The translations under genes and the position numbers were made by a program. The notes beneath the pieces are model-generated. The model did not search any database and was not told where the DNA came from. It saw only the letters and a program-made list of their open reading frames with translations. Shown here piece by piece: positions 1-62,128 of a DNA stretch of 62,128 nt; position 1 is the first letter of the stretch, and every line of letters starts with the position of its first letter. This stretch comes from Lachnospiraceae bacterium (lineage in GTDB: Bacteria; Bacillota; Clostridia; Lachnospirales; Lachnospiraceae), in NCBI GenBank assembly GCA_015057445.1, contig SVEI01000009.1:1-62128 (forward strand). The letters are read 5' to 3'.

Positions 1-3000
1 GTGGATTTGGCTAACTTCAACACACCGGAAAATATTGCTCTGGTAAGCTCCGTTGTAGATATATCTACAACTAGTACAGACCAAGCAGTTAAGGCTGTTG
101 TAGATAATGCATATTCCTTCTATTTCCATGAAGTAACTGGTGATGGACATCCATCTGACTTTGATGATAGAGATTTTATCTCCGGATTGCGTAAGTTTGA
201 CTTTATCAATGGTGTATACCATACAAAGATAAATGAGCCAAAGGAGTCCGAATGGACACATGAATATATGGGTATATTATATCGTGGAGCACCAACATCT
301 GCGGGACAGTTTGTGGCCAAGGAGGATTTGTATTACAGTGATAAAGCAGAGCCTATAAGAAAGGGAACTACCATATCTCCGGGAAGTATGATGATTTGGT
401 TAGGTGACCTTCCGGGAACAGAAGTGGGATACGATATAGATATAAGATTTACCATGCAGGTAAATCCGGAGCTTGTAAAATATCTGCCACAGACAGCTGA
501 TAAGTACATCACTAATAACAATAAGGCTGAAGTATTTAACTCCTTTATGTACAATGAGAAGGAAATCGTGAATTTTAGAACTAATCATGGTCTTATTCAC
601 ACTGTTAATTCACCATATTGGTTAGGTATTGCCGACAGAGAGCCAGGCTTGACAAAGAATGTAAACGAGGAAAGCTATGATGAGGTAGCTAATACCTTAG
701 AATACAATATTGTTGTCAATCCAAACGATGACATTATTGCTGAAAATATTACATACGAAATATCTGATACCATGGGTGTAGCAGGTCTTAAGTACATTAA
801 CTCCAGTATGGTAATTAAAAATAGTGCAGGCAATGTGATATACTCAAATGGAGCACCTGCATCAGGTTATACAAATCTAATCAAGGTGGCTATTAGTGAT
901 AATGACAAAGACTCTAATAACTTTACTATAAGTCTTGACAATAGTACTGGAAAATTCACTACAGCTACAGGTGGATTAGAAAAGCTTACTATAACTTATG
1001 ATATAGATGTATCAACCATAACAACAGATACAAATATAGGTAATGATGCAGCCCTTGTGTCTGTTAAAACAAATCCAACAACAGGGGTAAGAGAAATAAA
1101 CAGCTTAGGTGAGGCTCATGTGGATTATGCTATAGATAAGGCATTAGACAAGCATATTTCAGAGGCACCTAAAAAGGATAATGACTACACCGCATCCTTC
1201 TATGTAGATGTTAATCCAAAGTCTGCCAATGCCAAGGAGCTTGCTAATGTTAAGGTGGGAGACACATTTAGACTAAAGGATACCTTGGGTAGCGAGCTTC
1301 AGCTAGACATTAATACTGTGAAGGTATATACATACCAAGGTGATAATTATGTAAATCCTGTGGATGTGACAATGCTTTGCAAGAAGGCATATGATAAGGA
1401 TAGCAGCCAGCTTGTGGTTGATATTCCGGTCAGAAGTCTTAATGATAAGTATAGAATAGTATATGACGCCAGAATAAATGGTGGTTCAAATGATTTTATA
1501 GCATACGACAATGAGGTAACAATTGAGGGAACTAGCGTAAAGACAGATGTGGTTAAAGACAGAGTTCTCTTAGCTCACTTTAATCAGGGTTCCGATGCGG
1601 CTACCTATGCTATTTCATTGGTTAAGTATGATAGATATAGTATAGAGAAAAGACTTGAAGCTGAGTTCAATCTCTACAAGCTTAATATAGATGCTAATGG
1701 TGACGAATCATGGACTTTACTTACCACCAGTCAAAATGGCTATGATACAATAAAAACTGATGCAAATGGCCAGGTAATTATTGCTAATTCAATCTATGGA
1801 ACAACTCCTGTTACATTGATTGAAAAGGGTGGATGGTACAAGCTTGAGGAGATAGATGTTCAGGCTGGATATGTAGTATCTAATGAGCCTACATACTACT
1901 ATGTTGTTAATCCAAATGTTGCTGATGTAGAAACACCAGATTCTATCGAGGGTAGCTTCCAGACAGTTATATTAGCTGAAAAGCTTAATGCGGCATTTGA
2001 AGAATATCCTGTACTTTATGTGGCAAACCAGAGATTTGGATTTGATGTTAGAAAGCTTGACCGTGCCACAGCTGAAACCCTTGAAGGGGCTGAGTTTACA
2101 TTGTACACAGATTCTGCTTGTACAAATGTTTTGGTGAAAGCTACTTCAGGAGCAGATGGAATAGCAAGCTTTAGAGATTTGGATATTGCGGATTTGGTGA
2201 ATAGTGAGGATACATTTAACTTGTATCTTAAGGAAACTAAGATTCCAGACGAGTATCAGGAAAACAATGATGTAATTACTCTTACTATTACTGATGGTTG
2301 GATAAAGGAAGCACTTAATCAGGATAGTGAATCATATACAGTGGATAATGACGGAGTCTTAAGTGTTTTAGATGTACCTAATGAAAGAATAGATGGAAGA
2401 TTATCCATAAGTAAAACTGTGGATATAGCCAAGGAACCGTATCTTTCTAAGACATTTGCATTTACAGCAAAGATTTTAAATGCAGATGGAACAGAGTCAA
2501 CTAAGGAATATCCTACTATTATAAAAGACCTTGCAGGTAATGAAAAAACAGGTACATATAAGAGTGGATCAATATTTTATCTAAAACATGGTCAAACCAT
2601 GATAATAGAAGAGATGGAGGCTGACTGTACATACCAGGTTACTGAGGTCAGTGATAATGAATATGTAACCAAAGTAAGAGTTAATGATTCTGTTAATAGA
2701 GAAGACAGTACTAGCTATAGAGATACAAATATTGCTGAAGGTACTATAGAAACTGGTAATATAGATGAAGTAGATTATTTGAATAAGCCAACCGCAAGTA
2801 TAAAGTTAACTAAAATATCTGTTGACAGTAAAGGTAATGCAAGAGAGATTCCAGATGGACTTACTCTTGAGATGCATAATAAGATGATGGAAAAGTTCCT
2901 AGTGGCAACTTGGGATGCTAGTAAGGAAAAATTTATCGCAACCTATAAGAAAGCAGGAATTACCTTTGATAATAGCGTGGAAAAGGGCTTTGAGGTAACG

Positions 3001-6000
3001 GGAGTTCAGGCAGGTACTAACGAAACCTATACAATATATGAGACTGGTTATGAGATAGATGGTATGGTTTGTAGCCAGAAGATTACAGGAAGCTATTACG
3101 ATGATAGTAATCAGGGCGTTTTGGTAATAGATAATGCCCATATTGATACCGTTTCTGAGATAGATTGGACTCTTACTAACACATACACTGATGAAGAAGA
3201 TGTTGCGGAAGCTACTTTAGAGGTCGAGAAGAGCTTTAATAAGGATATACCAGCTGATACATTTGAATTCGGTTTGTATGAAGGATATTATCCTGGATAT
3301 GGAGAGAAAGAGTTACTTGACACAGCTTATGCTAAGGCAGGAACAGGTAAGGTTAGCTTTGACTTAAAGTTTAACAGGGATGCCGTATATTGGTACACTA
3401 TAGAAGAAATCATACCAGAAGATGCGGAGTTAGTGTCTGGTAAATATGTTTACAAAGGGGTTACTTACAATACAAAGAGAGTATATGCAAAGGTAAATGT
3501 TACGGAGGACGTAAATACTGGAAAATTCTCCTGTGTAGTAACCTATGAGTACCCAGATGATAACGCTGACTTTAAGTTCGAAAATACCTACAATGCAACA
3601 GGCACATGGGAGGTAGAGGCTACAAAGGAGCTTATTAATAAGGACTTAGAGGAGGATGATTATTCATTTACACTTACAGAGTATACAGATGCTACTTATA
3701 CTACTGTTAAGAAAGATGAGGCAGGTGCAGATATAACCTACACAGCAAAGAATGGTGAGTATAGCGAAGTTAACAAGAATGCACCTATAGAATTTGAAGA
3801 GATTATCTATGATTTTACTGTACCAGGCGATGTGGGCAAGCATTATTACATTCTTAAAGAGGACATAAATAGTGCAGAAACATATATGAAGTATGACGAC
3901 ACAGAGTATAAGATTGTAGTAAATGTTGTAGATAATGGGGATGGTACATTAAGTACTACAGCTGTTTATAACAATGGAAATGTTGATAGTGATTCGGCAG
4001 AATTTGTCAATGAATATATTGCATCAGGAGAGATAACCTTATCCGGAACTAAAACCATGGAGTTTATGGACATGGAGAAGGATCAGTTTACATTTGTAGT
4101 AACTGAGTATGTAGATGCAAGAAGAACAACTGTAAAGAAGGTGGATGGTGTACCGGTTATATACGAGATTGGTCACAATGCTGCAACCCTTGATAACACT
4201 ACAAAGTCTTCTAAGGTAGATTTTAGTCATACAATAGAATACCAAGGAGACGATGTGGGAACACATTATTACGTGGTGACAGAGAAGATACCTGACAGTG
4301 CAGTTAATAATGTGTCAGATAATGTGTTCTATGATGACACAGAGTATAATCTTACAGTTGAAGTGTCAGATAACGGAAACGGAACTCTTGATGTAACTTC
4401 AAGTAGTAATGCACTTAATCAGCTGAATTTTGTAAATTCACTTTACGATGAGGTAGAGGTTGACCTAGAGATAACCAAGGAGCTTATAGGAAGACCACTA
4501 GCGACTGGTGAGTTTGGATTCATGGTTCAAAGTGCAAGATTTGACAGTGCAACTGGTCAGATGGATGGCAATGCTCCACCAACTCAGGGATTTTTAGGTA
4601 CTAACACAGAAACAGGTACTGTGTTTGATAATAAATTTAAATACACTACTGAGGACGCCGGTTATACATATTACTATTATTTCATGGAGTTACCATATGG
4701 ACCTAATGGTGTAACACCAGGAATCACCTTTGACTCAAGAATGTTTGGTATGTCAGTTAAGGTATATTTTGATGAAAATGGAGACCTTAAGGCTGACAAA
4801 GAAATGATGGTGATGGATGCTACACAACAGTTCAGTCCAACTACCGAATTTAAGTTTATAAATCTTTACAATGCTTCTGGAGAGGTAACCTTTACATCTA
4901 CAAAGCTGTTAAAGAATAAGACCATTAAGGATAAAGAATTTAAGTTTGGTATTTATGATGGTGATACATTAGTGTCAGAGGGAACCAATGATGCTGATGG
5001 TAAGATTGTATTTGAACCAATAAGATATGAGATTGTAAGCACTGTTAATGGTGCAACCTCAGATGTTGGTGAACACACATATATTGTTAAAGAAATAATT
5101 CCTGAAAATAAGGTGCCAGGATATGTGTACGATGAAACAGAGTATACTATAAAGCTTGAGGTGGTAGATAATCTAGATGGAACTCTTGGGATAAAACCAA
5201 TTGAGGGATTAAGTCAGGATGATTCATCACAGACTCTTACATATTCTGTGAACTATGACCAGGATAGAGATGCCAACTTCGAGAATGCTTATGAGTCATA
5301 TGGAGAGGCTATATTTGAAGGAGTTAAGAATATTACATACCTTGATGAGGCATCTGGATTAACCTTTGAACCTGGTGCATTTACATTTACTGTTAATGAA
5401 GTGGATAGTGAAGGTACAATAGGTGAAGTGGTTACTACAGGTAAGACTCTTGCAGATAACAGTATTGCCTTTGAACCAATAAAATACAACCTATTTGATG
5501 TTGGAACTCATAAGTACGTAATAACAGAGGATACAGATAATCCTAAGCAAGGTGTATTATACAAAGCAAGTCCGGTTTATGTAACTGTTGATGTAGCTGA
5601 TAATGGTGATGGTACTTTGGATGTTAAGATTAGCTATGAAAATGAAGCTACGAAGGCTGAATTTACTAATGAGCTTACCAAGGTTAAGATAGCTAAGGTA
5701 GACGAAGATGGCAAGGCTGTAAAGGGAGCAAAATTACAGATAGTAGACTCAAAGGGAGCTAGTGTTTATGAGTATACTACAGGTGATACCTATGAGATGG
5801 TATATGGTTTAAGTGTTGGAGAAACTTACACTTTAAAGGAACTATCTGCTCCAGAAGGATATGATAAGGCCAAGGACATTACTTTCAGCCTTGACAAAAA
5901 TGGTACTGTATCAGTTGTTATAGCTGGTGAAAGTAAGGTAGTAGACGGAATAACTATGGTGGATAAAGTTACAACCACAACAGAGGTTAAGACTTCAGAC

Positions 6001-6090
6001 ACCTGGAATATATTTGCAGCTATGATAATGATGATTTTATCATTATTAGCAGCAGTATACATTTTAAGACACAAAAATTACAAAATGTAA
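1..6090 (+). CDS. Giant pilin-like surface protein with FctA-type isopeptide repeats (5' end missing)
   Basis: The reading frame is open from the first base, so the GTG at position 1 is probably an internal Val codon; 2029 residues are visible and the signal peptide lies outside. The first 500 residues look like adhesin domains (frame residues about 220-380 and 380-520), followed by two CnaB/SpaA-like domains near 530-650 and 670-800. Residues about 1070-1890 hold six Spy0128/FctA-type repeats of about 142 residues. Each starts with a Lys (VEKSF, ATKEL, GTKTM, ITKEL, STKLL, GVKNI), has a central Glu (EEI, KED, TEK, KEI, TED) and ends in an Asn motif (FENTY, FVNEY, FVNSL, FINLY, FENAY, FTNEL). 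This is the Lys-Asn-Glu set expected of intramolecular isopeptide bonds. A last SpaA domain (about 1890-1970) precedes VKTSDT, a membrane helix and a basic tail: a degenerate sortase signal or simple membrane anchor. The likely role is a long adhesin stalk on the cell surface; the ligand is unknown. Confidence 0.85.
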   Translation: MDLANFNTPENIALVSSVVDISTTSTDQAVKAVVDNAYSFYFHEVTGDGHPSDFDDRDFISGLRKFDFINGVYHTKINEPKESEWTHEYMGILYRGAPTSAGQFVAKEDLYYSDKAEPIRKGTTISPGSMMIWLGDLPGTEVGYDIDIRFTMQVNPELVKYLPQTADKYITNNNKAEVFNSFMYNEKEIVNFRTNHGLIHTVNSPYWLGIADREPGLTKNVNEESYDEVANTLEYNIVVNPNDDIIAENITYEISDTMGVAGLKYINSSMVIKNSAGNVIYSNGAPASGYTNLIKVAISDNDKDSNNFTISLDNSTGKFTTATGGLEKLTITYDIDVSTITTDTNIGNDAALVSVKTNPTTGVREINSLGEAHVDYAIDKALDKHISEAPKKDNDYTASFYVDVNPKSANAKELANVKVGDTFRLKDTLGSELQLDINTVKVYTYQGDNYVNPVDVTMLCKKAYDKDSSQLVVDIPVRSLNDKYRIVYDARINGGSNDFIAYDNEVTIEGTSVKTDVVKDRVLLAHFNQGSDAATYAISLVKYDRYSIEKRLEAEFNLYKLNIDANGDESWTLLTTSQNGYDTIKTDANGQVIIANSIYGTTPVTLIEKGGWYKLEEIDVQAGYVVSNEPTYYYVVNPNVADVETPDSIEGSFQTVILAEKLNAAFEEYPVLYVANQRFGFDVRKLDRATAETLEGAEFTLYTDSACTNVLVKATSGADGIASFRDLDIADLVNSEDTFNLYLKETKIPDEYQENNDVITLTITDGWIKEALNQDSESYTVDNDGVLSVLDVPNERIDGRLSISKTVDIAKEPYLSKTFAFTAKILNADGTESTKEYPTIIKDLAGNEKTGTYKSGSIFYLKHGQTMIIEEMEADCTYQVTEVSDNEYVTKVRVNDSVNREDSTSYRDTNIAEGTIETGNIDEVDYLNKPTASIKLTKISVDSKGNAREIPDGLTLEMHNKMMEKFLVATWDASKEKFIATYKKAGITFDNSVEKGFEVTGVQAGTNETYTIYETGYEIDGMVCSQKITGSYYDDSNQGVLVIDNAHIDTVSEIDWTLTNTYTDEEDVAEATLEVEKSFNKDIPADTFEFGLYEGYYPGYGEKELLDTAYAKAGTGKVSFDLKFNRDAVYWYTIEEIIPEDAELVSGKYVYKGVTYNTKRVYAKVNVTEDVNTGKFSCVVTYEYPDDNADFKFENTYNATGTWEVEATKELINKDLEEDDYSFTLTEYTDATYTTVKKDEAGADITYTAKNGEYSEVNKNAPIEFEEIIYDFTVPGDVGKHYYILKEDINSAETYMKYDDTEYKIVVNVVDNGDGTLSTTAVYNNGNVDSDSAEFVNEYIASGEITLSGTKTMEFMDMEKDQFTFVVTEYVDARRTTVKKVDGVPVIYEIGHNAATLDNTTKSSKVDFSHTIEYQGDDVGTHYYVVTEKIPDSAVNNVSDNVFYDDTEYNLTVEVSDNGNGTLDVTSSSNALNQLNFVNSLYDEVEVDLEITKELIGRPLATGEFGFMVQSARFDSATGQMDGNAPPTQGFLGTNTETGTVFDNKFKYTTEDAGYTYYYYFMELPYGPNGVTPGITFDSRMFGMSVKVYFDENGDLKADKEMMVMDATQQFSPTTEFKFINLYNASGEVTFTSTKLLKNKTIKDKEFKFGIYDGDTLVSEGTNDADGKIVFEPIRYEIVSTVNGATSDVGEHTYIVKEIIPENKVPGYVYDETEYTIKLEVVDNLDGTLGIKPIEGLSQDDSSQTLTYSVNYDQDRDANFENAYESYGEAIFEGVKNITYLDEASGLTFEPGAFTFTVNEVDSEGTIGEVVTTGKTLADNSIAFEPIKYNLFDVGTHKYVITEDTDNPKQGVLYKASPVYVTVDVADNGDGTLDVKISYENEATKAEFTNELTKVKIAKVDEDGKAVKGAKLQIVDSKGASVYEYTTGDTYEMVYGLSVGETYTLKELSAPEGYDKAKDITFSLDKNGTVSVVIAGESKVVDGITMVDKVTTTTEVKTSDTWNIFAAMIMMILSLLAAVYILRHKNYKM

Positions 6091-6097
6091 TTAATTA

Positions 6098-6138
6098 GCA
6101 AAAGTTGGCAGCAAAACTGCCAGCTTTTTGCTTTGTTA
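6098..6138 (+). terminator. Rho-independent terminator after the giant surface protein
   Basis: GCAAAAGTTGGCAG and CTGCCAGCTTTTTGC form a long stem around a CAAAA loop, with a T-rich right arm and tail. It sits 8 bases after the stop codon and separates the surface protein from the methyltransferase promoter that follows. Confidence 0.85.
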
Positions 6139-6142
6139 TTTA

Positions 6143-6171
6143 TTGACATAAAGCTATATTGTCTATACAAT
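6143..6171 (+). promoter_or_regulatory. Sigma-A promoter for the rlmL-like gene and probably the run downstream
   Basis: TTGACA (6143-6148), a 17-base spacer and TACAAT (6166-6171) give a near-consensus promoter about 55 bases before the start codon. A perfect inverted repeat, ATATTGT-CTAT-ACAATAT (6156-6173), overlaps the -10 box and could be an operator. Confidence 0.8.
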
Positions 6172-6226
6172 ATCCTTGTGAAGCTATGCGTACATGTAAG
6201 ATATAATAATTTGGTTAGGAGCAAAA

Positions 6227-7381
6227 ATGAGCGATTACGTAGAGTTAATTGCCCCTTGTCATTTTGGACTGGAGGCAGTGTTAAAGAGAGAAATACTTGA
6301 CTTAGGATATGAAATAGTAGCTGTGGAGGATGGTCGTGTTACATTTAGAGGTGACGAGACAGCCATACCACGTGCAAATATATTTATAAGAACAGCAGAA
6401 AGAATACTTCTTAAGATGAGTAGTTTTAAAGCTACAACCTTTGATGAACTTTTTGAGGGTACTAAGGCCATAGCCTGGGAGGAGTTTTTGCCTAGAGATG
6501 CTAAGTTCTGGGTAACTAAGGCAACAACTAATAAGAGTGCTCTATTTTCTGGAAGTTCCATACAGTCAATTGTTAAAAAGGCTATTGTGGAGCGTATGAA
6601 ACAGACTTACAGAGTTAGCCGTTTTGAGGAGGATGGTGATGAGTATCCTATCAGAGTTTTTATATTCAAGGATATAGTGTCTATTGGATTAGATACTTCA
6701 GGTACATCATTACACAAAAGAGGATATCGTACACTTGTAGGTAAGGCACCTATATCAGAGACGTTGGCGGCTGCTTTACTTATGCTTACTCCATGGAACA
6801 AGGATAGAGTTTTAGTGGATCCATTCTGTGGTAGTGGTACATTTCCTATAGAGGCGGCTATGATAGGAGCAAATATTGCGCCGGGTATGAATAGAGAATT
6901 TACATCGGATTCATGGGGAAAGGTTATCCCTAAGAAGGTTTGGTATAACGCTTATGATGAAGCCAGAGATATGGTGAGACATGATGTAGAAATGAATATA
7001 CAAGGTTATGATTTGGATCCAGAGATTGTAAAGTGTGCAATGGCCAATGCAAAGGCAGCAGAGGTTGATAAGTACATACATTTCCAGGCAAGGGATGTGA
7101 AGGATTTGAGACATCCTAAGCATTATGGATTTATAATAACTAATCCACCATATGGAGAGAGACTTGAAGAAAAGGAGGCTCTTCCTGCACTTTATAGGAC
7201 CATCGGTGAAAGCTTTGCGGCTTTAGAGGATTGGTCCATGTACTTAATTACATCCTATGAGGATGCAGAGAAACATGTGGGAAGAAAAGCAGACAAGAAC
7301 AGAAAGATATATAACGGTATGATAAAGTCCTATTTCTATCAGTTTATGGGACCAAAACCACCAAAGAAAGATAAAAACTAG
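6227..7381 (+). CDS. rlmL: THUMP-domain 23S rRNA (guanine-N2)-methyltransferase, RlmL/YpsC type
   Basis: This is a SAM-dependent RNA guanine methyltransferase of the RlmL N-half / B. subtilis YpsC type, expected to make m2G in 23S rRNA. The N-terminal third is a ferredoxin-like/THUMP RNA-binding region. The catalytic domain carries the SAM loop VDPFCGSGTF (about residue 197) and the base-methylating motif NPPYGERL (about residue 306). At 384 residues it is the normal length for the stand-alone Gram-positive form and lacks the RlmK half found in E. coli. An AGGAG site precedes the ATG. The gene has its own strong promoter and is followed 20 bases later by the protease gene. The fold and family are clear; the exact rRNA position is from family knowledge. 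Confidence 0.88.
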   Translation: MSDYVELIAPCHFGLEAVLKREILDLGYEIVAVEDGRVTFRGDETAIPRANIFIRTAERILLKMSSFKATTFDELFEGTKAIAWEEFLPRDAKFWVTKATTNKSALFSGSSIQSIVKKAIVERMKQTYRVSRFEEDGDEYPIRVFIFKDIVSIGLDTSGTSLHKRGYRTLVGKAPISETLAAALLMLTPWNKDRVLVDPFCGSGTFPIEAAMIGANIAPGMNREFTSDSWGKVIPKKVWYNAYDEARDMVRHDVEMNIQGYDLDPEIVKCAMANAKAAEVDKYIHFQARDVKDLRHPKHYGFIITNPPYGERLEEKEALPALYRTIGESFAALEDWSMYLITSYEDAEKHVGRKADKNRKIYNGMIKSYFYQFMGPKPPKKDKN

Positions 7382-7401
7382 TTTATTTTGGGGATGATTT
7401 T

Positions 7402-9105
7402 ATGAAAAAAATAATGGGCATTGTTGTCGCATTATTTGCTATAGTTTCAATTGCATATTTAATCAATAGAAGACCTGATGTGTCCATAGAAAGATCATCA
7501 AGGTTTGAAAACTGTGCCAGCACATATAAGAAAAATATGGCAGATAAGCTTAACTCTGATGATATAAAGTTTACTGTAGCTGGACTTGATATGGATAGAT
7601 TTAACTATGAGGTTTATGTCAGTGATGAAATGGTTCTCATGGTGGAAAGCAATCTTTTAAAGAGCTTGCTTAGCTGCTCTGTGCTAGAGTATAACGACGG
7701 CGGAGTGGTTATTATGAAAGGTGATAACAAGGTGGTTCTTACCGTAGGTTCAAATCAGGCTATGGTTAACGACAACCACATTATTGACCTTAAGTCCATG
7801 GTGGTGAGAGATGGGGAGAAATTATTTATACCACTAGATAACATCGGTGAGTTTTTTAGCTATGGTGTCACCTATGACCTTAAAGCTAATTGGATAGATT
7901 TGACAAGGCTTGATGGGGAGAAGATGTTGCCAGCTTCCTATGACATGAGAGATTATGGAAGAGTAACTCCTGTAAGAGACCAGGGACGTTATGGAACTTG
8001 CTGGGCATTTGCGTCTTTAGGAGCATTGGAGACAACTTTACTTCCTGGAGAAGAAAGTGTATTCTCCACAGATCATATGAGTATGAATAACAGCTATAAT
8101 TTGGATGTAGATAGTGGTGGAGAGCACACCATGAGTATTGCTTATTTGGCTGCATGGCAGGGACCGGTATACGAGGCAGATGATCCTTACGGAGATGAAG
8201 TGAGCAATGAAAATCTAAAAGCGGTAAAACACCTAGAAGAAGCCTTAATTATTAACGAAAAAGATATGGATGTGCTTAAGAGTGCCATATTTAGATATGG
8301 TGCATTAGAGACTTCTGTTTACACACAGATGGAGTATGTGGATAGTATTTCACCATATTATTCTAAGGAAAATGCATCCTACTACTATGATGGAGAAGAA
8401 CTTCCAAACCATGACGTAGTGGTTGTTGGATGGGATGATAATTATGCCAAGGAAAACTTCACCAATGTGCCTGAAGGAGATGGGGCCTTTATATGTAAGA
8501 ATAGCTGGGGCGCAGGATTCGGAGATGAGGGATATGTTTATGTGTCTTATTACGATGTGAACATATGCCAGAAATCAGTGGTATACACTCGAGTTGGTGA
8601 AGCAGATAATTATGACAAAATATACCAGACTGACCTTTTAGGATGGATAGGTCATATGGGATTTGATAAGGAAGAGGCATATTTTGCAAATGTGTACACT
8701 GCAGGAGCAGGAGAAGAGCTTAAGGCAGTATCATTCTATGCTACAGATAAGGATACGGAATTTGAAGTGTATGTGGTGACAGATTATGAGAATAAGGAAT
8801 CATTGAAGAACCGAGAATTTGTTACTGCAGGAAATACAAAGTATGCTGGATATTATACTGTAGATTTTCCAGAAGGAATAAAGCTTAATGATAATGAAAA
8901 ATTTGCAGTGGTTGTGAAGATAATAACTCCAGGAGCAATTCACCCAATAGCTATAGAGTATAATTCGGACGAGAGAACTGAAAACTTTGATATATCAGAC
9001 GGAGAGGGATATATAAGTTTGTATGGTGAGCTATGGCACTCCGCGGAGGAGACTCAGCAGTCCAATGTGTGCTTAAAGGCGTTTACTAACAAGATAAGTG
9101 AGTAA
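7402..9105 (+). CDS. Exported papain-like (C1 family) cysteine protease with lectin-like C-terminal domain
   Basis: An N-terminal membrane/signal segment (residues 4-21) is followed by a copper-amine-oxidase-N-type stalk module (about 105-165: repeated short beta elements around GEKLFIPLDNIGEFF). The papain-like domain starts near residue 175 and has all catalytic residues in context: Gln in RDQG, nucleophile Cys200 in YGTCWAF, His337 in NHDVVVVGW and Asn367 in KNSWGAGFGDEGY. The last ~150 residues match the lectin-like domain that usually follows C1 proteases in Clostridia. There is no LPXTG motif, so it is either secreted or held by the uncleaved N-terminal helix. Its substrate is unknown; processing of surface proteins such as the neighbouring adhesins is a guess from location only. 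Confidence 0.88.
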   Translation: MKKIMGIVVALFAIVSIAYLINRRPDVSIERSSRFENCASTYKKNMADKLNSDDIKFTVAGLDMDRFNYEVYVSDEMVLMVESNLLKSLLSCSVLEYNDGGVVIMKGDNKVVLTVGSNQAMVNDNHIIDLKSMVVRDGEKLFIPLDNIGEFFSYGVTYDLKANWIDLTRLDGEKMLPASYDMRDYGRVTPVRDQGRYGTCWAFASLGALETTLLPGEESVFSTDHMSMNNSYNLDVDSGGEHTMSIAYLAAWQGPVYEADDPYGDEVSNENLKAVKHLEEALIINEKDMDVLKSAIFRYGALETSVYTQMEYVDSISPYYSKENASYYYDGEELPNHDVVVVGWDDNYAKENFTNVPEGDGAFICKNSWGAGFGDEGYVYVSYYDVNICQKSVVYTRVGEADNYDKIYQTDLLGWIGHMGFDKEEAYFANVYTAGAGEELKAVSFYATDKDTEFEVYVVTDYENKESLKNREFVTAGNTKYAGYYTVDFPEGIKLNDNEKFAVVVKIITPGAIHPIAIEYNSDERTENFDISDGEGYISLYGELWHSAEETQQSNVCLKAFTNKISE

Positions 9106-9168
9106 TTTGAACAAGTAGATTAAAAAGAATAGATTAATAAATAGATGATTATACAAGGAGACACAGAA

Positions 9169-9753
9169 ATGAAGAAACTAATTTTTGCAACAGGCAACGA
9201 GAATAAGATGAAGGAAATTCGTATGATACTTGCTGATTGTGGATATGAGATACTTTCTATGAAGCAGGCAGGTATAGATGTAGATATTGTTGAGGACGGA
9301 GATACATTTGAGGCCAATGCCATTATTAAGGCAACCGAGATTCAAAAATTAGTTCCAGATTGTGTTGTCCTTGCTGATGATAGTGGATTAGAGGTGGATT
9401 ACCTAGGAGGAGAGCCAGGAATTTACTCTGCCAGATATGAAGGTGTGGACACTCCATACGAGATTAAGAATAAGATTATAATTGATAGATTAGCAGGTGT
9501 TCCTGATGAGAAGAGAACAGCCAGATTCGTGTGTGCCATAGCAGCTGCATTTCCAGATGGAAGAGTGGAGACAAGACGTGGAACCATAGAAGGGATTATT
9601 GGTTATGAGCAAGCTGGTGAAAATGGATTTGGTTATGACCCAATATTTTATCTCCCTGAGAGAGGTATGACCACTGCTCAGCTTTCTCCAGAGGAAAAAA
9701 ATGACATCAGCCACAGAGGCAATGCTTTAAGAATGATTAAGGAAGTGCTTTAG
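9169..9753 (+). CDS. rdgB: XTP/dITP diphosphatase (RdgB/HAM1 family)
   Basis: This house-cleaning pyrophosphatase hydrolyses dITP, ITP and XTP to monophosphates and so keeps deaminated purines out of DNA and RNA. The family signatures are complete: FATGNENKMKE at the N-terminus, LADDSGLEVDYLGGEPGIYS, GFGYDPIFY and SHRGNAL near the C-terminus. I place the start at the ATG at 9169 and not at the in-frame ATG at 9145, because AAGGAG lies between the two at the right distance from 9169 and the family begins with the KKLIFATGN strand. That gives 194 residues, the usual size. The yfcE-like phosphodiesterase follows 18 bases later, a pairing common in Firmicutes. Confidence 0.95.
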   Translation: MKKLIFATGNENKMKEIRMILADCGYEILSMKQAGIDVDIVEDGDTFEANAIIKATEIQKLVPDCVVLADDSGLEVDYLGGEPGIYSARYEGVDTPYEIKNKIIIDRLAGVPDEKRTARFVCAIAAAFPDGRVETRRGTIEGIIGYEQAGENGFGYDPIFYLPERGMTTAQLSPEEKNDISHRGNALRMIKEVL

Positions 9754-9771
9754 CATATATGGGAGAAGAAG

Positions 9772-10257
9772 ATGAGAAGAGTTTTAGTTGTAAGTGATTC
9801 TCATGATATGGATGAGAATGTGCAAAAGGCAATAGACAAGGCTGGAAAGATAGATTTGATGATTCATCTAGGTGATATGGGGTATGACTGTCGTAAGATA
9901 GAGAATATGGCAGGAGTTCCCACCTATCTGGTAGCTGGAAACAATGATTATGATAGTTTTTTAAAGGATAAATGTATTATATACATAGGTAGTCACAAGT
10001 GTCTTTTAGTTCATGGTCACAGACAAAATGTCCACTATGGTGTAGATAGAGTAAGGTATCTTGCTTTAGAAAATGAGTGTGATATTGCCATGTATGGACA
10101 TACTCATGTACCATTTTTAGAGGAAGACCCAAATGGTGTGACAATTCTTAATCCAGGTAGCTTAACATTTCCAAGACAAAGTGGAAGAGATAGAACATTT
10201 TTAATAATGGAAATAGACGAAGATGAAAATATCACATATAAGTTCGACCACATATAG
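9772..10257 (+). CDS. yfcE: YfcE/MJ0936-type metallophosphodiesterase
   Basis: This is a small calcineurin-like phosphoesterase of 161 residues. All metal-binding motifs are visible in order: DSHD, HLGDMGYD, AGNNDYD, HGH and YGHTHVP, followed by the typical NPGS. The family hydrolyses phosphodiesters in vitro with two divalent metals; the physiological substrate is not established. It follows rdgB by 18 bases and is presumably co-transcribed. A GGGAG site precedes the ATG. Confidence 0.9.
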   Translation: MRRVLVVSDSHDMDENVQKAIDKAGKIDLMIHLGDMGYDCRKIENMAGVPTYLVAGNNDYDSFLKDKCIIYIGSHKCLLVHGHRQNVHYGVDRVRYLALENECDIAMYGHTHVPFLEEDPNGVTILNPGSLTFPRQSGRDRTFLIMEIDEDENITYKFDHI

Positions 10258-10299
10258 GTGGAAAAATGAATTTATATTTTAATTAGCGAGGAAACAAAT

Positions 10300-11802
10300 T
10301 TGAGAAAAGGCGAAATATATCAGGCAACAATAGAAAATTACGACTTTCCCAATAAGGGAAGCTTCACCATGGATGACAGAAAGGTAACAATAAAGGGAGC
10401 TCTTAAGGGGCAGAAAGTGGAATTTATGGTTACCAAGAGAAAAAGTGGAATGGCAGAGGGTAGACTACTTCAGGTTTTGGAAAAATCTCCAATGGAGGAT
10501 GTAACACCTGACTGTCCTTATTTTGGTATGTGTGGAGGTTGTGCTTATCAGACTATGTCCTACGAGAATCAGCTTAAGCTTAAAGAGGAGATGGTTAAAA
10601 AGCTTCTTGCACCTGTTGTTAATAGTAGCTTTAAGGAGATGCCTGGATATGAGGATAAAACCATAGAAGATGTGTGGGAGGGAATACTAGGTTCCCCAGA
10701 CCATGCGAGATATAGGAATAAGATGGAGTTTACCTTTGGAGATGAAAGTAAGGGGGGACCACTTGCCCTAGGTCTTCACAAAAAGGGAAACTTCTACGAT
10801 ATATTAAATGTTAGCGGTTGTAAGATAATTAAGGATGAGTGGAGCAAAATTCTAGATTATTCTTTGGAATATTTTAAAGAGAAAAATGTGCCATTTTATC
10901 ACAGAATGAGGCACGAGGGTATACTTAGAAATCTGGTTATTAGACAGTCTAAGGCTACAGGAGAATTTCTAATTAATCTTGTTGCTGCAACCCAGTGGAA
11001 TAAGTATGGATTTGCCAAGATTGATGGAGTGGATATGTCAGAACTATCTACAGAGAATTTTGATCTAGCAAAAATAGATGTGCTTAAGGGCTATGTAGAA
11101 GGACTGGTAAAATTAGCAGAAGCTTCAGATTTTAATGCTACAATTGCTGGAATATTATACACAGAAAATGACACTTTAGGAGATGTGGTTCAAAGTGATA
11201 GAACTGTATGCTTGTACGGACAGGATTACATTACAGAGGAAGTGATTGGACTAAAATTCAAGATTTCACCATTTTCCTTTTTCCAGACCAACACTAAGGG
11301 ATGTGAGGTACTTTACACCAAGGCTAGAGAATACATTATGTCTATGGTGAGTATGGACGGAACAGAAAAAAAGGTGGTTTTTGACCTATATAGTGGCACA
11401 GGTACCATCGCCCAGATGATGTCAACTGTAGCAGGGAAGGTAATCGGAATAGAGATAGTTGAAGAGGCTGTGGAAGCGGCAAAGGAGAATGCTAAGCTTA
11501 ATGGACTTTCTAATTGTGAGTTTATAGCAGGAGATGTTCTAAAGGCTATAGACCTTGTGGAGGACAAACCAGATGTAATTATCCTTGACCCACCAAGAGA
11601 TGGTATCAATCCTAAAGCCCTTGATAAGATACTTAATTTTGGGGTTAAAGAGATGGTATATATAAGCTGTAAGCCAACTAGTTTAGCTAGAGATTTGGTG
11701 GCTATTACAAATAGAGGATACAGGGTAGTGAAGGCATGTGTAGTTGACCAATTTCCTAGGACCACACATGCGGAGACAATTTGTTTGTTGTCAAGAATTT
11801 AG
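10300..11802 (+). CDS. rlmD: 23S rRNA (uracil-C5)-methyltransferase, RlmD/RumA family
   Basis: This TrmA/RumA-family enzyme is expected to make 5-methyluridine in 23S rRNA. A TRAM RNA-binding domain (residues about 1-60) is followed by a 4Fe-4S cluster motif with Cys72, Cys78, Cys81 and a distal Cys174. The SAM-binding loop is FDLYSGTGTIAQ, the catalytic motif is LDPPRDGINP and the nucleophile is Cys457 in YISCKPTSLARDL. The start codon is TTG at 10300, preceded by GCGAGGAAA; 500 residues is slightly longer than E. coli RlmD. Gram-positive genomes often carry several paralogues (RlmCD type), so the exact target uridine is not certain. Confidence 0.92.
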   Translation: MRKGEIYQATIENYDFPNKGSFTMDDRKVTIKGALKGQKVEFMVTKRKSGMAEGRLLQVLEKSPMEDVTPDCPYFGMCGGCAYQTMSYENQLKLKEEMVKKLLAPVVNSSFKEMPGYEDKTIEDVWEGILGSPDHARYRNKMEFTFGDESKGGPLALGLHKKGNFYDILNVSGCKIIKDEWSKILDYSLEYFKEKNVPFYHRMRHEGILRNLVIRQSKATGEFLINLVAATQWNKYGFAKIDGVDMSELSTENFDLAKIDVLKGYVEGLVKLAEASDFNATIAGILYTENDTLGDVVQSDRTVCLYGQDYITEEVIGLKFKISPFSFFQTNTKGCEVLYTKAREYIMSMVSMDGTEKKVVFDLYSGTGTIAQMMSTVAGKVIGIEIVEEAVEAAKENAKLNGLSNCEFIAGDVLKAIDLVEDKPDVIILDPPRDGINPKALDKILNFGVKEMVYISCKPTSLARDLVAITNRGYRVVKACVVDQFPRTTHAETICLLSRI

Positions 11803-11832
11803 CTATTGTATAAAAAGCGGAGGAGAAAAGAT

Positions 11833-14800
11833 ATGAAAATGAACATGAAAAAACTATTTAGAATCTTTGCAGTAGTATTGATTATTGCCCTTGTTCTAAA
11901 TGATTACAGGGGTGGATTAAGCACTAAAGCGGCAGAGACGGCGGATGGTCAAGCTTTGCTTAGTGGAATTAAGATTAAGAATCAGGGTACCAATACGGAA
12001 ATTAGTGCTGGTAACAAAATTACAGCCACTGATCAGCTTTTGGTAGAGTATTATTTAAATGATTTGTATCCACTTGGAAGTAGTAAAAATGTATCGGAAG
12101 GAACTACATATTATTTTAGTGTTCCAGATGAATTAAAGGTGTTATCAGGGGGGACATGGACACTTAGAGCAGGACAAAATACAGTAGGTACTTGTTCCTA
12201 TGATTCATCAAGCCATAAAATTCAGCTTACTTTTGATACAGGATTTTTCGATGCCAATGGATTTGCAGCAGATGGGGTAACAGGTGCATATATTGGATTC
12301 ACAGCATGTTTAGATGCTGACGATTTGGGAAGTCAGGACAATCAGTCCCTTACATTTAAAATTGCTGGTGGGGATTACACTTTTTCTTTTGAGTATGGTG
12401 AGGATGCTAAGGCAAGTAAATCTGGAGTTTATGATGAAGATTCTGAAACTATAACTTGGACTATTAGTGTAGATGAAGGAAGTAAAGATTACGACAAAGT
12501 AATGCTTAAGGATACTTTTTCTAATAATCAAAAATATGTAAATGGCAGTTTAAAGGAAAAGATTGGGGATAATGGAGCTTTTGTAGCGTGTTCAAATGTA
12601 ACAGTGTCAGGAAATACAATTTCTTATGAATTTGTTCCTAATGGTACTACTAGAACATTTACATATGAGACTAAGTTTACAGATGAAGCATTAGACCCAA
12701 GTAATGCTGTAAATGAGAAAATTAATTTAACTGCAACAAATAACGCAAGTATTGTAGATTCAAATAACACAAATAAAGAAATTGCTAATACTGGAGAGGC
12801 AACTGTTACTGCAACTGTGACAGTGGAGAGTCAATATCCTAGTACAGTAATACTTGATAAGGTTGGTAAATGGCATGTACGAGAGGACAATGGTCTTTTG
12901 TGGCATGTTGATGTCAACGAGGCCAAGCAAACCTTTGGCAATGACGTATATCTAATTGAGACAATTGGTGGAGCAAATGCTCAGACAGGTGATATAGAGC
13001 AGGTATTAGGTGATAATCCAATCAGAAATGTGAAAGTAAACAATCAGGAAGCCACAGCTGAGCAAATCGCCAAGATTACAATTCAGGAAGCGGGAGCAGG
13101 TTTTAAATCAAATGAGTACAAGATTTCTTTTGGGGACTTGCTAGATGGTAACCATGTTGAGTTTGATTTCTTTACACTTATGTCAGAAGATGAAATAGAG
13201 TTCTATCAGGGTAATAACCAAACTGAAGAGCTAGCTAGGAACGGAAGAAATACAGTAACTATGTATCAGACAAATACTGTATTAAAATCTGTTGATGCCA
13301 TAGTTCGTGCATATCCTAAGGTGTTAGATAAGACATTTGAGAATTACAATTATGGTACGCGTGAATTAGAGTGGAAGATTGATGTAAATTATGATTTTAT
13401 GAAGCTTGATGATGTAATATTAGAGGACAGCATTCAGGCGGGAACATTCGCAGATAAGGTTATAGTAAAGACATATGAGAATGGTGATTCTACATACGCA
13501 ACTGCTACAACACAGTTAACAGCTACACCTAATCAGGCTGGAATGTATTATCAGTACAATCAGCAGACAAAGCTACTTACAATTACTCTAGGAGACATTC
13601 CTCGTAATACAAAGTATGATGTATTAGTATATTCGGTTTTAGATCCAGAGGATGAGATTAATGATAATGGTACAATTAAAACATTATCTAATTACAACGG
13701 TACAATTGAGCTTAGTAACAAGGTTACTATGAAGAAGACAGGAAGTTCTCCAGTAACTGTAGAAGCCACAGGAACAATAGATAACAAGGTGTTAGAGAAA
13801 ACAGGCAAGGTAACTGGAGCAGGAGTTGCTTCCTACGAAATCAAGTTGAATCAGGCACAGATGGAGTGGCCAAGGCAGTCAGAAGTTATAGACATTATGT
13901 CTCCGGGAATGATGCTTGATGTAGCATCTATTCAACTATACGAAGCCAGTGTAGCAGAAGATGGTACAATGACTGCCACACAGCTTGTTGATAAAGATGC
14001 ATACCAGCGGAAACAGGAGATTTTAGATGCAGGCAATTCAGAAGGAGAGGCTGCAGGTTCTACTAAGCTTACTGTTGTATTACCACAGAATGCTGGAAAT
14101 AAGGCATATATTTTGAAGTATGATACTATTTTAGAAGAGGATACTACTTACGACAAGTTCACCAATAAGGTAAGTCTTCAGGGAGTAACTAACAAGGAAA
14201 CTAATACAGATACCCAAATCAGTGCACAGGACCTCAGAGGATATGGTGGAGCAACCGTAATAAATTACAGTAAGGTTAAAATAGTAAAGCAGAATGAAGA
14301 TCAGGAAGTTCTTGAAGGAGCGGAGTTTGCTTTGTTCTTGAATGGTGAAGAAGTAGATAGAAAAACCACTGATGAAAATGGTGAAATTATTTTCTCATAT
14401 TTGACACCAGACGCAATTTATACCATTAAGGAGATGAAGGCTCCAGTGGGTTATGTGAAGGACGACAGTTCTACTGGAACTTGGCAATTTATAGCTAAGG
14501 CAAAGGGTGACAAATATTATTTGGATAATCCACATGTATTTGTGAACAAGAAGGAAGAGGTTACAACAGAAGATACTACAACCACAACGGAAGAAGTAAC
14601 CACAGAGGATACTACAACCACAACGGAAGAAGTCACAACAGAGAATACTACAACTACTGAAGAAGACGTTACTACAGAGAATACTACAACTACTGAAGAA
14701 GACGTTACTACAGAGAATGCTACAACAGATAGCAATGATACAACTCAGGAGAATACTACTACAGAGGGCTCCAAGGGAGATGGAAATATAAACCAGGAAG

Positions 14801-14973
14801 GCTCTAAGACAGATGGTTCTACAACAGATGGGGATAAGAAGCAGGAAAGCAACAAGGATTCTGGCCCACAGACAGGTGATAATGAAGTATCTATGGTAGT
14901 ATTACTTTTTGTTATGAGTTTAGCTATGTTGTTATTGTTAGAAGGTAAGAAGCTTGGCAAAATAAAAAAATAG
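11833..14973 (+). CDS. Sortase-anchored adhesin with isopeptide-type domains and Thr/Glu-rich wall stalk
   Basis: I start at the ATG at 11833, which has AGGAG seven bases upstream; an in-frame TTG at 11806 lacks a site. A signal peptide (about residues 1-35, ending near TKAAET) leads into several beta-rich adhesin domains of the fibrinogen/collagen-binding type (about 40-790; note recurring DKVGKWHV, DKTFENYN and NKVLEKTGK lysine-containing starts). One SpaA/CnaB domain follows (about 810-895). A Thr/Glu-rich stalk of 12-residue repeats ends in GPQTGDN, a hydrophobic helix and a KKLGKIKK tail, a clear LPXTG-variant sortase signal. The protein should be covalently linked to the wall. No sortase gene is in the window. 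It lies 30 bases after rlmD and directly upstream of the glycan cluster. Confidence 0.88.
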   Translation: MKMNMKKLFRIFAVVLIIALVLNDYRGGLSTKAAETADGQALLSGIKIKNQGTNTEISAGNKITATDQLLVEYYLNDLYPLGSSKNVSEGTTYYFSVPDELKVLSGGTWTLRAGQNTVGTCSYDSSSHKIQLTFDTGFFDANGFAADGVTGAYIGFTACLDADDLGSQDNQSLTFKIAGGDYTFSFEYGEDAKASKSGVYDEDSETITWTISVDEGSKDYDKVMLKDTFSNNQKYVNGSLKEKIGDNGAFVACSNVTVSGNTISYEFVPNGTTRTFTYETKFTDEALDPSNAVNEKINLTATNNASIVDSNNTNKEIANTGEATVTATVTVESQYPSTVILDKVGKWHVREDNGLLWHVDVNEAKQTFGNDVYLIETIGGANAQTGDIEQVLGDNPIRNVKVNNQEATAEQIAKITIQEAGAGFKSNEYKISFGDLLDGNHVEFDFFTLMSEDEIEFYQGNNQTEELARNGRNTVTMYQTNTVLKSVDAIVRAYPKVLDKTFENYNYGTRELEWKIDVNYDFMKLDDVILEDSIQAGTFADKVIVKTYENGDSTYATATTQLTATPNQAGMYYQYNQQTKLLTITLGDIPRNTKYDVLVYSVLDPEDEINDNGTIKTLSNYNGTIELSNKVTMKKTGSSPVTVEATGTIDNKVLEKTGKVTGAGVASYEIKLNQAQMEWPRQSEVIDIMSPGMMLDVASIQLYEASVAEDGTMTATQLVDKDAYQRKQEILDAGNSEGEAAGSTKLTVVLPQNAGNKAYILKYDTILEEDTTYDKFTNKVSLQGVTNKETNTDTQISAQDLRGYGGATVINYSKVKIVKQNEDQEVLEGAEFALFLNGEEVDRKTTDENGEIIFSYLTPDAIYTIKEMKAPVGYVKDDSSTGTWQFIAKAKGDKYYLDNPHVFVNKKEEVTTEDTTTTTEEVTTEDTTTTTEEVTTENTTTTEEDVTTENTTTTEEDVTTENATTDSNDTTQENTTTEGSKGDGNINQEGSKTDGSTTDGDKKQESNKDSGPQTGDNEVSMVVLLFVMSLAMLLLLEGKKLGKIKK
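14554..14727 (+). repeat. 36-base tandem repeats encoding the Thr/Glu wall stalk
   Basis: Units begin at 14554, 14590, 14626, 14659 and 14695; four spacings are 36 or 33 bases. Each encodes a variant of EEVTTEDTTTTT. Near-identity at the DNA level suggests recent expansion and likely length variation between strains. Confidence 0.85.
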
Positions 14974-14992
14974 TAGGTAATAATGTTACATA

Positions 14993-16513
14993 ATGAAACT
15001 GGATAGAACATTAAATACAAAAAGAAATATCGTAGTAGGTGAAATAGATAAGTTTATAGATATTCTGTTGCCATTTATAGTAAGAACTATGATTATTCAT
15101 TTTTTGGCTACAGAGTATCTAGGCTTAATGAGTCTTTACTATGCCATTGTTCAGATGTTGAATTTGGCGGAGATGGGATTTGGTATGGCTATAACATTTA
15201 GCATGTACAAGCCTATTGCAGACGATGATTCAGTAAAAATAAATGCCCTGCTCAAGTTTTATACTAAGGTATATAGGGTAGTTGGAATCATTGTTCTTAT
15301 AGTTGGACTAGTTATTATGTATTTTCTGCCACACTTTATAAGTGGTACAGTTCCTGAAGATGCCAATATATATTTGTTATATCTGGTGTTTTTAATAAAT
15401 ACAGTATTAAACTATTTTGTGTATCCCAGTGCCAAAGCATTAATTACTGCCCATCACAGGGCTGAGCTTACAAGTAAATCGCATATTATTACTCAAATTA
15501 TTATGTACATAGCACAGATGCTAAGTGTATATTTTGCCAGAGATTTTTATTTGTATGCTTTGACAATACCAATATCCACAGTAGCCTATAATTTGCTATG
15601 TGCAAGGCAGGCAAAGAAGCATTTTCCTCAGTATTATGCAGAGGGTGACTTGGATGAAGAAGAGTATGGTGAGATAAAGAAACAGGTTATAGGTTTGATG
15701 ATTAGAAAGCTGGCAACCCTATCTCGAAATGCTTTCGATTCAATGTTTGTCTCCGCTTTTCTTGGCCTTGGTATAAATGCAATATATGGAAATTATTATT
15801 ATGTAATGGATGCCATAGTTATGATACTTGCAGTCGTAAAAACTTCCATGCTTGGGGGAGTTGGAAATAGTATTGCGGTGGAGAGTAAGGAGAAAAATCT
15901 TTACGACATGAATGTGATAAATTTTCTGTTTATGTGGATAGGAGGATTTTGCTCTATATGTTTGTTGTGCCTGTATCAGCCTTTTATGAAAATATGGGTT
16001 GGGGAAGAGATGATGCTTCCTTTTGGCATGGTAGTTATGTTTTCTTCCTATTTTTACATTCTTAAGATGGGAGATATTAGAACTCTATATGCAGAAGCTG
16101 CTGGTATTTGGTGGCAGGCTAGATATCTGTCAATTCTTGAGGCGGTAGTTAATTTGTTACTTAATTATCTGCTTGTAAAGTGCATGGGTCTTTACGGAAT
16201 TGTTTTAGCAACTATGATATCCTATATTATATTTAATTTTATAGGTGGAGGAATAATATTATTTAAGCATTATTTCACCCAAGGAGGTTTAGGAAAATAT
16301 TTTCTAACCAATATAAAATATATTGTTGTAACAGGTTTTGTGGCGGTTATAACTTACACAGTTGTGTCTTTGGTAGATTTTAATGGCATAGTTGGATTAA
16401 TACTTAAGGGATTAATCTGTGCGGTGGTGTCTATGCTGTTATATCTTGTAATTTATATAAAAACGAAAGAATTTAAGAATGCGGTACCTTTAATAAAGGC
16501 AATTCTGCGCTAG
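14993..16513 (+). CDS. Wzx-type polysaccharide flippase (MOP superfamily)
   Basis: This 506-residue polytopic membrane protein has about a dozen hydrophobic helices and the layout of MOP-superfamily oligosaccharide flippases. It begins with a helix pair containing TMIIHFLATEYLGLMSLY and has the long cytoplasmic loop around EEEYGEIKKQVIGLMIRKL. Its expected job is to flip the lipid-linked repeat unit made by the genes downstream. It is the first gene of the surface-glycan cluster and follows the adhesin by 19 bases with only a weak ribosome site. No polymerase or ligase gene is recognisable nearby, so the fate of the flipped glycan is open. Confidence 0.85.
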   Translation: MKLDRTLNTKRNIVVGEIDKFIDILLPFIVRTMIIHFLATEYLGLMSLYYAIVQMLNLAEMGFGMAITFSMYKPIADDDSVKINALLKFYTKVYRVVGIIVLIVGLVIMYFLPHFISGTVPEDANIYLLYLVFLINTVLNYFVYPSAKALITAHHRAELTSKSHIITQIIMYIAQMLSVYFARDFYLYALTIPISTVAYNLLCARQAKKHFPQYYAEGDLDEEEYGEIKKQVIGLMIRKLATLSRNAFDSMFVSAFLGLGINAIYGNYYYVMDAIVMILAVVKTSMLGGVGNSIAVESKEKNLYDMNVINFLFMWIGGFCSICLLCLYQPFMKIWVGEEMMLPFGMVVMFSSYFYILKMGDIRTLYAEAAGIWWQARYLSILEAVVNLLLNYLLVKCMGLYGIVLATMISYIIFNFIGGGIILFKHYFTQGGLGKYFLTNIKYIVVTGFVAVITYTVVSLVDFNGIVGLILKGLICAVVSMLLYLVIYIKTKEFKNAVPLIKAILR

Positions 16514-16525
16514 ATAAGGTGAAAC

Positions 16526-17554
16526 ATGAAGAACATTAAGATAATGGATTGTACTCTAAGAGACGGTGGTTGGATAAATGATTTTCGCTTTGGAAGTGAG
16601 AATATAGATCTAATTCTTAGTACAGTAGAAAAAGCAGGAATTGAATATATTGAGCTAGGTTACATGGATAAAAAATCTATACCAGAAGCTGGAAGAACTT
16701 TTCTCTCAAGCTATGAGGAATTAAGATTATTAGGTAAAAAATACAATAATCAGTGTAATAGAGTAGTTATGATTGACTATGGTAAGTTCTCTGTAGAAAA
16801 CTTGCCTGATTATGACCAAAATAATAACTTTATAGATGGAATTAGAGTATGCTTTCACAAAAAAGATTTGGAAGATGCCATCATTATGGGAAAAAGAATA
16901 GTGGCAAAAGGTTACAAGCTATTTGTTCAGCCTATGGTTACCACCAGATACAGTGATGATGAATTTAAGGAACTTTTAGATAAGGTAAAGACCAATATAC
17001 CGGAGTTTTCAGGGGTATATGTGGTGGATAGCTTTGGCTCTATGACTTGGGATGATATATATGACAGGTTGATGCTATGTCACAGAGAATTAGAACAAGG
17101 AAAAATTCTGGGATTACATCTGCATAACAATCTTAATCATGCATTTGAAAATGCCCAAAAAGCATGTAGTGTATTTAAAGATATACAGGAAAGAGAACTA
17201 ATTATAGACGGAACATTAATGGGAATGGGCAAGGGTGCCGGTAATGTGCAGACAGAGGACCTTGCAGATTTAATGAACAAAGAGTGTAATGGAGAATATG
17301 ACACAGAGGCTATTAAGTCTATTGTGGGTAAGGTGATTGCTCCAATAAGAGAATCCTTTGTGTGGGGCTGTACACCTGAATATGAGTTATCAGCTAGATA
17401 TCACACTACACCTAGCTATGCAAAAATGTTCAGCAAGAAAAATATTTCATTAGAGGACATGGAAGAGCTTCTTGCTAATATGCCAGATAATAAGAGAGAT
17501 TCCTTTGACAAAGAATTTGCAAAAGAATACCTTGCCAATGGAATTAAAGCATAA
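16526..17554 (+). CDS. DRE-TIM (HMGL-like) aldolase in a glycan cluster
   Basis: This 342-residue TIM-barrel protein belongs to the HMG-CoA-lyase-like/DRE-TIM metallolyase group. It opens with IMDCTLRDGGW, giving catalytic Arg12 and metal ligand Asp13, and carries the metal-binding pair His198 and His200 in LGLHLHNNL. A glycine-rich GMGKGAGNVQTE segment follows. Members of this type are annotated as 4-hydroxy-2-oxovalerate aldolase-like and recur in capsule clusters, where the substrate is unknown. Making or cleaving a 2-oxo acid that becomes part of the surface polymer is the natural inference. AAGGTG precedes the ATG, 12 bases after the flippase. Confidence 0.82.
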   Translation: MKNIKIMDCTLRDGGWINDFRFGSENIDLILSTVEKAGIEYIELGYMDKKSIPEAGRTFLSSYEELRLLGKKYNNQCNRVVMIDYGKFSVENLPDYDQNNNFIDGIRVCFHKKDLEDAIIMGKRIVAKGYKLFVQPMVTTRYSDDEFKELLDKVKTNIPEFSGVYVVDSFGSMTWDDIYDRLMLCHRELEQGKILGLHLHNNLNHAFENAQKACSVFKDIQERELIIDGTLMGMGKGAGNVQTEDLADLMNKECNGEYDTEAIKSIVGKVIAPIRESFVWGCTPEYELSARYHTTPSYAKMFSKKNISLEDMEELLANMPDNKRDSFDKEFAKEYLANGIKA

Positions 17555-17572
17555 GATTAAGAGGAAATTGAT

Positions 17573-19675
17573 ATGAAGGTATCGGTAGTTATTCCAATTT
17601 ACAATGTAGAGCCATATATAGGGGAATGCCTAAGCAGTGTTTGTGAACAAACCTATAAAGATTTAGAGATAATCTGTGTCCATGATGCAGGTCAAGACGG
17701 CTCTATAAATATAGCAAGAGAATATGCAAAAAAGGATGCCAGAATTACAATAATAGAAAATGAAACCAACCAGGGACTGTCCTTTTCTAGAAATGTAGGT
17801 TTAGATAATTCACATGGTGAATATGTATATTTCCTAGACTCGGATGATAAGATAGTTCCAGAAGCAATTGAGGAGTTATGTAGCATAGCCACTGCAGATG
17901 GTTTAGATGCGGCGGTTTTTTGCGCAGATTTTATATATGAAGATGAAAGCTTAAGAGAGAAGTTTTCTAGTAACCCTGCAGTATTTAAGGGTGAGTACCC
18001 TTATGTGTTGTCAGGGTTAGATTTGTTTATACAGTGGATGAAAATATGGGATTGGATGCCATCCCAGCCAAGATTTTTCTATAGAAGAGACTTCTTAGTT
18101 AATAACAAAATCAGGTACATAGAGGGTATGCTTCACGAGGATGAGATATTCACCTTTGATGTACTTATGAATGCACAGAGAATTAGAGTGGTTGATAAAC
18201 CATATTTTATAAGACGTTTCAGAGACAATTCCATCATGACCACAGGAATGTCTATGAGAAATGTTTTTGGATGCTATAGAATTCTGCAGCATGTTACTGA
18301 CATGTCAGTGAAGCTTAAAAATGAGACAGAAGTTGTTAAAGGAATAGAATTCTATCGTGAAAAGATAGCAAGTAATGCTAAGGGAAAGCTAAGAAGCGTA
18401 CAGGAAGGTGTGGGCGGAAATGAAACACACATCCCCATCTTATCTGTAGTGATTCCTGTGTACAATGTGGAGCCATATCTTGCAGAATGCTTAGACAGCG
18501 TGTTAGCTCAGAGTATGCTGGATTATGAAGTTATTTGCGTAGATGATGGTTCAACAGACAAATCTCCAGAAATAATGGGAAAATATGAAGGATTGGATCC
18601 AAGGATTCATTGTTATTATGAAAAGGTCAATAGAGGACAGTCAGTTGCAAGAAATATCGGACTAGAAAAGGCTTGTGGAAAATATGTTTATATGCTTGAT
18701 GCTGATGATAAAATCGCACCAGGAGCATTTGAAACTTTAACAAATTTATGTGAAGAAGATGACTTAGATATAATAGGATTTGAGAATCAGCAATTTGCTG
18801 ACAGCCCAGAATTTCAAGCCCAAGCAGATACTGTGTTATTTTCATATGAGGATGTTTGTGGCATATATCAGGGAAAGGATGGGTTTATTACCTGCGTAAA
18901 AAAAGATGTACTATCTCCAAGTGTGCCAACATTTGTAATAAAAAGAAAACTGATAGAGGATGGTCAATTGCGATTTGTGGAGAATATAAAGCATGAGGAT
19001 ATAGGCTTTATATTAGAGATGTTCTTAAAGGCTGATAAGGTAAGATTATTACACAAGAAGTATCTGCTTAGACGTTTTCGACCTAACTCAACGGTTACAA
19101 GCGGTTTTGCTGCAAAGCAGATGGAGGGGTATCTAAAGAGTTGGCAAAAATATTTTGACTTTTGTGATGTAGTTAAAAACAAGGAAAACTCTAACCAAGA
19201 GCTGGCTTTAAGCTTAGATAAGTGGAAGCGAGATGTTCTAGGAAGAATCCGAATGTTATACACGGAGACAAGAGAAGACGTTTATCACATGTCTGGTGGT
19301 TTTGTAGATGAGACCACAAGACGAATTTTAGAGGTTATAAGAGAAACAACATCTACTAGGGCAAGAGCAGAGTACATTATGGGTGTAGAGACTTGCAGCA
19401 GATTAGAACAGTGTGGCAAGGTTTATATCTGTGGTACAGGTCAGTACGGTCATAGAATGGTGGAGCTTATAGGTGCTCTTGATGTGGAGATAAAGGGAAT
19501 TATTTCAAAGGATAATGAGAAGAAAACCTTTAGAGGATTTCCTGTGGTTAAACCAGAAGAATTTTCGGAAAGAGATGCATGGGTGGTAATGGCGCACTCT
19601 CACTATCAATCACAGGTGTATCATGGGATACTTGATTCCATGGGTATTAAGAATTTGTTAGAAGTCAAATTTTAG
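17573..19675 (+). CDS. Tandem two-domain GT2 glycosyltransferase with C-terminal Rossmann-like domain
   Basis: Two family-2 GT-A domains lie in one 700-residue chain: residues about 1-270 (VSVVIPIYNVEPYI, LDSDDK) and 285-545 (LSVVIPVYNVEPYL, DDGSTDKSP, LDADDK). Each has its own DxD-type motif and a later HED motif (LHEDEIF, KHEDIGF). The first domain replaces the usual VDDGS with VHDAGQDGS, so its donor site may differ. The C-terminal ~95 residues contain KVYICGTGQYGHRMVEL and resemble a nucleotide-binding Rossmann fold as seen in PglD-like N-termini. The enzyme should add two sugars in sequence to the growing surface glycan. Acceptors and donors cannot be read from sequence. Confidence 0.88.
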   Translation: MKVSVVIPIYNVEPYIGECLSSVCEQTYKDLEIICVHDAGQDGSINIAREYAKKDARITIIENETNQGLSFSRNVGLDNSHGEYVYFLDSDDKIVPEAIEELCSIATADGLDAAVFCADFIYEDESLREKFSSNPAVFKGEYPYVLSGLDLFIQWMKIWDWMPSQPRFFYRRDFLVNNKIRYIEGMLHEDEIFTFDVLMNAQRIRVVDKPYFIRRFRDNSIMTTGMSMRNVFGCYRILQHVTDMSVKLKNETEVVKGIEFYREKIASNAKGKLRSVQEGVGGNETHIPILSVVIPVYNVEPYLAECLDSVLAQSMLDYEVICVDDGSTDKSPEIMGKYEGLDPRIHCYYEKVNRGQSVARNIGLEKACGKYVYMLDADDKIAPGAFETLTNLCEEDDLDIIGFENQQFADSPEFQAQADTVLFSYEDVCGIYQGKDGFITCVKKDVLSPSVPTFVIKRKLIEDGQLRFVENIKHEDIGFILEMFLKADKVRLLHKKYLLRRFRPNSTVTSGFAAKQMEGYLKSWQKYFDFCDVVKNKENSNQELALSLDKWKRDVLGRIRMLYTETREDVYHMSGGFVDETTRRILEVIRETTSTRARAEYIMGVETCSRLEQCGKVYICGTGQYGHRMVELIGALDVEIKGIISKDNEKKTFRGFPVVKPEEFSERDAWVVMAHSHYQSQVYHGILDSMGIKNLLEVKF

Positions 19676-19707
19676 TTTTATAGATTAAAAGGCAAAAGGA
19701 AAAACTT

Positions 19708-21591
19708 ATGAGTTACAATAATTTACAAGAAATAGTGGATATAATGTTAAATCCAGACATAAAGATAATAAGCTTTGATTTATTTGACACATTAGTTTTG
19801 CGACCTGTGCCAGGAGACAAAGAAAAGTTTGAATTATTAGACAAGCTATATGGTGAGTTAACAAATTCTCAGATTAATTTTGCAAAGGTGAGGACTCTAG
19901 GAGAGGCTACCCTTAGAAGACAGATAATTAATGGGGAATTAAAGCTTGAGGATGTGGAGCTTGATAGTATTTATCAGGTTATAGAAGATGTCTTTAAGAT
20001 TCCTCATAACATAGCTCAGGAGATTAAGGACGAGGAGACAAAGCTAGAGCTTGCCCTATGTAGTCCTAGAGAAAGTGGAAAATACTTGTATGAAAAGGCG
20101 CTAGAAACCGGCAAGAAGGTAATTCTTATATCTGATATATATTACTCAAAGGATATGATTATGAGCCTGCTTGAGAAGAATGGATATACAGGTTTTCATG
20201 AAGTATTTGTGTCTGCTCATATGGGACTTAGAAAAATTACAGGGAATCTGTATAAGAAGGTAATAGAGGAAATGAATGTGGCACCGTCTCAGATGCTTCA
20301 CATAGGCGATAATCTGGAAAGTGACTGTGAGATAGCTAAAAAGCTTGGTATTAATACAGTATATCTTCCATCTACATTAGATGTGTTTAATGGTTACGGA
20401 TGTCTCAGAGCCACAGAAAGACTATGTAGCAATATGGTAGACTGGGAAAAGGCATCTAAAGAGGTGGGAATGTCTGTCTTTAGAAAAATGGCAGCCAACA
20501 AATATTTTGATAATCCATTTCGTGAGTTTTCACAGGAGTCAAATTATAATGTGGATCCCTACTTTGTGGGATATGGGGCACTTGGATTAGAAGTTTTAGG
20601 ACTGGTAAAATGGCTGTCAGAGAATATAGCAAGAGATAATGTGGAAGAGATGGTATTTCTTTCTAGAGATGGACATTTGCCTATGCAGGTATATGAAATG
20701 TACAGAAAATATCATCCTAAGCTACCAAAGGCAAGTTACTTACATGTGTCTAGAATAGCACTTCTTCCAGCCATGATTAGAAGTCCACAGGATTTGTTCG
20801 ACTTACCAGTAGATATTTCCTACCAGACACCAGCTAAGCTAATTAAGCTTTTGACTTTCTGTATAAATGACAGTAAGCTTGAATCAGTGTCTATGGAATT
20901 TGACCTAGATAGGGTTTTGGATACAGAAACCTTCCATAGGTTTATATCATATTTTATAGAGAACTTATATGACGAAGATAAGCATAAAGAAAGTATAAAT
21001 GACATCAGAAAATATCTCACAAAGCATATAGCTTTAGATTCTAATGTGGCATTATTTGATTCGGGTTACAGTGGAAGAATCCTAGGAGCCATAAGCTATG
21101 TACTTGGCAAAGCATTTCCGGCATATTTTGTTCATGGAGATGGACTGGGACAATTTCTTAACGAGAGAAGAAATGGTTTAAATATAAGATGCTTTTTGGA
21201 TTACAATCCATATATGGAGGCGTCCCTTCGTGAATATGCGTACTTGGAGGTGGCACCATCCTGTGTAGGTTATGACACTAATCAAAACCCTATATTTGAT
21301 ATTGGACCAGCAAATGGGTATGAAAAAACGGTAAACAAAATGCAGAAGGGAGCAATTGACTTTGTTGCAGATTTCTTAAAGCATTTTGGAGAATATGAAG
21401 AACAGGTATCCTTTAGAAATCATAGTGCGGCAATGCCTTTTGAAGCATTTCTTAGATACTGTTCAAAAGAAGATATTAAGATGTTTGAAGGAATATTAAT
21501 AGACGACGAGCTTTGGGGTGGAAGAAGAGATATTGACCTTAAGATGTTAATGGAAGCCAGGCTAAGAAAGCTTCCCCCATATGCCAGATAA
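19708..21591 (+). CDS. COG5610-type HAD-domain protein of the glycan cluster
   Basis: Residues about 20-230 form a HAD-superfamily domain: FDLFDTLVLRP (motif I with both aspartates), ISDIYYSKDMI (motif II), the Lys region near 185 and HIGDNLESDCEIAKKLG (motif IV). The remaining ~400 residues contain MVFLSRDGHLPMQVYEMY and YLHVSRIALLP. These are characteristic of COG5610, a group of large HAD proteins almost always found in polysaccharide loci. The molecular role is not established; a phosphatase or a scaffold in precursor assembly is possible. AAAGGAAAA precedes the ATG. The stop overlaps an alternative upstream start of the next gene, indicating tight coupling. Confidence 0.8.
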   Translation: MSYNNLQEIVDIMLNPDIKIISFDLFDTLVLRPVPGDKEKFELLDKLYGELTNSQINFAKVRTLGEATLRRQIINGELKLEDVELDSIYQVIEDVFKIPHNIAQEIKDEETKLELALCSPRESGKYLYEKALETGKKVILISDIYYSKDMIMSLLEKNGYTGFHEVFVSAHMGLRKITGNLYKKVIEEMNVAPSQMLHIGDNLESDCEIAKKLGINTVYLPSTLDVFNGYGCLRATERLCSNMVDWEKASKEVGMSVFRKMAANKYFDNPFREFSQESNYNVDPYFVGYGALGLEVLGLVKWLSENIARDNVEEMVFLSRDGHLPMQVYEMYRKYHPKLPKASYLHVSRIALLPAMIRSPQDLFDLPVDISYQTPAKLIKLLTFCINDSKLESVSMEFDLDRVLDTETFHRFISYFIENLYDEDKHKESINDIRKYLTKHIALDSNVALFDSGYSGRILGAISYVLGKAFPAYFVHGDGLGQFLNERRNGLNIRCFLDYNPYMEASLREYAYLEVAPSCVGYDTNQNPIFDIGPANGYEKTVNKMQKGAIDFVADFLKHFGEYEEQVSFRNHSAAMPFEAFLRYCSKEDIKMFEGILIDDELWGGRRDIDLKMLMEARLRKLPPYAR

Positions 21592-21604
21592 AAGGTTAAA
21601 GTAT

Positions 21605-23506
21605 ATGAACAACATAGATAATAAGCAATTTAATACAAAAGAGCAGCTTAATAATACTGTGCTCAATGAATCTATACTTAATTGGTATGAATTTAGTAAA
21701 GACAAAGAATTGTTGCAGCTTGGAGCAGATAACAAATACTTAGTAGAATTGTTTGCTAGAAGATGCGAAAAAGTTACGGTTGCAGTTTCAAAGGAAGAAG
21801 AAAAGGATAGATTACTAGGGCAATTAGGTCATATTGGCAATTTAGAGATTGTACTTGAGGATGACGTAATGGATGGGCAAAGAGGCTTTGACTATGTTGT
21901 TGCTTTAGACCAGTTAGATAATTCTAAGGAACCAGTTAAAACTATTAATAAGTGGGTAAAGCTACTTAAAGAAAAAGGTACATTGCTGCTAGGAGTTGAT
22001 AATAGATTTGGCTTAAAATATTTTTGCGGAAGTGGTGAAAAGCATTCGGATATTCCCTTTGATGGTATAAATGGATACATAAGAATGGATGATAATAATA
22101 CTGGACGCTCTTATAGCAAGCAGGAACTATGCAAGATGTTTCAGGAGATTGGAAATATAAATTATAAATTTTATTATCCAGTTCCTGATAATAGGGTTCC
22201 CCAGATGGTATTTACAGATTCTTATCAAAAGGGAATTAATGCATCAGAACGTCTTATAGATTATAATTATGAAAGACCTGAGATGATAGGTTTAGAGCAT
22301 AGAATATTTAGTCAGATGATTGATGGCAAAGCTCTGCCATTTATGTCAAATTACTATCTAGTTGAATTAACAAAAGAAGGAAATTTGTCTGACATTCAAT
22401 ATGCGGTAATGACAACAGATAGAGGACCTAAGTATGGAATGGCCACAACCATCCGAGACAATAAAAAGGTGTATAAAAGACCACTTTGGAGTCAGGGAGA
22501 AAAATCTTTAGAAACATTATATGAATATACAAGAGAACTTCTTGACAAAAAAATCCCAGTGGTTAATATGAGTTTAGAAAAAGATTCTGTGGGTATGTAT
22601 ATAGAGATGCCTTTTGTGGACCAGGAGGGGTTATCTACTTGCCTAGAAAAGATGTCTGAAAATAACAAAGATACATTTGTTAGTATATTTGATCAGATAT
22701 ACTCATACATAAAAAAGTCCTATGAGAATAATTCAAAGGACGGAAGAGTATTCTTAGATTTGGCACCTTGTAATGCATTTTATATGGATGATGGCAGTGT
22801 GCTGTTTTATGATCAGGAATTTGTTAGTGATGATGGGACTTTAGAGTTTGCCATGTATAGAACTCTAAAATATTTCTTCCAGTCGTCTCCAAAATCAAGA
22901 GAAAATATTGATGTTAGAGAACTTTATAGACGGTATAATATAAGGGAAGATATGATTAATGTCTATGAAGAAAAGGAGACAGCCTTTATTCAAAATGTTA
23001 GGAATAAAGAGCAGTATCAATGGTTATATAAGATGGCAACTCCAAATTATAAAAAGATTGTTGCAAATATGTATAAGCATACAGAAAGTAAGAAGGAATA
23101 CAATGTGGGTTATGTTCCAGGAGTGTATGACCTTTTTCACACAGGACACCTTAGACTGTTTGAGAGATGCAAGGAAAGATGTAACTATCTAATAGTGGGA
23201 GTTTTGACAGATGAGTTAGTGGAATACTACAAAGGCAAGAAGCCAGTTATATCTTACGAAAATAGAGCTAGAGTTATAGAAGGTTTAAAGGTTGTTGATG
23301 AAGTAATTCCAGTTGATTTTAATAATACAGATAAGATAAAGGCATGGGAACAGCTACACTACGATTGTCATTTTTCAGGAGATGACCATATTGGGCATTG
23401 GAATGACATTATAGAAGAGCTTAGAAAAAGAGGATCTAATATGGAATTTTTCTCTTATACAGAGGGTATTAGTAGCACAGCCATTAAAAAGAAAATGCAG
23501 GAATAG
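21605..23506 (+). CDS. Fusion: SAM methyltransferase-like, kinase-like and cytidylyltransferase (TagD-type) domains
   Basis: I start at 21605, where AAAGG lies a few bases upstream; an in-frame ATG at 21581 overlaps the previous gene. Three parts are visible. Residues about 30-240 look like a class I methyltransferase (LLQLGADNKYLVELFARR, then a degenerate motif ending in LLLGVDNRFGLKYFCG). Residues about 240-490 have the FLDLAPCNAFYMDDG and LFYDQEF pattern of choline/aminoglycoside kinase-type catalytic loops. Residues about 500-633 are a nucleotidyltransferase with GYVPGVYDLFHTGHLRLF and ISSTAIKKKM, closest to glycerol-3-phosphate cytidylyltransferase (TagD). The likely product is a CDP-activated small alcohol that is then used by the LicD protein encoded 2 bases downstream. 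Confidence 0.8.
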   Translation: MNNIDNKQFNTKEQLNNTVLNESILNWYEFSKDKELLQLGADNKYLVELFARRCEKVTVAVSKEEEKDRLLGQLGHIGNLEIVLEDDVMDGQRGFDYVVALDQLDNSKEPVKTINKWVKLLKEKGTLLLGVDNRFGLKYFCGSGEKHSDIPFDGINGYIRMDDNNTGRSYSKQELCKMFQEIGNINYKFYYPVPDNRVPQMVFTDSYQKGINASERLIDYNYERPEMIGLEHRIFSQMIDGKALPFMSNYYLVELTKEGNLSDIQYAVMTTDRGPKYGMATTIRDNKKVYKRPLWSQGEKSLETLYEYTRELLDKKIPVVNMSLEKDSVGMYIEMPFVDQEGLSTCLEKMSENNKDTFVSIFDQIYSYIKKSYENNSKDGRVFLDLAPCNAFYMDDGSVLFYDQEFVSDDGTLEFAMYRTLKYFFQSSPKSRENIDVRELYRRYNIREDMINVYEEKETAFIQNVRNKEQYQWLYKMATPNYKKIVANMYKHTESKKEYNVGYVPGVYDLFHTGHLRLFERCKERCNYLIVGVLTDELVEYYKGKKPVISYENRARVIEGLKVVDEVIPVDFNNTDKIKAWEQLHYDCHFSGDDHIGHWNDIIEELRKRGSNMEFFSYTEGISSTAIKKKMQE

Positions 23507-23508
23507 TT

Positions 23509-24378
23509 ATGAATTACACAGATGAACAATTAGCTAAATTAAGAGAAGTTGAACTTGATTTATATAATAAGCTTACCCAGATATGCAAAAAGCACAACTT
23601 AAAATTTGTGTCTGGCTTTGGAACAACTTTAGGTGCTATTCGTCACAAGGGTTTTATACCCTGGGATGATGATATGGATTTTTTGATGCCTAGAAGAGAT
23701 TATGAGAAGTTAGTGGAAGTAATTGGAGATGAGCTAGAAGAAAAATATGAGTTTTTGGAGCCTAGAACTACAAAGGGATATGTAATGTCCTTTGCTAAGC
23801 TGGCTAGAAAGGATTCAACATTTATAGAGGCAGCAGATGAGTATAGAAGCTATCACAGAGGAATATTTATAGATATTTTTCCTATGGATTATTGGCCACA
23901 GGACAAAAAGAAAAGAGATAGACTGGCATTTAGGTGTTACTGCTTGCTTAGACTTTGTGCTCTTGCTACATACAGTAAGCCAAAGCTTCCGGCTGGTATG
24001 AGTAAAGCAAAAAGAATTGTGGCATGCGCAGGTTGTTTCTTAATAAGTGGATTCTTGAAAATCTTTCGTTTTACAACTGGAAAGCTGTATAAGAAATATT
24101 TGCATTTAGCCCAGCTTACACCTGCTAGTGAATCAGATTACTATGTGACAGATCTTTGCTGGTGTTGGCCTAGAAAGGATGGAATGATTGGTCTTCAATA
24201 TAAGGAAGATGATTTGTTCACTCCTACAAAAGTTCCCTTTGAGGATACATTTATGGTGGTTCCAGAAAAATATGACAGCTATTTGACAATCGCTTATAGA
24301 GATTACATGAAGCTTCCACCTGAAGATAAGAGGCACACACACGTACCGTCAGAATTAAAGTTCCCAGAACATATATAA
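23509..24378 (+). CDS. LicD-family phosphotransferase
   Basis: This is a LicD nucleotidyltransferase-fold enzyme of 289 residues. The hallmark is GTTLGAIRHKGFIPWDDDMDF with the metal-binding DDDMD acids, plus a later KDGMIGLQYKEDDLF. LicD proteins move phosphocholine or similar phospho-substituents from a CDP carrier onto a surface glycan. It starts 2 bases after the cytidylyltransferase fusion, so donor synthesis and transfer are probably coupled. Which head group is used (choline, glycerol, ribitol or something else) cannot be told; no choline uptake gene is present here. Confidence 0.9.
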   Translation: MNYTDEQLAKLREVELDLYNKLTQICKKHNLKFVSGFGTTLGAIRHKGFIPWDDDMDFLMPRRDYEKLVEVIGDELEEKYEFLEPRTTKGYVMSFAKLARKDSTFIEAADEYRSYHRGIFIDIFPMDYWPQDKKKRDRLAFRCYCLLRLCALATYSKPKLPAGMSKAKRIVACAGCFLISGFLKIFRFTTGKLYKKYLHLAQLTPASESDYYVTDLCWCWPRKDGMIGLQYKEDDLFTPTKVPFEDTFMVVPEKYDSYLTIAYRDYMKLPPEDKRHTHVPSELKFPEHI

Positions 24379-24401
24379 TACATTACTTTTGAGGAAACAT
24401 A

Positions 24402-25385
24402 ATGAATATACTTTATACAATTAATGATAATTTTGTTCCCCAGGTGGGAGCAGCCATCACATCAGTTTGTGAAAATAACAAGGAAGCAGATGAAATAAAA
24501 TTCTATATTTTCTCTCTACAGGTTTCTGATAACAACAAAAAGAAACTTAAGGAGTATGTAGGAGGATTTTCATCTCTCAATAAAACTCGAGATGTAGAGT
24601 TTATTGAGCTAGATGATATACATAAGTACTTTGATTTTTCGGTGGATACTACAGCGTGGAATCCTATAGTGTTATCAAGATTACTCTTAGACAAGCTTTT
24701 GCCTTTAGACATTCATCGTATAATATATTTCGATGGAGATACCATTGTTCGAAAGGACTTAAGAGAGCTTTGGGAAAGTGATATGGGAGAAAGTGCCATC
24801 GGGGCATGTATGGAACCAACCTGCAGTTTGAAGAGAAAGAATGAAATGGGATTAGCAGGGATACCGTATCATAATGCAGGTGTGTTATTAATAGACATGG
24901 ACAATTGGAGAAAACATAACACAGGTAAGGAGATTATGGATTACTACCGAGCTAAGGAAGGTAAGCTTTTTGCCAATGACCAAGATGCAATCAACGGAAG
25001 TCAAAAGGGTAGGGTAAAAACACTGTCTATGACTTATAATTATCACAATACCTATGATATATACAGATACAAGCTACTAGAAAAAAATTGTGATTATCCT
25101 GTGCCAAGTAAGGAAGAGGTGAATGCAATAAAAGCTGACCCATGCATAATTCATTTTCTAGGAGAAGAACGTCCATGGCGACTTGGTAATAAGCATCGTT
25201 TCACAAAGGAGTATATAAAATATTTAGATATGACGCCTTGGAAAGGTGAGAATTATGAAAAGGGCTGGAAGTTATATTTCTTCTGCTGGAATGTGTTTAA
25301 TTTTGTGATGAAACCTTTCCCTATGCTAAGGTGCAATATTATTAATTCTTTGGTACCTACACTTATTAATTTAAAGTCAAAGTAA
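24402..25385 (+). CDS. Glycosyltransferase family 8
   Basis: This 327-residue enzyme is of the LgtC/GT8 type: retaining glycosyltransferases that usually use UDP-glucose or UDP-galactose. Visible motifs are MNILYTINDNFVPQVGAAI at the start, the metal-binding IIYFDGDTIV, the YHNAGVLLIDMDNWR region, NDQDAIN and the C-terminal IIHFLGEERPW. It is the last gene of the glycan cluster, preceded by GAGGAAAC and followed immediately by a strong terminator. It presumably adds a hexose to the surface polymer. Confidence 0.92.
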   Translation: MNILYTINDNFVPQVGAAITSVCENNKEADEIKFYIFSLQVSDNNKKKLKEYVGGFSSLNKTRDVEFIELDDIHKYFDFSVDTTAWNPIVLSRLLLDKLLPLDIHRIIYFDGDTIVRKDLRELWESDMGESAIGACMEPTCSLKRKNEMGLAGIPYHNAGVLLIDMDNWRKHNTGKEIMDYYRAKEGKLFANDQDAINGSQKGRVKTLSMTYNYHNTYDIYRYKLLEKNCDYPVPSKEEVNAIKADPCIIHFLGEERPWRLGNKHRFTKEYIKYLDMTPWKGENYEKGWKLYFFCWNVFNFVMKPFPMLRCNIINSLVPTLINLKSK

Positions 25386-25410
25386 AGGCAGTTTTAGGAC
25401 TGCCTTTTTG
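25384..25410 (+). terminator. Terminator closing the glycan cluster
   Basis: AAAGGCAGT and ACTGCCTTT pair perfectly around TTTAGG, followed by a T run. The left arm begins within the stop codon of the GT8 gene. Confidence 0.9.
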
Positions 25411-25445
25411 CGTATAAAATTTTCAAAAAATTTTTTATAAATTTT

Positions 25446-25473
25446 TGAAACCTTATAAAGTACACAGGTGTAT
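25446..25473 (+). promoter_or_regulatory. Candidate ECF-type autoregulatory promoter
   Basis: TGAAAC (25446-25451) followed by CTT matches the -35 element of Bacillus-type ECF sigma factors (SigW/SigM/SigV). Sixteen bases later GTGTAT (25468) loosely resembles the CGTATA/CGTC -10. It lies about 60 bases before the sigma start. The -35 match is good and the -10 match weak, so this is an inference. Confidence 0.45.
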
Positions 25474-25534
25474 TATATATGTAAGGACAAACCGTAAGAA
25501 GAAACGTTTCAGATTAACAAGGAGTCGTAAAGTA

Positions 25535-26014
25535 ATGAAGATATCTCAAGATAATTTCTTGGAAGCATATGAAAAATATAAGAATACAGTCTATTCGGTT
25601 ATATTTAACTATGTTCAAAATATAGATGACGCAAATGATCTTCAGCAGGAAGTATTTATTAAGCTTTTGAACTCTGATGTGGATTATGAGACAGATGAAC
25701 ATCTTAAAGCATGGCTTATTCGAGTGGCTATTAATATGTGTAAGAATCACAGCAGACGTAGTAAATACATATCAGGTGAAACTATTCCAGAGGATTTGCC
25801 TTATGAGGTTAAGGAAGAGGATATAGATGTATTGTCATATGTGATTTCTTTACCGGAGAAGTATAGAATACCTGTACATTTGTACTATTATGAAGAATAC
25901 TCCATTAAGGAGATTGGAGAGCTTTTAGATATGCCGGAGTCTACAGTGAAGATAAGGCTTAAGAGAGGACGGGAGAAGCTGAAGAAATCTTTGTTAAAGG
26001 AGGAATTAGCATGA
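25535..26014 (+). CDS. ECF-family RNA polymerase sigma factor
   Basis: The start chosen is ATG 25535, with AAGGAG ten bases upstream. The longer open frame from 25445 begins with an unlikely basic stretch that overlaps the promoter. The 159-residue protein has region 2 (FLEAYEKYKNTVYSVIF, DLQQEVFIKLL) and region 4 (LPEKYRIPVHLYYYEEYSIKEIG with MPESTVKIRLKRGREKLK as recognition helix), the standard two-domain ECF architecture. Its stop overlaps the start of the anti-sigma gene (ATGA), so the two are translationally coupled. It probably responds to an envelope signal and drives its own operon. Confidence 0.93.
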   Translation: MKISQDNFLEAYEKYKNTVYSVIFNYVQNIDDANDLQQEVFIKLLNSDVDYETDEHLKAWLIRVAINMCKNHSRRSKYISGETIPEDLPYEVKEEDIDVLSYVISLPEKYRIPVHLYYYEEYSIKEIGELLDMPESTVKIRLKRGREKLKKSLLKEELA

Positions 26015-27153
26015 AGTCTTTAGGATTGCAATATAAAAATCAAATAGATGAATTATGTGTGGCAACTTGTAATGTGACAGCTGAAAACATTTTGGCAAAG
26101 GCCAGGGAAAGACAGTCTGATGCCAAGAGTGATGTTACAAAAGAAACAGATGATAAACAGCAACAAAAGGTTGTTCCATTTAAGAAATCTAATGCTAAGA
26201 AGGTTATGTGGAAGGTTATGGTGGCAGCAGCCAGTGTTCTTCTCATATGCACCACAACTCTTGCGGCTACAGGAAAATTAAGTGAATGGTATGACAAATA
26301 TTTTGGCGATGCAAAGGAACCTGTAACCAAAGAGATAATTGATGATGGTTATTTGTTTGATATTAATCAGAGTGTGTCAGATGGTATATTTACAGCAGAG
26401 TTAATTGGAGTAACGGGAGATGCAGAAACACCAAAATTGGCTATGGACATATACATTAATGATGATGAGTTAGTAGCAGTACATGACGAGATTAGATTAA
26501 TGGTGTATATCTTAGGTACCTATCAGTATGAAAATGAGCTTGACAAGTATGGCGCTTGGGAGGGATATGCAAAGCAGGATGCAGAAAATCCAAATCTCTA
26601 TCATGCAATTATTACGGGCCCACCTGTATGGATGTGCTGTGGCGAAGAGGTTGTAGTTGATGTGTGGCAGATAGTTATGGATGTAGATGCAAAGATATGG
26701 GACGACAGATATCCAAATCTAGTATTTAAGTATACAGCACCTGCAGAGGTATTTCACCCAGTTAGCTACTTTGAGTACGAGAATATGAAGTTTAGTCACG
26801 GCGGAATAGACTATTATCTTACAAGAGGTGAATATGGACCATATAGATCAGAATTTGCCTTCGAGTATGATTATGAGGGAACCACCTTAGCAGGCGGAGA
26901 GGATAATTACTGGAAGCTTGAGCAAAAGCTTCAGGATAATTGGCTGGAACTGGTAGATACCATGGTTTTAGTAGTTGATGGTGTGGAATATAAGGTTAAT
27001 CAGGAAGATAAGGGCTATACCTACTGTGATGAGAAGGGTGAATTTGGTAAGAAGAATCACTGCAACATACATCCATATTTTCCAAGCGTCGACTTAGATG
27101 CTGCGGAAAGTATTATTATTAAAGCAGGTGATACCAGCTACACTTTAAAGTAA
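26011..27153 (+). CDS. Membrane-anchored anti-sigma factor (DUF4179-like)
   Basis: This 380-residue protein has a cytoplasmic N-terminus (about 1-62) and one membrane helix (about 64-88, ending in TTTLAATGKL), then a large outside domain starting with SEWYDKYFGDAKE. The organisation and linkage to an ECF sigma (four-base ATGA overlap, AAAGGAGG upstream) mark it as the cognate anti-sigma. The DUF4179 assignment rests on this pattern. The N-terminus has no obvious zinc-binding HxxxCxxC motif, although Cys15 and Cys20 in LCVATCNV lie there. The extracellular domain is the presumed sensor; the ligand is unknown. Confidence 0.75.
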   Translation: MKSLGLQYKNQIDELCVATCNVTAENILAKARERQSDAKSDVTKETDDKQQQKVVPFKKSNAKKVMWKVMVAAASVLLICTTTLAATGKLSEWYDKYFGDAKEPVTKEIIDDGYLFDINQSVSDGIFTAELIGVTGDAETPKLAMDIYINDDELVAVHDEIRLMVYILGTYQYENELDKYGAWEGYAKQDAENPNLYHAIITGPPVWMCCGEEVVVDVWQIVMDVDAKIWDDRYPNLVFKYTAPAEVFHPVSYFEYENMKFSHGGIDYYLTRGEYGPYRSEFAFEYDYEGTTLAGGEDNYWKLEQKLQDNWLELVDTMVLVVDGVEYKVNQEDKGYTYCDEKGEFGKKNHCNIHPYFPSVDLDAAESIIIKAGDTSYTLK

Positions 27154-27215
27154 TTAACAATGTTATTAAAGGGCTAAAGAATGCCCAGAAATATAAGAAA
27201 GTGAGGAGAAATTAA

Positions 27216-29096
27216 GTGGAGAAAAGGGTATTAAAAAGGAGAACTTGGAGGGAGATTATCAGCGTGCTACTTGCAGTAGTTATGGTATGCACTCTAATGC
27301 CTGGTGTAAAGGCTAGTGCAGCAGCTGATAACGCAACAAAGGATAGTGAGGGGTTAATAAATTATCGTACTCATGTCCAAACCCATGGTTGGCAGGATTT
27401 TAAATGTGATGGTCAGATGTCAGGAACTTCAGGGGAAGCTAAACGTCTTGAGTGTATTGAAATTAAGCTTGGAGACACAGGCTATGAAGGTGGAGTAATG
27501 TATCGTACTCATGTGCAAAGCTTTGGCTGGCAGGACTGGGTGACTAATGGTGAAATGTCAGGAACCTTCGGTATGGGAAAGCGTCTTGAGGGAATTGAGA
27601 TAAGCTTGTATGGAGAGATATCTGAGCACTATGATATAGTATATAGAGTTCATGTTCAGTCTTTTGGCTGGCAGGACTGGGTGAGCAATGGTGTAATGGC
27701 AGGAACTTCCGGTAAGGCAAAAAGACTTGAGGGAATTGAAATTAAGCTTGTTAAGAAGGAAAAGAAGGGTACATCAGCTATTACATATAGAACTCACGTA
27801 CAAAGCTATGGCTGGCAGGATTTTAAATGTGATGGAGAGATGTCAGGAACTTCTGGTAAGGCAAAAAGACTTGAAGGAATTCAGATTAAACTCAATACCA
27901 ACGAATATGGTGGAGGTATAAAATATTCTACCCACGTTCAGACCTACGGTTGGCAGGATTACAGATTTAATGGAGCAATGTCAGGAACTTCTGGTGAGGC
28001 CAAGAGACTTGAAGCAATTAAGATATCTCTATATGGTGATATAGCTAAATACTATGACGTATACTATAGGGTTCATGTACAATCTCACGGCTGGCAGGAC
28101 TGGGTGTGTAATGATGAGCTTGCAGGAACCTTAGGAGAAGCCAAAAGATTAGAGGGAATTGAAATTAAGCTTGTTAAGAAGGAAGGTGTTAAGCCTGAAA
28201 ATCCAGAGAAGAATAATCCACTTAAGTTAGAGCTTAGCGGTAAGACAGAGGATACATACACTATTAAGGAGGATTGTTACGTAGAGGGTAATGACGTGGT
28301 AATTTACCTTCCAAAGGGTATTACCGTTAAGGGTGATATGTTAAAGGTTGTTGAGAAGATAATGTCAGATTTGTGTGAGACCACAGGGCTTAATTTCAAG
28401 CAGAATTATCCTATAGATGACCCTATGGAATGTAGAGACTTATATTATGAGGAAGGATATTTTGCTAATATTAACAAGGATGCTGAGAAGGTTAATCTGA
28501 TATTCACTAACGAAGGCAGCGGGTCAGCTTGGGCTTCAGATCATAACGCAGTTGTAGATATTATGCATTTTGAGGGAGATTATCAGGTTTTATATCATGA
28601 GCTTTCTCACGTAATTCAGCTAAGAAATGGTGCTGATTTAGGTAGTGTTATGGATGAGGGCTATGCTACATACACCGCTTATATTTGTCACATGGAGCAT
28701 AATATACCTGGATGGAGTGCTGCACAGTATTTCTGGCCGGTAGAGGATGTGGCTAAACCACTTATTGAAGGTGGAGAGGATGCATTTAGCATGGTATATG
28801 ACGTAAAGGATACAAACTATCAGTATGGCTTTAGATTTGTTCTTTACTTAAGTGAGACTTATGGTGAGGACATCTATTATAAGATTATGGATGAAGCCGA
28901 AAAGCGTGACCTTCAATGCTCTTGGAATCCAGATAATGAGAAGGAGGATAAGGCAAGAAATAGTGATATGCTTATAGAGATAATTAAGTCTCAAACTTCA
29001 GAGGATGTATTTGAAGATTTTGCAAAGTGGTATGCAAATGAATGGGATAAGATAGTAGAGAAGAAGATGGCAGAGATAGAGGCCATGAGTAATTAA
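27216..29096 (+). CDS. Secreted ChW-repeat protein with a HExxH zinc-peptidase-like domain
   Basis: A GTG start follows GAGGAGAAA. A basic N-terminus and hydrophobic stretch end at KASAAADN, a likely signal peptidase site. Six ChW repeats (clostridial hydrophobic repeats with conserved Trp, YRTHVQSxGWQDW...SGTSGxAKRLEGIEI) start near residues 48, 94, 141, 188, 235 and 282. The C-terminal domain has HELSH (His461-Glu462-His465) and, about 20 residues on, MDEGYATY, whose Glu fits the third ligand of a gluzincin-type metallopeptidase. No sortase signal is present. ChW repeats are thought to bind surfaces or polymers, so this may be a targeted exoprotease. It lies 62 bases after the anti-sigma gene and is probably in that regulon. 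Confidence 0.87.
   Translation: MEKRVLKRRTWREIISVLLAVVMVCTLMPGVKASAAADNATKDSEGLINYRTHVQTHGWQDFKCDGQMSGTSGEAKRLECIEIKLGDTGYEGGVMYRTHVQSFGWQDWVTNGEMSGTFGMGKRLEGIEISLYGEISEHYDIVYRVHVQSFGWQDWVSNGVMAGTSGKAKRLEGIEIKLVKKEKKGTSAITYRTHVQSYGWQDFKCDGEMSGTSGKAKRLEGIQIKLNTNEYGGGIKYSTHVQTYGWQDYRFNGAMSGTSGEAKRLEAIKISLYGDIAKYYDVYYRVHVQSHGWQDWVCNDELAGTLGEAKRLEGIEIKLVKKEGVKPENPEKNNPLKLELSGKTEDTYTIKEDCYVEGNDVVIYLPKGITVKGDMLKVVEKIMSDLCETTGLNFKQNYPIDDPMECRDLYYEEGYFANINKDAEKVNLIFTNEGSGSAWASDHNAVVDIMHFEGDYQVLYHELSHVIQLRNGADLGSVMDEGYATYTAYICHMEHNIPGWSAAQYFWPVEDVAKPLIEGGEDAFSMVYDVKDTNYQYGFRFVLYLSETYGEDIYYKIMDEAEKRDLQCSWNPDNEKEDKARNSDMLIEIIKSQTSEDVFEDFAKWYANEWDKIVEKKMAEIEAMSN
27358..28176 (+). repeat. Six ChW coding repeats, 141-base period, built from a duplicated three-repeat block
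   Basis: Repeat starts fall at 27358, 27496, 27637, 27778, 27919 and 28060. Repeat 1 resembles 4 (QDFKCDG), 2 resembles 5 (ISLYG followed by a YD linker) and 3 resembles 6 (VYYRVHVQS/IVYRVHVQS and IKLVKKE). A block of about 420 bases was therefore duplicated. Confidence 0.85.
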
Positions 29097-29103
29097 AGAT
29101 ATA

Positions 29104-29137
29104 AAAAAGGCTGTGTCAAAATTGGCACAGCCTTTCT
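29104..29137. terminator. Shared bidirectional terminator between convergent genes
   Basis: AAAGGCTGTGTC and GGCACAGCCTTT pair around AAAATT, with A-rich sequence on the left and T-rich on the right. It can serve the ChW gene on the plus strand and the histidine kinase gene on the minus strand. Confidence 0.85.
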
Positions 29138-29139
29138 TC

Positions 29140-31950
29140 TTATAGCATGGTTTTAACTTTTTCCATTAATGCATTAAGGACGTCTAGGAAGTGATTATAA
29201 TCATCTATTATAAAAGCACTATCCCCGGATTTTCCTGCAAGCTCATGCTTGAGGCAAAGTTCTGCAAAATTCTCGGCACCAATGGTTTTTGTATTGCTCT
29301 TTAAGCTGTGAGCAATAATGGCGTAGCTAGGCCAGTCTGAGTTATTATAATAGCCTTCAAGCTGGGATATGAAGTTAGTTGCCTGAGATACGAAGGTGGA
29401 AAGAATTTCCTTGTAAAAGTCTTCGTCATCCATACAAAATCCCATACCAATTGATTTGTCGATTACTAAGTAGTGTTCTAATGATAATTCATGTTCCATG
29501 TCTTTTTCTCCTTCTATAGGTTCGTTAACTGTCGGCTGGTTAGAAACATCGGTAATTGTTTCATCTATGTTAATTATCTCATCCGGTAGATATTTAATTA
29601 TTATATCGTCTAAGATGCTGGCGATAACAGGTTTTGACAGGTAGTCATTAAAGCCATTTTCCAGATACATTTCCTTACAACCTGCCACAGCGTTGGCGGT
29701 TAAAGCTATAACTACTGTATCCTTATTAAGATTATTTTCGTCCTGTCTAAGAAGCTTTAGAGTTTCAATACCATCTAACTCTGGCATCATATGATCCATA
29801 AAAATTATATCATATGAGTTATTCTTTGTTAATTCCAAACAACCCTTTCCGCTGGCTGCAAGATCCACAGATATTTTTGTTCTTTTAAGTAGTGCTTCCA
29901 TAAGAGTAAGGTTCATGGAGTTGTCATCTACAACTAAAATCTTTGCATCAGGGGCAGTGTAGGTGCTAGCTACAGGAGATGTGTTGTTAGACGCTTTAGA
30001 TATAGCCGCGTCCAAATTATTTATTGGCTTATTATCTATTATCTTCTGTGGAATAATAACTGTAAATGTTGAGCCTTTTCCATATTCGCTGTCAATCTTT
30101 ATCTCACCATTCATAAGGTCTATAAGCTGCTTGGTTATATTAAGTCCAAGGCCGGAACCTTCTATGGTACGATTTTTGTTAAGTTCAAGTCGCTTAAAGC
30201 TGTTGAAAAGTTGAGATAAATCTTCTTTCTTAATTCCTATACCTGAATCTGTTACAGAAAAGCACAGATTCAAAGAATCATTTTCCATCTTGTTATAAAA
30301 TGCTCGAAGTGTAATATGTCCAGCTTCTGTATATTTTGTTGCGTTAGATAAAAGATTAGTCAATATCTGTTTGATTCTAAGCTCATCACCATATAGTGTA
30401 GTTGGGAGATCAGGGTCTATCTCCACATGGGTGGTTATAGGTTTTTCAGCACTTTTATTCTCTAGGAATATTATCTCATCGTGTATTAAAGTTGGAAGAT
30501 GGTAGTTATCCTCCACAAGCTCTAGCTGACCAGATTCAATCTTAGAGAAGTCAAGAATATCGTTGATGAGTCCTAGTAGCATATTGCTGGCACTCTGAAT
30601 ATTTCTAGAGTAGTCCATAATATCTTCGTCTTTGTTTTCACGAAGAATCATCTCATTCATACCTATTATTGCGTTAATAGGAGTTCTTATTTCATGAGAC
30701 ATATTAGCTAGGAATTTAGCTTGAGCTTCCCTAGCAGTTATGGCTTGTTGCTTTTTCTTCTCAGAATTAAGCAAATCTTGACCAGTTTTAATAATGGCCA
30801 TAACAAGTAGGAACAAAAGACCTACAGAAAGGGTAGTACCCAGGGATAGGTCTGTGCCCACATAATACAGAACCATTTCAAGAATTGCAGTTACAATCAT
30901 ACCGTAGATACCAATTCCTACAAAGAGATACTCTCCTAATTGATGTGTAAATGTATCTATTGTAATGGTTACTATGATACATACTATGGAGACTAAAAGA
31001 CCACCATGTATGAATTTTAGCTGCTCCACAAATTGCACTATATCAAACACCTGAAGGATGGTGCCCACTATGGTAATAATCATGGTATATGCAAGTGGTA
31101 GAAGAAATACCTTTTTATAGCGCCCCTTTTGCAATTCATTAATAAATGTTATAAGAGGCAAAGGTATTATCATCAAACACCAATAGGTATAGTATGAAAG
31201 TAAGGATATATTTTTAAATAATATCTGTCTGAATGATATCTCTGATATCATCCAAAATGCACAGAAGAAAAGTGTCCACGCCAAGTAATTAAGTGGCAAT
31301 TCTTTCTTGTATACATATTTAAGTATGAAGCACACAATTATACAAAATAGACTCATCATAAGCAAAAACAAAGCTATAAGAGTATGTAATCCATTTTCTT
31401 GAAGAAGGTGAATCCAAATACTTAGCCTATCACCTATAAAGCCAGTGCGTATGTCACCGGCATATTTGGAGTTGCTAGAGAATACATAGGTAAATTCTTT
31501 GCCAGAGTCTTCTTCACTTAATTCTATGAATATGTATTTCATAGCACTATTGGTGCCAAATGGTCTGGTGTCCTTGGTATTGTAGCTTAGAACCAGCTCG
31601 TCGTCTATGTAAATATCCACATCCTGCCACACAGGTCTGAAACATATATTTGTGCCATTTTCTATGTTATCTGGAAGGGTGGTTTTTAGTGTAACCTTTT
31701 CTCCATAGGCAGCGTTGACTATTGTAGGGGCAGTTATTGGTTCTTTACTACCATCCTGGTAAACTCTAGTCCAAGCAGGATTATATTCTTGACAGTTTTT
31801 GTTAAGAGAATCCCTTTCGTCTGGAGAAAAAAACTGACCTAATATACTGAATATAAATAACGCTATAACCACCGTGGCAAAGAATAGCTTGACAATTTTA
31901 TCGTAGCAGTTAAAGAATTTTGAACTGCTATTGCTGTGATTTTTTTCCAT
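29140..31950 (-). CDS. Hybrid sensor histidine kinase with REC and HPt domains
   Basis: This 936-residue protein has an N-terminal helix (about 15-40), an outside domain (about 42-185) and about seven membrane helices (about 188-395), resembling the 7TMR-DISM layout. Next come HisKA with phospho-acceptor His419 in NMSHEIRTPINAI, HATPase (SGIGIKKEDLSQLF, GSGLGLNITKQLI), a REC domain with Asp719 in IIFMDHMMPELDG and an HPt domain with His881 in IIAHSLKSN. The complete His-Asp-His relay in one chain implies a separate output regulator, which is not encoded next to it. GGAGGA precedes the ATG. It is divergent from the Hsp90/polyamine operon, 178 bases apart, but a functional link is only suggested by position. 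Confidence 0.93.
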   Translation of the reverse strand: MEKNHSNSSSKFFNCYDKIVKLFFATVVIALFIFSILGQFFSPDERDSLNKNCQEYNPAWTRVYQDGSKEPITAPTIVNAAYGEKVTLKTTLPDNIENGTNICFRPVWQDVDIYIDDELVLSYNTKDTRPFGTNSAMKYIFIELSEEDSGKEFTYVFSSNSKYAGDIRTGFIGDRLSIWIHLLQENGLHTLIALFLLMMSLFCIIVCFILKYVYKKELPLNYLAWTLFFCAFWMISEISFRQILFKNISLLSYYTYWCLMIIPLPLITFINELQKGRYKKVFLLPLAYTMIITIVGTILQVFDIVQFVEQLKFIHGGLLVSIVCIIVTITIDTFTHQLGEYLFVGIGIYGMIVTAILEMVLYYVGTDLSLGTTLSVGLLFLLVMAIIKTGQDLLNSEKKKQQAITAREAQAKFLANMSHEIRTPINAIIGMNEMILRENKDEDIMDYSRNIQSASNMLLGLINDILDFSKIESGQLELVEDNYHLPTLIHDEIIFLENKSAEKPITTHVEIDPDLPTTLYGDELRIKQILTNLLSNATKYTEAGHITLRAFYNKMENDSLNLCFSVTDSGIGIKKEDLSQLFNSFKRLELNKNRTIEGSGLGLNITKQLIDLMNGEIKIDSEYGKGSTFTVIIPQKIIDNKPINNLDAAISKASNNTSPVASTYTAPDAKILVVDDNSMNLTLMEALLKRTKISVDLAASGKGCLELTKNNSYDIIFMDHMMPELDGIETLKLLRQDENNLNKDTVVIALTANAVAGCKEMYLENGFNDYLSKPVIASILDDIIIKYLPDEIINIDETITDVSNQPTVNEPIEGEKDMEHELSLEHYLVIDKSIGMGFCMDDEDFYKEILSTFVSQATNFISQLEGYYNNSDWPSYAIIAHSLKSNTKTIGAENFAELCLKHELAGKSGDSAFIIDDYNHFLDVLNALMEKVKTML

Positions 31951-31998
31951 TCAATATTCCTCCATCCTATGTAAAATATCCGTTAAAAACCTACTTAT

Positions 31999-32027
31999 AT
32001 GATATCACTGAAAAATAGGTTTAGCAA
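31999..32027 (-). promoter_or_regulatory. Candidate promoter of the hybrid kinase
   Basis: On the minus strand TTGCTA, a 17-base spacer and TATCAT form a plausible sigma-A promoter about 50 bases before the kinase start. Confidence 0.5.
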
Positions 32028-32066
32028 GCTGATACAGTTAAGGAAATTAGATGAATAGGAGTATTA

Positions 32067-32095
32067 TGGATACAAATATCAAGTTGTGATATAAT
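32067..32095 (+). promoter_or_regulatory. Promoter of the Hsp90/polyamine operon
   Basis: TGGATA, a 17-base spacer and a perfect TATAAT (32090-32095) with an extended -10 TG one base before it. It lies about 34 bases before the first start codon of the operon. Confidence 0.65.
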
Positions 32096-32128
32096 ATAGG
32101 ATATTTATGCTTTATGAGGAGAAAAATA

Positions 32129-33916
32129 ATGGGAGATTATAGGTTCAAGGTAAATTTAGGTGGAATGATTGAAATACTATCAGATCATTTGTATAGCAGT
32201 CCTGATGTATATATTAGAGAACTGTTGCAAAATGGAGTTGACGCCATAGTGGCAAGAGAAAAGGTGGATAATAGTTACAAGAAGGAACACTTGGGGAAAA
32301 TTTTGGTGACAGTGAAAGAAAAACAAAGAGTGAGCTTTAAAGATAACGGAATAGGACTGACAAAGGAAGAAATACATAGATTTCTAGCTGTTATAGGGGA
32401 ATCATCAAAAAAAGATTTAGAGACAGGCAAAATCATGTCGGACTACATAGGACGTTTTGGGATAGGATTATTATCATGTTTTATGGTAAGTGATGAGATT
32501 TGTATTAAAACAAGATCCATTCAAGATAACAGAGGATTTATATGGGTTGGAAAACCTGATGGCACATATACTTTAGAGGAATTAGAAGAGGAAATAAGTG
32601 TTGGAACAGAGATAATATTGGAGGCAAAAAAAGACAGTGAAAGCTATTTCGAATTTGATAACATAGAGTCTTTGATTTTGCATTATGGTCTCATATTACC
32701 ATATCCAATACTAATGGATAGTGGAAATATAAAAAAGAGAACCAATCCAGTTTCATTGCCTTGGTTAGACAAGTCTGTAGATAAGAATCAGTTGTTGATA
32801 TTTGGACAGATGATGTTTAATACACCTTTTATGGATTGTATAAAGCTTCATTCTGAAGCTGGAAATATTGATGGAGTAGCTTACATCCTGCCTTATTCCG
32901 TACAGGCATCAACTAAGCAGAGTCACTTGGTGTATTTAAAAAATATGCTTTTGACAGAAAAAGGTCAGGGGATACTTCCAGATTGGGCTGTGTTTGTAAA
33001 ATGTATAATCAATGCTAAAGATCTTCGTCCGGTTGCATCAAGAGAGGGTTTTTTCGAGGATGATACTCTAAAAAAAGCAAGGGAAGAGCTTGGAAACTGT
33101 ATTGCTGAGCATTTAAGAAAAATGTCCAAGTCAAATCCATCAGCTTTTCGTGATTTTTTGGATATACATGAATTAGTTGTAAAAAGTATGGCCATAGAGG
33201 ATGATGAGCTTTTTAAGCTTTTTATAGATAATTTGACATTTGAGACTACTAAGGGAGCATTGTCTGGCTTAGAACTTAGAATGACAAAGGAACCCTTGCT
33301 TTATTGTGGTATGAATGAATATAGGCAAATATCTCAGGTGTTTGTGGCACAAGGAAGATTGCTAATTAATTGTGGCTATGTTTATTCCTATGAACTGTTA
33401 AGAAAAATGCAGGAATTTTTCCCTGTGGTTGTGCAACCAGTAGATAACTATGAGGTTGGCGAACTGCTTAATGACGTGAGTTTGGATGAGGCAGAAAAAG
33501 CTGTGGATTTTCTGGATATAGCAGAAAAGACGTTGGAATCATTTGGTTGTAGTGTGGAGATGAAACAGTTTATACCAGCCAATCTTCCGGCATTTTACTA
33601 TATTGATAAGGACGCAATGCTATCTAGAGAGATTGACAATGCTATGGAAGAATCAGAGGATTTGTTTGCTGAAATGCTTGGTAATTTCAAGGAAGAGATA
33701 AAGGAAAAATGTGTAGCAACATTGTATTTCAATATGAGAAATCCTTTGGTAAAAAAGATGGTTGAGCATACAGATAAAGACTCCCTAGAAGATATAATTA
33801 TCATTATTTATGTTCAAACTTTGCTCATAGGAGGTTTTACCCTTAAAAACAATGAGCTAGGAATGATGAATGACAGATTACTTTCTGTACTTGAAGGAGG
33901 TTTGATTAATGGATAG
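32129..33916 (+). CDS. Divergent Hsp90-family (HtpG-like) chaperone ATPase
   Basis: The start is placed at ATG 32129, since the GAGGAG site lies just upstream of it, inside the longer reading frame from 32114. The 595-residue protein has the GHKL ATP-binding fold of Hsp90: ELLQNGVDAI (metal Asn and nearby Asp), FKDNGIGLTKEE, the lid IGRFGIGLLSCFMVSDE and a GTEIIL motif. The middle domain has RPVASREGFF, matching the catalytic Arg loop of HtpG (SRE). It is slightly shorter than HtpG and diverges strongly in the C-terminal third; the last residues do not form MEEVD. It overlaps the next gene by 8 bases. It is probably a specialised chaperone and not the housekeeping HtpG. Confidence 0.85.
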   Translation: MGDYRFKVNLGGMIEILSDHLYSSPDVYIRELLQNGVDAIVAREKVDNSYKKEHLGKILVTVKEKQRVSFKDNGIGLTKEEIHRFLAVIGESSKKDLETGKIMSDYIGRFGIGLLSCFMVSDEICIKTRSIQDNRGFIWVGKPDGTYTLEELEEEISVGTEIILEAKKDSESYFEFDNIESLILHYGLILPYPILMDSGNIKKRTNPVSLPWLDKSVDKNQLLIFGQMMFNTPFMDCIKLHSEAGNIDGVAYILPYSVQASTKQSHLVYLKNMLLTEKGQGILPDWAVFVKCIINAKDLRPVASREGFFEDDTLKKAREELGNCIAEHLRKMSKSNPSAFRDFLDIHELVVKSMAIEDDELFKLFIDNLTFETTKGALSGLELRMTKEPLLYCGMNEYRQISQVFVAQGRLLINCGYVYSYELLRKMQEFFPVVVQPVDNYEVGELLNDVSLDEAEKAVDFLDIAEKTLESFGCSVEMKQFIPANLPAFYYIDKDAMLSREIDNAMEESEDLFAEMLGNFKEEIKEKCVATLYFNMRNPLVKKMVEHTDKDSLEDIIIIIYVQTLLIGGFTLKNNELGMMNDRLLSVLEGGLING

Positions 33917-35018
33917 CGAGTTGTTAGAGCTAAGAAAGCTGCATTTTCAAGTAGAAAATTCTCCATATTGTAAAGAAAAGCAAGATATGTGCAGACGTGG
34001 ATGGGAGTTGGCGGATAAACTAGATAATTATGAAGAACAGTATTACTTTAGACGTGAATATATAACTGATGCCACATTTTATGGCGATGTAATGGAGATA
34101 TATGTGGTATTTCCTGTTATGCTTAGCAAGCATGACGAATATGTAAAAAAACATGGACGGGACGCCCGTGTTAGAAATGTTTTGTGGACATATAAATGGG
34201 TTATTGAAAACGCAAAATTCTTTTATCAAATTTCTCAGAAGCAGTTTGTTCATTTTTTTGAGGATTTCAAGAGAAGATGTATAGAAAATGGTTTTTCCTT
34301 GCGAACTTATTATCAATACGGTTATGAATTTTATCAAAAAATCGATTCAGAAAAAGCTAGAGAGTACTATGAACAATTCTTAAAACAAAGAAGGGATTCC
34401 TTAAGTGATTGTCATGCATGTGAGAGAAATGAAGAGGTGGATTACTTGTTATCAATTCATATGTATGATGAGGCCATGGAAAAAGCAAAGGATTTATTTT
34501 CTAGAAGATTGACTTGTACAGAAATACCAGATGCCACATATGGAAAATTCCTAAAGTATTATAATCAAGAGATATTAGCAGGAAGGATGGAAATAAACGA
34601 GGAAATCCAGCATATAGTGGAACAGTTAAGATACTCCATTAGAACAAAGAAACTATGTTTTGAGTATATAGGAGAGATGTTTTTTATTTACAGTATTTCT
34701 GATAAGGCAAAGGCTCTTGCCTGGTTTAAAATGTATTGCTGTGAAGCAGAAGTTATGCGCAATCCGGAATACAAGTTTTATTTTTCAGTTGCGGCGATGC
34801 ATTTTTTCGGTCAAATGAAAAATAGGAAAAGCTATCGTATAAAGTTAAGTCCGGGATTTTCGCAGTATAGGGAGGATGGAAACTATTCTCCTAACGCTCT
34901 GTATGGCTATTACCAATCAATTGCTTATGATGTTGCAACGAAGATGGACAATAGAAATGAAGCAAGTTTTTATATGGACTTCGTAAAACTTGTGGAAAGT
35001 TACTTGCAGGATAATTAG
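33909..35018 (+). CDS. Helical-repeat (TPR-like) protein, partner gene of the Hsp90-like ATPase
   Basis: I do not recognise a named family. The 369 residues are almost wholly predicted helical, rich in Tyr, Phe and charged residues, with helix pairs of about 34-40 residues (ENGFSLRTYYQYGYEFYQ, SEKAREYYEQFLKQ, YDEAMEKAKDLFSRRL, DKAKALAWFKMYCC) that suggest a TPR-like solenoid. There is no signal peptide or membrane helix. A cluster CHACERNEEVDY near residue 165 could bind metal but has only two Cys. GAAGGAGG precedes the ATG, which lies inside the Hsp90-like gene. The overlap suggests translational coupling and a complex between the two products. Confidence 0.65.
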   Translation: MDSELLELRKLHFQVENSPYCKEKQDMCRRGWELADKLDNYEEQYYFRREYITDATFYGDVMEIYVVFPVMLSKHDEYVKKHGRDARVRNVLWTYKWVIENAKFFYQISQKQFVHFFEDFKRRCIENGFSLRTYYQYGYEFYQKIDSEKAREYYEQFLKQRRDSLSDCHACERNEEVDYLLSIHMYDEAMEKAKDLFSRRLTCTEIPDATYGKFLKYYNQEILAGRMEINEEIQHIVEQLRYSIRTKKLCFEYIGEMFFIYSISDKAKALAWFKMYCCEAEVMRNPEYKFYFSVAAMHFFGQMKNRKSYRIKLSPGFSQYREDGNYSPNALYGYYQSIAYDVATKMDNRNEASFYMDFVKLVESYLQDN

Positions 35019-35033
35019 AAAAAAGGACAAGAT

Positions 35034-36293
35034 ATGAGACTAGTACCAATCCCCACAAGTGAATATGATGAGTATCGTCTGAAATTGATGTTTGACTGCT
35101 ACAAATGGGATCCACAGTTTTTAGATAATAATACTGTGGCTAAGTATGCATTGGTTATTACCCAAGAGGAACATAAACAGCTTGCCAGATTAACAGTGGC
35201 ATTGGATAAAGAAACAAGAGAAGCAGAGCAATTTTTGAATTCTAATCAACATTTGGCAGTTCCATTAAAACTTACTAAGCAGCTTTTATGTGATATAAAG
35301 AAAATGAGCAATTATGACCAAGAGAAACACATAAGACTTACCAGATATGACTTTCATCCAGTATCAGACTTAGAAGGTGGATGGGCTATAAGTGAGGTAA
35401 ATAGTGATGTGCCGGGTGGATTCGCAGAGGCAAGCCTTATGCCACTTGCCGCTATAGAAAGCATATACAAAGCACAGGAAAAGAGTTCCATTATGGAGAA
35501 GGAATCTTATCATATAGTAAGCTTTGGGGATGTGATGATTGAAAGCGTTAAGAAAAAGGTTAAAGCTGGCGGTAGAATTATGATGGTGCATTGTACCTGT
35601 TACAGTGATGATAGGCAGGTTATGCAGTATTTAGGAGACAGGTTAGAGGCTGAAGGCTACGAAATAATTTATGGTGCTGTTGAGCATGTGAATTTTAAAG
35701 ATAATAAAGCTTACTCTGCTATGGATGGCAATGAGGGGCAGTTAGATGCAGTATTTCGTTTTACGCCTCTAGAATGGTTTAAGGACATAAAGCCTAAGAG
35801 ATGGCGTGGATATTTTGATACGGAGACAGTATCTTGTAACCATCCAATATCCATATACGCCCAGACAAAAAGGTTCCCGTTGGTGTGGGATGTGCTTGAG
35901 GACCACGGTATTAGTATGTCTACTTGGAGAAGCTTATTGCCGGAAACCGTAGACGTAAAGCGGATAGTGGGGCGTGAGAACTACATATATAAACCAGCTT
36001 ACGGAAGAGTAGGAGATGGAATATCCATTAGAGAAGCTCTTGATATAAAGGAATATGAGAAAATAATGAAGGATGTGAGTAGGCATCCATCCAGGTATGT
36101 TGCACAGAAAAAATTTACAAGCATACCTTTAAAGGGAGAAAATGGAGAGGAATATCATGTGTGTCTCGGCTCCTATGCCATAGACGGACTTCACGGTGGT
36201 TATTATGCCAGAATAAGCAGTACACCTCGTATAGATTCTAATGCCGCGGATATACCTGTGCTTATAGAAGGAGGCGACTCATATGACAGCTAA
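35034..36293 (+). CDS. Glutathionylspermidine-synthase-like ATP-grasp amide ligase
   Basis: This 419-residue protein resembles the C-terminal synthetase domain of glutathionylspermidine synthase, a circularly permuted ATP-grasp fold. Visible are RYDFHPVSDLEGGWAISEVN, DVPGGFAEASLMP (substrate site), a central segment from MVHCTC to LGDRLEAEGYE and the ATP-binding NYIYKPAYGRVGDGISI. Such enzymes use ATP to form an amide between a carboxylate, usually a peptide, and a polyamine or amino acid amine. No amidase domain is present. The product is probably a polyamine or amino acid conjugate; with a homospermidine synthase in the same operon, homospermidine is the obvious amine. The substrate is inference. 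Confidence 0.8.
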   Translation: MRLVPIPTSEYDEYRLKLMFDCYKWDPQFLDNNTVAKYALVITQEEHKQLARLTVALDKETREAEQFLNSNQHLAVPLKLTKQLLCDIKKMSNYDQEKHIRLTRYDFHPVSDLEGGWAISEVNSDVPGGFAEASLMPLAAIESIYKAQEKSSIMEKESYHIVSFGDVMIESVKKKVKAGGRIMMVHCTCYSDDRQVMQYLGDRLEAEGYEIIYGAVEHVNFKDNKAYSAMDGNEGQLDAVFRFTPLEWFKDIKPKRWRGYFDTETVSCNHPISIYAQTKRFPLVWDVLEDHGISMSTWRSLLPETVDVKRIVGRENYIYKPAYGRVGDGISIREALDIKEYEKIMKDVSRHPSRYVAQKKFTSIPLKGENGEEYHVCLGSYAIDGLHGGYYARISSTPRIDSNAADIPVLIEGGDSYDS

Positions 36294-36987
36294 GGAAGTA
36301 TATAAAATATGGGCACCTGTAGGTAAGAGGTGGGTAGACTGGGTAAGACCAGTTCCTTTTGTTACCATAGGTCATTATTCTAAAAGTTATGGGGTAATTC
36401 TTCAGCCACCAGCTTCCATTCAATTTCTAGAGAAACAGGAAGAAAACCAGCTAAAAACTATATTAGGAATTAATGGATGGGAAAAGTCTTATCTAGAAAG
36501 AACTGCAGTAATAGTTGATATGTGTGGTGGAGAAAGTGTTAGCTATGGAGTTGCCCTTACAGACTATGGTTTTAGACCAATTCCTGTATTTAACGGCACT
36601 ATAGAACAACAGGGAGCAAGGGCTACAGTGGATAACCAGTCAGTTGGTATGGCCTTAGAGCTTATGGCAAAAGAGCTTCTTGAGAAGGAAATAGCTGATG
36701 ATGCCAGACCTGCATTTTTGCTGGATAGAAATAGATTAAACAGGTATAAGCTTGATGACTCTGTGTATGATAATAGCTGGGATGTGTACCCGCAGGACCT
36801 GCCATCACCTAAGTTTTTTTTAGAAAATAGTATAGAAAACATCTTGGTGATTGGTGGTAAAAAAATATCTAAAGATATAAAAAAAATTCTGGTTGATCAC
36901 CAGAAGAAAGGGCTAAAAATATTCCATACAGATGGATATGAGATGCCTAGGCAGCAGTTGGTCTGGAAACTGCCAAGCTGGGATTAA
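36283..36987 (+). CDS. Unrecognised protein coupled to the ATP-grasp ligase
   Basis: I do not recognise this 234-residue protein. It begins MTAKEVYKIWAPVGKRWVDW, has no signal peptide or membrane helix and contains VIVDMCGGESVSYGVALTDYG, which could be a nucleotide- or substrate-binding loop, and a short Rossmann-like strand ENILVIGGKKISKDIKKIL near the C-terminus. The ATG lies 11 bases inside the ligase gene behind AAGGAGG, so the two products are made together. A second subunit of the ligase, or a binding protein for its acceptor, is the simplest idea. Confidence 0.55.
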   Translation: MTAKEVYKIWAPVGKRWVDWVRPVPFVTIGHYSKSYGVILQPPASIQFLEKQEENQLKTILGINGWEKSYLERTAVIVDMCGGESVSYGVALTDYGFRPIPVFNGTIEQQGARATVDNQSVGMALELMAKELLEKEIADDARPAFLLDRNRLNRYKLDDSVYDNSWDVYPQDLPSPKFFLENSIENILVIGGKKISKDIKKILVDHQKKGLKIFHTDGYEMPRQQLVWKLPSWD

Positions 36988-37070
36988 ATGAGGATAAAGA
37001 AAGTATAAATAATATAATAAGTAAAACAGCTAAACAGCATAATCATTAAAGTAAAAAAGAGGAAAAAATA

Positions 37071-38543
37071 TTGATAAAATTCGAAGGTCGTATAGTCCAA
37101 TTTGGATTCGGCGCAGTGGGTAAAAGCTTCTATGAAAAACTACCCCAGGAATTACAATTTAATGAGAACAACTACTATGTTATAACTAGGGAAGAGATAG
37201 AATTAATTGCATATGTAAATCTAGGAGGCATAGTAGCTAATTTTATCACCGCAGAGATAACCAGAGACAATTTTAAGGAAATCTTTGGCACTTATCTAAG
37301 AGAGGGTGATTTGCTTATTGATTTTGCAGATACAGTAGGAACTAGAGATATCTGTGAGTGGTGTGCTAAGGAAAATATTATGTATATAAATACAGGTGAA
37401 GCAGATTGGCCTGATCACTGGTATTCAATATTTGAAGAGCATGATAAGAAAATAGATTTAAAGAATATATTTGCCACTAATCAAGACAAGAACAAATATC
37501 CAATAGTTCTTCATCACGGCAATAATCCAGGGTTAGTGTCCCATTTTGTGCGAGCAGCTTTGGGGTACATAGTAACAACTCAATTTAAAAGGGATAAAGA
37601 ATTAAAGAGACTTCTTAAAGAGCAAAGATTTAACCATATAGCTTGTTATTTAGGGTTAAGACAGATACATGTCAGTGATATAGATTTGCAGAAGGTAAGG
37701 GGGAGCTTTGATGAAAAGCTTCTAGTTAATACCTGGTGTACGGATTCCTTCTGGTTTGAAATGTTAAGTGAGGCAACCCTTGATGTGGGAACCTTTGAAG
37801 AAGTGGATTTTGAAGATCAGTGCAACATGTACCACAAGGAAAAAGGTTACATGGAATTTAAAGCTTTGGCAGTGGATAAAAGATGTGCCACATATTATCC
37901 AGAAGGAGTCTTTGAGGGCCACTTGGTGCCACATGAGGAGACTATTTCTATAGCAAAAAGCCTGGAAGTTTCTCAGGATGGAAGGGTTATATATCGTCCC
38001 AGTGTTGCATTTATATACAAACCATGTGATTATGCCAGTGAATTCCTTAAGAAATCAAAGGTAAATGAATATCCTAACCCTGACCCATCAAGGCCTATTG
38101 ACTGTGAGAATGAAAAAGGGATTTCTATAGTAAGGGGATATATATATCCAGAGAATGTGGAGATGTTGTATGAAGATAAAATAGAATCCGGGACAGAATA
38201 TGTAGGTGTATTTCTTATGGGAGAAAGATTTGATCCAGTGTGGGTAGGCAATCGCATAGAGTTACCATTCCTATCAAAGGGAAAATCCAACCACCAGTGG
38301 CAGACTCCAACCATAACACCAGTAGCTATGTCAGCCTTATCAGCAGTATGCTGGATGCTTAAGAATAAAGATAAAGGTGGGATATACTTTCCTGAGGAAA
38401 TCCCAGATTATAAGGGGATAATAAAAACCGCAGAAAAGTATATCTCCAAAACCATATACAAAACCTTCACCAAAGATGATGTAGAAAGAGAACTCAAAGT
38501 AAACTTTGAAAACCTGCAAGTGAAGGATATATTTAGAAGTTAA
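37071..38543 (+). CDS. hss: Homospermidine synthase (saccharopine dehydrogenase-like fold)
   Basis: The 490-residue protein has an N-terminal NAD-binding Rossmann fold (IVQFGFGAVGKSFYEKL) and the family signatures INTGEADWPDHWY, LHHGNNPGLVSHFVRAAL and FLMGERFDPVWVGN. Homospermidine synthase uses NAD to move an aminobutyl group from putrescine (or spermidine) to putrescine, giving sym-homospermidine. The start is TTG at 37071 after AAGAGGAAAA. It closes the operon 83 bases after the previous gene and converges on the DUF2207 gene, where the two stop codons overlap. The length matches bacterial Hss. The alternative, a related carboxyspermidine-type dehydrogenase, is less likely given the HGNNPG motif. 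Confidence 0.88.
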   Translation: MIKFEGRIVQFGFGAVGKSFYEKLPQELQFNENNYYVITREEIELIAYVNLGGIVANFITAEITRDNFKEIFGTYLREGDLLIDFADTVGTRDICEWCAKENIMYINTGEADWPDHWYSIFEEHDKKIDLKNIFATNQDKNKYPIVLHHGNNPGLVSHFVRAALGYIVTTQFKRDKELKRLLKEQRFNHIACYLGLRQIHVSDIDLQKVRGSFDEKLLVNTWCTDSFWFEMLSEATLDVGTFEEVDFEDQCNMYHKEKGYMEFKALAVDKRCATYYPEGVFEGHLVPHEETISIAKSLEVSQDGRVIYRPSVAFIYKPCDYASEFLKKSKVNEYPNPDPSRPIDCENEKGISIVRGYIYPENVEMLYEDKIESGTEYVGVFLMGERFDPVWVGNRIELPFLSKGKSNHQWQTPTITPVAMSALSAVCWMLKNKDKGGIYFPEEIPDYKGIIKTAEKYISKTIYKTFTKDDVERELKVNFENLQVKDIFRS

Positions 38544-40609
38544 CTTCCGCCACCGCCGTAGCTTCCGAAGCTACGACCGCCACCAGTATATCCTCTACTA
38601 CTAGCTGTGGCCTTATGAATTCTTGAACCACTTCGAACAGCGCGTCCTATACCGCGGCTACTTCTGTGAATTCGGCCCGTTCTAATATATGTGTTATTAA
38701 ACATGCCATAATCGTAGTAATAATCCATAGTAGCATTTGTTGCCTCAGGGAACTTAACTCCAAGAGCTTCAGTAACCTTAGTAGGAATGCCAAAGGCTGT
38801 TGCGTAGATGAAGAATCTTTCCCATACAGGCATATTTGCCACATTGGATTCTGACATAATATGGTCACTTTTAAGGTAGTTGTAAAGTCCGCGCCATTTA
38901 GCGTATTCTGTCTCACCTGCCTGGGTAAGAAGAACATAATTACCTGCTGTCATATAAAGGTAAATGGAGCATACGAGGCATGTGATTCCTAGTATAGTAT
39001 AGGAGCCAAAGGCTAAGTCCAATCTAGTAAAGCTTGAAATAAGGTTTACTATAGTTAATAGAATAATTCCCCATTTTCTATAGGATTTTGCAGATTTGAG
39101 AAGCTGGTCTTTAAGCTCTGTAAAATCCGCTTTTTGTATGTAACCACCGTTGACACCAGTGTTGGTAATGGCCTTCTTGATATTTTCTTCAAAGGTTCCG
39201 GTATACTCATAATCCTGAGAAACTCTTCTCTGGAAAGTGCTCATAAGAATCTGATTATTACTAGCGTGACGTACCAGAAGGTTGTAATATAAGATCTCAC
39301 TTTCAGTAAGAGGTTCCGCAGGCATAATGGATTCTTCCTGACCCTGAGCAGGATTCTTAATTGTAATCATAGCATCATTTGTGCCATATTCAGATATCTC
39401 AACATAATCCTTTCTAGCCAAGCTAAGAAGTAGTGCAGAATAGATGCCTGAATCGTCTTTAGGCTTGCTATCTTTGGAGAAAATTAGGGCTGCTGCAAAA
39501 TTAGGATCTAAGTCGCTAGGAATTCCTGTGTAGAATTCTGGAATTTCTGCTGGTTCATAGAATATGTGCTTAGTATGCATACGTTTTTTTGTATTAAAGG
39601 TTTTAAATAGTATGCATGCTGCGATTATAAACAATATAGCAAAAATTATGATTTTAAGTGTATTATAGTTGCCTGGTTTATTATGTTCTAAACGGGCATC
39701 ATATCTAATTTCATTTAAAGCATAGTCAGAAGTATAATCGTTATGCAGTGCACTATCTGTTAATATATGTTTATCTTGGTCGTATGCTACAAGCTCAAAC
39801 TCTAGATACTGGTTATATGCCTTAAATTGAAGATCCTCTTCATCTAGGTCTATAGCGAAGGTGTGATATCCAGGATGAAGAGTAGATGATTCATGTACGG
39901 AAAAGCCATTATTGTTTGTGCCATAGGTGTAATATTCGTAGTTATCAGTACTAGGCATATCTTCATCAGGAATTAGTATCTCAGCCTTATATGATTCTAG
40001 ATCTGTAACAGGCATCTCTCCATAAAGTAACAGATAAAGGTCAGAGCAATCTTTATATTTAAGTCCCACGTGGTTTATCTCATAGCATATCACAAATGTA
40101 ACCTCATCCCTATAGATTCCGTCTACATAGAAGAATAAAGCTTCATAGCGATCGCTAGCTTTGTTGTAAGGTCCCGGACTGTGGTACCAGGTTCCGGCAA
40201 GTTCTTCCACCTCGTAATTATTCCATTCATAGCTACTGCATTCTTCAAGTTCCATCAGACTTCCGTCATCCATAACCTGATGTACAGAAAGAACATCGTA
40301 GTCAAGTCTAAGTCCGTCCACCTCCTGCTCAATTAGGTCTCTCCACAGCTCGTAGCACAAGTCATCTTTGCTGGATTGGTGAACATCAAAAGTGACACGT
40401 TCTACAACCATAGCCTTTGTTCCGCGAGATGAATCGTCGTCATATATTATCTGAGCTTCCACATCTGTAAGCTTTTGATAGTCCCAAGGACTTAGGTCAA
40501 TATAATCAAACAAGTATCCATATTGACCTGCGAAGATAGCTATAATTGGGAGTAAGAAGCACAGTGCAAAAAGACTAAAATATAATGTTAGACATCCTTT
40601 AGGGTTCAT
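38540..40609 (-). CDS. DUF2207 membrane protein with Gly/Ser-rich tail
   Basis: This 689-residue protein has an N-terminal helix (about 8-30), a long outside beta-rich domain (about 40-330), a helix at about 345-362 and a cytoplasmic region with winged-helix-like features (residues 380-510). Two further helices lie near 525-575, and the C-terminus is rich in Gly, Ser and Arg, ending in SFGSYGGGGS. This is the standard architecture of DUF2207, a family of unknown function widespread in Gram-positive bacteria. AGGAGG precedes the ATG. It is the third gene of a minus-strand operon with DUF1538 and the P-II-like gene. Its stop codon overlaps that of hss. Confidence 0.85.
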   Translation of the reverse strand: MNPKGCLTLYFSLFALCFLLPIIAIFAGQYGYLFDYIDLSPWDYQKLTDVEAQIIYDDDSSRGTKAMVVERVTFDVHQSSKDDLCYELWRDLIEQEVDGLRLDYDVLSVHQVMDDGSLMELEECSSYEWNNYEVEELAGTWYHSPGPYNKASDRYEALFFYVDGIYRDEVTFVICYEINHVGLKYKDCSDLYLLLYGEMPVTDLESYKAEILIPDEDMPSTDNYEYYTYGTNNNGFSVHESSTLHPGYHTFAIDLDEEDLQFKAYNQYLEFELVAYDQDKHILTDSALHNDYTSDYALNEIRYDARLEHNKPGNYNTLKIIIFAILFIIAACILFKTFNTKKRMHTKHIFYEPAEIPEFYTGIPSDLDPNFAAALIFSKDSKPKDDSGIYSALLLSLARKDYVEISEYGTNDAMITIKNPAQGQEESIMPAEPLTESEILYYNLLVRHASNNQILMSTFQRRVSQDYEYTGTFEENIKKAITNTGVNGGYIQKADFTELKDQLLKSAKSYRKWGIILLTIVNLISSFTRLDLAFGSYTILGITCLVCSIYLYMTAGNYVLLTQAGETEYAKWRGLYNYLKSDHIMSESNVANMPVWERFFIYATAFGIPTKVTEALGVKFPEATNATMDYYYDYGMFNNTYIRTGRIHRSSRGIGRAVRSGSRIHKATASSRGYTGGGRSFGSYGGGGS

Positions 40610-40638
40610 ATATTATCCTCCTGTATGTTTTCCTTTAT

Positions 40639-41316
40639 TTAATCTTCCAAAAGTCTAAGTCCAGCAGTATCAGTTACGGGAAGAGAGAAACATATAGCCT
40701 TAGCTTTGGTGTTAAGTCCTGCTTCTTCCATAATAGCTTGCATAATTGGGTTCTTCTGTCCGGTTTTCACAACTATATATATAAGTTCCTTTTCTTGAGC
40801 TAAAGAAACTCCCATGAATTTTTCGGCAACAGCCATACCGGTTCCCTTTGCATGGATAACGGTACCACCATAAGCCCCAGCCTTTCTTGCTGCATCCATA
40901 ATAAGGTTTGTATATCCTAGCTCTGAGATTACTACAATCAAATCGTGGTCTGTATTCTTCAATGTGGATTCCTCCTTTTTCTCATACTTATCATTTTCTA
41001 TCAGAAACTGTAGTGCTTTTCTTCCGCCTATACTACTTAGGGGAATTGTAAATGCAACTCCACCACCAGGGGCATCAATTTTAAGCACCTTTTCCAGTTG
41101 TTTTTTTACAGTAAGCCATTTGTCTTCTTCTATGATAGCAGTTACAACTGTTTTTTCCTTGGATTCAAGACCAAGCATATCCATAGTTTCATTAGAAACT
41201 GTACCGTACCCCAGGGAAAGAAACATGACATTAAGGTTGTTTTCCTGATACAGCTTAGCGTAGCTTGATGCGATTTTTCTATCCACTATGGTGGTCATCA
41301 TATATAAATCTCCCAT
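40639..41316 (-). CDS. Duplicated P-II-like signal protein
   Basis: This 225-residue protein contains two P-II (GlnB)-like ferredoxin folds. The C-terminal copy (about 112-215) is clearer: LIVVISELGYTNLIMDAARKAGAYGGTVIHAKGT, a T-loop-position segment and a KELIYIVVKTGQKNPIMQAI strand-helix. The N-terminal copy (about 5-105) is more diverged. P-II proteins bind ATP/ADP, 2-oxoglutarate or other small ligands and plug or tune transporters. It lies directly after DUF1538, a combination known in Firmicutes, so it most likely regulates that transporter. GGAGG precedes the ATG. Confidence 0.8.
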   Translation of the reverse strand: MGDLYMMTTIVDRKIASSYAKLYQENNLNVMFLSLGYGTVSNETMDMLGLESKEKTVVTAIIEEDKWLTVKKQLEKVLKIDAPGGGVAFTIPLSSIGGRKALQFLIENDKYEKKEESTLKNTDHDLIVVISELGYTNLIMDAARKAGAYGGTVIHAKGTGMAVAEKFMGVSLAQEKELIYIVVKTGQKNPIMQAIMEEAGLNTKAKAICFSLPVTDTAGLRLLED

Positions 41317-41364
41317 ATATCCTCCTTTTATAATTCAAACAATATAATCTTATGGGCGAAAGGT

Positions 41365-42915
41365 TTACAACTCAATGATTTCCATATCGCCGTAAGAGGC
41401 AAGTGCTTCACGGTCTGCCTGACTGGCAAGCTCTTTGTGAAGCTTGCTGTCCTTAATTCTATATATAAGTCCCATAATCTGAATAGCTATAAGGGGTGTC
41501 ATTGCAACCATAGAAACTATACCAAAGGCGTCAGCTACTATGTTGCCACCCACTGCCTGGCAGGCGCCCATAGCAAATGGAAGCAAAAATGTAGCAGTCA
41601 TAGGTCCTGATGCAACTCCACCAGAGTCGAATGCTATAGCCGTGAATATTTTAGGTACGAAGAAAGTAAGCGCTAAAGCGATAAAATATCCTGGCACAAG
41701 AAGCCACATTATGGAAATTCCTGTAAGAACTCTAGTCATGGCAAGACCAACAGATGCGGCTACACCAAGAGACAGGGAAGTCCCCATGGCTTTGGCTGAT
41801 ATGGCTCCATCTGTAAGTTCTTCAACCTGCTTGGTAAGGACAAATACAGCAGGTTCGGCTTTAACAATAAAGTAACCGATTAACATACCTATAGGAATAA
41901 TAATCCATTTAATATCAAGGGCGGCAATAGTTGCTCCAAGGTAGTTTCCTGCAGGCATAAATCCTACATTTACCCCTGTTAAGAAAAGTACCAAACCAAT
42001 ATACGTGTAAACAATTCCTACAGTAATTTTTAAAATAGTTTTCTTATTTATATCTCGAACAATTAATTGCATAATAGTGAAGAATACAACTATAGGTAGC
42101 AGAGAAACAGCAATTTCGTGAATGTATGTAGGAATCTCTGCAGAAAATAGTTTCCAAAGGTCAACAGTATTCTCAATATCTGGAATAGAATCGGATACAT
42201 GTTCGCTAGAACCAGGCTTGTAAAGGATTCCTAAAATCATTACTGCAAGTATAGGGCCAATTGAACACATAGATACCAGACCAAAGCTGTCGTCTGCTGC
42301 ATGTTTATCGCTTCGAATAGCAGATATACCGATACCGAAGGCCATAATAAATGGAACAGTCATAGGTCCGGTTGTAACACCACCAGAGTCAAATGCCACC
42401 GATAGGAAGTCCTTTTGAACAAATGGTGTAAGTGCAAATATAATAACGTAGAATAATACAAGTAAAAGGGATAGGGGAATGCTAAGAAGCATTCGGAGTA
42501 TTGCAATTACGAGGAATAGGGCTACACCTAGTGCAACCGCAAGTATTAATGTAATATTTGGGATGGATGGTACCTGGTTAGCCAAAACCTGAAGATCTGG
42601 TTCAGATATGGTAATAACAAAACCCATTACAAAGCTGACAAAAATAACAATAAATAGATTCTTTGATTTTGTCATTATGGTACCGGTTCTCTCTCCTATA
42701 GGAGTCATAGATAACTCCACTCCAACATTAAAGAATAGCATACCTACTATAAGTAGGGTGGCACCTACCAAGAATGTCATTAAAATACTTGGGGGAATAG
42801 GTGCTATAGTAAAGCACAGTAAAAGTACTATAGCGAGAATTGGCATAACAGCCTTCATGGTCTCAGTGAATTTTTCTGAAAATTTACTTTTTAGTCTTGA
42901 ATGTGGTAGTTTCAA
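41365..42915 (-). CDS. DUF1538 membrane protein, putative transporter
   Basis: This 516-residue polytopic protein has about 12 helices and an internal duplication. Both halves contain AFDSGGVTTGPMTVPF / AFDSGGVASGPMTATF and an ADDSFGLVSM / ADAFGIVSM motif followed by a conserved hydrophobic helix. The Asp-Ser-Gly-Gly and Gly-Pro-Met repeats look like a pseudo-symmetric substrate path. The family has no proven substrate. The start is TTG with AAAGG about 11 bases upstream; no better ATG is visible. It is the first gene of the minus-strand operon and is paired with a P-II-like regulator. Confidence 0.85.
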   Translation of the reverse strand: MKLPHSRLKSKFSEKFTETMKAVMPILAIVLLLCFTIAPIPPSILMTFLVGATLLIVGMLFFNVGVELSMTPIGERTGTIMTKSKNLFIVIFVSFVMGFVITISEPDLQVLANQVPSIPNITLILAVALGVALFLVIAILRMLLSIPLSLLLVLFYVIIFALTPFVQKDFLSVAFDSGGVTTGPMTVPFIMAFGIGISAIRSDKHAADDSFGLVSMCSIGPILAVMILGILYKPGSSEHVSDSIPDIENTVDLWKLFSAEIPTYIHEIAVSLLPIVVFFTIMQLIVRDINKKTILKITVGIVYTYIGLVLFLTGVNVGFMPAGNYLGATIAALDIKWIIIPIGMLIGYFIVKAEPAVFVLTKQVEELTDGAISAKAMGTSLSLGVAASVGLAMTRVLTGISIMWLLVPGYFIALALTFFVPKIFTAIAFDSGGVASGPMTATFLLPFAMGACQAVGGNIVADAFGIVSMVAMTPLIAIQIMGLIYRIKDSKLHKELASQADREALASYGDMEIIEL

Positions 42916-42982
42916 ATCATCAGTCGCCTTTCTATAGAAATTAAGTCTAAATAATTAAACAAAAAATATTATAACCCATTAT

Positions 42983-43012
42983 ATTATAGCACAAAATACT
43001 GAGTATTGACTA
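42983..43012 (-). promoter_or_regulatory. Candidate promoter of the DUF1538 operon
   Basis: On the minus strand TAGTCA, an 18-base spacer and a perfect TATAAT lie about 70 bases before the TTG start. Confidence 0.55.
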
Positions 43013-43071
43013 CAATAATTTGTGTAGGGAGGAAAAACATAGTAATTACCTAGGCATACGGAAAGAATTTA

Positions 43072-43100
43072 TAGACTTATTACGGTAAAAGTGTTAGAAT
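43072..43100 (+). promoter_or_regulatory. Candidate promoter of trkAH
   Basis: TAGACT, 17 bases, TAGAAT. The -35 and -10 are each two mismatches or fewer from consensus. No c-di-AMP riboswitch-like element is apparent in the 150 bases upstream of trkA. Confidence 0.4.
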
Positions 43101-43163
43101 TTGTTGTAAGTGTGCTTATTTATAAAAATGTAATATAAATGATAGATAGTTTGGAGAAATGAT

Positions 43164-44549
43164 ATGGGTATCATGATGCTTAAGAATGAAAAAAGTTTGA
43201 AAATTATTATAGTAGGTTGTGGAAAAGTTGGTATGACTCTAGCAGAAAGGCTTAGTCAGGAAAAGCATGATGTAACCATCATAGATACTAATCCAGATAC
43301 AGTACAGAAGGCTACAACCTTTTTTGACGTTATGGGAGTAACGGGTAATGGAGCAAGCTTTGCCATCCAGGAGGAAGCCGGAATAAAGAAGGCGGACCTT
43401 ATTATTGCGGTTACGGCATCGGACGAGCTAAATCTTTTGTGTTGTACCATCGCTCAAAAAGTAGGTGAGTGTGCTGCAATTGCTAGAGTTAGAAATCCTG
43501 ACTATAGCGATGAATTAAGCTACTTAAGAAAACAATTAGGACTTTCTTTGATTATTAATCCTGAGTTAGAGACTGCAAAGGAAATGTCTAGACTTCTTCG
43601 TTTGCCGAATGCAATAAGTATTAATTCATTTGCAAAGGGGCATGTGGAGCTGGTTAAATTCAAGCTTCCTGATGACAATATATTGGTTGGCAAGCAGATA
43701 AAAGATGTGGGTGCTTCAAATATGGGAGTTCTTATCTGTGGTATTGAGAGTGAGGGAACTCTTGATATTCCTGACGGCTCCAATGTTTTCAAGGCAGGAG
43801 ATTTAATTTCTTTTATAGCTACACCAATCAATTCTAACAAGTTTTTTAAGCACATAGGAATGAAAACAAAACATGTTAAAGACTGTATGATTGTAGGTGG
43901 TGGAAAAACCTCTTATTATCTTTCTAAGCAGCTTAGTGAGATGAATATAAGTGTGAAGCTTATTGAGAAAGACAAGGACAACTGTGAATTCCTATGTACG
44001 TTATTGCCACAAACCTTAATTATAAATGGTGATGGAGCAGATGAATCCTTGCTTTTTGAAGAGGGTATAAAAGAGACAGGCTCGTTTATTCCACTTACAG
44101 GGTTAGATGAGGAAAATATTCTTCTCACACTCTTTGCCAAAAAACATTCAAAGGCAAAGGTAATAACCAAGATTAATAGAGGGACATTTAATGATGTAAT
44201 TGATAGTTTGGATGTGGGTAGTGTTATATATCCTAGGTATATGTCTGCAGAGACAATTATTAAATATGTTCGCGGTATGCAGAACTCTATTGGAAGTAAT
44301 ATAGAGACCTTGTACCATATATTTGAAAATAGAGCAGAGGCAATAGAATTTGAGATAACAGAAGAATCCTATGTAACAGGTAAACCGCTGATGGAGCTTA
44401 ATCTCAAGACGGATTTACTTATTGCATGTATTAACCGAAAAGGGAAAATAATTATTCCACGTGGTAATGATACTATTATGCCTGGAGATACAGTTGTTAT
44501 AATAACAGCTCACACAGGATTTAAGGATGTTAGAGATATTTTAAAATAA
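43164..44549 (+). CDS. trkA: TrkA, NAD-binding regulator of the Trk potassium channel
   Basis: The 461 residues form two RCK_N-RCK_C halves. The first opens with KIIIVGCGKVGMTLAERL and IIDTNPDTVQ (NAD-binding Rossmann fold). The second opens near residue 230 with CMIVGGGKTSYYLSKQL and LIEKDKDNCEFL. Each half ends in a TrkA-C domain with the VKF.../GD(L/T)(I/V) pattern. TrkA forms a cytoplasmic ring that gates TrkH in response to nucleotides. GGAGAAA precedes the ATG and trkH follows after 15 bases. Confidence 0.95.
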   Translation: MGIMMLKNEKSLKIIIVGCGKVGMTLAERLSQEKHDVTIIDTNPDTVQKATTFFDVMGVTGNGASFAIQEEAGIKKADLIIAVTASDELNLLCCTIAQKVGECAAIARVRNPDYSDELSYLRKQLGLSLIINPELETAKEMSRLLRLPNAISINSFAKGHVELVKFKLPDDNILVGKQIKDVGASNMGVLICGIESEGTLDIPDGSNVFKAGDLISFIATPINSNKFFKHIGMKTKHVKDCMIVGGGKTSYYLSKQLSEMNISVKLIEKDKDNCEFLCTLLPQTLIINGDGADESLLFEEGIKETGSFIPLTGLDEENILLTLFAKKHSKAKVITKINRGTFNDVIDSLDVGSVIYPRYMSAETIIKYVRGMQNSIGSNIETLYHIFENRAEAIEFEITEESYVTGKPLMELNLKTDLLIACINRKGKIIIPRGNDTIMPGDTVVIITAHTGFKDVRDILK

Positions 44550-44564
44550 AGACAGGGAACTGAT

Positions 44565-46025
44565 ATGAACTATAGAGTAATAACATATATATTAGGATGG
44601 GTGTTGAATATTGAAGCTGCATTTATGTTAATGCCATTTATAGTGTCTCTTTTGTATGGGGAGTACTCTAAGGGAATGGCCTTTGTATGGGTTATGTTAG
44701 GAAGTGTAGCTATTGGAATCCTTTTAGTAATAAAAAAACCTAAGGATGCAACCTTTTATCTAAAGGAGGGTTTTGTAACCGTTGCATTAAGCTGGATAAT
44801 TATGTCTGTGGTGGGAGCTCTGCCATTTGTTATAAATGGAGACATTCCGCATTTTGTAGATGCTTTTTTTGAGACTGTTTCAGGTTTTACAACAACAGGA
44901 GCTAGTATATTATCTGATGTTGAGACTCTTGCTAGATGCAGTATGTTCTGGAGGTGTTTTACTCATTGGATAGGTGGTATGGGAGTTTTGGTATTTCTTC
45001 TTGCCATCGTGCCAATGGCAGGTGGAACCCATATGAACCTTATGAAGGCGGAAAGCCCAGGACCATCTGTAGGTAAGATAGTTCCTAAGGTTAAGAATAA
45101 CGCCATATTTTTATATGGAATTTATATTGTGATGACTATAATTATGGTGATATTTCTTTTGGCAGGAGATATGAGTTTATATGATTCATTATGTACAGCT
45201 TTTGGTACTGCTGGAACAGGTGGATTTGGATTGCACAACGATAGCTTTATGAGCCAGAGTCCTTATGTACAGTGGGTGGTAACTGTGTTTATGATTCTTT
45301 TTGGAGTGAATTTTGGAGTGTATTTCCTTTTAATAACCGGAAGATTAAAAGATGCATTTAAGCATGAGGAGGCAAGGACTTATTTTACAATAATCTTTGC
45401 GGCAGCAGCTATAATGTATATTGATTTAAGAGATATAATATCAGGTACAGGAAATGCAATAAGACACATATTCTTCCAGATTGGTTCCATAATGACAACT
45501 ACAGGATTTGCAAGTATGGACTTTGACCAATGGCCAGAGACTTCTAGGTTCGTACTGGTGTTACTTATGTTTATAGGTGCATGTGCAGGTAGTACAGGTG
45601 GTGGAATTAAGGTAGCAAGAATTATTATCCTGTTTAAGACCTTTATCAAGGAGATTATTTCTTTCTTACATCCTAGAAGTATAAAGAAGGTAAAGGTAGA
45701 GGGAAAGGTGTTAGAGCATGAGACTTTAAGAGCTACAAATGTATACTTTTTTACGTTTATGCTTATATTTACCCTATCTATGTTCCTTCTTACTTTAGAA
45801 GGAAAGGATATGGTTACAAATTTTACAGCGGTTGCTGCTACGTTAAATAACATAGGTCCAGGACTGTCATTGGTTGGACCAACGGGGAATTTTGGGTTTT
45901 TCTCAGATTTTTCAAAGCTGGTACTTAGCTTTGATATGTTAGCGGGAAGATTAGAGTTGTTCCCATTACTACTTCTTTTCTGTCCGTCAGTGTGGAAACC
46001 TAAGAAAAAAACTGCAAAAGTATAA
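44565..46025 (+). CDS. trkH: TrkH, potassium uptake channel subunit
   Basis: This 486-residue membrane protein is of the TrkH/KtrB superfamily. Four pore-loop selectivity filters are visible in order: SGFTTTGASIL, AGTGGFGLHN, TTTGFASMDF and NNIGPGLSL. Each keeps the Gly that lines the K+ filter. It forms the channel partner of the TrkA encoded just upstream. No other K+ transporter gene is near. Confidence 0.96.
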   Translation: MNYRVITYILGWVLNIEAAFMLMPFIVSLLYGEYSKGMAFVWVMLGSVAIGILLVIKKPKDATFYLKEGFVTVALSWIIMSVVGALPFVINGDIPHFVDAFFETVSGFTTTGASILSDVETLARCSMFWRCFTHWIGGMGVLVFLLAIVPMAGGTHMNLMKAESPGPSVGKIVPKVKNNAIFLYGIYIVMTIIMVIFLLAGDMSLYDSLCTAFGTAGTGGFGLHNDSFMSQSPYVQWVVTVFMILFGVNFGVYFLLITGRLKDAFKHEEARTYFTIIFAAAAIMYIDLRDIISGTGNAIRHIFFQIGSIMTTTGFASMDFDQWPETSRFVLVLLMFIGACAGSTGGGIKVARIIILFKTFIKEIISFLHPRSIKKVKVEGKVLEHETLRATNVYFFTFMLIFTLSMFLLTLEGKDMVTNFTAVAATLNNIGPGLSLVGPTGNFGFFSDFSKLVLSFDMLAGRLELFPLLLLFCPSVWKPKKKTAKV

Positions 46026-46047
46026 TATTTACGAGGGGAGGGATACC

Positions 46048-47847
46048 ATGAAGTTTAATTTGTCTGCTATTAATAGCACCAATATAAAAAAGGGAATAAG
46101 TTATATTAGAGAAAATGGATTGGATGGTATTGCCTCTAGAGTAAGATATAAGATGCAGGGACCGGGGCTTGGTTACAATGTTTGGTATAGGGATAATCAT
46201 GAAGCAAGCCATGAAGAGCTTGAGTTTCAGAGAAATACAGACTTCACCTATAAACCACTTATAAGCATCTTGGTGCCTATATATGAGACTCCGGAAAGAT
46301 ACTTAAGAGATATGATAGAGTCTGTTGTTAATCAGACCTATAGTAATTGGCAATTGGTAATAGTTGATGGAAGTAAGAGAACGGAGGGACAACCCCACAC
46401 TGAAACCATTGTTAGAGAATACATGGAGGAACACAGAAAAATTGTGTATGCTCCCCTTGAGAAAAATTTTGGAATTGCCATGAATACTAATATGGCATTT
46501 AACTATTCCACAGGAGAATACATAACTCTCCTTGATCATGATGATATGCTTACGCCAGATGCTTTGTTCTCGGTAGTTAAGGCGCTTCAAGAGGAAAAAT
46601 ACGATGTGCTTTATTCTGACGAGGATAAGATTGCTGAGGATGGGTCAAGAGTTTCAGACCCGGCGTTTAAACCGGATTTTTCTATAGATTTGTTGAGAGC
46701 CCATAACTATATTACTCATTTGTTTGTAGTAAAGAGAAAGCTACTCCTTGATGTAGGAGGTTTTGATTCGGAATATGATGGCGCTCAGGATTATGATTTG
46801 GCTTTAAAATGTAGTGAGAAAACTAAGAGCATAAAGCACATTCCAAGAGTGCTTTATCACTGGAGAATAAATGATAAGTCTGTAGCCCTAAATCCACATA
46901 AAAAAGAGTACGCCAAGGAAGCGGGTAAAAGGGCACTCCAGGCTCATATAGAAAGAAGTGGATGCTATGCCACTGTAACTCATACAGATATGTGGGGAAT
47001 GTACAAGGTAAACTATGAAACTCCTGGAAACCCATTGTTATCTATAGTGATTCCAGGTGGTAATAATAGAGAAATTATAGAAAAGTGTATAGGTCCACTC
47101 TTTGAGAAAACAAGATATAGTGATTTTGAGCTTATAATTGTTAATTCGCATACGGATGATAATGTTTTGCAAAAGTTCTATGCAAGGTTAGAGGCTACCA
47201 GAAAGAATATCAGAGTACTAGAATACGATGGTACTCCGGCGGTGATACACATGAGAAATTATGGTGCGTCTAAGGCAAAGGGAGATTATATTTTGTTCCT
47301 TGATTATGGCGTAGAGAAGATAGAGGTAACTGCTGTTAAGGAGATGCTTGGTCATTGTATGCGAAAAGAAGTTGGTGTTGTTGGTGGCGCTTTGTTTGCC
47401 GATAATGGGGCAACTATTTCCCAGGGAATTGCAGTAGGTGTAAATGGTCCATTTTGTCATTTGTATAAGGGAATCAAAAAGGGTGATTTTGGATACCTTA
47501 TGCACAACCATGTAAATGCTAATTTCAGTGCGGTATCTGGTTCCTGTATGATGGTTAAGACAGAGCTTTTTAGGGGAATTGGAGGCTTTTCTGAAAAGTT
47601 TGTCACAGAGTTTTCAGATGTGGATTTTTGCCTTAGGATAAGGGAACACGGATATTTGATTGTGGGAGTTGCAGATGCAACCTGGCATTTTTATAGCGCT
47701 GCTAATACGAAGCGTGATGACTACAAGACATATTTCGAGAGGGAAAAGGGACTTTTCGAGATATTGTGGTCTAATATAATTACCAATGGAGATCCATATT
47801 ATAATCCTAATTTTACCAGGAATGGGGATTATCACGATATAAAATAA
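46048..47847 (+). CDS. Two-domain GT2 glycosyltransferase (rhamnosyltransferase-like)
   Basis: Two GT-A domains lie within 599 residues. The first (about 70-300) has ISILVPIYETPERYL, LLDHDDMLTPDALF and YSDEDKI, with the later DYDLALKC acceptor-site motif. The second (about 328-560) begins LSIVIPGGNNREII, lacks a clear DxD (LFLDYGVEKI) and has GFSEKFVTEFSDVDFCLRI. The arrangement matches large rhamnan or capsule glycosyltransferases of Firmicutes. It lies 22 bases after trkH behind GAGGGGAGGG but is probably functionally unrelated. The sugar is not predictable. Confidence 0.88.
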   Translation: MKFNLSAINSTNIKKGISYIRENGLDGIASRVRYKMQGPGLGYNVWYRDNHEASHEELEFQRNTDFTYKPLISILVPIYETPERYLRDMIESVVNQTYSNWQLVIVDGSKRTEGQPHTETIVREYMEEHRKIVYAPLEKNFGIAMNTNMAFNYSTGEYITLLDHDDMLTPDALFSVVKALQEEKYDVLYSDEDKIAEDGSRVSDPAFKPDFSIDLLRAHNYITHLFVVKRKLLLDVGGFDSEYDGAQDYDLALKCSEKTKSIKHIPRVLYHWRINDKSVALNPHKKEYAKEAGKRALQAHIERSGCYATVTHTDMWGMYKVNYETPGNPLLSIVIPGGNNREIIEKCIGPLFEKTRYSDFELIIVNSHTDDNVLQKFYARLEATRKNIRVLEYDGTPAVIHMRNYGASKAKGDYILFLDYGVEKIEVTAVKEMLGHCMRKEVGVVGGALFADNGATISQGIAVGVNGPFCHLYKGIKKGDFGYLMHNHVNANFSAVSGSCMMVKTELFRGIGGFSEKFVTEFSDVDFCLRIREHGYLIVGVADATWHFYSAANTKRDDYKTYFEREKGLFEILWSNIITNGDPYYNPNFTRNGDYHDIK

Positions 47848-47871
47848 CATTAAGAAAAACGGAGAAAAAGC

Positions 47872-49323
47872 ATGTTAATGAGTTTAAAACAAGAGTTAAA
47901 TGATTGTTATATGTACGGGGAAATTATTTCCCATCAGGGATTTGGTCCTGAGACAGGAATATCTATGAGAGAGATGATTAAATTTGATTTGCTGCAATTT
48001 TTGGCATATCTTATTGACAGGGAGTCAAGCCCTACTCTCTATTCAGAAATAAGCTTTATTCATCAATATTTAGGAGAGTACTTTACTCCTAATAAATTAG
48101 AAATTTTTAAGGTTGAGAGAACTTATGACAAATCATTTGCAGAGAATCCACCACGTTCACTTACATACTTTGTGAAAGCTGACTTATCAGGAAAGTCTGC
48201 ATATACAACAAAGGGATTTTCTAAGGCTAGAAATCTTTATAACATATATGTGAAAATGGGACAGGAATTTATCTCATCAAAGCGAGAGGCCAGTGCCAAG
48301 GAATTAGAAGCGTTTACCAGTTACACAGCCATGATGGAGGAATATATTAGAAGCTTTAAACTCTTTGAGCCAGGGAAGGGGCCTATACCTGCAGGAAAGA
48401 TTGCTAATGCAGGTAAAAATAAAAAGTCATCTGATAAGAATGATGGAGTGGAGAGCAAGCTTGATGGAATGAAGGGTAATCTTAATGTTAAGGAATTCTC
48501 AGACGAAGAGCTTAACTATGAAGACCTTATGAAGGAGCTTAATACATTAGTTGGACTTGATGAGGTTAAGAGAGATATTAAGAGCTTAGTCAATCTCTTA
48601 AAGGTTAAGAAAATGAGAGAGGAACGTGGCATGAAGCAGCCATCAGTATCTCTTCACATGGTATTTTCAGGAAATCCTGGAACAGGAAAGACTACAGTTG
48701 CCAGACTTTTATCCAAGATTTACAAATGTATTGATGTAGTTCCAAAGGGACACTTAGTTGAAGTAGACCGTTCAAATCTTGTAGAAGGTTATGTTGGACA
48801 GACAGCCATTAAAACTAAAGAAGTTGTAGAAAGTGCTTTAGGTGGAATTTTATTTATAGATGAGGCTTATACACTTACAGCGGGCAAGGATGGTAAAGAT
48901 TTTGGTCAAGAAGCGGTGGATACTCTTCTTAAGCTTATGGAGGATAACCGTGATAATCTAGTAGTAATAGTTGCTGGATACACTGACCTTATGAAGGAGT
49001 TTGTAGAGTCTAATCCAGGACTAAAGTCAAGATTTAACAAGTATATTTTCTTCAAAGATTATACAGGAGAACAGCTCTATGACATATTTATGTCCATGTG
49101 CGACAAACAGGAATATGTGCCTAATTCAGCTGGTAAGGAATATGTCAAAGAATACTTTAATGGCAAGGTAGAAAATAAAGATGAAAACTTCGCCAACGCA
49201 AGAGAAGTTAGAAACTATCTTGAGCGTTCTATTTCAAGACAGGCTTCACGAATCGTTGAGTTAGAAAATGTAAGTGACAAGCAACTTAAAACTCTTACTA
49301 AGTCAGACTTAGAGGAGAAATAA
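47872..49323 (+). CDS. CbxX/CfxQ (SpoVK-like) AAA+ ATPase
   Basis: The 483-residue protein has an N-terminal helical region (about 1-215, including a charged linker KNKKSSDKNDG) and a C-terminal AAA+ domain. Walker A is SGNPGTGKTTVA with Lys273 and Walker B is ILFIDEAYTL with Asp330-Glu331. Sensor and arginine-finger positions follow in NPGLKSRFNKYIFF. This is the CbxX/CfxQ family, which includes SpoVK and the Rubisco activase of red-type Rubisco. No Rubisco, sporulation or type VII secretion gene accompanies it, so its client is unknown. Confidence 0.87.
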   Translation: MLMSLKQELNDCYMYGEIISHQGFGPETGISMREMIKFDLLQFLAYLIDRESSPTLYSEISFIHQYLGEYFTPNKLEIFKVERTYDKSFAENPPRSLTYFVKADLSGKSAYTTKGFSKARNLYNIYVKMGQEFISSKREASAKELEAFTSYTAMMEEYIRSFKLFEPGKGPIPAGKIANAGKNKKSSDKNDGVESKLDGMKGNLNVKEFSDEELNYEDLMKELNTLVGLDEVKRDIKSLVNLLKVKKMREERGMKQPSVSLHMVFSGNPGTGKTTVARLLSKIYKCIDVVPKGHLVEVDRSNLVEGYVGQTAIKTKEVVESALGGILFIDEAYTLTAGKDGKDFGQEAVDTLLKLMEDNRDNLVVIVAGYTDLMKEFVESNPGLKSRFNKYIFFKDYTGEQLYDIFMSMCDKQEYVPNSAGKEYVKEYFNGKVENKDENFANAREVRNYLERSISRQASRIVELENVSDKQLKTLTKSDLEEK

Positions 49324-49340
49324 AATCAAGGGTAATTAAG

Positions 49341-49369
49341 TTGATAAAAAATTATTACTATGATAGAAT
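49341..49369 (+). promoter_or_regulatory. Promoter of the hisA-GH9-gtrA/yfhO group
   Basis: TTGATA, 17 bases, TAGAAT, with an extended -10 TG (49361-49362). A second weaker pair, TTGACC (49384) and TAGAGA (49407), lies just downstream. Confidence 0.65.
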
Positions 49370-49430
49370 GAGAAGGCTTGATTTTGACCAAAAGATAAGG
49401 CAAAATTAGAGACTTTGTATGGAGGATGTT

Positions 49431-50207
49431 ATGAAATTTCGACCATGTATTGATATTCATAATGGCTCTGTAAAACAAATAGTAGGTGGCAGTCTTAAGG
49501 ATGAAGCTGACAGTGCTTTAGACAATTATGTGTCAGAGCTAGGCGGTGACTTTTATGCTGATTTGTATAGGCAAAAAGGTCTTAAGGGTGGCCATATAAT
49601 AATACTAAATCCTGCGGGAAGTCAGTACTATGAAGCAGATGTCAGACAGGCAAGACTAGCCCTTGATGCTTATCCAGGCGGACTTCAAATTGGTGGTGGT
49701 ATAAACAGCCATAATGCCTCCGGATTCCTAAAAATGGGTGCATCCCATGTTATAGTCACATCCTATGTGTTCAAGGATGGGAATATAAGCTTTGAGAATC
49801 TAAAGGAGATAAGCAGAGAGGTTGGCAAGGACAGGCTTGTTATAGACCTAAGCTGTAGGAAACGGGATGGTGACTACTATGTGGTTACAGACAGGTGGCA
49901 AAAGTTTACGGACGTAAAGCTTAATGTGGATACTTTAGAGATGTTTTCTGAGTATTGTGATGAGTTCTTAATTCACGCAGTTGATGTGGAAGGGATGGCA
50001 AAGGGAATTGAAGGGGAACTTGCTGTACTTCTCGGTTCCTGGGCAAAAATTCCTATGACTTATGCCGGTGGCGTTGGTACATTTAAAGACTTAGAGAATT
50101 TAAAATGTTTGGGACAAAACAAGCTGGATGTAACAGTAGGAAGTGCCTTAGATATATTTGGCGGTAATATGATATTCGAGGATGTAATATCATTTTGTAA
50201 TACATAA
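49431..50207 (+). CDS. hisA: Eukaryotic-type HisA (ProFAR isomerase)
   Basis: HisA isomerises ProFAR to PRFAR in histidine synthesis. The start is ATG 49431 because GGAGG lies just before it, inside the longer frame from 49419. The 258-residue TIM barrel opens with FRPCIDIHNGSVKQIVGG and contains GGHIIILNP, QIGGGIN, VIDLSCRKRDG, LIHAVDVEGMAKGI, TYAGGV and VGSALDIFGGN. These match yeast HIS6 (CIDLHNGEVKQIVGG, VVDLSCRK, LIHAADVEGL, SSLDIFGGN) far better than the normal bacterial HisA (which has AIDLxxGxxVRL and HxVDLDGA). The gene stands alone, away from any his operon, with its own promoter, and 11 bases before the GH9 gene. Confidence 0.9.
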   Translation: MKFRPCIDIHNGSVKQIVGGSLKDEADSALDNYVSELGGDFYADLYRQKGLKGGHIIILNPAGSQYYEADVRQARLALDAYPGGLQIGGGINSHNASGFLKMGASHVIVTSYVFKDGNISFENLKEISREVGKDRLVIDLSCRKRDGDYYVVTDRWQKFTDVKLNVDTLEMFSEYCDEFLIHAVDVEGMAKGIEGELAVLLGSWAKIPMTYAGGVGTFKDLENLKCLGQNKLDVTVGSALDIFGGNMIFEDVISFCNT

Positions 50208-50218
50208 GGAGGGTAAAG

Positions 50219-52510
50219 ATGAGAAAGTTTAAGAAACACATGGCAATTCTTATATCAGCGGCAATGGCACTATCTATGGTGGCTTGTGGTGATAAGAAAA
50301 ATGATGATGCTAAGGTTGATGGACCTACAACAACAGAGGCCATAGAAGCGGAAGTTATTGAAGATACTTATGATTGGCCAACAACAGAGGTTCCAGTTGT
50401 AGAGAACAACAGATTTACAACTATTGAGGGTGCAGACGCTATGGGTGTTACCTTTGATAAGGACGTAAATGGATTCGTAACCTACGCAAATGGTGGTAAG
50501 TTCGAGATGATTCAGCAGGATGGACAGCTGGTTTGTAATATCGAGAAGACTGGTAGCGTAGAACACGGTGTGCAGATTTATTATGATGGATTTACTATGG
50601 CTAAGGATTGTGTGTACAATGTATCCTTTGACATTAGCTCAACAGTAGAACGTGAGGTTGAGTGGAGAGTTCAGATTAATGGTGGCGATTACCATGCATA
50701 CGCAAGTGAGAAGGTAACTATTGGACCGGAGACAAAGACCATCAATTACGAGTTTACTATGGCAGAGAATTCTGACCCGGCACCTAGATTCGTTATCAAT
50801 ATGGGTCACTATGAGGGACAGCCAGAGCTTCCAGCTCACAGTGTAACCGTAGATAACATTTCTCTCTTTGTAGTAGATGGCTCTAAGGCAGAGAAGATTG
50901 AGGGTGCCCCAACACCAATTCAGGTTAAGGTTAACCAGATAGGTTATGCGCCGGATGATGTTAAGACAGTAATTACAACATCTAAGGATGATGAGAGATT
51001 CAAGATTGTTAAGGCCGATACAGGTGAGACTGTATATATTGGAGAGTATGATCCAAAGCTTATCTTTGATGACAATGTAGGTTCAAATATTAAGCGTGGT
51101 GACTTCTCAGACTTTAAGGCAAGTGGAAACTTCAAGATTGTTTCTAGTCCTTCAGGAGAGTCTTATGAATTCTCAATTGGAGAGGGACTTTATGATGATA
51201 TCTATAAGGATACAATTCTTATGCTTTACAACCAGAGATGTGGATGCGAGCTTGATGTAAATATTTCTGCTGATTTTGCTCACGCTGCCTGTCATATGCA
51301 GGAGGCAACTATCTACGGAGATAATTCAGGAAAGACAGTTGATGTTTCAGGTGGATGGCATGATGCAGGTGACTACGGACGTTATGTAGTACCTGGTGCT
51401 AAGACTATTCAGGATTTATTCCTTGCTTATAGCGATTATGGTTATGATGCAGATGATATAGGAATTCCAGAAAGTGGAAATGGTACTCCAGACCTTTTAG
51501 ATGAGGCTAGATATGAGCTTGAGTGGATGCTTAAGATGCAGGATGAGGCAACTGGTGGTGTATATCATAAGGTTACAGCAGCAGTATTCCCAGAGACAGT
51601 ACTTGCAGTTGACGAGACAGACCCTATGATTCTCTCACCAATTTCTGCAGCATCAACAGGTGATTTTGCAGCAGTAATGGCTAAGGCATCAGTACTTTAT
51701 GCAGATTATGATGCGGATTTTGCTAAGAAGTGTTTAGAGGCTTCTAAGAAGGCATACGGATGGCTTGAAGCTAATCCAGACGAAAAGGGCTTTTGGAACC
51801 CAGATGATATAGTAACAGGAGAATATCCAGATAACTTTGTAGAAGATGAAAAATTATGGGCTGCAACAGAGCTTTATATTGCTACTGGTGAGCAGCAGTA
51901 CCTTGACGCAATTAACACATTGATGGGTGGAAAATATCGTATAGGTCTTGGTTGGGCTGATATAGGAGCCTACGCTCTCTATGACTTGGCTGTGGCTGAA
52001 GGAATTGATGCAACTCTAAAGGAAAATGCTAAGACATTATTCTTAGAGAAGGCAGATAAGTATCTTGCGGCTTGTAAGACTGATGGTTTCTATATGGGAC
52101 TTTCAGGCTATGTTTGGGGAAGTAACATGGATATAGCTCAAAATGGTGAGATGCTTCTTATGGCTAATAAGCTTGCTCCAAACCCAGAGTATGTGGAGTA
52201 TGCTCAGAAGCACAGAGATTATATATTTGGATTAAATGGTGTAGGATACTGTTATGTAACAGGCTATGGAGAGTTATCACCAGTGGGTACTCATCACAGA
52301 CCTTCACAGGTGCTTGGAACTACAATGCCAGGTATGCTTGTAGGTGGTGCTAATGAGAACCTTGAGGATCCATATGCACAGGCAGTATTATGGGGAATGC
52401 CAGGATCACTTTGCTACGTAGATAGCGAGCAGAGCTTCTCATGTAATGAGATTACAATCTACTGGAATTCACCACTTATATATCTTTTAACAGGATTAGA
52501 AAATCAGTAG
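50219..52510 (+). CDS. GH9 cellulase (endoglucanase) lipoprotein with CBM4/9-like module
   Basis: A lipoprotein signal ends in LSMVACG with lipid-acceptor Cys23, so the enzyme is tethered to the membrane outside. A linker is followed by a carbohydrate-binding module of the CBM4/9 type (about 60-220: VQIYYDGFTM, VEWRVQING, VTVDNISLFVVD) and an Ig-like CelD_N domain (about 228-330: VKVNQIGYAPDD). The GH9 (alpha/alpha)6 domain begins near 345 with GGWHDAGDYGRYV (Asp382, Asp385: nucleophile water activation). It has VGTHHRPS and ends with the acid Glu744 in SCNEITIYWNS. No dockerin is present. It probably cuts beta-1,4-glucans or oligomers at the cell surface. Confidence 0.93.
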   Translation: MRKFKKHMAILISAAMALSMVACGDKKNDDAKVDGPTTTEAIEAEVIEDTYDWPTTEVPVVENNRFTTIEGADAMGVTFDKDVNGFVTYANGGKFEMIQQDGQLVCNIEKTGSVEHGVQIYYDGFTMAKDCVYNVSFDISSTVEREVEWRVQINGGDYHAYASEKVTIGPETKTINYEFTMAENSDPAPRFVINMGHYEGQPELPAHSVTVDNISLFVVDGSKAEKIEGAPTPIQVKVNQIGYAPDDVKTVITTSKDDERFKIVKADTGETVYIGEYDPKLIFDDNVGSNIKRGDFSDFKASGNFKIVSSPSGESYEFSIGEGLYDDIYKDTILMLYNQRCGCELDVNISADFAHAACHMQEATIYGDNSGKTVDVSGGWHDAGDYGRYVVPGAKTIQDLFLAYSDYGYDADDIGIPESGNGTPDLLDEARYELEWMLKMQDEATGGVYHKVTAAVFPETVLAVDETDPMILSPISAASTGDFAAVMAKASVLYADYDADFAKKCLEASKKAYGWLEANPDEKGFWNPDDIVTGEYPDNFVEDEKLWAATELYIATGEQQYLDAINTLMGGKYRIGLGWADIGAYALYDLAVAEGIDATLKENAKTLFLEKADKYLAACKTDGFYMGLSGYVWGSNMDIAQNGEMLLMANKLAPNPEYVEYAQKHRDYIFGLNGVGYCYVTGYGELSPVGTHHRPSQVLGTTMPGMLVGGANENLEDPYAQAVLWGMPGSLCYVDSEQSFSCNEITIYWNSPLIYLLTGLENQ

Positions 52511-52522
52511 GAGTAGAGATTA

Positions 52523-55500
52523 ATGTTTGACTTGATAAAAAAAATGCTGGCAAATGACAAGATTAGATATCTTGTGGCCGGAGGTTGTACAACCTTTGTA
52601 AACCTTATAGCATTTTTCTTGCTTAGAAATTTTACTGACATTAATAGAAACTTATGCAATGCCATAGCAATCGCTATGGCAATTGCTTTTGCCTATTTTG
52701 CCAATAAGTTATTTGTATTCAAGAGCAAGAAATTAGGTGTACTTGGAACAATTACAGAGTGTGTTAGTTTTGTGGGCATGAGACTTGTGTCTATGCTAGT
52801 TGAAATATTGGGATTTGCTCTACTTTGTGACAGCTTTAGATTAAATGAACTTGCATCTAAGCTTTTAGTTCAGATTGTTGTGTTGGTACTGAACTACCTG
52901 TTCAGTAAGTTGGTTGTCTTTAAGAAGGAAAAGAAGGGCATAAAACAACATATAGTAGATAATAATCTATGCTATATATCCTTTGGAGTAGTAGCGGTGG
53001 TTATGCTTGGAGTTTGTATAGCTTCAGGAATTATGCCATTTGGAACAAGAGCCCTTACATTGGTAGATAGTTTGCATCAGTATGTACCATTTTTTGCAGA
53101 GTACAGAGATAAGCTTATGAATGAGGGTAGTTTATTCTATAGCTGGAATATAGCTTTGGGATCTAACTTTCTATCACTTACAAGCTATTATCTATCTAGC
53201 CCATTTAATTTCCTTGTTATTCTATTCAGCAAGGAAAATATACCTATGGCAATGTGCTTTATTATGTGTTTAAAGGTATGCCTTTCTGCTTATACTATGG
53301 CATATTTCCTTTCTAATAAGGGGAAGGAGAAGGATAATTCCTTCTATATAGTTCCTATAGCCGTTGCCTATGCCCTAAATAACTATGTAATAGGTTACTA
53401 CTGGAATATAATGTGGATAGATTGTATATTAATCTTCCCAATTATCATATTAGGTTTCCAAAAACTGATGGAAGACAGAGATCCTAGAATGTACACTTTG
53501 TCTATGTTCTATGCGTTGTATTGTAACTATTACATCGGTTTTATGGTATGTATATTTATGGTACTGTGGTTCTTCGTTTATAATCACAAGACCATTAAGA
53601 AGTTTTTCCTAGATGGAATTAATTTTGCCATATACTCACTGGCATCTGGTGGAATGGCAGCATTTCTACTTATACCAGCATACAAAGGAATCATGTCTAC
53701 CGCATCTGCGTCAGCACAGCTTCCAAAATGGACCTGGTATGGAAATGTATTTGACCTGTTGAAGAAGCAATTTTTCTGGTCGGATGCCATGACTAATCAG
53801 ACTTTTGATGGTGGAGTAAATCTATACTGTGGAATATTGGCAATATTTACAGCTTTTCTTTATCTCATATCAGACGACATTAAGCTTGCTGATAAGATAA
53901 AGAGATGTATATTGTTGGTTTTCTTGGTAATGAGTTTTAATAATGAGTTATTAAACTTTATATGGCACGGTTTCCACAATCAGTACGGAATACCTAATAG
54001 ATTTGCATTTCTTTATATATTTGTTTTACTTTTAATGGCATATGATGCACTTAAAATGCTTAAAAAGCAGCATGTGCTAATGGTGGTGTCTGCGGGAATG
54101 TTTGCAGCGTCATTTATATTCCTGATTAAGCTTAAATCAACAGGAATAGAAACCTTTAGCCTTGTATCAACCCTTGTCTTAATAGGTGTTTATACTGTGG
54201 TTTGTTCAATATTCTCTTGCAAGAAATTTAAGGAGAGCACGTTTGCCTATGTTCTATCAGGAGTATGCCTTTTAGAGCTTGTGGCGTCAGGTGTGTATAA
54301 CTTGGCGGATAATGGATATGCCGACATTGCAAAATATTACTCTTCAACTGATAAAGTAACTGTTGCCAATGAAATGGTGGAAGATATGGCAAAAGAAGCA
54401 GATACAGGATTCTATCGCTCTGAGCTAATGGATTCTACAGTGCTTAATGAAGTTACATGGCATAATATGCCAAGTGTTGGAACATTTTGCTCTACAGTGC
54501 TAGGAGAAACTGTAACTACCATGGGTAGATTGGGATTTTACACTGGAGCTAATGAGTTCCTTTATATGGGAGCTACACCATTTACAAACTCACTGTTTAA
54601 TGTTAGATACCTTTTGGAAAGAGAAGGGGATTTGAACAACTTTGATTTTGATTATGTTACATCTTGTGATGGAGTTGGAATTTACGAAAATCCATATCCA
54701 TTATCTCTTGGATTTGCAGTATCAAACAATGTTAAACAATATGATAGGGATAGTGGTGTTCCTATAAACAACCAGTCCAATTTAGCTGCACTTATGACGG
54801 GAGCAGAAAACTTCTTTGAGAATCAGTTCCCAAGTCTTTTGGCAAGTAGCGACAATATGGATGTGACTGTATCTGGAAATACAATTTCTTACGAGCCACA
54901 TCAATCAGGTAAAGCTAGCTTCATGGTGACATTTTCAATAGATACACCTGGAGATTACTATGTGAATTGTAGAGGCAACAGCATTACTAATATAAGATTT
55001 TATATTGATGGAGAGGAACTTGATTGCGACAGATATATGTGGCAGATATTCCATCTAGGCGATTTAAAAGAAGGACAGCAAATCAATATAGAATATATAT
55101 ATAATAATATTTCTAACTCTGGCTCAGCCTCCCTATATATGGCTACTTACGATGAGGACAAGTACGCGTACACACATCAGCTATTAAGTCAGAATATGCT
55201 TAAGGTTGAAAAATACGAGGACGGATATATTTACGGAACTATAGATATGCCGGAGCGCAAGACTATGTTTACATCAATACCATACGATGAAGGATGGAAG
55301 ATATTAGTAGACGGTGAGGAAACTGAGTATTATGCTATTGGAAAGGCCTTTATTGGTGTTGATATGACTCCTGGAGTTCATACTGTGGAAATGATTTATA
55401 TACCTGTGGGATTAAAATTGGGAATAATCATATCTGTAGGAGCTTGGTTAATCTTGCTTTTAGGAACCATCCTTTATAGCAAAAGGGATAAGGTGGATGA

Positions 55501-55723
55501 AGAGGATGAAACTGCGGAAAATACTGATGGCAGTAATGAGTTAGATATGGATGAAGCTGTAGAAAATGAAGCTGATGAGGCGGGATTGGATATGGATGTA
55601 TCTGTGGAAAATGAAGCTGATAAAGCGGGATTGGATATGGATGTATCTGTGGAAAATGAAGCTGATAAAGCAGAGAAAGATGCAGAAGATTCTCTAGAAC
55701 ATATTTCAACAGGAGAAAACTAA
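52523..55723 (+). CDS. GtrA-YfhO fusion membrane protein
   Basis: Residues 1-135 are a GtrA-type four-helix domain (IRYLVAGGCTTFVNLIAFF, FAYFANKLFVFKSKK), usually a flippase or partner for polyprenyl-phosphate sugars. From about 150 the protein is a YfhO-family GT-C-like membrane protein with many helices, the long first outside loop (DSLHQYVPFFAEYRD) and a large outside beta domain (about 595-965). A last helix (968-988) precedes an acidic cytoplasmic tail with 15-residue repeats. YfhO in Bacillus glycosylates lipoteichoic acid outside the cell. A fused GtrA could supply the lipid-linked sugar, giving a self-contained decoration enzyme. GTAGGAG precedes the ATG. A terminator follows. Confidence 0.87.
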   Translation: MFDLIKKMLANDKIRYLVAGGCTTFVNLIAFFLLRNFTDINRNLCNAIAIAMAIAFAYFANKLFVFKSKKLGVLGTITECVSFVGMRLVSMLVEILGFALLCDSFRLNELASKLLVQIVVLVLNYLFSKLVVFKKEKKGIKQHIVDNNLCYISFGVVAVVMLGVCIASGIMPFGTRALTLVDSLHQYVPFFAEYRDKLMNEGSLFYSWNIALGSNFLSLTSYYLSSPFNFLVILFSKENIPMAMCFIMCLKVCLSAYTMAYFLSNKGKEKDNSFYIVPIAVAYALNNYVIGYYWNIMWIDCILIFPIIILGFQKLMEDRDPRMYTLSMFYALYCNYYIGFMVCIFMVLWFFVYNHKTIKKFFLDGINFAIYSLASGGMAAFLLIPAYKGIMSTASASAQLPKWTWYGNVFDLLKKQFFWSDAMTNQTFDGGVNLYCGILAIFTAFLYLISDDIKLADKIKRCILLVFLVMSFNNELLNFIWHGFHNQYGIPNRFAFLYIFVLLLMAYDALKMLKKQHVLMVVSAGMFAASFIFLIKLKSTGIETFSLVSTLVLIGVYTVVCSIFSCKKFKESTFAYVLSGVCLLELVASGVYNLADNGYADIAKYYSSTDKVTVANEMVEDMAKEADTGFYRSELMDSTVLNEVTWHNMPSVGTFCSTVLGETVTTMGRLGFYTGANEFLYMGATPFTNSLFNVRYLLEREGDLNNFDFDYVTSCDGVGIYENPYPLSLGFAVSNNVKQYDRDSGVPINNQSNLAALMTGAENFFENQFPSLLASSDNMDVTVSGNTISYEPHQSGKASFMVTFSIDTPGDYYVNCRGNSITNIRFYIDGEELDCDRYMWQIFHLGDLKEGQQINIEYIYNNISNSGSASLYMATYDEDKYAYTHQLLSQNMLKVEKYEDGYIYGTIDMPERKTMFTSIPYDEGWKILVDGEETEYYAIGKAFIGVDMTPGVHTVEMIYIPVGLKLGIIISVGAWLILLLGTILYSKRDKVDEEDETAENTDGSNELDMDEAVENEADEAGLDMDVSVENEADKAGLDMDVSVENEADKAEKDAEDSLEHISTGEN
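55553..55669 (+). repeat. 45-base tandem repeat in the acidic tail of the GtrA-YfhO gene
   Basis: Two almost identical 45-base units begin at 55580 and 55625 with a partial, more diverged copy before them. Each encodes AGLDMDVSVENEADK. Confidence 0.85.
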
Positions 55724-55744
55724 ATATTATTTGATTAATGTATA

Positions 55745-55800
55745 GACCCAGAGATTAAAAATACTGTACAGTATGCCTAATTTCTGGGTCATATTTTTTT
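55745..55800 (+). terminator. Nested-hairpin terminator after GtrA-YfhO
   Basis: A 13-pair outer stem starting with GACCCAGA (55745) and ending TCTGGGTC (55790) encloses a perfect 14-base palindrome, ATACTGTACAGTAT (55761-55774), and is followed by ATATTTTTTT. Confidence 0.85.
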
Positions 55801-55874
55801 AAGTATCACATAAAATATACACAAAGATTTCGATAAAAATATAAAAAAACTATTAAAAAATAACAATAATCACA

Positions 55875-55903
55875 TTGACCGAAAAACGATTATATAGTAA
55901 AAT
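55875..55903 (+). promoter_or_regulatory. Promoter of the second hybrid kinase
   Basis: TTGACC, 17 bases, TAAAAT: a strong sigma-A type promoter with expected start near 55910, leaving an untranslated leader of about 65 bases. Confidence 0.75.
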
Positions 55904-55915
55904 GTAATTTGAACT

Positions 55916-55933
55916 GTAGTGTTCTAACACTAC
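55916..55933 (+). promoter_or_regulatory. Hairpin at the 5' end of the kinase leader
   Basis: GTAGTGTT and AACACTAC form a perfect 8-pair stem with a minimal loop just after the expected transcription start. It may protect the mRNA 5' end or serve as an operator. Confidence 0.5.
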
Positions 55934-55976
55934 CATTTTATACAAGAAATACTAGGAATAAGGGGTGTATAAGTCT

Positions 55977-57746
55977 ATGGAAAAAATAAAGGAGTTAGGA
56001 TGGCGAAAGGTAATGATTGCCGTGGCAGCAATTAACGTGGTAATCGGAATCATCATTGGAGCGGTGATGGGTGCTGTGCCAGCAGGTATCATTGTAGGTA
56101 TATTGACAGGTGCATTATCAGCTGGAGCAATATTTGTGCTTAACGGTGGTGAGATTAGAGGCCATTCAAAGAGTGATAAGTATAAGAAGTTATTCATGAA
56201 TCTTCCAATTGGATTTGCTCAGGCAAAGATTATTAATGATTCAATGGGTAATCCTAATGGATATTGTATTGAGGAAGCTAATGAGAGATTTGGAAGCTAC
56301 TTTAACCTTGATACTTCAGACTTCGAGGGCAAGATTCTTGGAGAGAGTAAGATTGATGTACTTCAGTCTATTAATGCTTGGTTTATGGCATATAACAACT
56401 CAGGTACTAAGGAGGGAGACTTCCTTGATGTAGAGATTACCATGGAAGAGCTTGGTAAGACATTTAACACAGTTATGTATAAGTCAGAGGCTGATTACAT
56501 AAACATGGTAGTTATTGATATCACTGATCTTAAGGAAACAGAGAGTAAACTATCTAAGGCAATCGAGGATGCTAATGCAGCTTACAAGACTCAGGCAGAG
56601 TTCCTTGCAAATATGTCACATGAGATTAGAACTCCTATCAACGGTATTCTTGGTATGCTTCAGCTTACCCTTATGGCTGATGACTTACAGGCAGATTATA
56701 GAGATAACCTTATAACTGCTAAGAACTGTGCAGATAACCTACTTAGACTTATTAACGATATTCTTGATATTAGTAAACTTGAGGCTGGTAAGTACAACCT
56801 CAAGGAAGAGATATTTGATGTTAAGACTTCAATTGAAGAAACAGTGGCAGCTCAGGTTCCTACAGCAACTAACAAGGGACTTCAGCTTGACTGTACATTT
56901 GGTAATAACATTCCTAAGCTTGTTAAGGGTGACGGACAGAGAATCCAGCAGATACTTAACTGTCTCCTTTCAAATGCATTGAAGTTTACTTCAGAGGGTA
57001 ATGTAAGAGTTAAGGTTGCTGCTATTGATGGTGAGAAGGAAACAATCACTTTAAGAATTGCAGTAGCAGATTCTGGTATCGGTATATCTGAGAAGGATAT
57101 GGATAAGCTCTTTGTGAGATTCTCACAGGTTGATTCATCAGATACTAGAAAATACGGCGGTTCAGGTCTTGGACTTGTAATTTCTAAGCAGATTGCAGAG
57201 CTCATGGGTGGTACAATAAGTGTACAGAGTAAGGAAGGAATTGGTTCAACATTTATAGCTGAGATTCCACTTAAGATAGTAAAGGCAGCAGAGGTTGAGG
57301 CACAGAAGGAAGCAGCTGAGAAGAAGGAAGAAGCAGCAGTATTCTCTATTAACGCTCACAGCAAGGCTAGAATCCTTGTGGCAGAGGATGAGCCAGTTAA
57401 TCAGCAGGTTATTGGAAAGCTTCTTGGTATGGCAGGCTTCTCATATGACATTGCTGAGAATGGAGAGAAGGCAGTTGAGCTCTTCAAGCAAAAGGAGTAC
57501 GACGCAGCGCTCTTCGATGTACAGATGCCAGTTATGGATGGTATCGCAGCTACTCAGGAGATTCGTGATATCGAGAACAAGGAGCACAGAAAGAGACTTC
57601 CTATCATTGCTGTTACAGCAAGAGCAATGTTTGGTGATAAGGAGAGAATCCTTGAGAACAAGCTTGATGATTACATCGCAAAGCCTTACAACTTGAATAT
57701 AGTTGTTGAGACATTGAACAAGTATATAGAGAAGAAGGAAGACTAG
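55977..57746 (+). CDS. Hybrid sensor histidine kinase with REC domain
   Basis: I take ATG 55977, which sits 11 bases after AGGGG; the in-frame GTG at 55965 overlaps that site. The 589-residue protein has two closely spaced N-terminal helices (about 10-54, Gly/Ala/Ile-rich with almost no outside loop) and a PAS-like domain (about 60-185, containing GYCIEEANERFGSYF). HisKA with His215 in NMSHEIRTPINGIL, HATPase (SGIGISEKDMDKLF, GSGLGLVISKQIAELMGG) and REC with Asp514 in ALFDVQMPVMDGIA follow. There is no HPt domain, so phosphate must pass to another protein. Codon choice looks closer to that of pckA than of other regulators here. It stands alone between two terminators. Confidence 0.93.
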   Translation: MEKIKELGWRKVMIAVAAINVVIGIIIGAVMGAVPAGIIVGILTGALSAGAIFVLNGGEIRGHSKSDKYKKLFMNLPIGFAQAKIINDSMGNPNGYCIEEANERFGSYFNLDTSDFEGKILGESKIDVLQSINAWFMAYNNSGTKEGDFLDVEITMEELGKTFNTVMYKSEADYINMVVIDITDLKETESKLSKAIEDANAAYKTQAEFLANMSHEIRTPINGILGMLQLTLMADDLQADYRDNLITAKNCADNLLRLINDILDISKLEAGKYNLKEEIFDVKTSIEETVAAQVPTATNKGLQLDCTFGNNIPKLVKGDGQRIQQILNCLLSNALKFTSEGNVRVKVAAIDGEKETITLRIAVADSGIGISEKDMDKLFVRFSQVDSSDTRKYGGSGLGLVISKQIAELMGGTISVQSKEGIGSTFIAEIPLKIVKAAEVEAQKEAAEKKEEAAVFSINAHSKARILVAEDEPVNQQVIGKLLGMAGFSYDIAENGEKAVELFKQKEYDAALFDVQMPVMDGIAATQEIRDIENKEHRKRLPIIAVTARAMFGDKERILENKLDDYIAKPYNLNIVVETLNKYIEKKED

Positions 57747-57771
57747 AGCTTCTGGATAAGTAGATTATGTG

Positions 57772-57804
57772 GCCCTGGTACGTTACGTACCGGGGCTTTT
57801 TGTG
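57772..57804 (+). terminator. Terminator after the second hybrid kinase
   Basis: GCCCTGGTACG and CGTACCGGGGC pair around TTA and are followed by TTTTTG. Confidence 0.85.
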
Positions 57805-57815
57805 AGTTACAATGA

Positions 57816-57891
57816 GTGGTATATATCCACGCAAAAGGGTTGGCGTTAGATTTATAAACTAGGAAAGATATTTTGCGTGGATGTATACCAC
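57816..57891. repeat. Long inverted repeat (21-base arms, 34-base centre)
   Basis: The arms at 57816-57836 and 57871-57891 (starting GTGGTATATATCCACGC and ending GGATGTATACCAC) are complementary with one mismatch. There is no T run after it, so it is not a simple terminator. The arms themselves contain no reading frame. It could be a structured RNA, a regulatory site or a remnant of a small mobile element. Confidence 0.75.
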
Positions 57892-57983
57892 GAATCTTGT
57901 CAGCAGCTGTCAGCAGAATTAACGGTAGCCTGGCGCAGGTCACAGGAGCCAGAAGCTAGTGCACAGACCCACAGAAAAATATA
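57892..57983. other. GC-richer stretch of unknown function
   Basis: Between the long inverted repeat and the gntR promoter lie about 90 bases clearly richer in G and C than the surroundings, with a direct repeat GTCAGCAG-CT-GTCAGCAG (57900-57917) and small stems such as CCTG-GCG-CAGG. I see no coding frame, tRNA or known riboswitch core. Confidence 0.4.
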
Positions 57984-58012
57984 TTGACATTGAATTTTTA
58001 ACGTGTTATAAC
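57984..58012 (+). promoter_or_regulatory. Promoter of the gntR-ABC operon
   Basis: TTGACA, 17 bases, TATAAC. The -10 lies inside the left arm of a perfect inverted repeat, so repressor binding would block it. Confidence 0.8.
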
Positions 58013-58041
58013 TGTATCAATACAAGTGATACAGTTATAAC
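58005..58041. promoter_or_regulatory. Operator for the GntR/YtrA-type repressor
   Basis: GTTATAACTGTATCA (58005-58019) and TGATACAGTTATAAC (58027-58041) form a perfect 15-base inverted repeat with a 7-base centre. The outer GTTATAAC is itself a palindrome. The site overlaps the -10 box and the expected transcription start. Confidence 0.75.
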
Positions 58042-58130
58042 AGGGTTGTTCTTTTACTAGACAGGTGATCTATAAAAGTTGGAATAAGTTTCAGGATTCA
58101 GAAACAGTATAATTTCTTGGAGGTGATAAT

Positions 58131-58505
58131 TTGATTAGATTAGACTTAAAGAGGGACACACCTATATACGAGCAGATTGTAGAACAGGTGAAGTTCCATG
58201 TAGTTAAGGGGAATGTAAAACCTGGCATGGCGATTCCATCAGTGAGAAAGCTTGCTTTGGAACTTAACATTACCCCAGGAACAGTGGCTAAGGCTTATCA
58301 GGAGCTGGAGCGACAAGGGATTGTAGAAACCATACGCGGCAAGGGAGTTTACATTGCTGGTGAATCTGATAGGAAGCCAGATTTGGCAAAGGTTGAAGCT
58401 GCTAAGAAAAGCTTAGAACCGGGGCTTTTAGAGCTTAAGGTTATGGGATTTAGTGAGGATGAGGTAACTGAGGTAATTAGAGAGTTATATGGAAAACTCT
58501 GTTAA
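58131..58505 (+). CDS. GntR-family regulator, YtrA subfamily
   Basis: The 124-residue protein has an N-terminal winged helix-turn-helix (PIYEQIVEQVKFHVVKG, IPSVRKLALELNITPGTVAKAYQELERQGIVETIRGKGVYI) and a very short C-terminal helical tail. That is the size and form of YtrA-type GntR proteins, which lack a ligand domain and repress adjacent ABC transporter genes. The start is TTG behind GGAGGTGA. Its likely operator lies about 90 bases upstream, so autoregulation of this gene and the transporter is expected. Confidence 0.92.
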   Translation: MIRLDLKRDTPIYEQIVEQVKFHVVKGNVKPGMAIPSVRKLALELNITPGTVAKAYQELERQGIVETIRGKGVYIAGESDRKPDLAKVEAAKKSLEPGLLELKVMGFSEDEVTEVIRELYGKLC

Positions 58506-58507
58506 GT

Positions 58508-58528
58508 TGCAAGATATACCATCTTGCA
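58508..58528 (+). promoter_or_regulatory. Intercistronic hairpin between gntR and the ABC genes
   Basis: TGCAAGAT and ATCTTGCA form a perfect 8-pair stem around ATACC, one base after the gntR stop codon, with no T run. It may act in RNA processing or partial attenuation. Confidence 0.5.
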
Positions 58529-58628
58529 TTAATGATCAAAATTGGACACATAGATATTGCAAGTATAAATGCGTACAGAGTATTGGTTAATTAAGATGTT
58601 CATAAGCTGTAAAGGAGGAGATGACATA

Positions 58629-59633
58629 ATGATCAAAGTAGATAATATAAGTAAAAGCTACTATGACAAGGTAGCCATAGATGGTATCAGTCTTACAGTT
58701 TTGCCAGGACAGATTCAAGGGCTTGTTGGGGATAATGGAGCAGGTAAGACAACCCTTATAAAATGTATGGCTGGTATATATAAACCGGAGAAGGGGAGAA
58801 TTATTATCTCAGGAGTTGGTAGAGGCACATTCAAAGAGAAAAGCATAAATGCGGACAAAGGAAGTAATGTGGCAACATTGACAAGGGTGGATGAAAAGGT
58901 AACTAGTGCAAGAGCCGGTAAACATGCTGTAGAACAGGAGGGCATTTACAACAACCCAAGTCTCAAAGAAAAAATAGGCTATGTGTCTGACAACAATGAA
59001 TACATAGGTAGATACACCATTAAGAAAATGTTAAAGGTGTACGAAACATATTTTCCAAACTTTGATAAGGATAAATTCGAAAAGCTTAATCAAGAGTTCA
59101 ATTTAGAGCTTGGTGCGAAAATTGATTCTTTGTCTAAGGGTCAGAAGATGCGACTTGGATTTATGCTAGAGGTTGCAAAGAAGCCAGAGTATTTGCTGTT
59201 AGACGAACCCACATCAGGGCTTGATCCGGTGGCTAAAAAAATATTTCTTGAGAAGTTGGTTGAAGAGGTTGAAAAGGAGAATATTGGAGTGCTAATCAGC
59301 TCCCATAACCTAAGTGATTTAGAGAAGCTTTGTGACACCATAACTATACTTGAAAGTGGTAAGGTTAGAAGTGAATCTGGTTTGGACGAGCTTAAGGAAA
59401 GTTTGACAAAACTTCAGGTGGTATTTCCAGAAGGCATAGATGAGAAGCTTTTATCAAGGGAGACGGTAATTCAGATTACGAATGTGGGAAATGTGTACAC
59501 ACTTATTATAGAAGACTACGACAGCAAAAAGGAGAAATGGCTTAAGGATCTTGGGGCAGGATATATGGAGGAGCTTGATATGAGCTTGGAGGAGCTTTAC
59601 ATAGCTCTTGAGACAAGAAAGGGGGAGAGCTAG
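58629..59633 (+). CDS. ABC transporter ATP-binding protein (YtrB-like)
   Basis: I start at ATG 58629, preceded by AAAGGAGGAGATG; the frame is open from 58569 without a ribosome site. The protein of 334 residues has Walker A GDNGAGKTTLIKCMAG, signature SLSKGQKMRLGF, Walker B LLLDEPTSGLDP and switch SSHNLSDLEKL. Between the first beta-strand region (KPEKGRIIISGVG) and the Q-loop strand (KEKIGYVSDNNEY) there is an extra stretch of about 35 residues, charged and low in complexity, that family members normally lack. It pairs with the permease encoded at once downstream and, with the GntR regulator, forms a YtrA-B-C type operon linked in other Firmicutes to cell-wall stress. Confidence 0.92.
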   Translation: MIKVDNISKSYYDKVAIDGISLTVLPGQIQGLVGDNGAGKTTLIKCMAGIYKPEKGRIIISGVGRGTFKEKSINADKGSNVATLTRVDEKVTSARAGKHAVEQEGIYNNPSLKEKIGYVSDNNEYIGRYTIKKMLKVYETYFPNFDKDKFEKLNQEFNLELGAKIDSLSKGQKMRLGFMLEVAKKPEYLLLDEPTSGLDPVAKKIFLEKLVEEVEKENIGVLISSHNLSDLEKLCDTITILESGKVRSESGLDELKESLTKLQVVFPEGIDEKLLSRETVIQITNVGNVYTLIIEDYDSKKEKWLKDLGAGYMEELDMSLEELYIALETRKGES

Positions 59634-60785
59634 ATGAAGAAGTGGCTTAAACTAAATTACAAGTATTATGTGGTGGCTTTCGTTACATTTGTGGCAATAA
59701 TGATTAGAAATATATTTGAGTACAATCAGTTTTATCTACAGAATTTTATCAAGTCGGATATACTTCATCTTCAGCAGAATTATCCAGAAACCGTAGATAG
59801 TCTTACGCCATTAATACTTAAAGAGGCAGTGGAAAATATATCTGGAGCAAATGGTCAGTTCCTAGTGGAATATCCGAAAATGTTTATAGTTGGATTCATA
59901 ATCCTACATGGTATTATGCTGTGGGGGCAGCGTAATAAGTCGGAGAGAGAGTTCCTAGAAACATTGCCTGTGAAGAGAGAAAAAGTAGTGCTTTATCGAT
60001 TCCTAATGGATGTGGCTACGGTGATTCCTGCAGTGGTTATAGCATGTGTGGTAACCTATGTGAGATTTTACACTTATCTAGATAAGTATGACATAACTCT
60101 TCCTTGGATGGGTCAGACAATGTTTGGTTATGGATTTACTCTTAGCTGTTATGTGATTTTTGCACTGGGAATAATGTATTTCTTAGAAGCAACAGTGGTT
60201 AGGGGAGACCTTAAGATTATTACCGCCACAGGCTGTATGGCGATGTTTTACTGCAGTATGAACTGGCTTTACGAGGCAGTGATGTTTGGGCAGGATAATA
60301 TTTTCAACAAATTCGTAGGCTTCATAAAGATGTATGGTGTAGGTGGAAAATACTATGAGACCTATCAGGGAGAGTGGGGACCAGAAGGTTATTGGATGGA
60401 TACCAACCTTTTGTATGATGCATATTATCAGGGTGAAAAATATGAACTTAGCACATATGCTGTATTAGGTAGAATTTGCTGGACTGACGGTGTAGTAGGC
60501 ATGAGTAGGCCGGCCCTTTACATAGGCTATGCATTGGGGTATATAGTAATCGGCTTGATACTATTTGTATTGGCAAGCTATTTGACTAAGAAACAGGATT
60601 TGGCCAAGAGAAGCTTTTACTTTGAATTTGCACCAGTGATGGTGGGGCTGTTGTTGTTTGTGACAGTGTTTATGTTCTTCTTTGTGCAGATACCTGAATA
60701 CTGGTATTCATGTGTGTTGATGGGATTGATTGCATTTGTGGGATTTTTGTATCTTACAAGAGGTAAGGGTAGAGTGAAAATGTAA
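59634..60785 (+). CDS. ABC transporter permease
   Basis: This 383-residue membrane protein starts directly after the ATPase stop codon, behind GGGGGAG. About six to seven helices are visible: an N-terminal one (12-28), a long outside segment (about 30-85), helices near 90-105, 125-150, 165-190 and 195-215, another outside loop, then helices near 285-310, 335-355 and 357-375. The ERE-FLETLPVKREKVVLYRF motif after the second helix is typical of ABC-2 type permeases. Together with the ATPase it forms a transporter of unknown substrate. Confidence 0.88.
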   Translation: MKKWLKLNYKYYVVAFVTFVAIMIRNIFEYNQFYLQNFIKSDILHLQQNYPETVDSLTPLILKEAVENISGANGQFLVEYPKMFIVGFIILHGIMLWGQRNKSEREFLETLPVKREKVVLYRFLMDVATVIPAVVIACVVTYVRFYTYLDKYDITLPWMGQTMFGYGFTLSCYVIFALGIMYFLEATVVRGDLKIITATGCMAMFYCSMNWLYEAVMFGQDNIFNKFVGFIKMYGVGGKYYETYQGEWGPEGYWMDTNLLYDAYYQGEKYELSTYAVLGRICWTDGVVGMSRPALYIGYALGYIVIGLILFVLASYLTKKQDLAKRSFYFEFAPVMVGLLLFVTVFMFFFVQIPEYWYSCVLMGLIAFVGFLYLTRGKGRVKM

Positions 60786-60848
60786 CTATACCAGTAATTT
60801 TACTACATTTTTGTATCATAATTTGTAGCATATTTTCGAAGGAAGTTA

Positions 60849-60878
60849 TTGACGAGTAACCAGTCTGTCTTGTATAAT
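60849..60878 (+). promoter_or_regulatory. Promoter of pckA
   Basis: TTGACG, 18 bases, perfect TATAAT; expected transcription start near 60885, giving a leader of about 98 bases. Confidence 0.75.
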
Positions 60879-60890
60879 AATAAACTGAAG

Positions 60891-60950
60891 TAGCTTCGTT
60901 TTTCGAAAGTCTGTATTTCATCTATTACAACTAATAGAATCGAGAAGCTA
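60891..60950 (+). promoter_or_regulatory. Structured 5' leader of pckA
   Basis: TAGCTTC (60891-60897) and GAAGCTA (60944-60950) can close a domain that contains a small TTCG-TTTTT-CGAA hairpin and a perfect TCTATTA-CAAC-TAATAGA hairpin (60921-60938). A multi-branched fold right at the transcript 5' end suggests mRNA stabilisation or regulation. I do not recognise a known riboswitch. Confidence 0.5.
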
Positions 60951-60982
60951 TTTACAATAAGAAAGAAAGAGGTACAAACTAG

Positions 60983-62128
60983 ATGTCAAACATCAATTTA
61001 GAGCAGTATGGTATTACTGGAAGCGTTGAAATTATTCACAATCCTTCATTTGAGGAGTTATTCGTTGAAGAGACAAAGGCCGGCTTAGAAGGCTATGAGG
61101 TAGGTCAGGAGACAGAGCTTGGCGCTGTTAACGTTATGACTGGTATTTATACAGGACGTTCTCCTAAGGATAAGTATATCGTTATGGATGAGAACTCAAA
61201 GGACACTGTATGGTGGACAACTGATGAGTACAAGAACGATAACCATCCTATGAGCGAAGAGGTTTGGGCTACACTTAAGGATTTAGCAGTTAAGGAGCTT
61301 TCAAACAAGAGATTATTTGTAGTAGATACATTCTGTGGTGCTAACGCAGACACAAGAATGGCAGTTAGATTTATCGTTGAGGTTGCTTGGCAGGCACACT
61401 TCGTTAAGAACATGTTCATCATCCCAACAGATGAGGAGCTTGCTAACTTCGAGCCAGATTTCGTAGTTTACAATGCATCAAAGGCTAAGGTTGACAACTA
61501 CAAGGAGTTAGGTCTTAACTCAGAGACAGCTGTAGCATTCAACATCACTAGCAAGGAGCAGGTAATCCTTAACACTTGGTATGGTGGAGAGATGAAGAAG
61601 GGTATGTTCTCTATGATGAACTACTACCTCCCACTTAAGGGTATCGCTTCAATGCACTGTTCAGCAAACACTGATATGAACGGTGAGAACACAGCTATCT
61701 TCTTCGGTCTTTCAGGAACTGGTAAGACTACATTATCAACTGATCCTAAGCGTCTTCTTATCGGTGATGACGAGCACGGCTGGGATGACAATGGCGTATT
61801 CAACTTCGAGGGTGGATGCTACGCAAAGGTTATCGACCTTGATAAGGAGTCAGAGCCAGACATTTACAATGCAATTAAGAGAAACGCTCTTCTTGAGAAC
61901 GTTACAGTTGATGCAAATGGTAAGATTGATTTCACTGATGGTAGTGTAACTGAGAACACAAGAGTTTCTTACCCAATCAACCACATTAACAATATTGTAC
62001 GTCCAGTTTCAGCAGCACCTGCAGCAAAGAACGTTATCTTCCTTTCAGCAGATGCATTTGGAGTACTTCCTCCAGTTTCTGTTCTTACTCCAGAGCAGAC
62101 TAAGTACTACTTCTTATCAGGATTCACT
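60983..62128 (+). CDS. pckA: ATP-dependent phosphoenolpyruvate carboxykinase (3' end missing)
   Basis: The first 382 codons of pckA run off the window edge; the full enzyme is about 530 residues. PckA interconverts oxaloacetate and PEP with ADP/ATP; in anaerobes of this kind it often runs towards oxaloacetate and succinate. Visible are the early substrate loop [12 protein letters not shown], the P-loop GLSGTGKTT (from about residue 242) and the metal site [21 protein letters not shown]. The later HINNIVRP and [13 protein letters not shown] blocks are present. GAAAGAGG precedes the ATG. Codon use (many AAC, TTC, ATC) is that of a highly expressed gene, in keeping with the strong promoter and structured leader. 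Confidence 0.95.

Follow-up and report, generated by a model that had tools for sequence, protein, structure and literature searches.

A conserved ligase gene cluster in a Lachnospiraceae bacterium suggests polyamination of tagged protein C-termini

Analysis of a 62,128-nucleotide stretch of a contig from a gut bacterium of the Lachnospiraceae (the window) uncovered a conserved unit composed of a ligase gene, the gene of a partner protein here called U234, a gene encoding a homospermidine synthase (HSS)-like enzyme and a convergent gene encoding a DUF2207 membrane protein (Table 1). Judged from the sequences, we consider it moderately probable that this unit serves to polyaminate protein tails, in that the ligase would couple a polyamine to the C-terminal end of a protein bearing a tag. 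Such a modification would be of a kind little known in bacteria. The observations behind this reading are the linkage of the genes, the conservation of the tails and the association of tags with ligases.

Table 1. Predicted features of the ligase region, in coordinates of the window
Feature	Position	Strand	Basis
HSP90 family protein (NF010683)	32114..33916	+	643 bits vs cut-off 455
Helical-repeat protein, partner of HSP90 gene	33909..35018	+	relative beside HSP90 in L140
Predicted peptide-polyamine ligase (GSP_synth, ATP-grasp), YjfC/YgiC-like	35034..36293	+	PF03738, AF2 model, conserved residues
U234, partner protein without family assignment	36283..36987	+	linkage, tag in DUF350-type relatives
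Homospermidine-synthase-like enzyme, divergent clade	37071..38543	+	PF03435, PDB homospermidine synthases
DUF2207 membrane protein, predicted acceptor	38540..40609	-	PF20990, PF09972, linkage
Predicted C-terminal tag SRGYTGGGRSFGSYGGGGS of DUF2207 protein	38543..38599	-	like tails at L007-L010

The five forward reading frames are as tightly linked as originally predicted: two neighboring pairs overlap, by 8 and 11 bases, and the other two are separated by 15 and 83 bases. They form two units, the HSP90 and helical-repeat pair on one side and the ligase, U234 and HSS-like genes on the other. The DUF2207 gene, whose stop overlaps that of the last operon frame by 4 bases, had been missed, and it belongs to the conserved unit. 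Among 64 close ligase loci, U234 was found near 62 (we term it an obligate partner), HSS at 55 and DUF2207 at 52, the last being present at 45 of the 46 loci with at least 4.5 kb after the ligase; LemA was a recurrent neighbor at 12 ligase loci. Many of the compared loci are metagenome-assembled, and four (L121, L122, L138 and L139) duplicate other ligase loci exactly or nearly so. A five-gene neighborhood had been proposed for comparison across genomes: its last three genes do recur together, but the first two do not, and the full set is not conserved.

The ligase matches GSP_synth (PF03738) with 71.3 bits, against a cut-off of 29.3. Its AF2 model (pLDDT 89.3) has E. coli YjfC as best PDB match (7uk6, E 1.8e-17, TMq 0.70), and the top structural matches, YjfC, Gsp and YgiC (E 1.8e-17 to 9e-17), share the Gsp/YjfC synthetase fold. 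Seven residues invariant in 58 sequences (R104, D106, E121, N123, K320, R325 and R393) align with R316, D318, E330, N332, K533, R538 and R598 of E. coli Gsp, numbered by counting from the alignment, which we take to be the ATP/Mg-site residues. Profile, fold and site residues all agree with the glutathionylspermidine-synthase-like ATP-grasp ligase named in the original prediction. Gsp (glutathionylspermidine synthetase/amidase) also has an amidase domain, whereas none was found in the 419-residue window ligase, for which the synthetase is the only family above cut-off.

The DUF2207 protein scores 89.8 bits with PF20990 and 25.3 bits with PF09972, and hydropathy alone predicts four transmembrane segments that would place its tail in the cytosol. 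An exact C-terminal GGGGRGGGGGGGGH is present on 43 of the 56 linked DUF2207 proteins; the 42 nt that encode this tail occur in 37 different forms, and these proteins average 53% identity ahead of it. In the window lineage (L007-L010) it is replaced by tails of the type SRGYTGGGRSxxSYGGGGS, and at L046, L123 and L124 the tails are frameshifted. The last residue is His in the commonest linked tail and Ser in the window tail, compared with Gly in glutathione. Control DUF2207 proteins were taken from 23 genomes, none with GSP_synth, and their last residue is W in 21 and R in 2; since all 23 control tails are also Gly-rich, a high Gly content by itself says little. All linked DUF2207 proteins fall into a single clade, so the link between tail and ligase inside DUF2207 may represent a single event. 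The DUF2207 C-terminal tail is the best candidate carboxylate for the ligase.

Gly/Ser C-terminal tails also occur next to other such ligases, on unrelated proteins or on U234, often in the form (R)GGFG...GG. Among the 22 adjacent same-strand genes of 19 annotated YjfC-family loci, 14, at as many loci, encode a GG or GS end, which was seen in 1 of 120 other genes used for comparison. We then scored tails by a numeric rule (at least three G and at least eight G+S in the last 16 residues), fixed after the tails of both sets below had been seen, the tag idea itself having been prompted by two E. coli loci. The rule selected 17 of the 23 loci in a set of YjfC relatives, 16 of the 20 strong loci in a Firmicute sample drawn regardless of tails and none of 1087 background ORFs. 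In the first set, inspection by eye adds four loci (L141, L158, L160 and L168), where GGFG is followed by a GG or GS end, and raises the count to 21 of 23; no tag was found at L155 and L170. The plasmid records used (21 from among 50 matches listed, out of 164 with a YjfC relative) were picked for taxonomic spread and for harmless hosts before their tails were seen. The Firmicute sample (398 genomes, of which 42 had a match, only matches with a locus being covered) gave 29 new loci, which were split into 20 strong (L176-L195) and 8 weak (L197-L204); L196, at a contig edge with a stop inside and a DUF350-like neighbor, was left out of both. The strong loci missed by the rule were L179, L186, L187 and L192, and all eight weak members missed it. 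Six tails of this sample (L176, L178, L181, L190, L191 and L193) have an end other than GG; at L194 and L195 the tag stops about 410-450 bases ahead of the ligase frame.

U234 can itself carry the tag, which was found at the C-terminus of all nine complete DUF350-type copies as opposed to none of the 68 DUF2207-type copies; DUF350 lies upstream only in this related second group (at L131 by Pfam, at the others by eye). The original prediction had left the 234-residue protein unrecognised, and our profile search likewise returned no family match for it. Its model is confident (pLDDT 89.3), yet without a clear PDB match. As a speculation, U234 probably serves as a regulator or as an adaptor for substrates.

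The pathway that we propose would begin with the HSS-like enzyme making homospermidine or a closely related compound; where this enzyme is missing, another polyamine would have to serve. By the chemistry of its family, the ATP-grasp ligase would then phosphorylate a C-terminal carboxylate and form an amide bond to the polyamine, much as glutathionylspermidine synthetase acts on the glycine end of glutathione. Conservation and co-occurrence suggest, as a new element, that this carboxylate is the end of an encoded Gly/Ser(Arg)-rich tag, which in the window would be the cytosolic tail of the DUF2207 protein on the opposite strand. The tag seems to be portable, as other lineages appear to carry it on DUF1190 lipoproteins, small unrelated proteins or U234. 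A polycation on the tail could, speculatively, change how the membrane protein binds other proteins or anionic lipids. The chances seem to us about even for the broader proposal that what peptide-polyamine ligases truly act on in many bacteria is the portable Gly/Ser(Arg) tag. A single family of ligases would then modify ribosomally made proteins that are linked to the membrane but otherwise unrelated, namely DUF1190 lipoproteins, U234, DUF2207 and small orphans. In Clostridia the system would bring along an enzyme of its own to make the polyamine, and the whole would be a prokaryotic counterpart of SUMO-spermidine conjugation. The tail data give one concrete candidate ligase substrate per genome. 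If the proposal is true, C-terminal polyamination would be a widespread bacterial modification of envelope-linked proteins, and DUF1190, this DUF2207 clade and U234 would gain a role.

The ligase could instead couple homospermidine to a peptide or amino acid to give a free amide of the glutathionylspermidine type, the Gly-rich tails being unrelated features of membrane proteins. Its family does include glutathionylspermidine synthetase and trypanothione synthetase, and the HSS-like gene is in the operon at the 55 of 64 loci counted above. However, the recurrent neighbors are DUF2207 and LemA, the loci conserve no gene that would provide a peptide or carboxylate substrate, tags accompany ligases on unrelated scaffolds, and YgiC is without glutathionylspermidine synthase activity according to a passage in PMC12506659; we regard this route as unlikely. 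Equally unlikely in our view is that the tail serves the ligase or U234 for docking or regulation, with the polyamine being joined elsewhere, to a lipid, a cell-wall peptide or another protein. The variable tail ends (G, S or H) would be odd for a substrate, and the ligase is probably cytosolic while the tail is near the membrane. Against this, the tags are consistently at the extreme C-terminus, as fits the use of a terminal carboxylate, and the described chemistry of the family is peptide-polyamine ligation.

The closest known relatives of the proposed tail-polyamination system are E. coli YjfC/YgiC with YjfM/YgiB (DUF1190). RefSeq names YgiC and YjfC peptide-spermidine ligases, the activity that Pederick et al. 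2023 are said to have described for them; an amidoligase study was reportedly made by Iyer and colleagues in 2009. The window ligase has the E. coli fold (7uk6 and 7uk8 are among its top matches) and keeps the ATP/Mg-site residues; over the structural alignment its identity to YjfC is about 16%. The neighboring E. coli gene product ends RGG[FY]G...GG, where its window counterpart, DUF2207, ends SRGYTGGGRSFGSYGGGGS. The window unit differs in adding U234 and the HSS-like enzyme and in having DUF2207 in place of the DUF1190 lipoprotein as tagged protein. The peptide-spermidine ligase activity of YgiC/YjfC is cited in passages of PMC12568646, PMC10948618, PMC12506659 and PMC12270671, and no physiological substrate is named in the literature searched, outside which lie Pederick et al. 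2023 and Sui et al. 2012.

Related operons linked to PspA combine a GSPS-like ATP-grasp ligase with DUF350, DUF1190, DUF2491, PspA and polyamine genes, as described in sections of Ravi et al. 2024 (PMC11237479). These sections and the window unit have in common a GSPS-like ATP-grasp ligase, polyamine genes and a membrane theme, but within them DUF2207 occurs 0 times and no tag is named, whereas the loci close to the window have DUF2207, U234 and HSS. In the PspA-linked operon, PspA occurs with a CesT/Tir-like protein, DUF350 and DUF1190; the window ligase is flanked by U234 and the helical-repeat gene. The statement in the original prediction that no pathway with this gene set had been described is thus outdated, given the annotation of YgiC/YjfC and the GSPS-like ligases that sections of PMC11237479 place with DUF350, DUF1190 and PspA genes. 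In SUMO-spermidine conjugation, according to PMC12270671, spermidine is placed on the C-terminal carboxylate of a protein with a mature Gly-Gly end, but by eukaryotic E1 and E2 enzymes unrelated to the window ligase.

The assignment of the last operon gene as homospermidine synthase holds at the family level. Its product matches Sacchrp_dh_NADP (PF03435; 48.9 bits, cut-off 25.1) and the PDB homospermidine synthases 2ph5, 6y87 and 4plp, the match to 2ph5 from L. pneumophila (E 1.9e-37) covering residues 2-335 and 360-461 of the window protein; a profile comparison gave E 8e-54. Compared with the bacterial enzymes of L. pneumophila (2ph5) and B. viridis (4plp), it is related in sequence but belongs to a separate clade in which two active-site positions have changed. 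W222, H288 and N152 are invariant in 23 sequences and correspond to W229, H296 and N162 of the B. viridis enzyme, presumably its active-site Trp, His and Asn. E210 and E117 of that enzyme, which we take to be active-site acids, are replaced by D203 and A111, the latter flanked by E110 and D112. Because these two acids are not kept, we call the enzyme HSS-like and not a proven HSS.

Seven genomes that have ligase and DUF2207 but lack a neighboring HSS were tested (L019 excluded); in none was an HSS found elsewhere at E <= 1e-10, and five of the seven also gave no spermidine synthase match, which makes the source of the amine uncertain. It had been predicted that homospermidine is made and then joined by an amide bond: the amide chemistry between polyamine and carboxylate fits the ligase family, but the identity of the amine as homospermidine is uncertain, given the HSS-less ligase genomes and the two changed active-site positions. 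These same substitutions beside the retained W222, H288 and N152, and the occurrence of the ligase-tail pair without an HSS-like enzyme, could also point to an enzyme that transfers aminobutyl to a tail-attached polyamine, as deoxyhypusine synthase does on eIF5A, and not to a free diamine. We hold this to be very improbable, as characterised HSS relatives have a small, polyamine-sized pocket.

The HSP90 match is above its family cut-off, in line with the Hsp90-like call in the original prediction, and the helical-repeat protein gives a sub-threshold TPR match (14 bits vs 25.7). The two genes are absent from all 83 other ligase loci (61 with at least 3.5 kb upstream; some are near-copies), and a similar pair stands alone in L140, another Lachnospiraceae genome, without a ligase. 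For these reasons the pair is probably a separate two-gene unit inserted locally upstream of the ligase. Among 200 sampled Lachnospiraceae genomes, the HSP90 family was found in four and the ligase in four, both together only in the window's genome; the dedicated chaperone first suggested is not borne out, and the Hsp90 link is corrected to one outside the polyamine system. That all five genes form one operon whose HSP90 and helical-repeat proteins fold or assemble the polyamine enzymes would suit the tight spacing in the window, where the ligase starts 15 bases past the helical-repeat gene, but it is highly improbable in view of those 83 loci, of the lone pair in L140 and of the related loci where a histidine kinase directly adjoins the ligase (L009) or other ORFs fill that gap (L007 and L008). 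The region as first outlined starts at 32067, 47 bases ahead of the first ORF, and the HSP90 gene itself probably starts at 32129.

Five same-strand ORFs, with overlaps of 8 and 11 bases, a gap of 83 bases and the ligase starting 15 bases after the helical gene, were confirmed by ORF reading of the window, and the gene families first guessed for them agree with profile and PDB matches (see table). The last of these, a homospermidine synthase (HSS)-like ORF, shares a convergent 4-base overlap with the end of a DUF2207 gene. Among 64 ligase relatives, taken from a scan with one genome per species, U234 (the 234-residue protein) was encoded near 62, the HSS-like gene near 55 and DUF2207 near 52. 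Where 4.5 kb or more of sequence follows the ligase (46 loci), DUF2207 was found in 45 and HSS in 40, the sole exception to DUF2207 being locus L070 with a 52-residue match only. LemA was present at 12 loci, between or near the genes of this conserved unit. At L018:9935-11893, one open frame of ~650 residues spans ligase and U234, a possible natural fusion.

Features of the window with their supporting matches
Feature	Position	Strand	Evidence or remark
ChW-repeat protein	27216-29096		six matches to the ChW (clostridial hydrophobic W) repeat
HSP90 family protein	32114-33916	+	NF010683, 643 bits (cut-off 455)
Helical protein	33909-35018	+	TPR match, sub-threshold only
Ligase	35034-36293	+	GSP_synth PF03738, 71.3 bits (cut-off 29.3)
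U234	36283-36987	+	234 residues; without family assignment
HSS-like enzyme	37071-38543	+	homospermidine-synthase relative; 2ph5, E 1.9e-37
DUF2207 membrane-protein gene	38540-40609	-	convergent with the last of the five ORFs
P-II-like and DUF1538 genes	40639-42915		behind DUF2207
TrkA and TrkH genes	43164-46025		potassium uptake; after the DUF1538/P-II pair

A five-gene set with a dedicated chaperone had been proposed, and the chaperone part was not supported: the HSP90 and helical genes occurred at 0/83 other ligase loci (the 64 scan loci and 19 further loci from genomes, some of which copy the 64; 61 have at least 3.5 kb of upstream sequence). The HSP90 family was found in four and the ligase in four of 200 Lachnospiraceae genomes, both together in the window's genome only. 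A relative of the helical protein adjoins HSP90 at L140, in a genome without the ligase, and proteins of 397 and 420 residues, not alike by phmmer and matching no Pfam family, follow HSP90 in two other genomes. A histidine kinase directly adjoins the ligase at L009 with no insert, and other ORFs separate the two at L007 and L008. The contents of this gap (31951-32113 in the window) differ among these near relatives, and it is therefore a place of insertions. The Hsp90 pair is a unit separate from the conserved ligase unit. The original prediction of a polyamine-amide operon stands, but it omitted the likely acceptor, DUF2207, and mistook a probable insertion for a partner.

Almost all linked DUF2207 proteins, those encoded beside the ligase, share the same final letters, and 43 of the 56 examined end exactly in GGGGRGGGGGGGGH. 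The remaining 13 comprise three of the window type (L007, L009, L010), four with minor changes (L018, L065, L125, L127), one degenerate tail (L037), three whose tail is frameshifted (L046, L123, L124) and two N-terminal fragments (L031, L039). The 43 exact tails are encoded by 37 nucleotide versions of the 42 nt, so the protein is conserved and not the DNA; N-terminal to the tail, mean identity is 53% (minimum 39%). The window and L007-L010 have SRGYTGGGRSxxSYGGGGS, and since they lie inside the linked clade in the tree, their tail is a later change. Frameshifts within the Gly run were seen in L046, L123 and L124 (also L031 and L047) and may reflect assembly error, polymorphism or phase variation.

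Controls were drawn from 30 DUF2207_C loci of the 200 Lachnospiraceae genomes, leaving out three in ligase genomes and four without a Gly tail (L106, L109, L111, L120). The 23 control tails are all Gly-rich, ending in W in 21 cases and R in two, and 0/23 of their genomes gave a GSP_synth match, so it is the exact end, and not Gly-richness, that tracks the ligase. Ordinary DUF2207 has its own fixed Gly-rich end with terminal Trp (L092-L119, 21/23 controls). In the tree, 55 linked proteins group as a single clade against 22 controls (one short control dropped), and the tail-ligase association within DUF2207 may therefore be one event. Sister to this clade are the two R-ended controls, L113 and L118, which end in GSR and GFR in genomes without GSP_synth. 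Hydropathy of the window DUF2207 gave four membrane segments (9-27, 317-335, 515-533, 532-550), which with their positive flanks would place the Arg- and Gly-rich tail in the cytosol, the predicted compartment of the ligase as well.

The ligase model (pLDDT 89.3) had YjfC (7uk6, E 1.8e-17) as its best match, followed by Gsp and YgiC, and residues invariant in 58 ligase sequences align with seven E. coli Gsp positions, which we take to be ATP- and Mg-binding. YgiC and YjfC are reportedly peptide-spermidine ligases (Pederick et al. 2023). In the HSS-like clade W222, H288 and N152 are retained, while D203 and A111 stand where B. viridis HSS has E210 and E117, all presumably active-site residues; with two such positions changed, the product of the HSS-like enzyme is uncertain. 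In seven genomes that carry the ligase and DUF2207 without a neighbouring HSS (L016, L022, L023, L037, L039, L125, L127), none was found elsewhere, and spermidine synthase was above cut-off in one, a weak match in one and absent from five. The L019 genome has HSS away from the ligase, and the window's genome has its own spermidine synthase. On balance we lean towards a model in which a polyamine is joined by the ligase to the tail of DUF2207; HSS-less genomes would then need uptake or another polyamine route.

A second ligase group (44-48% identity to the L032 protein; L136, 41%) has the order DUF350-like gene (Pfam-tested in L131), ligase, U234, with neither HSS nor DUF2207 nearby and HSS absent from 5/5 genomes searched. 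Here U234 itself carries the C-terminal tag, e.g. RNAAGGFGGRIPEPTQSSSRGRYYGFG, in 9/9 complete copies (one further copy is cut by a contig end), and the tag was on 0/68 U234 of the DUF2207 type. Beside the E. coli K-12 ligases, the ygiB product ends in SSRSMGG and the yjfM product in SRGGYGRSSSARGHWGG. Plasmid-borne YjfC relatives were examined at 21 loci (Proteobacteria, Actinomycetota, Deinococcus, Cyanobacteria, Bacillus), where DUF1190 or an unrelated neighbour often has the same kind of end, as in Sulfitobacter (SRGGFGRAGGSRGFGG), Nonomuraea (QRGGFGRSWTGGS), Deinococcus (SRGGLTSTARGALSSGG) and Acinetobacter (SRGGFGGAVSSGG). The tag moves between protein scaffolds.

GG or GS ends were found in 14/22 adjacent same-strand genes (14/19 annotated loci, which include E. 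coli and are not independent, two being Rhizobium) versus 1/120 other genes. A numeric rule of 3 or more G and 8 or more G+S in the last 16 residues, chosen only once the tails in both sets were known, held at 17/23 loci versus 5/1022 other same-strand and 5/1275 opposite frames, and for 0/1087 background ORFs around Clostridia loci. In a Firmicute sample drawn by PF03738 alone, 16/20 strong loci passed versus 1/184 and 1/599 comparison frames, and 8/8 weak family members failed. The failing strong loci were L179, L186, L187 and L192, the last three having ligase frames of 820-870 residues, another build, with a second GSP_synth match in two of them. A distant GSP_synth group (L197-L203, E 1e-8 to 1e-10) was without tags and in several cases had a ~380-450-residue protein directly upstream.

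No description of a conserved tag of these ligases was found in the literature searched, which did not extend to the key study of Pederick et al. 2023. Ravi et al. 2024 (PMC11237479) describe PspA operons in which a GSPS-like ATP-grasp occurs with DUF350, DUF1190 and DUF2491, and propose a connection of polyamines with membrane stress. SUMO-spermidine conjugation in yeast and mammals (PMC12270671) shows that C-terminal protein polyamination occurs in eukaryotes. Ligases of this kind have been described before; both their Clostridial form, with HSS, U234 and DUF2207, and the portable tag look new.

The P-II/DUF1538 pair was present at seven loci, at some of them upstream of the ligase. ORFs of TrkA/TrkH sizes lie in the corresponding place at L007, L009 and L010, and ion-channel genes are present in Rhizobium and Deinococcus ligase operons too.
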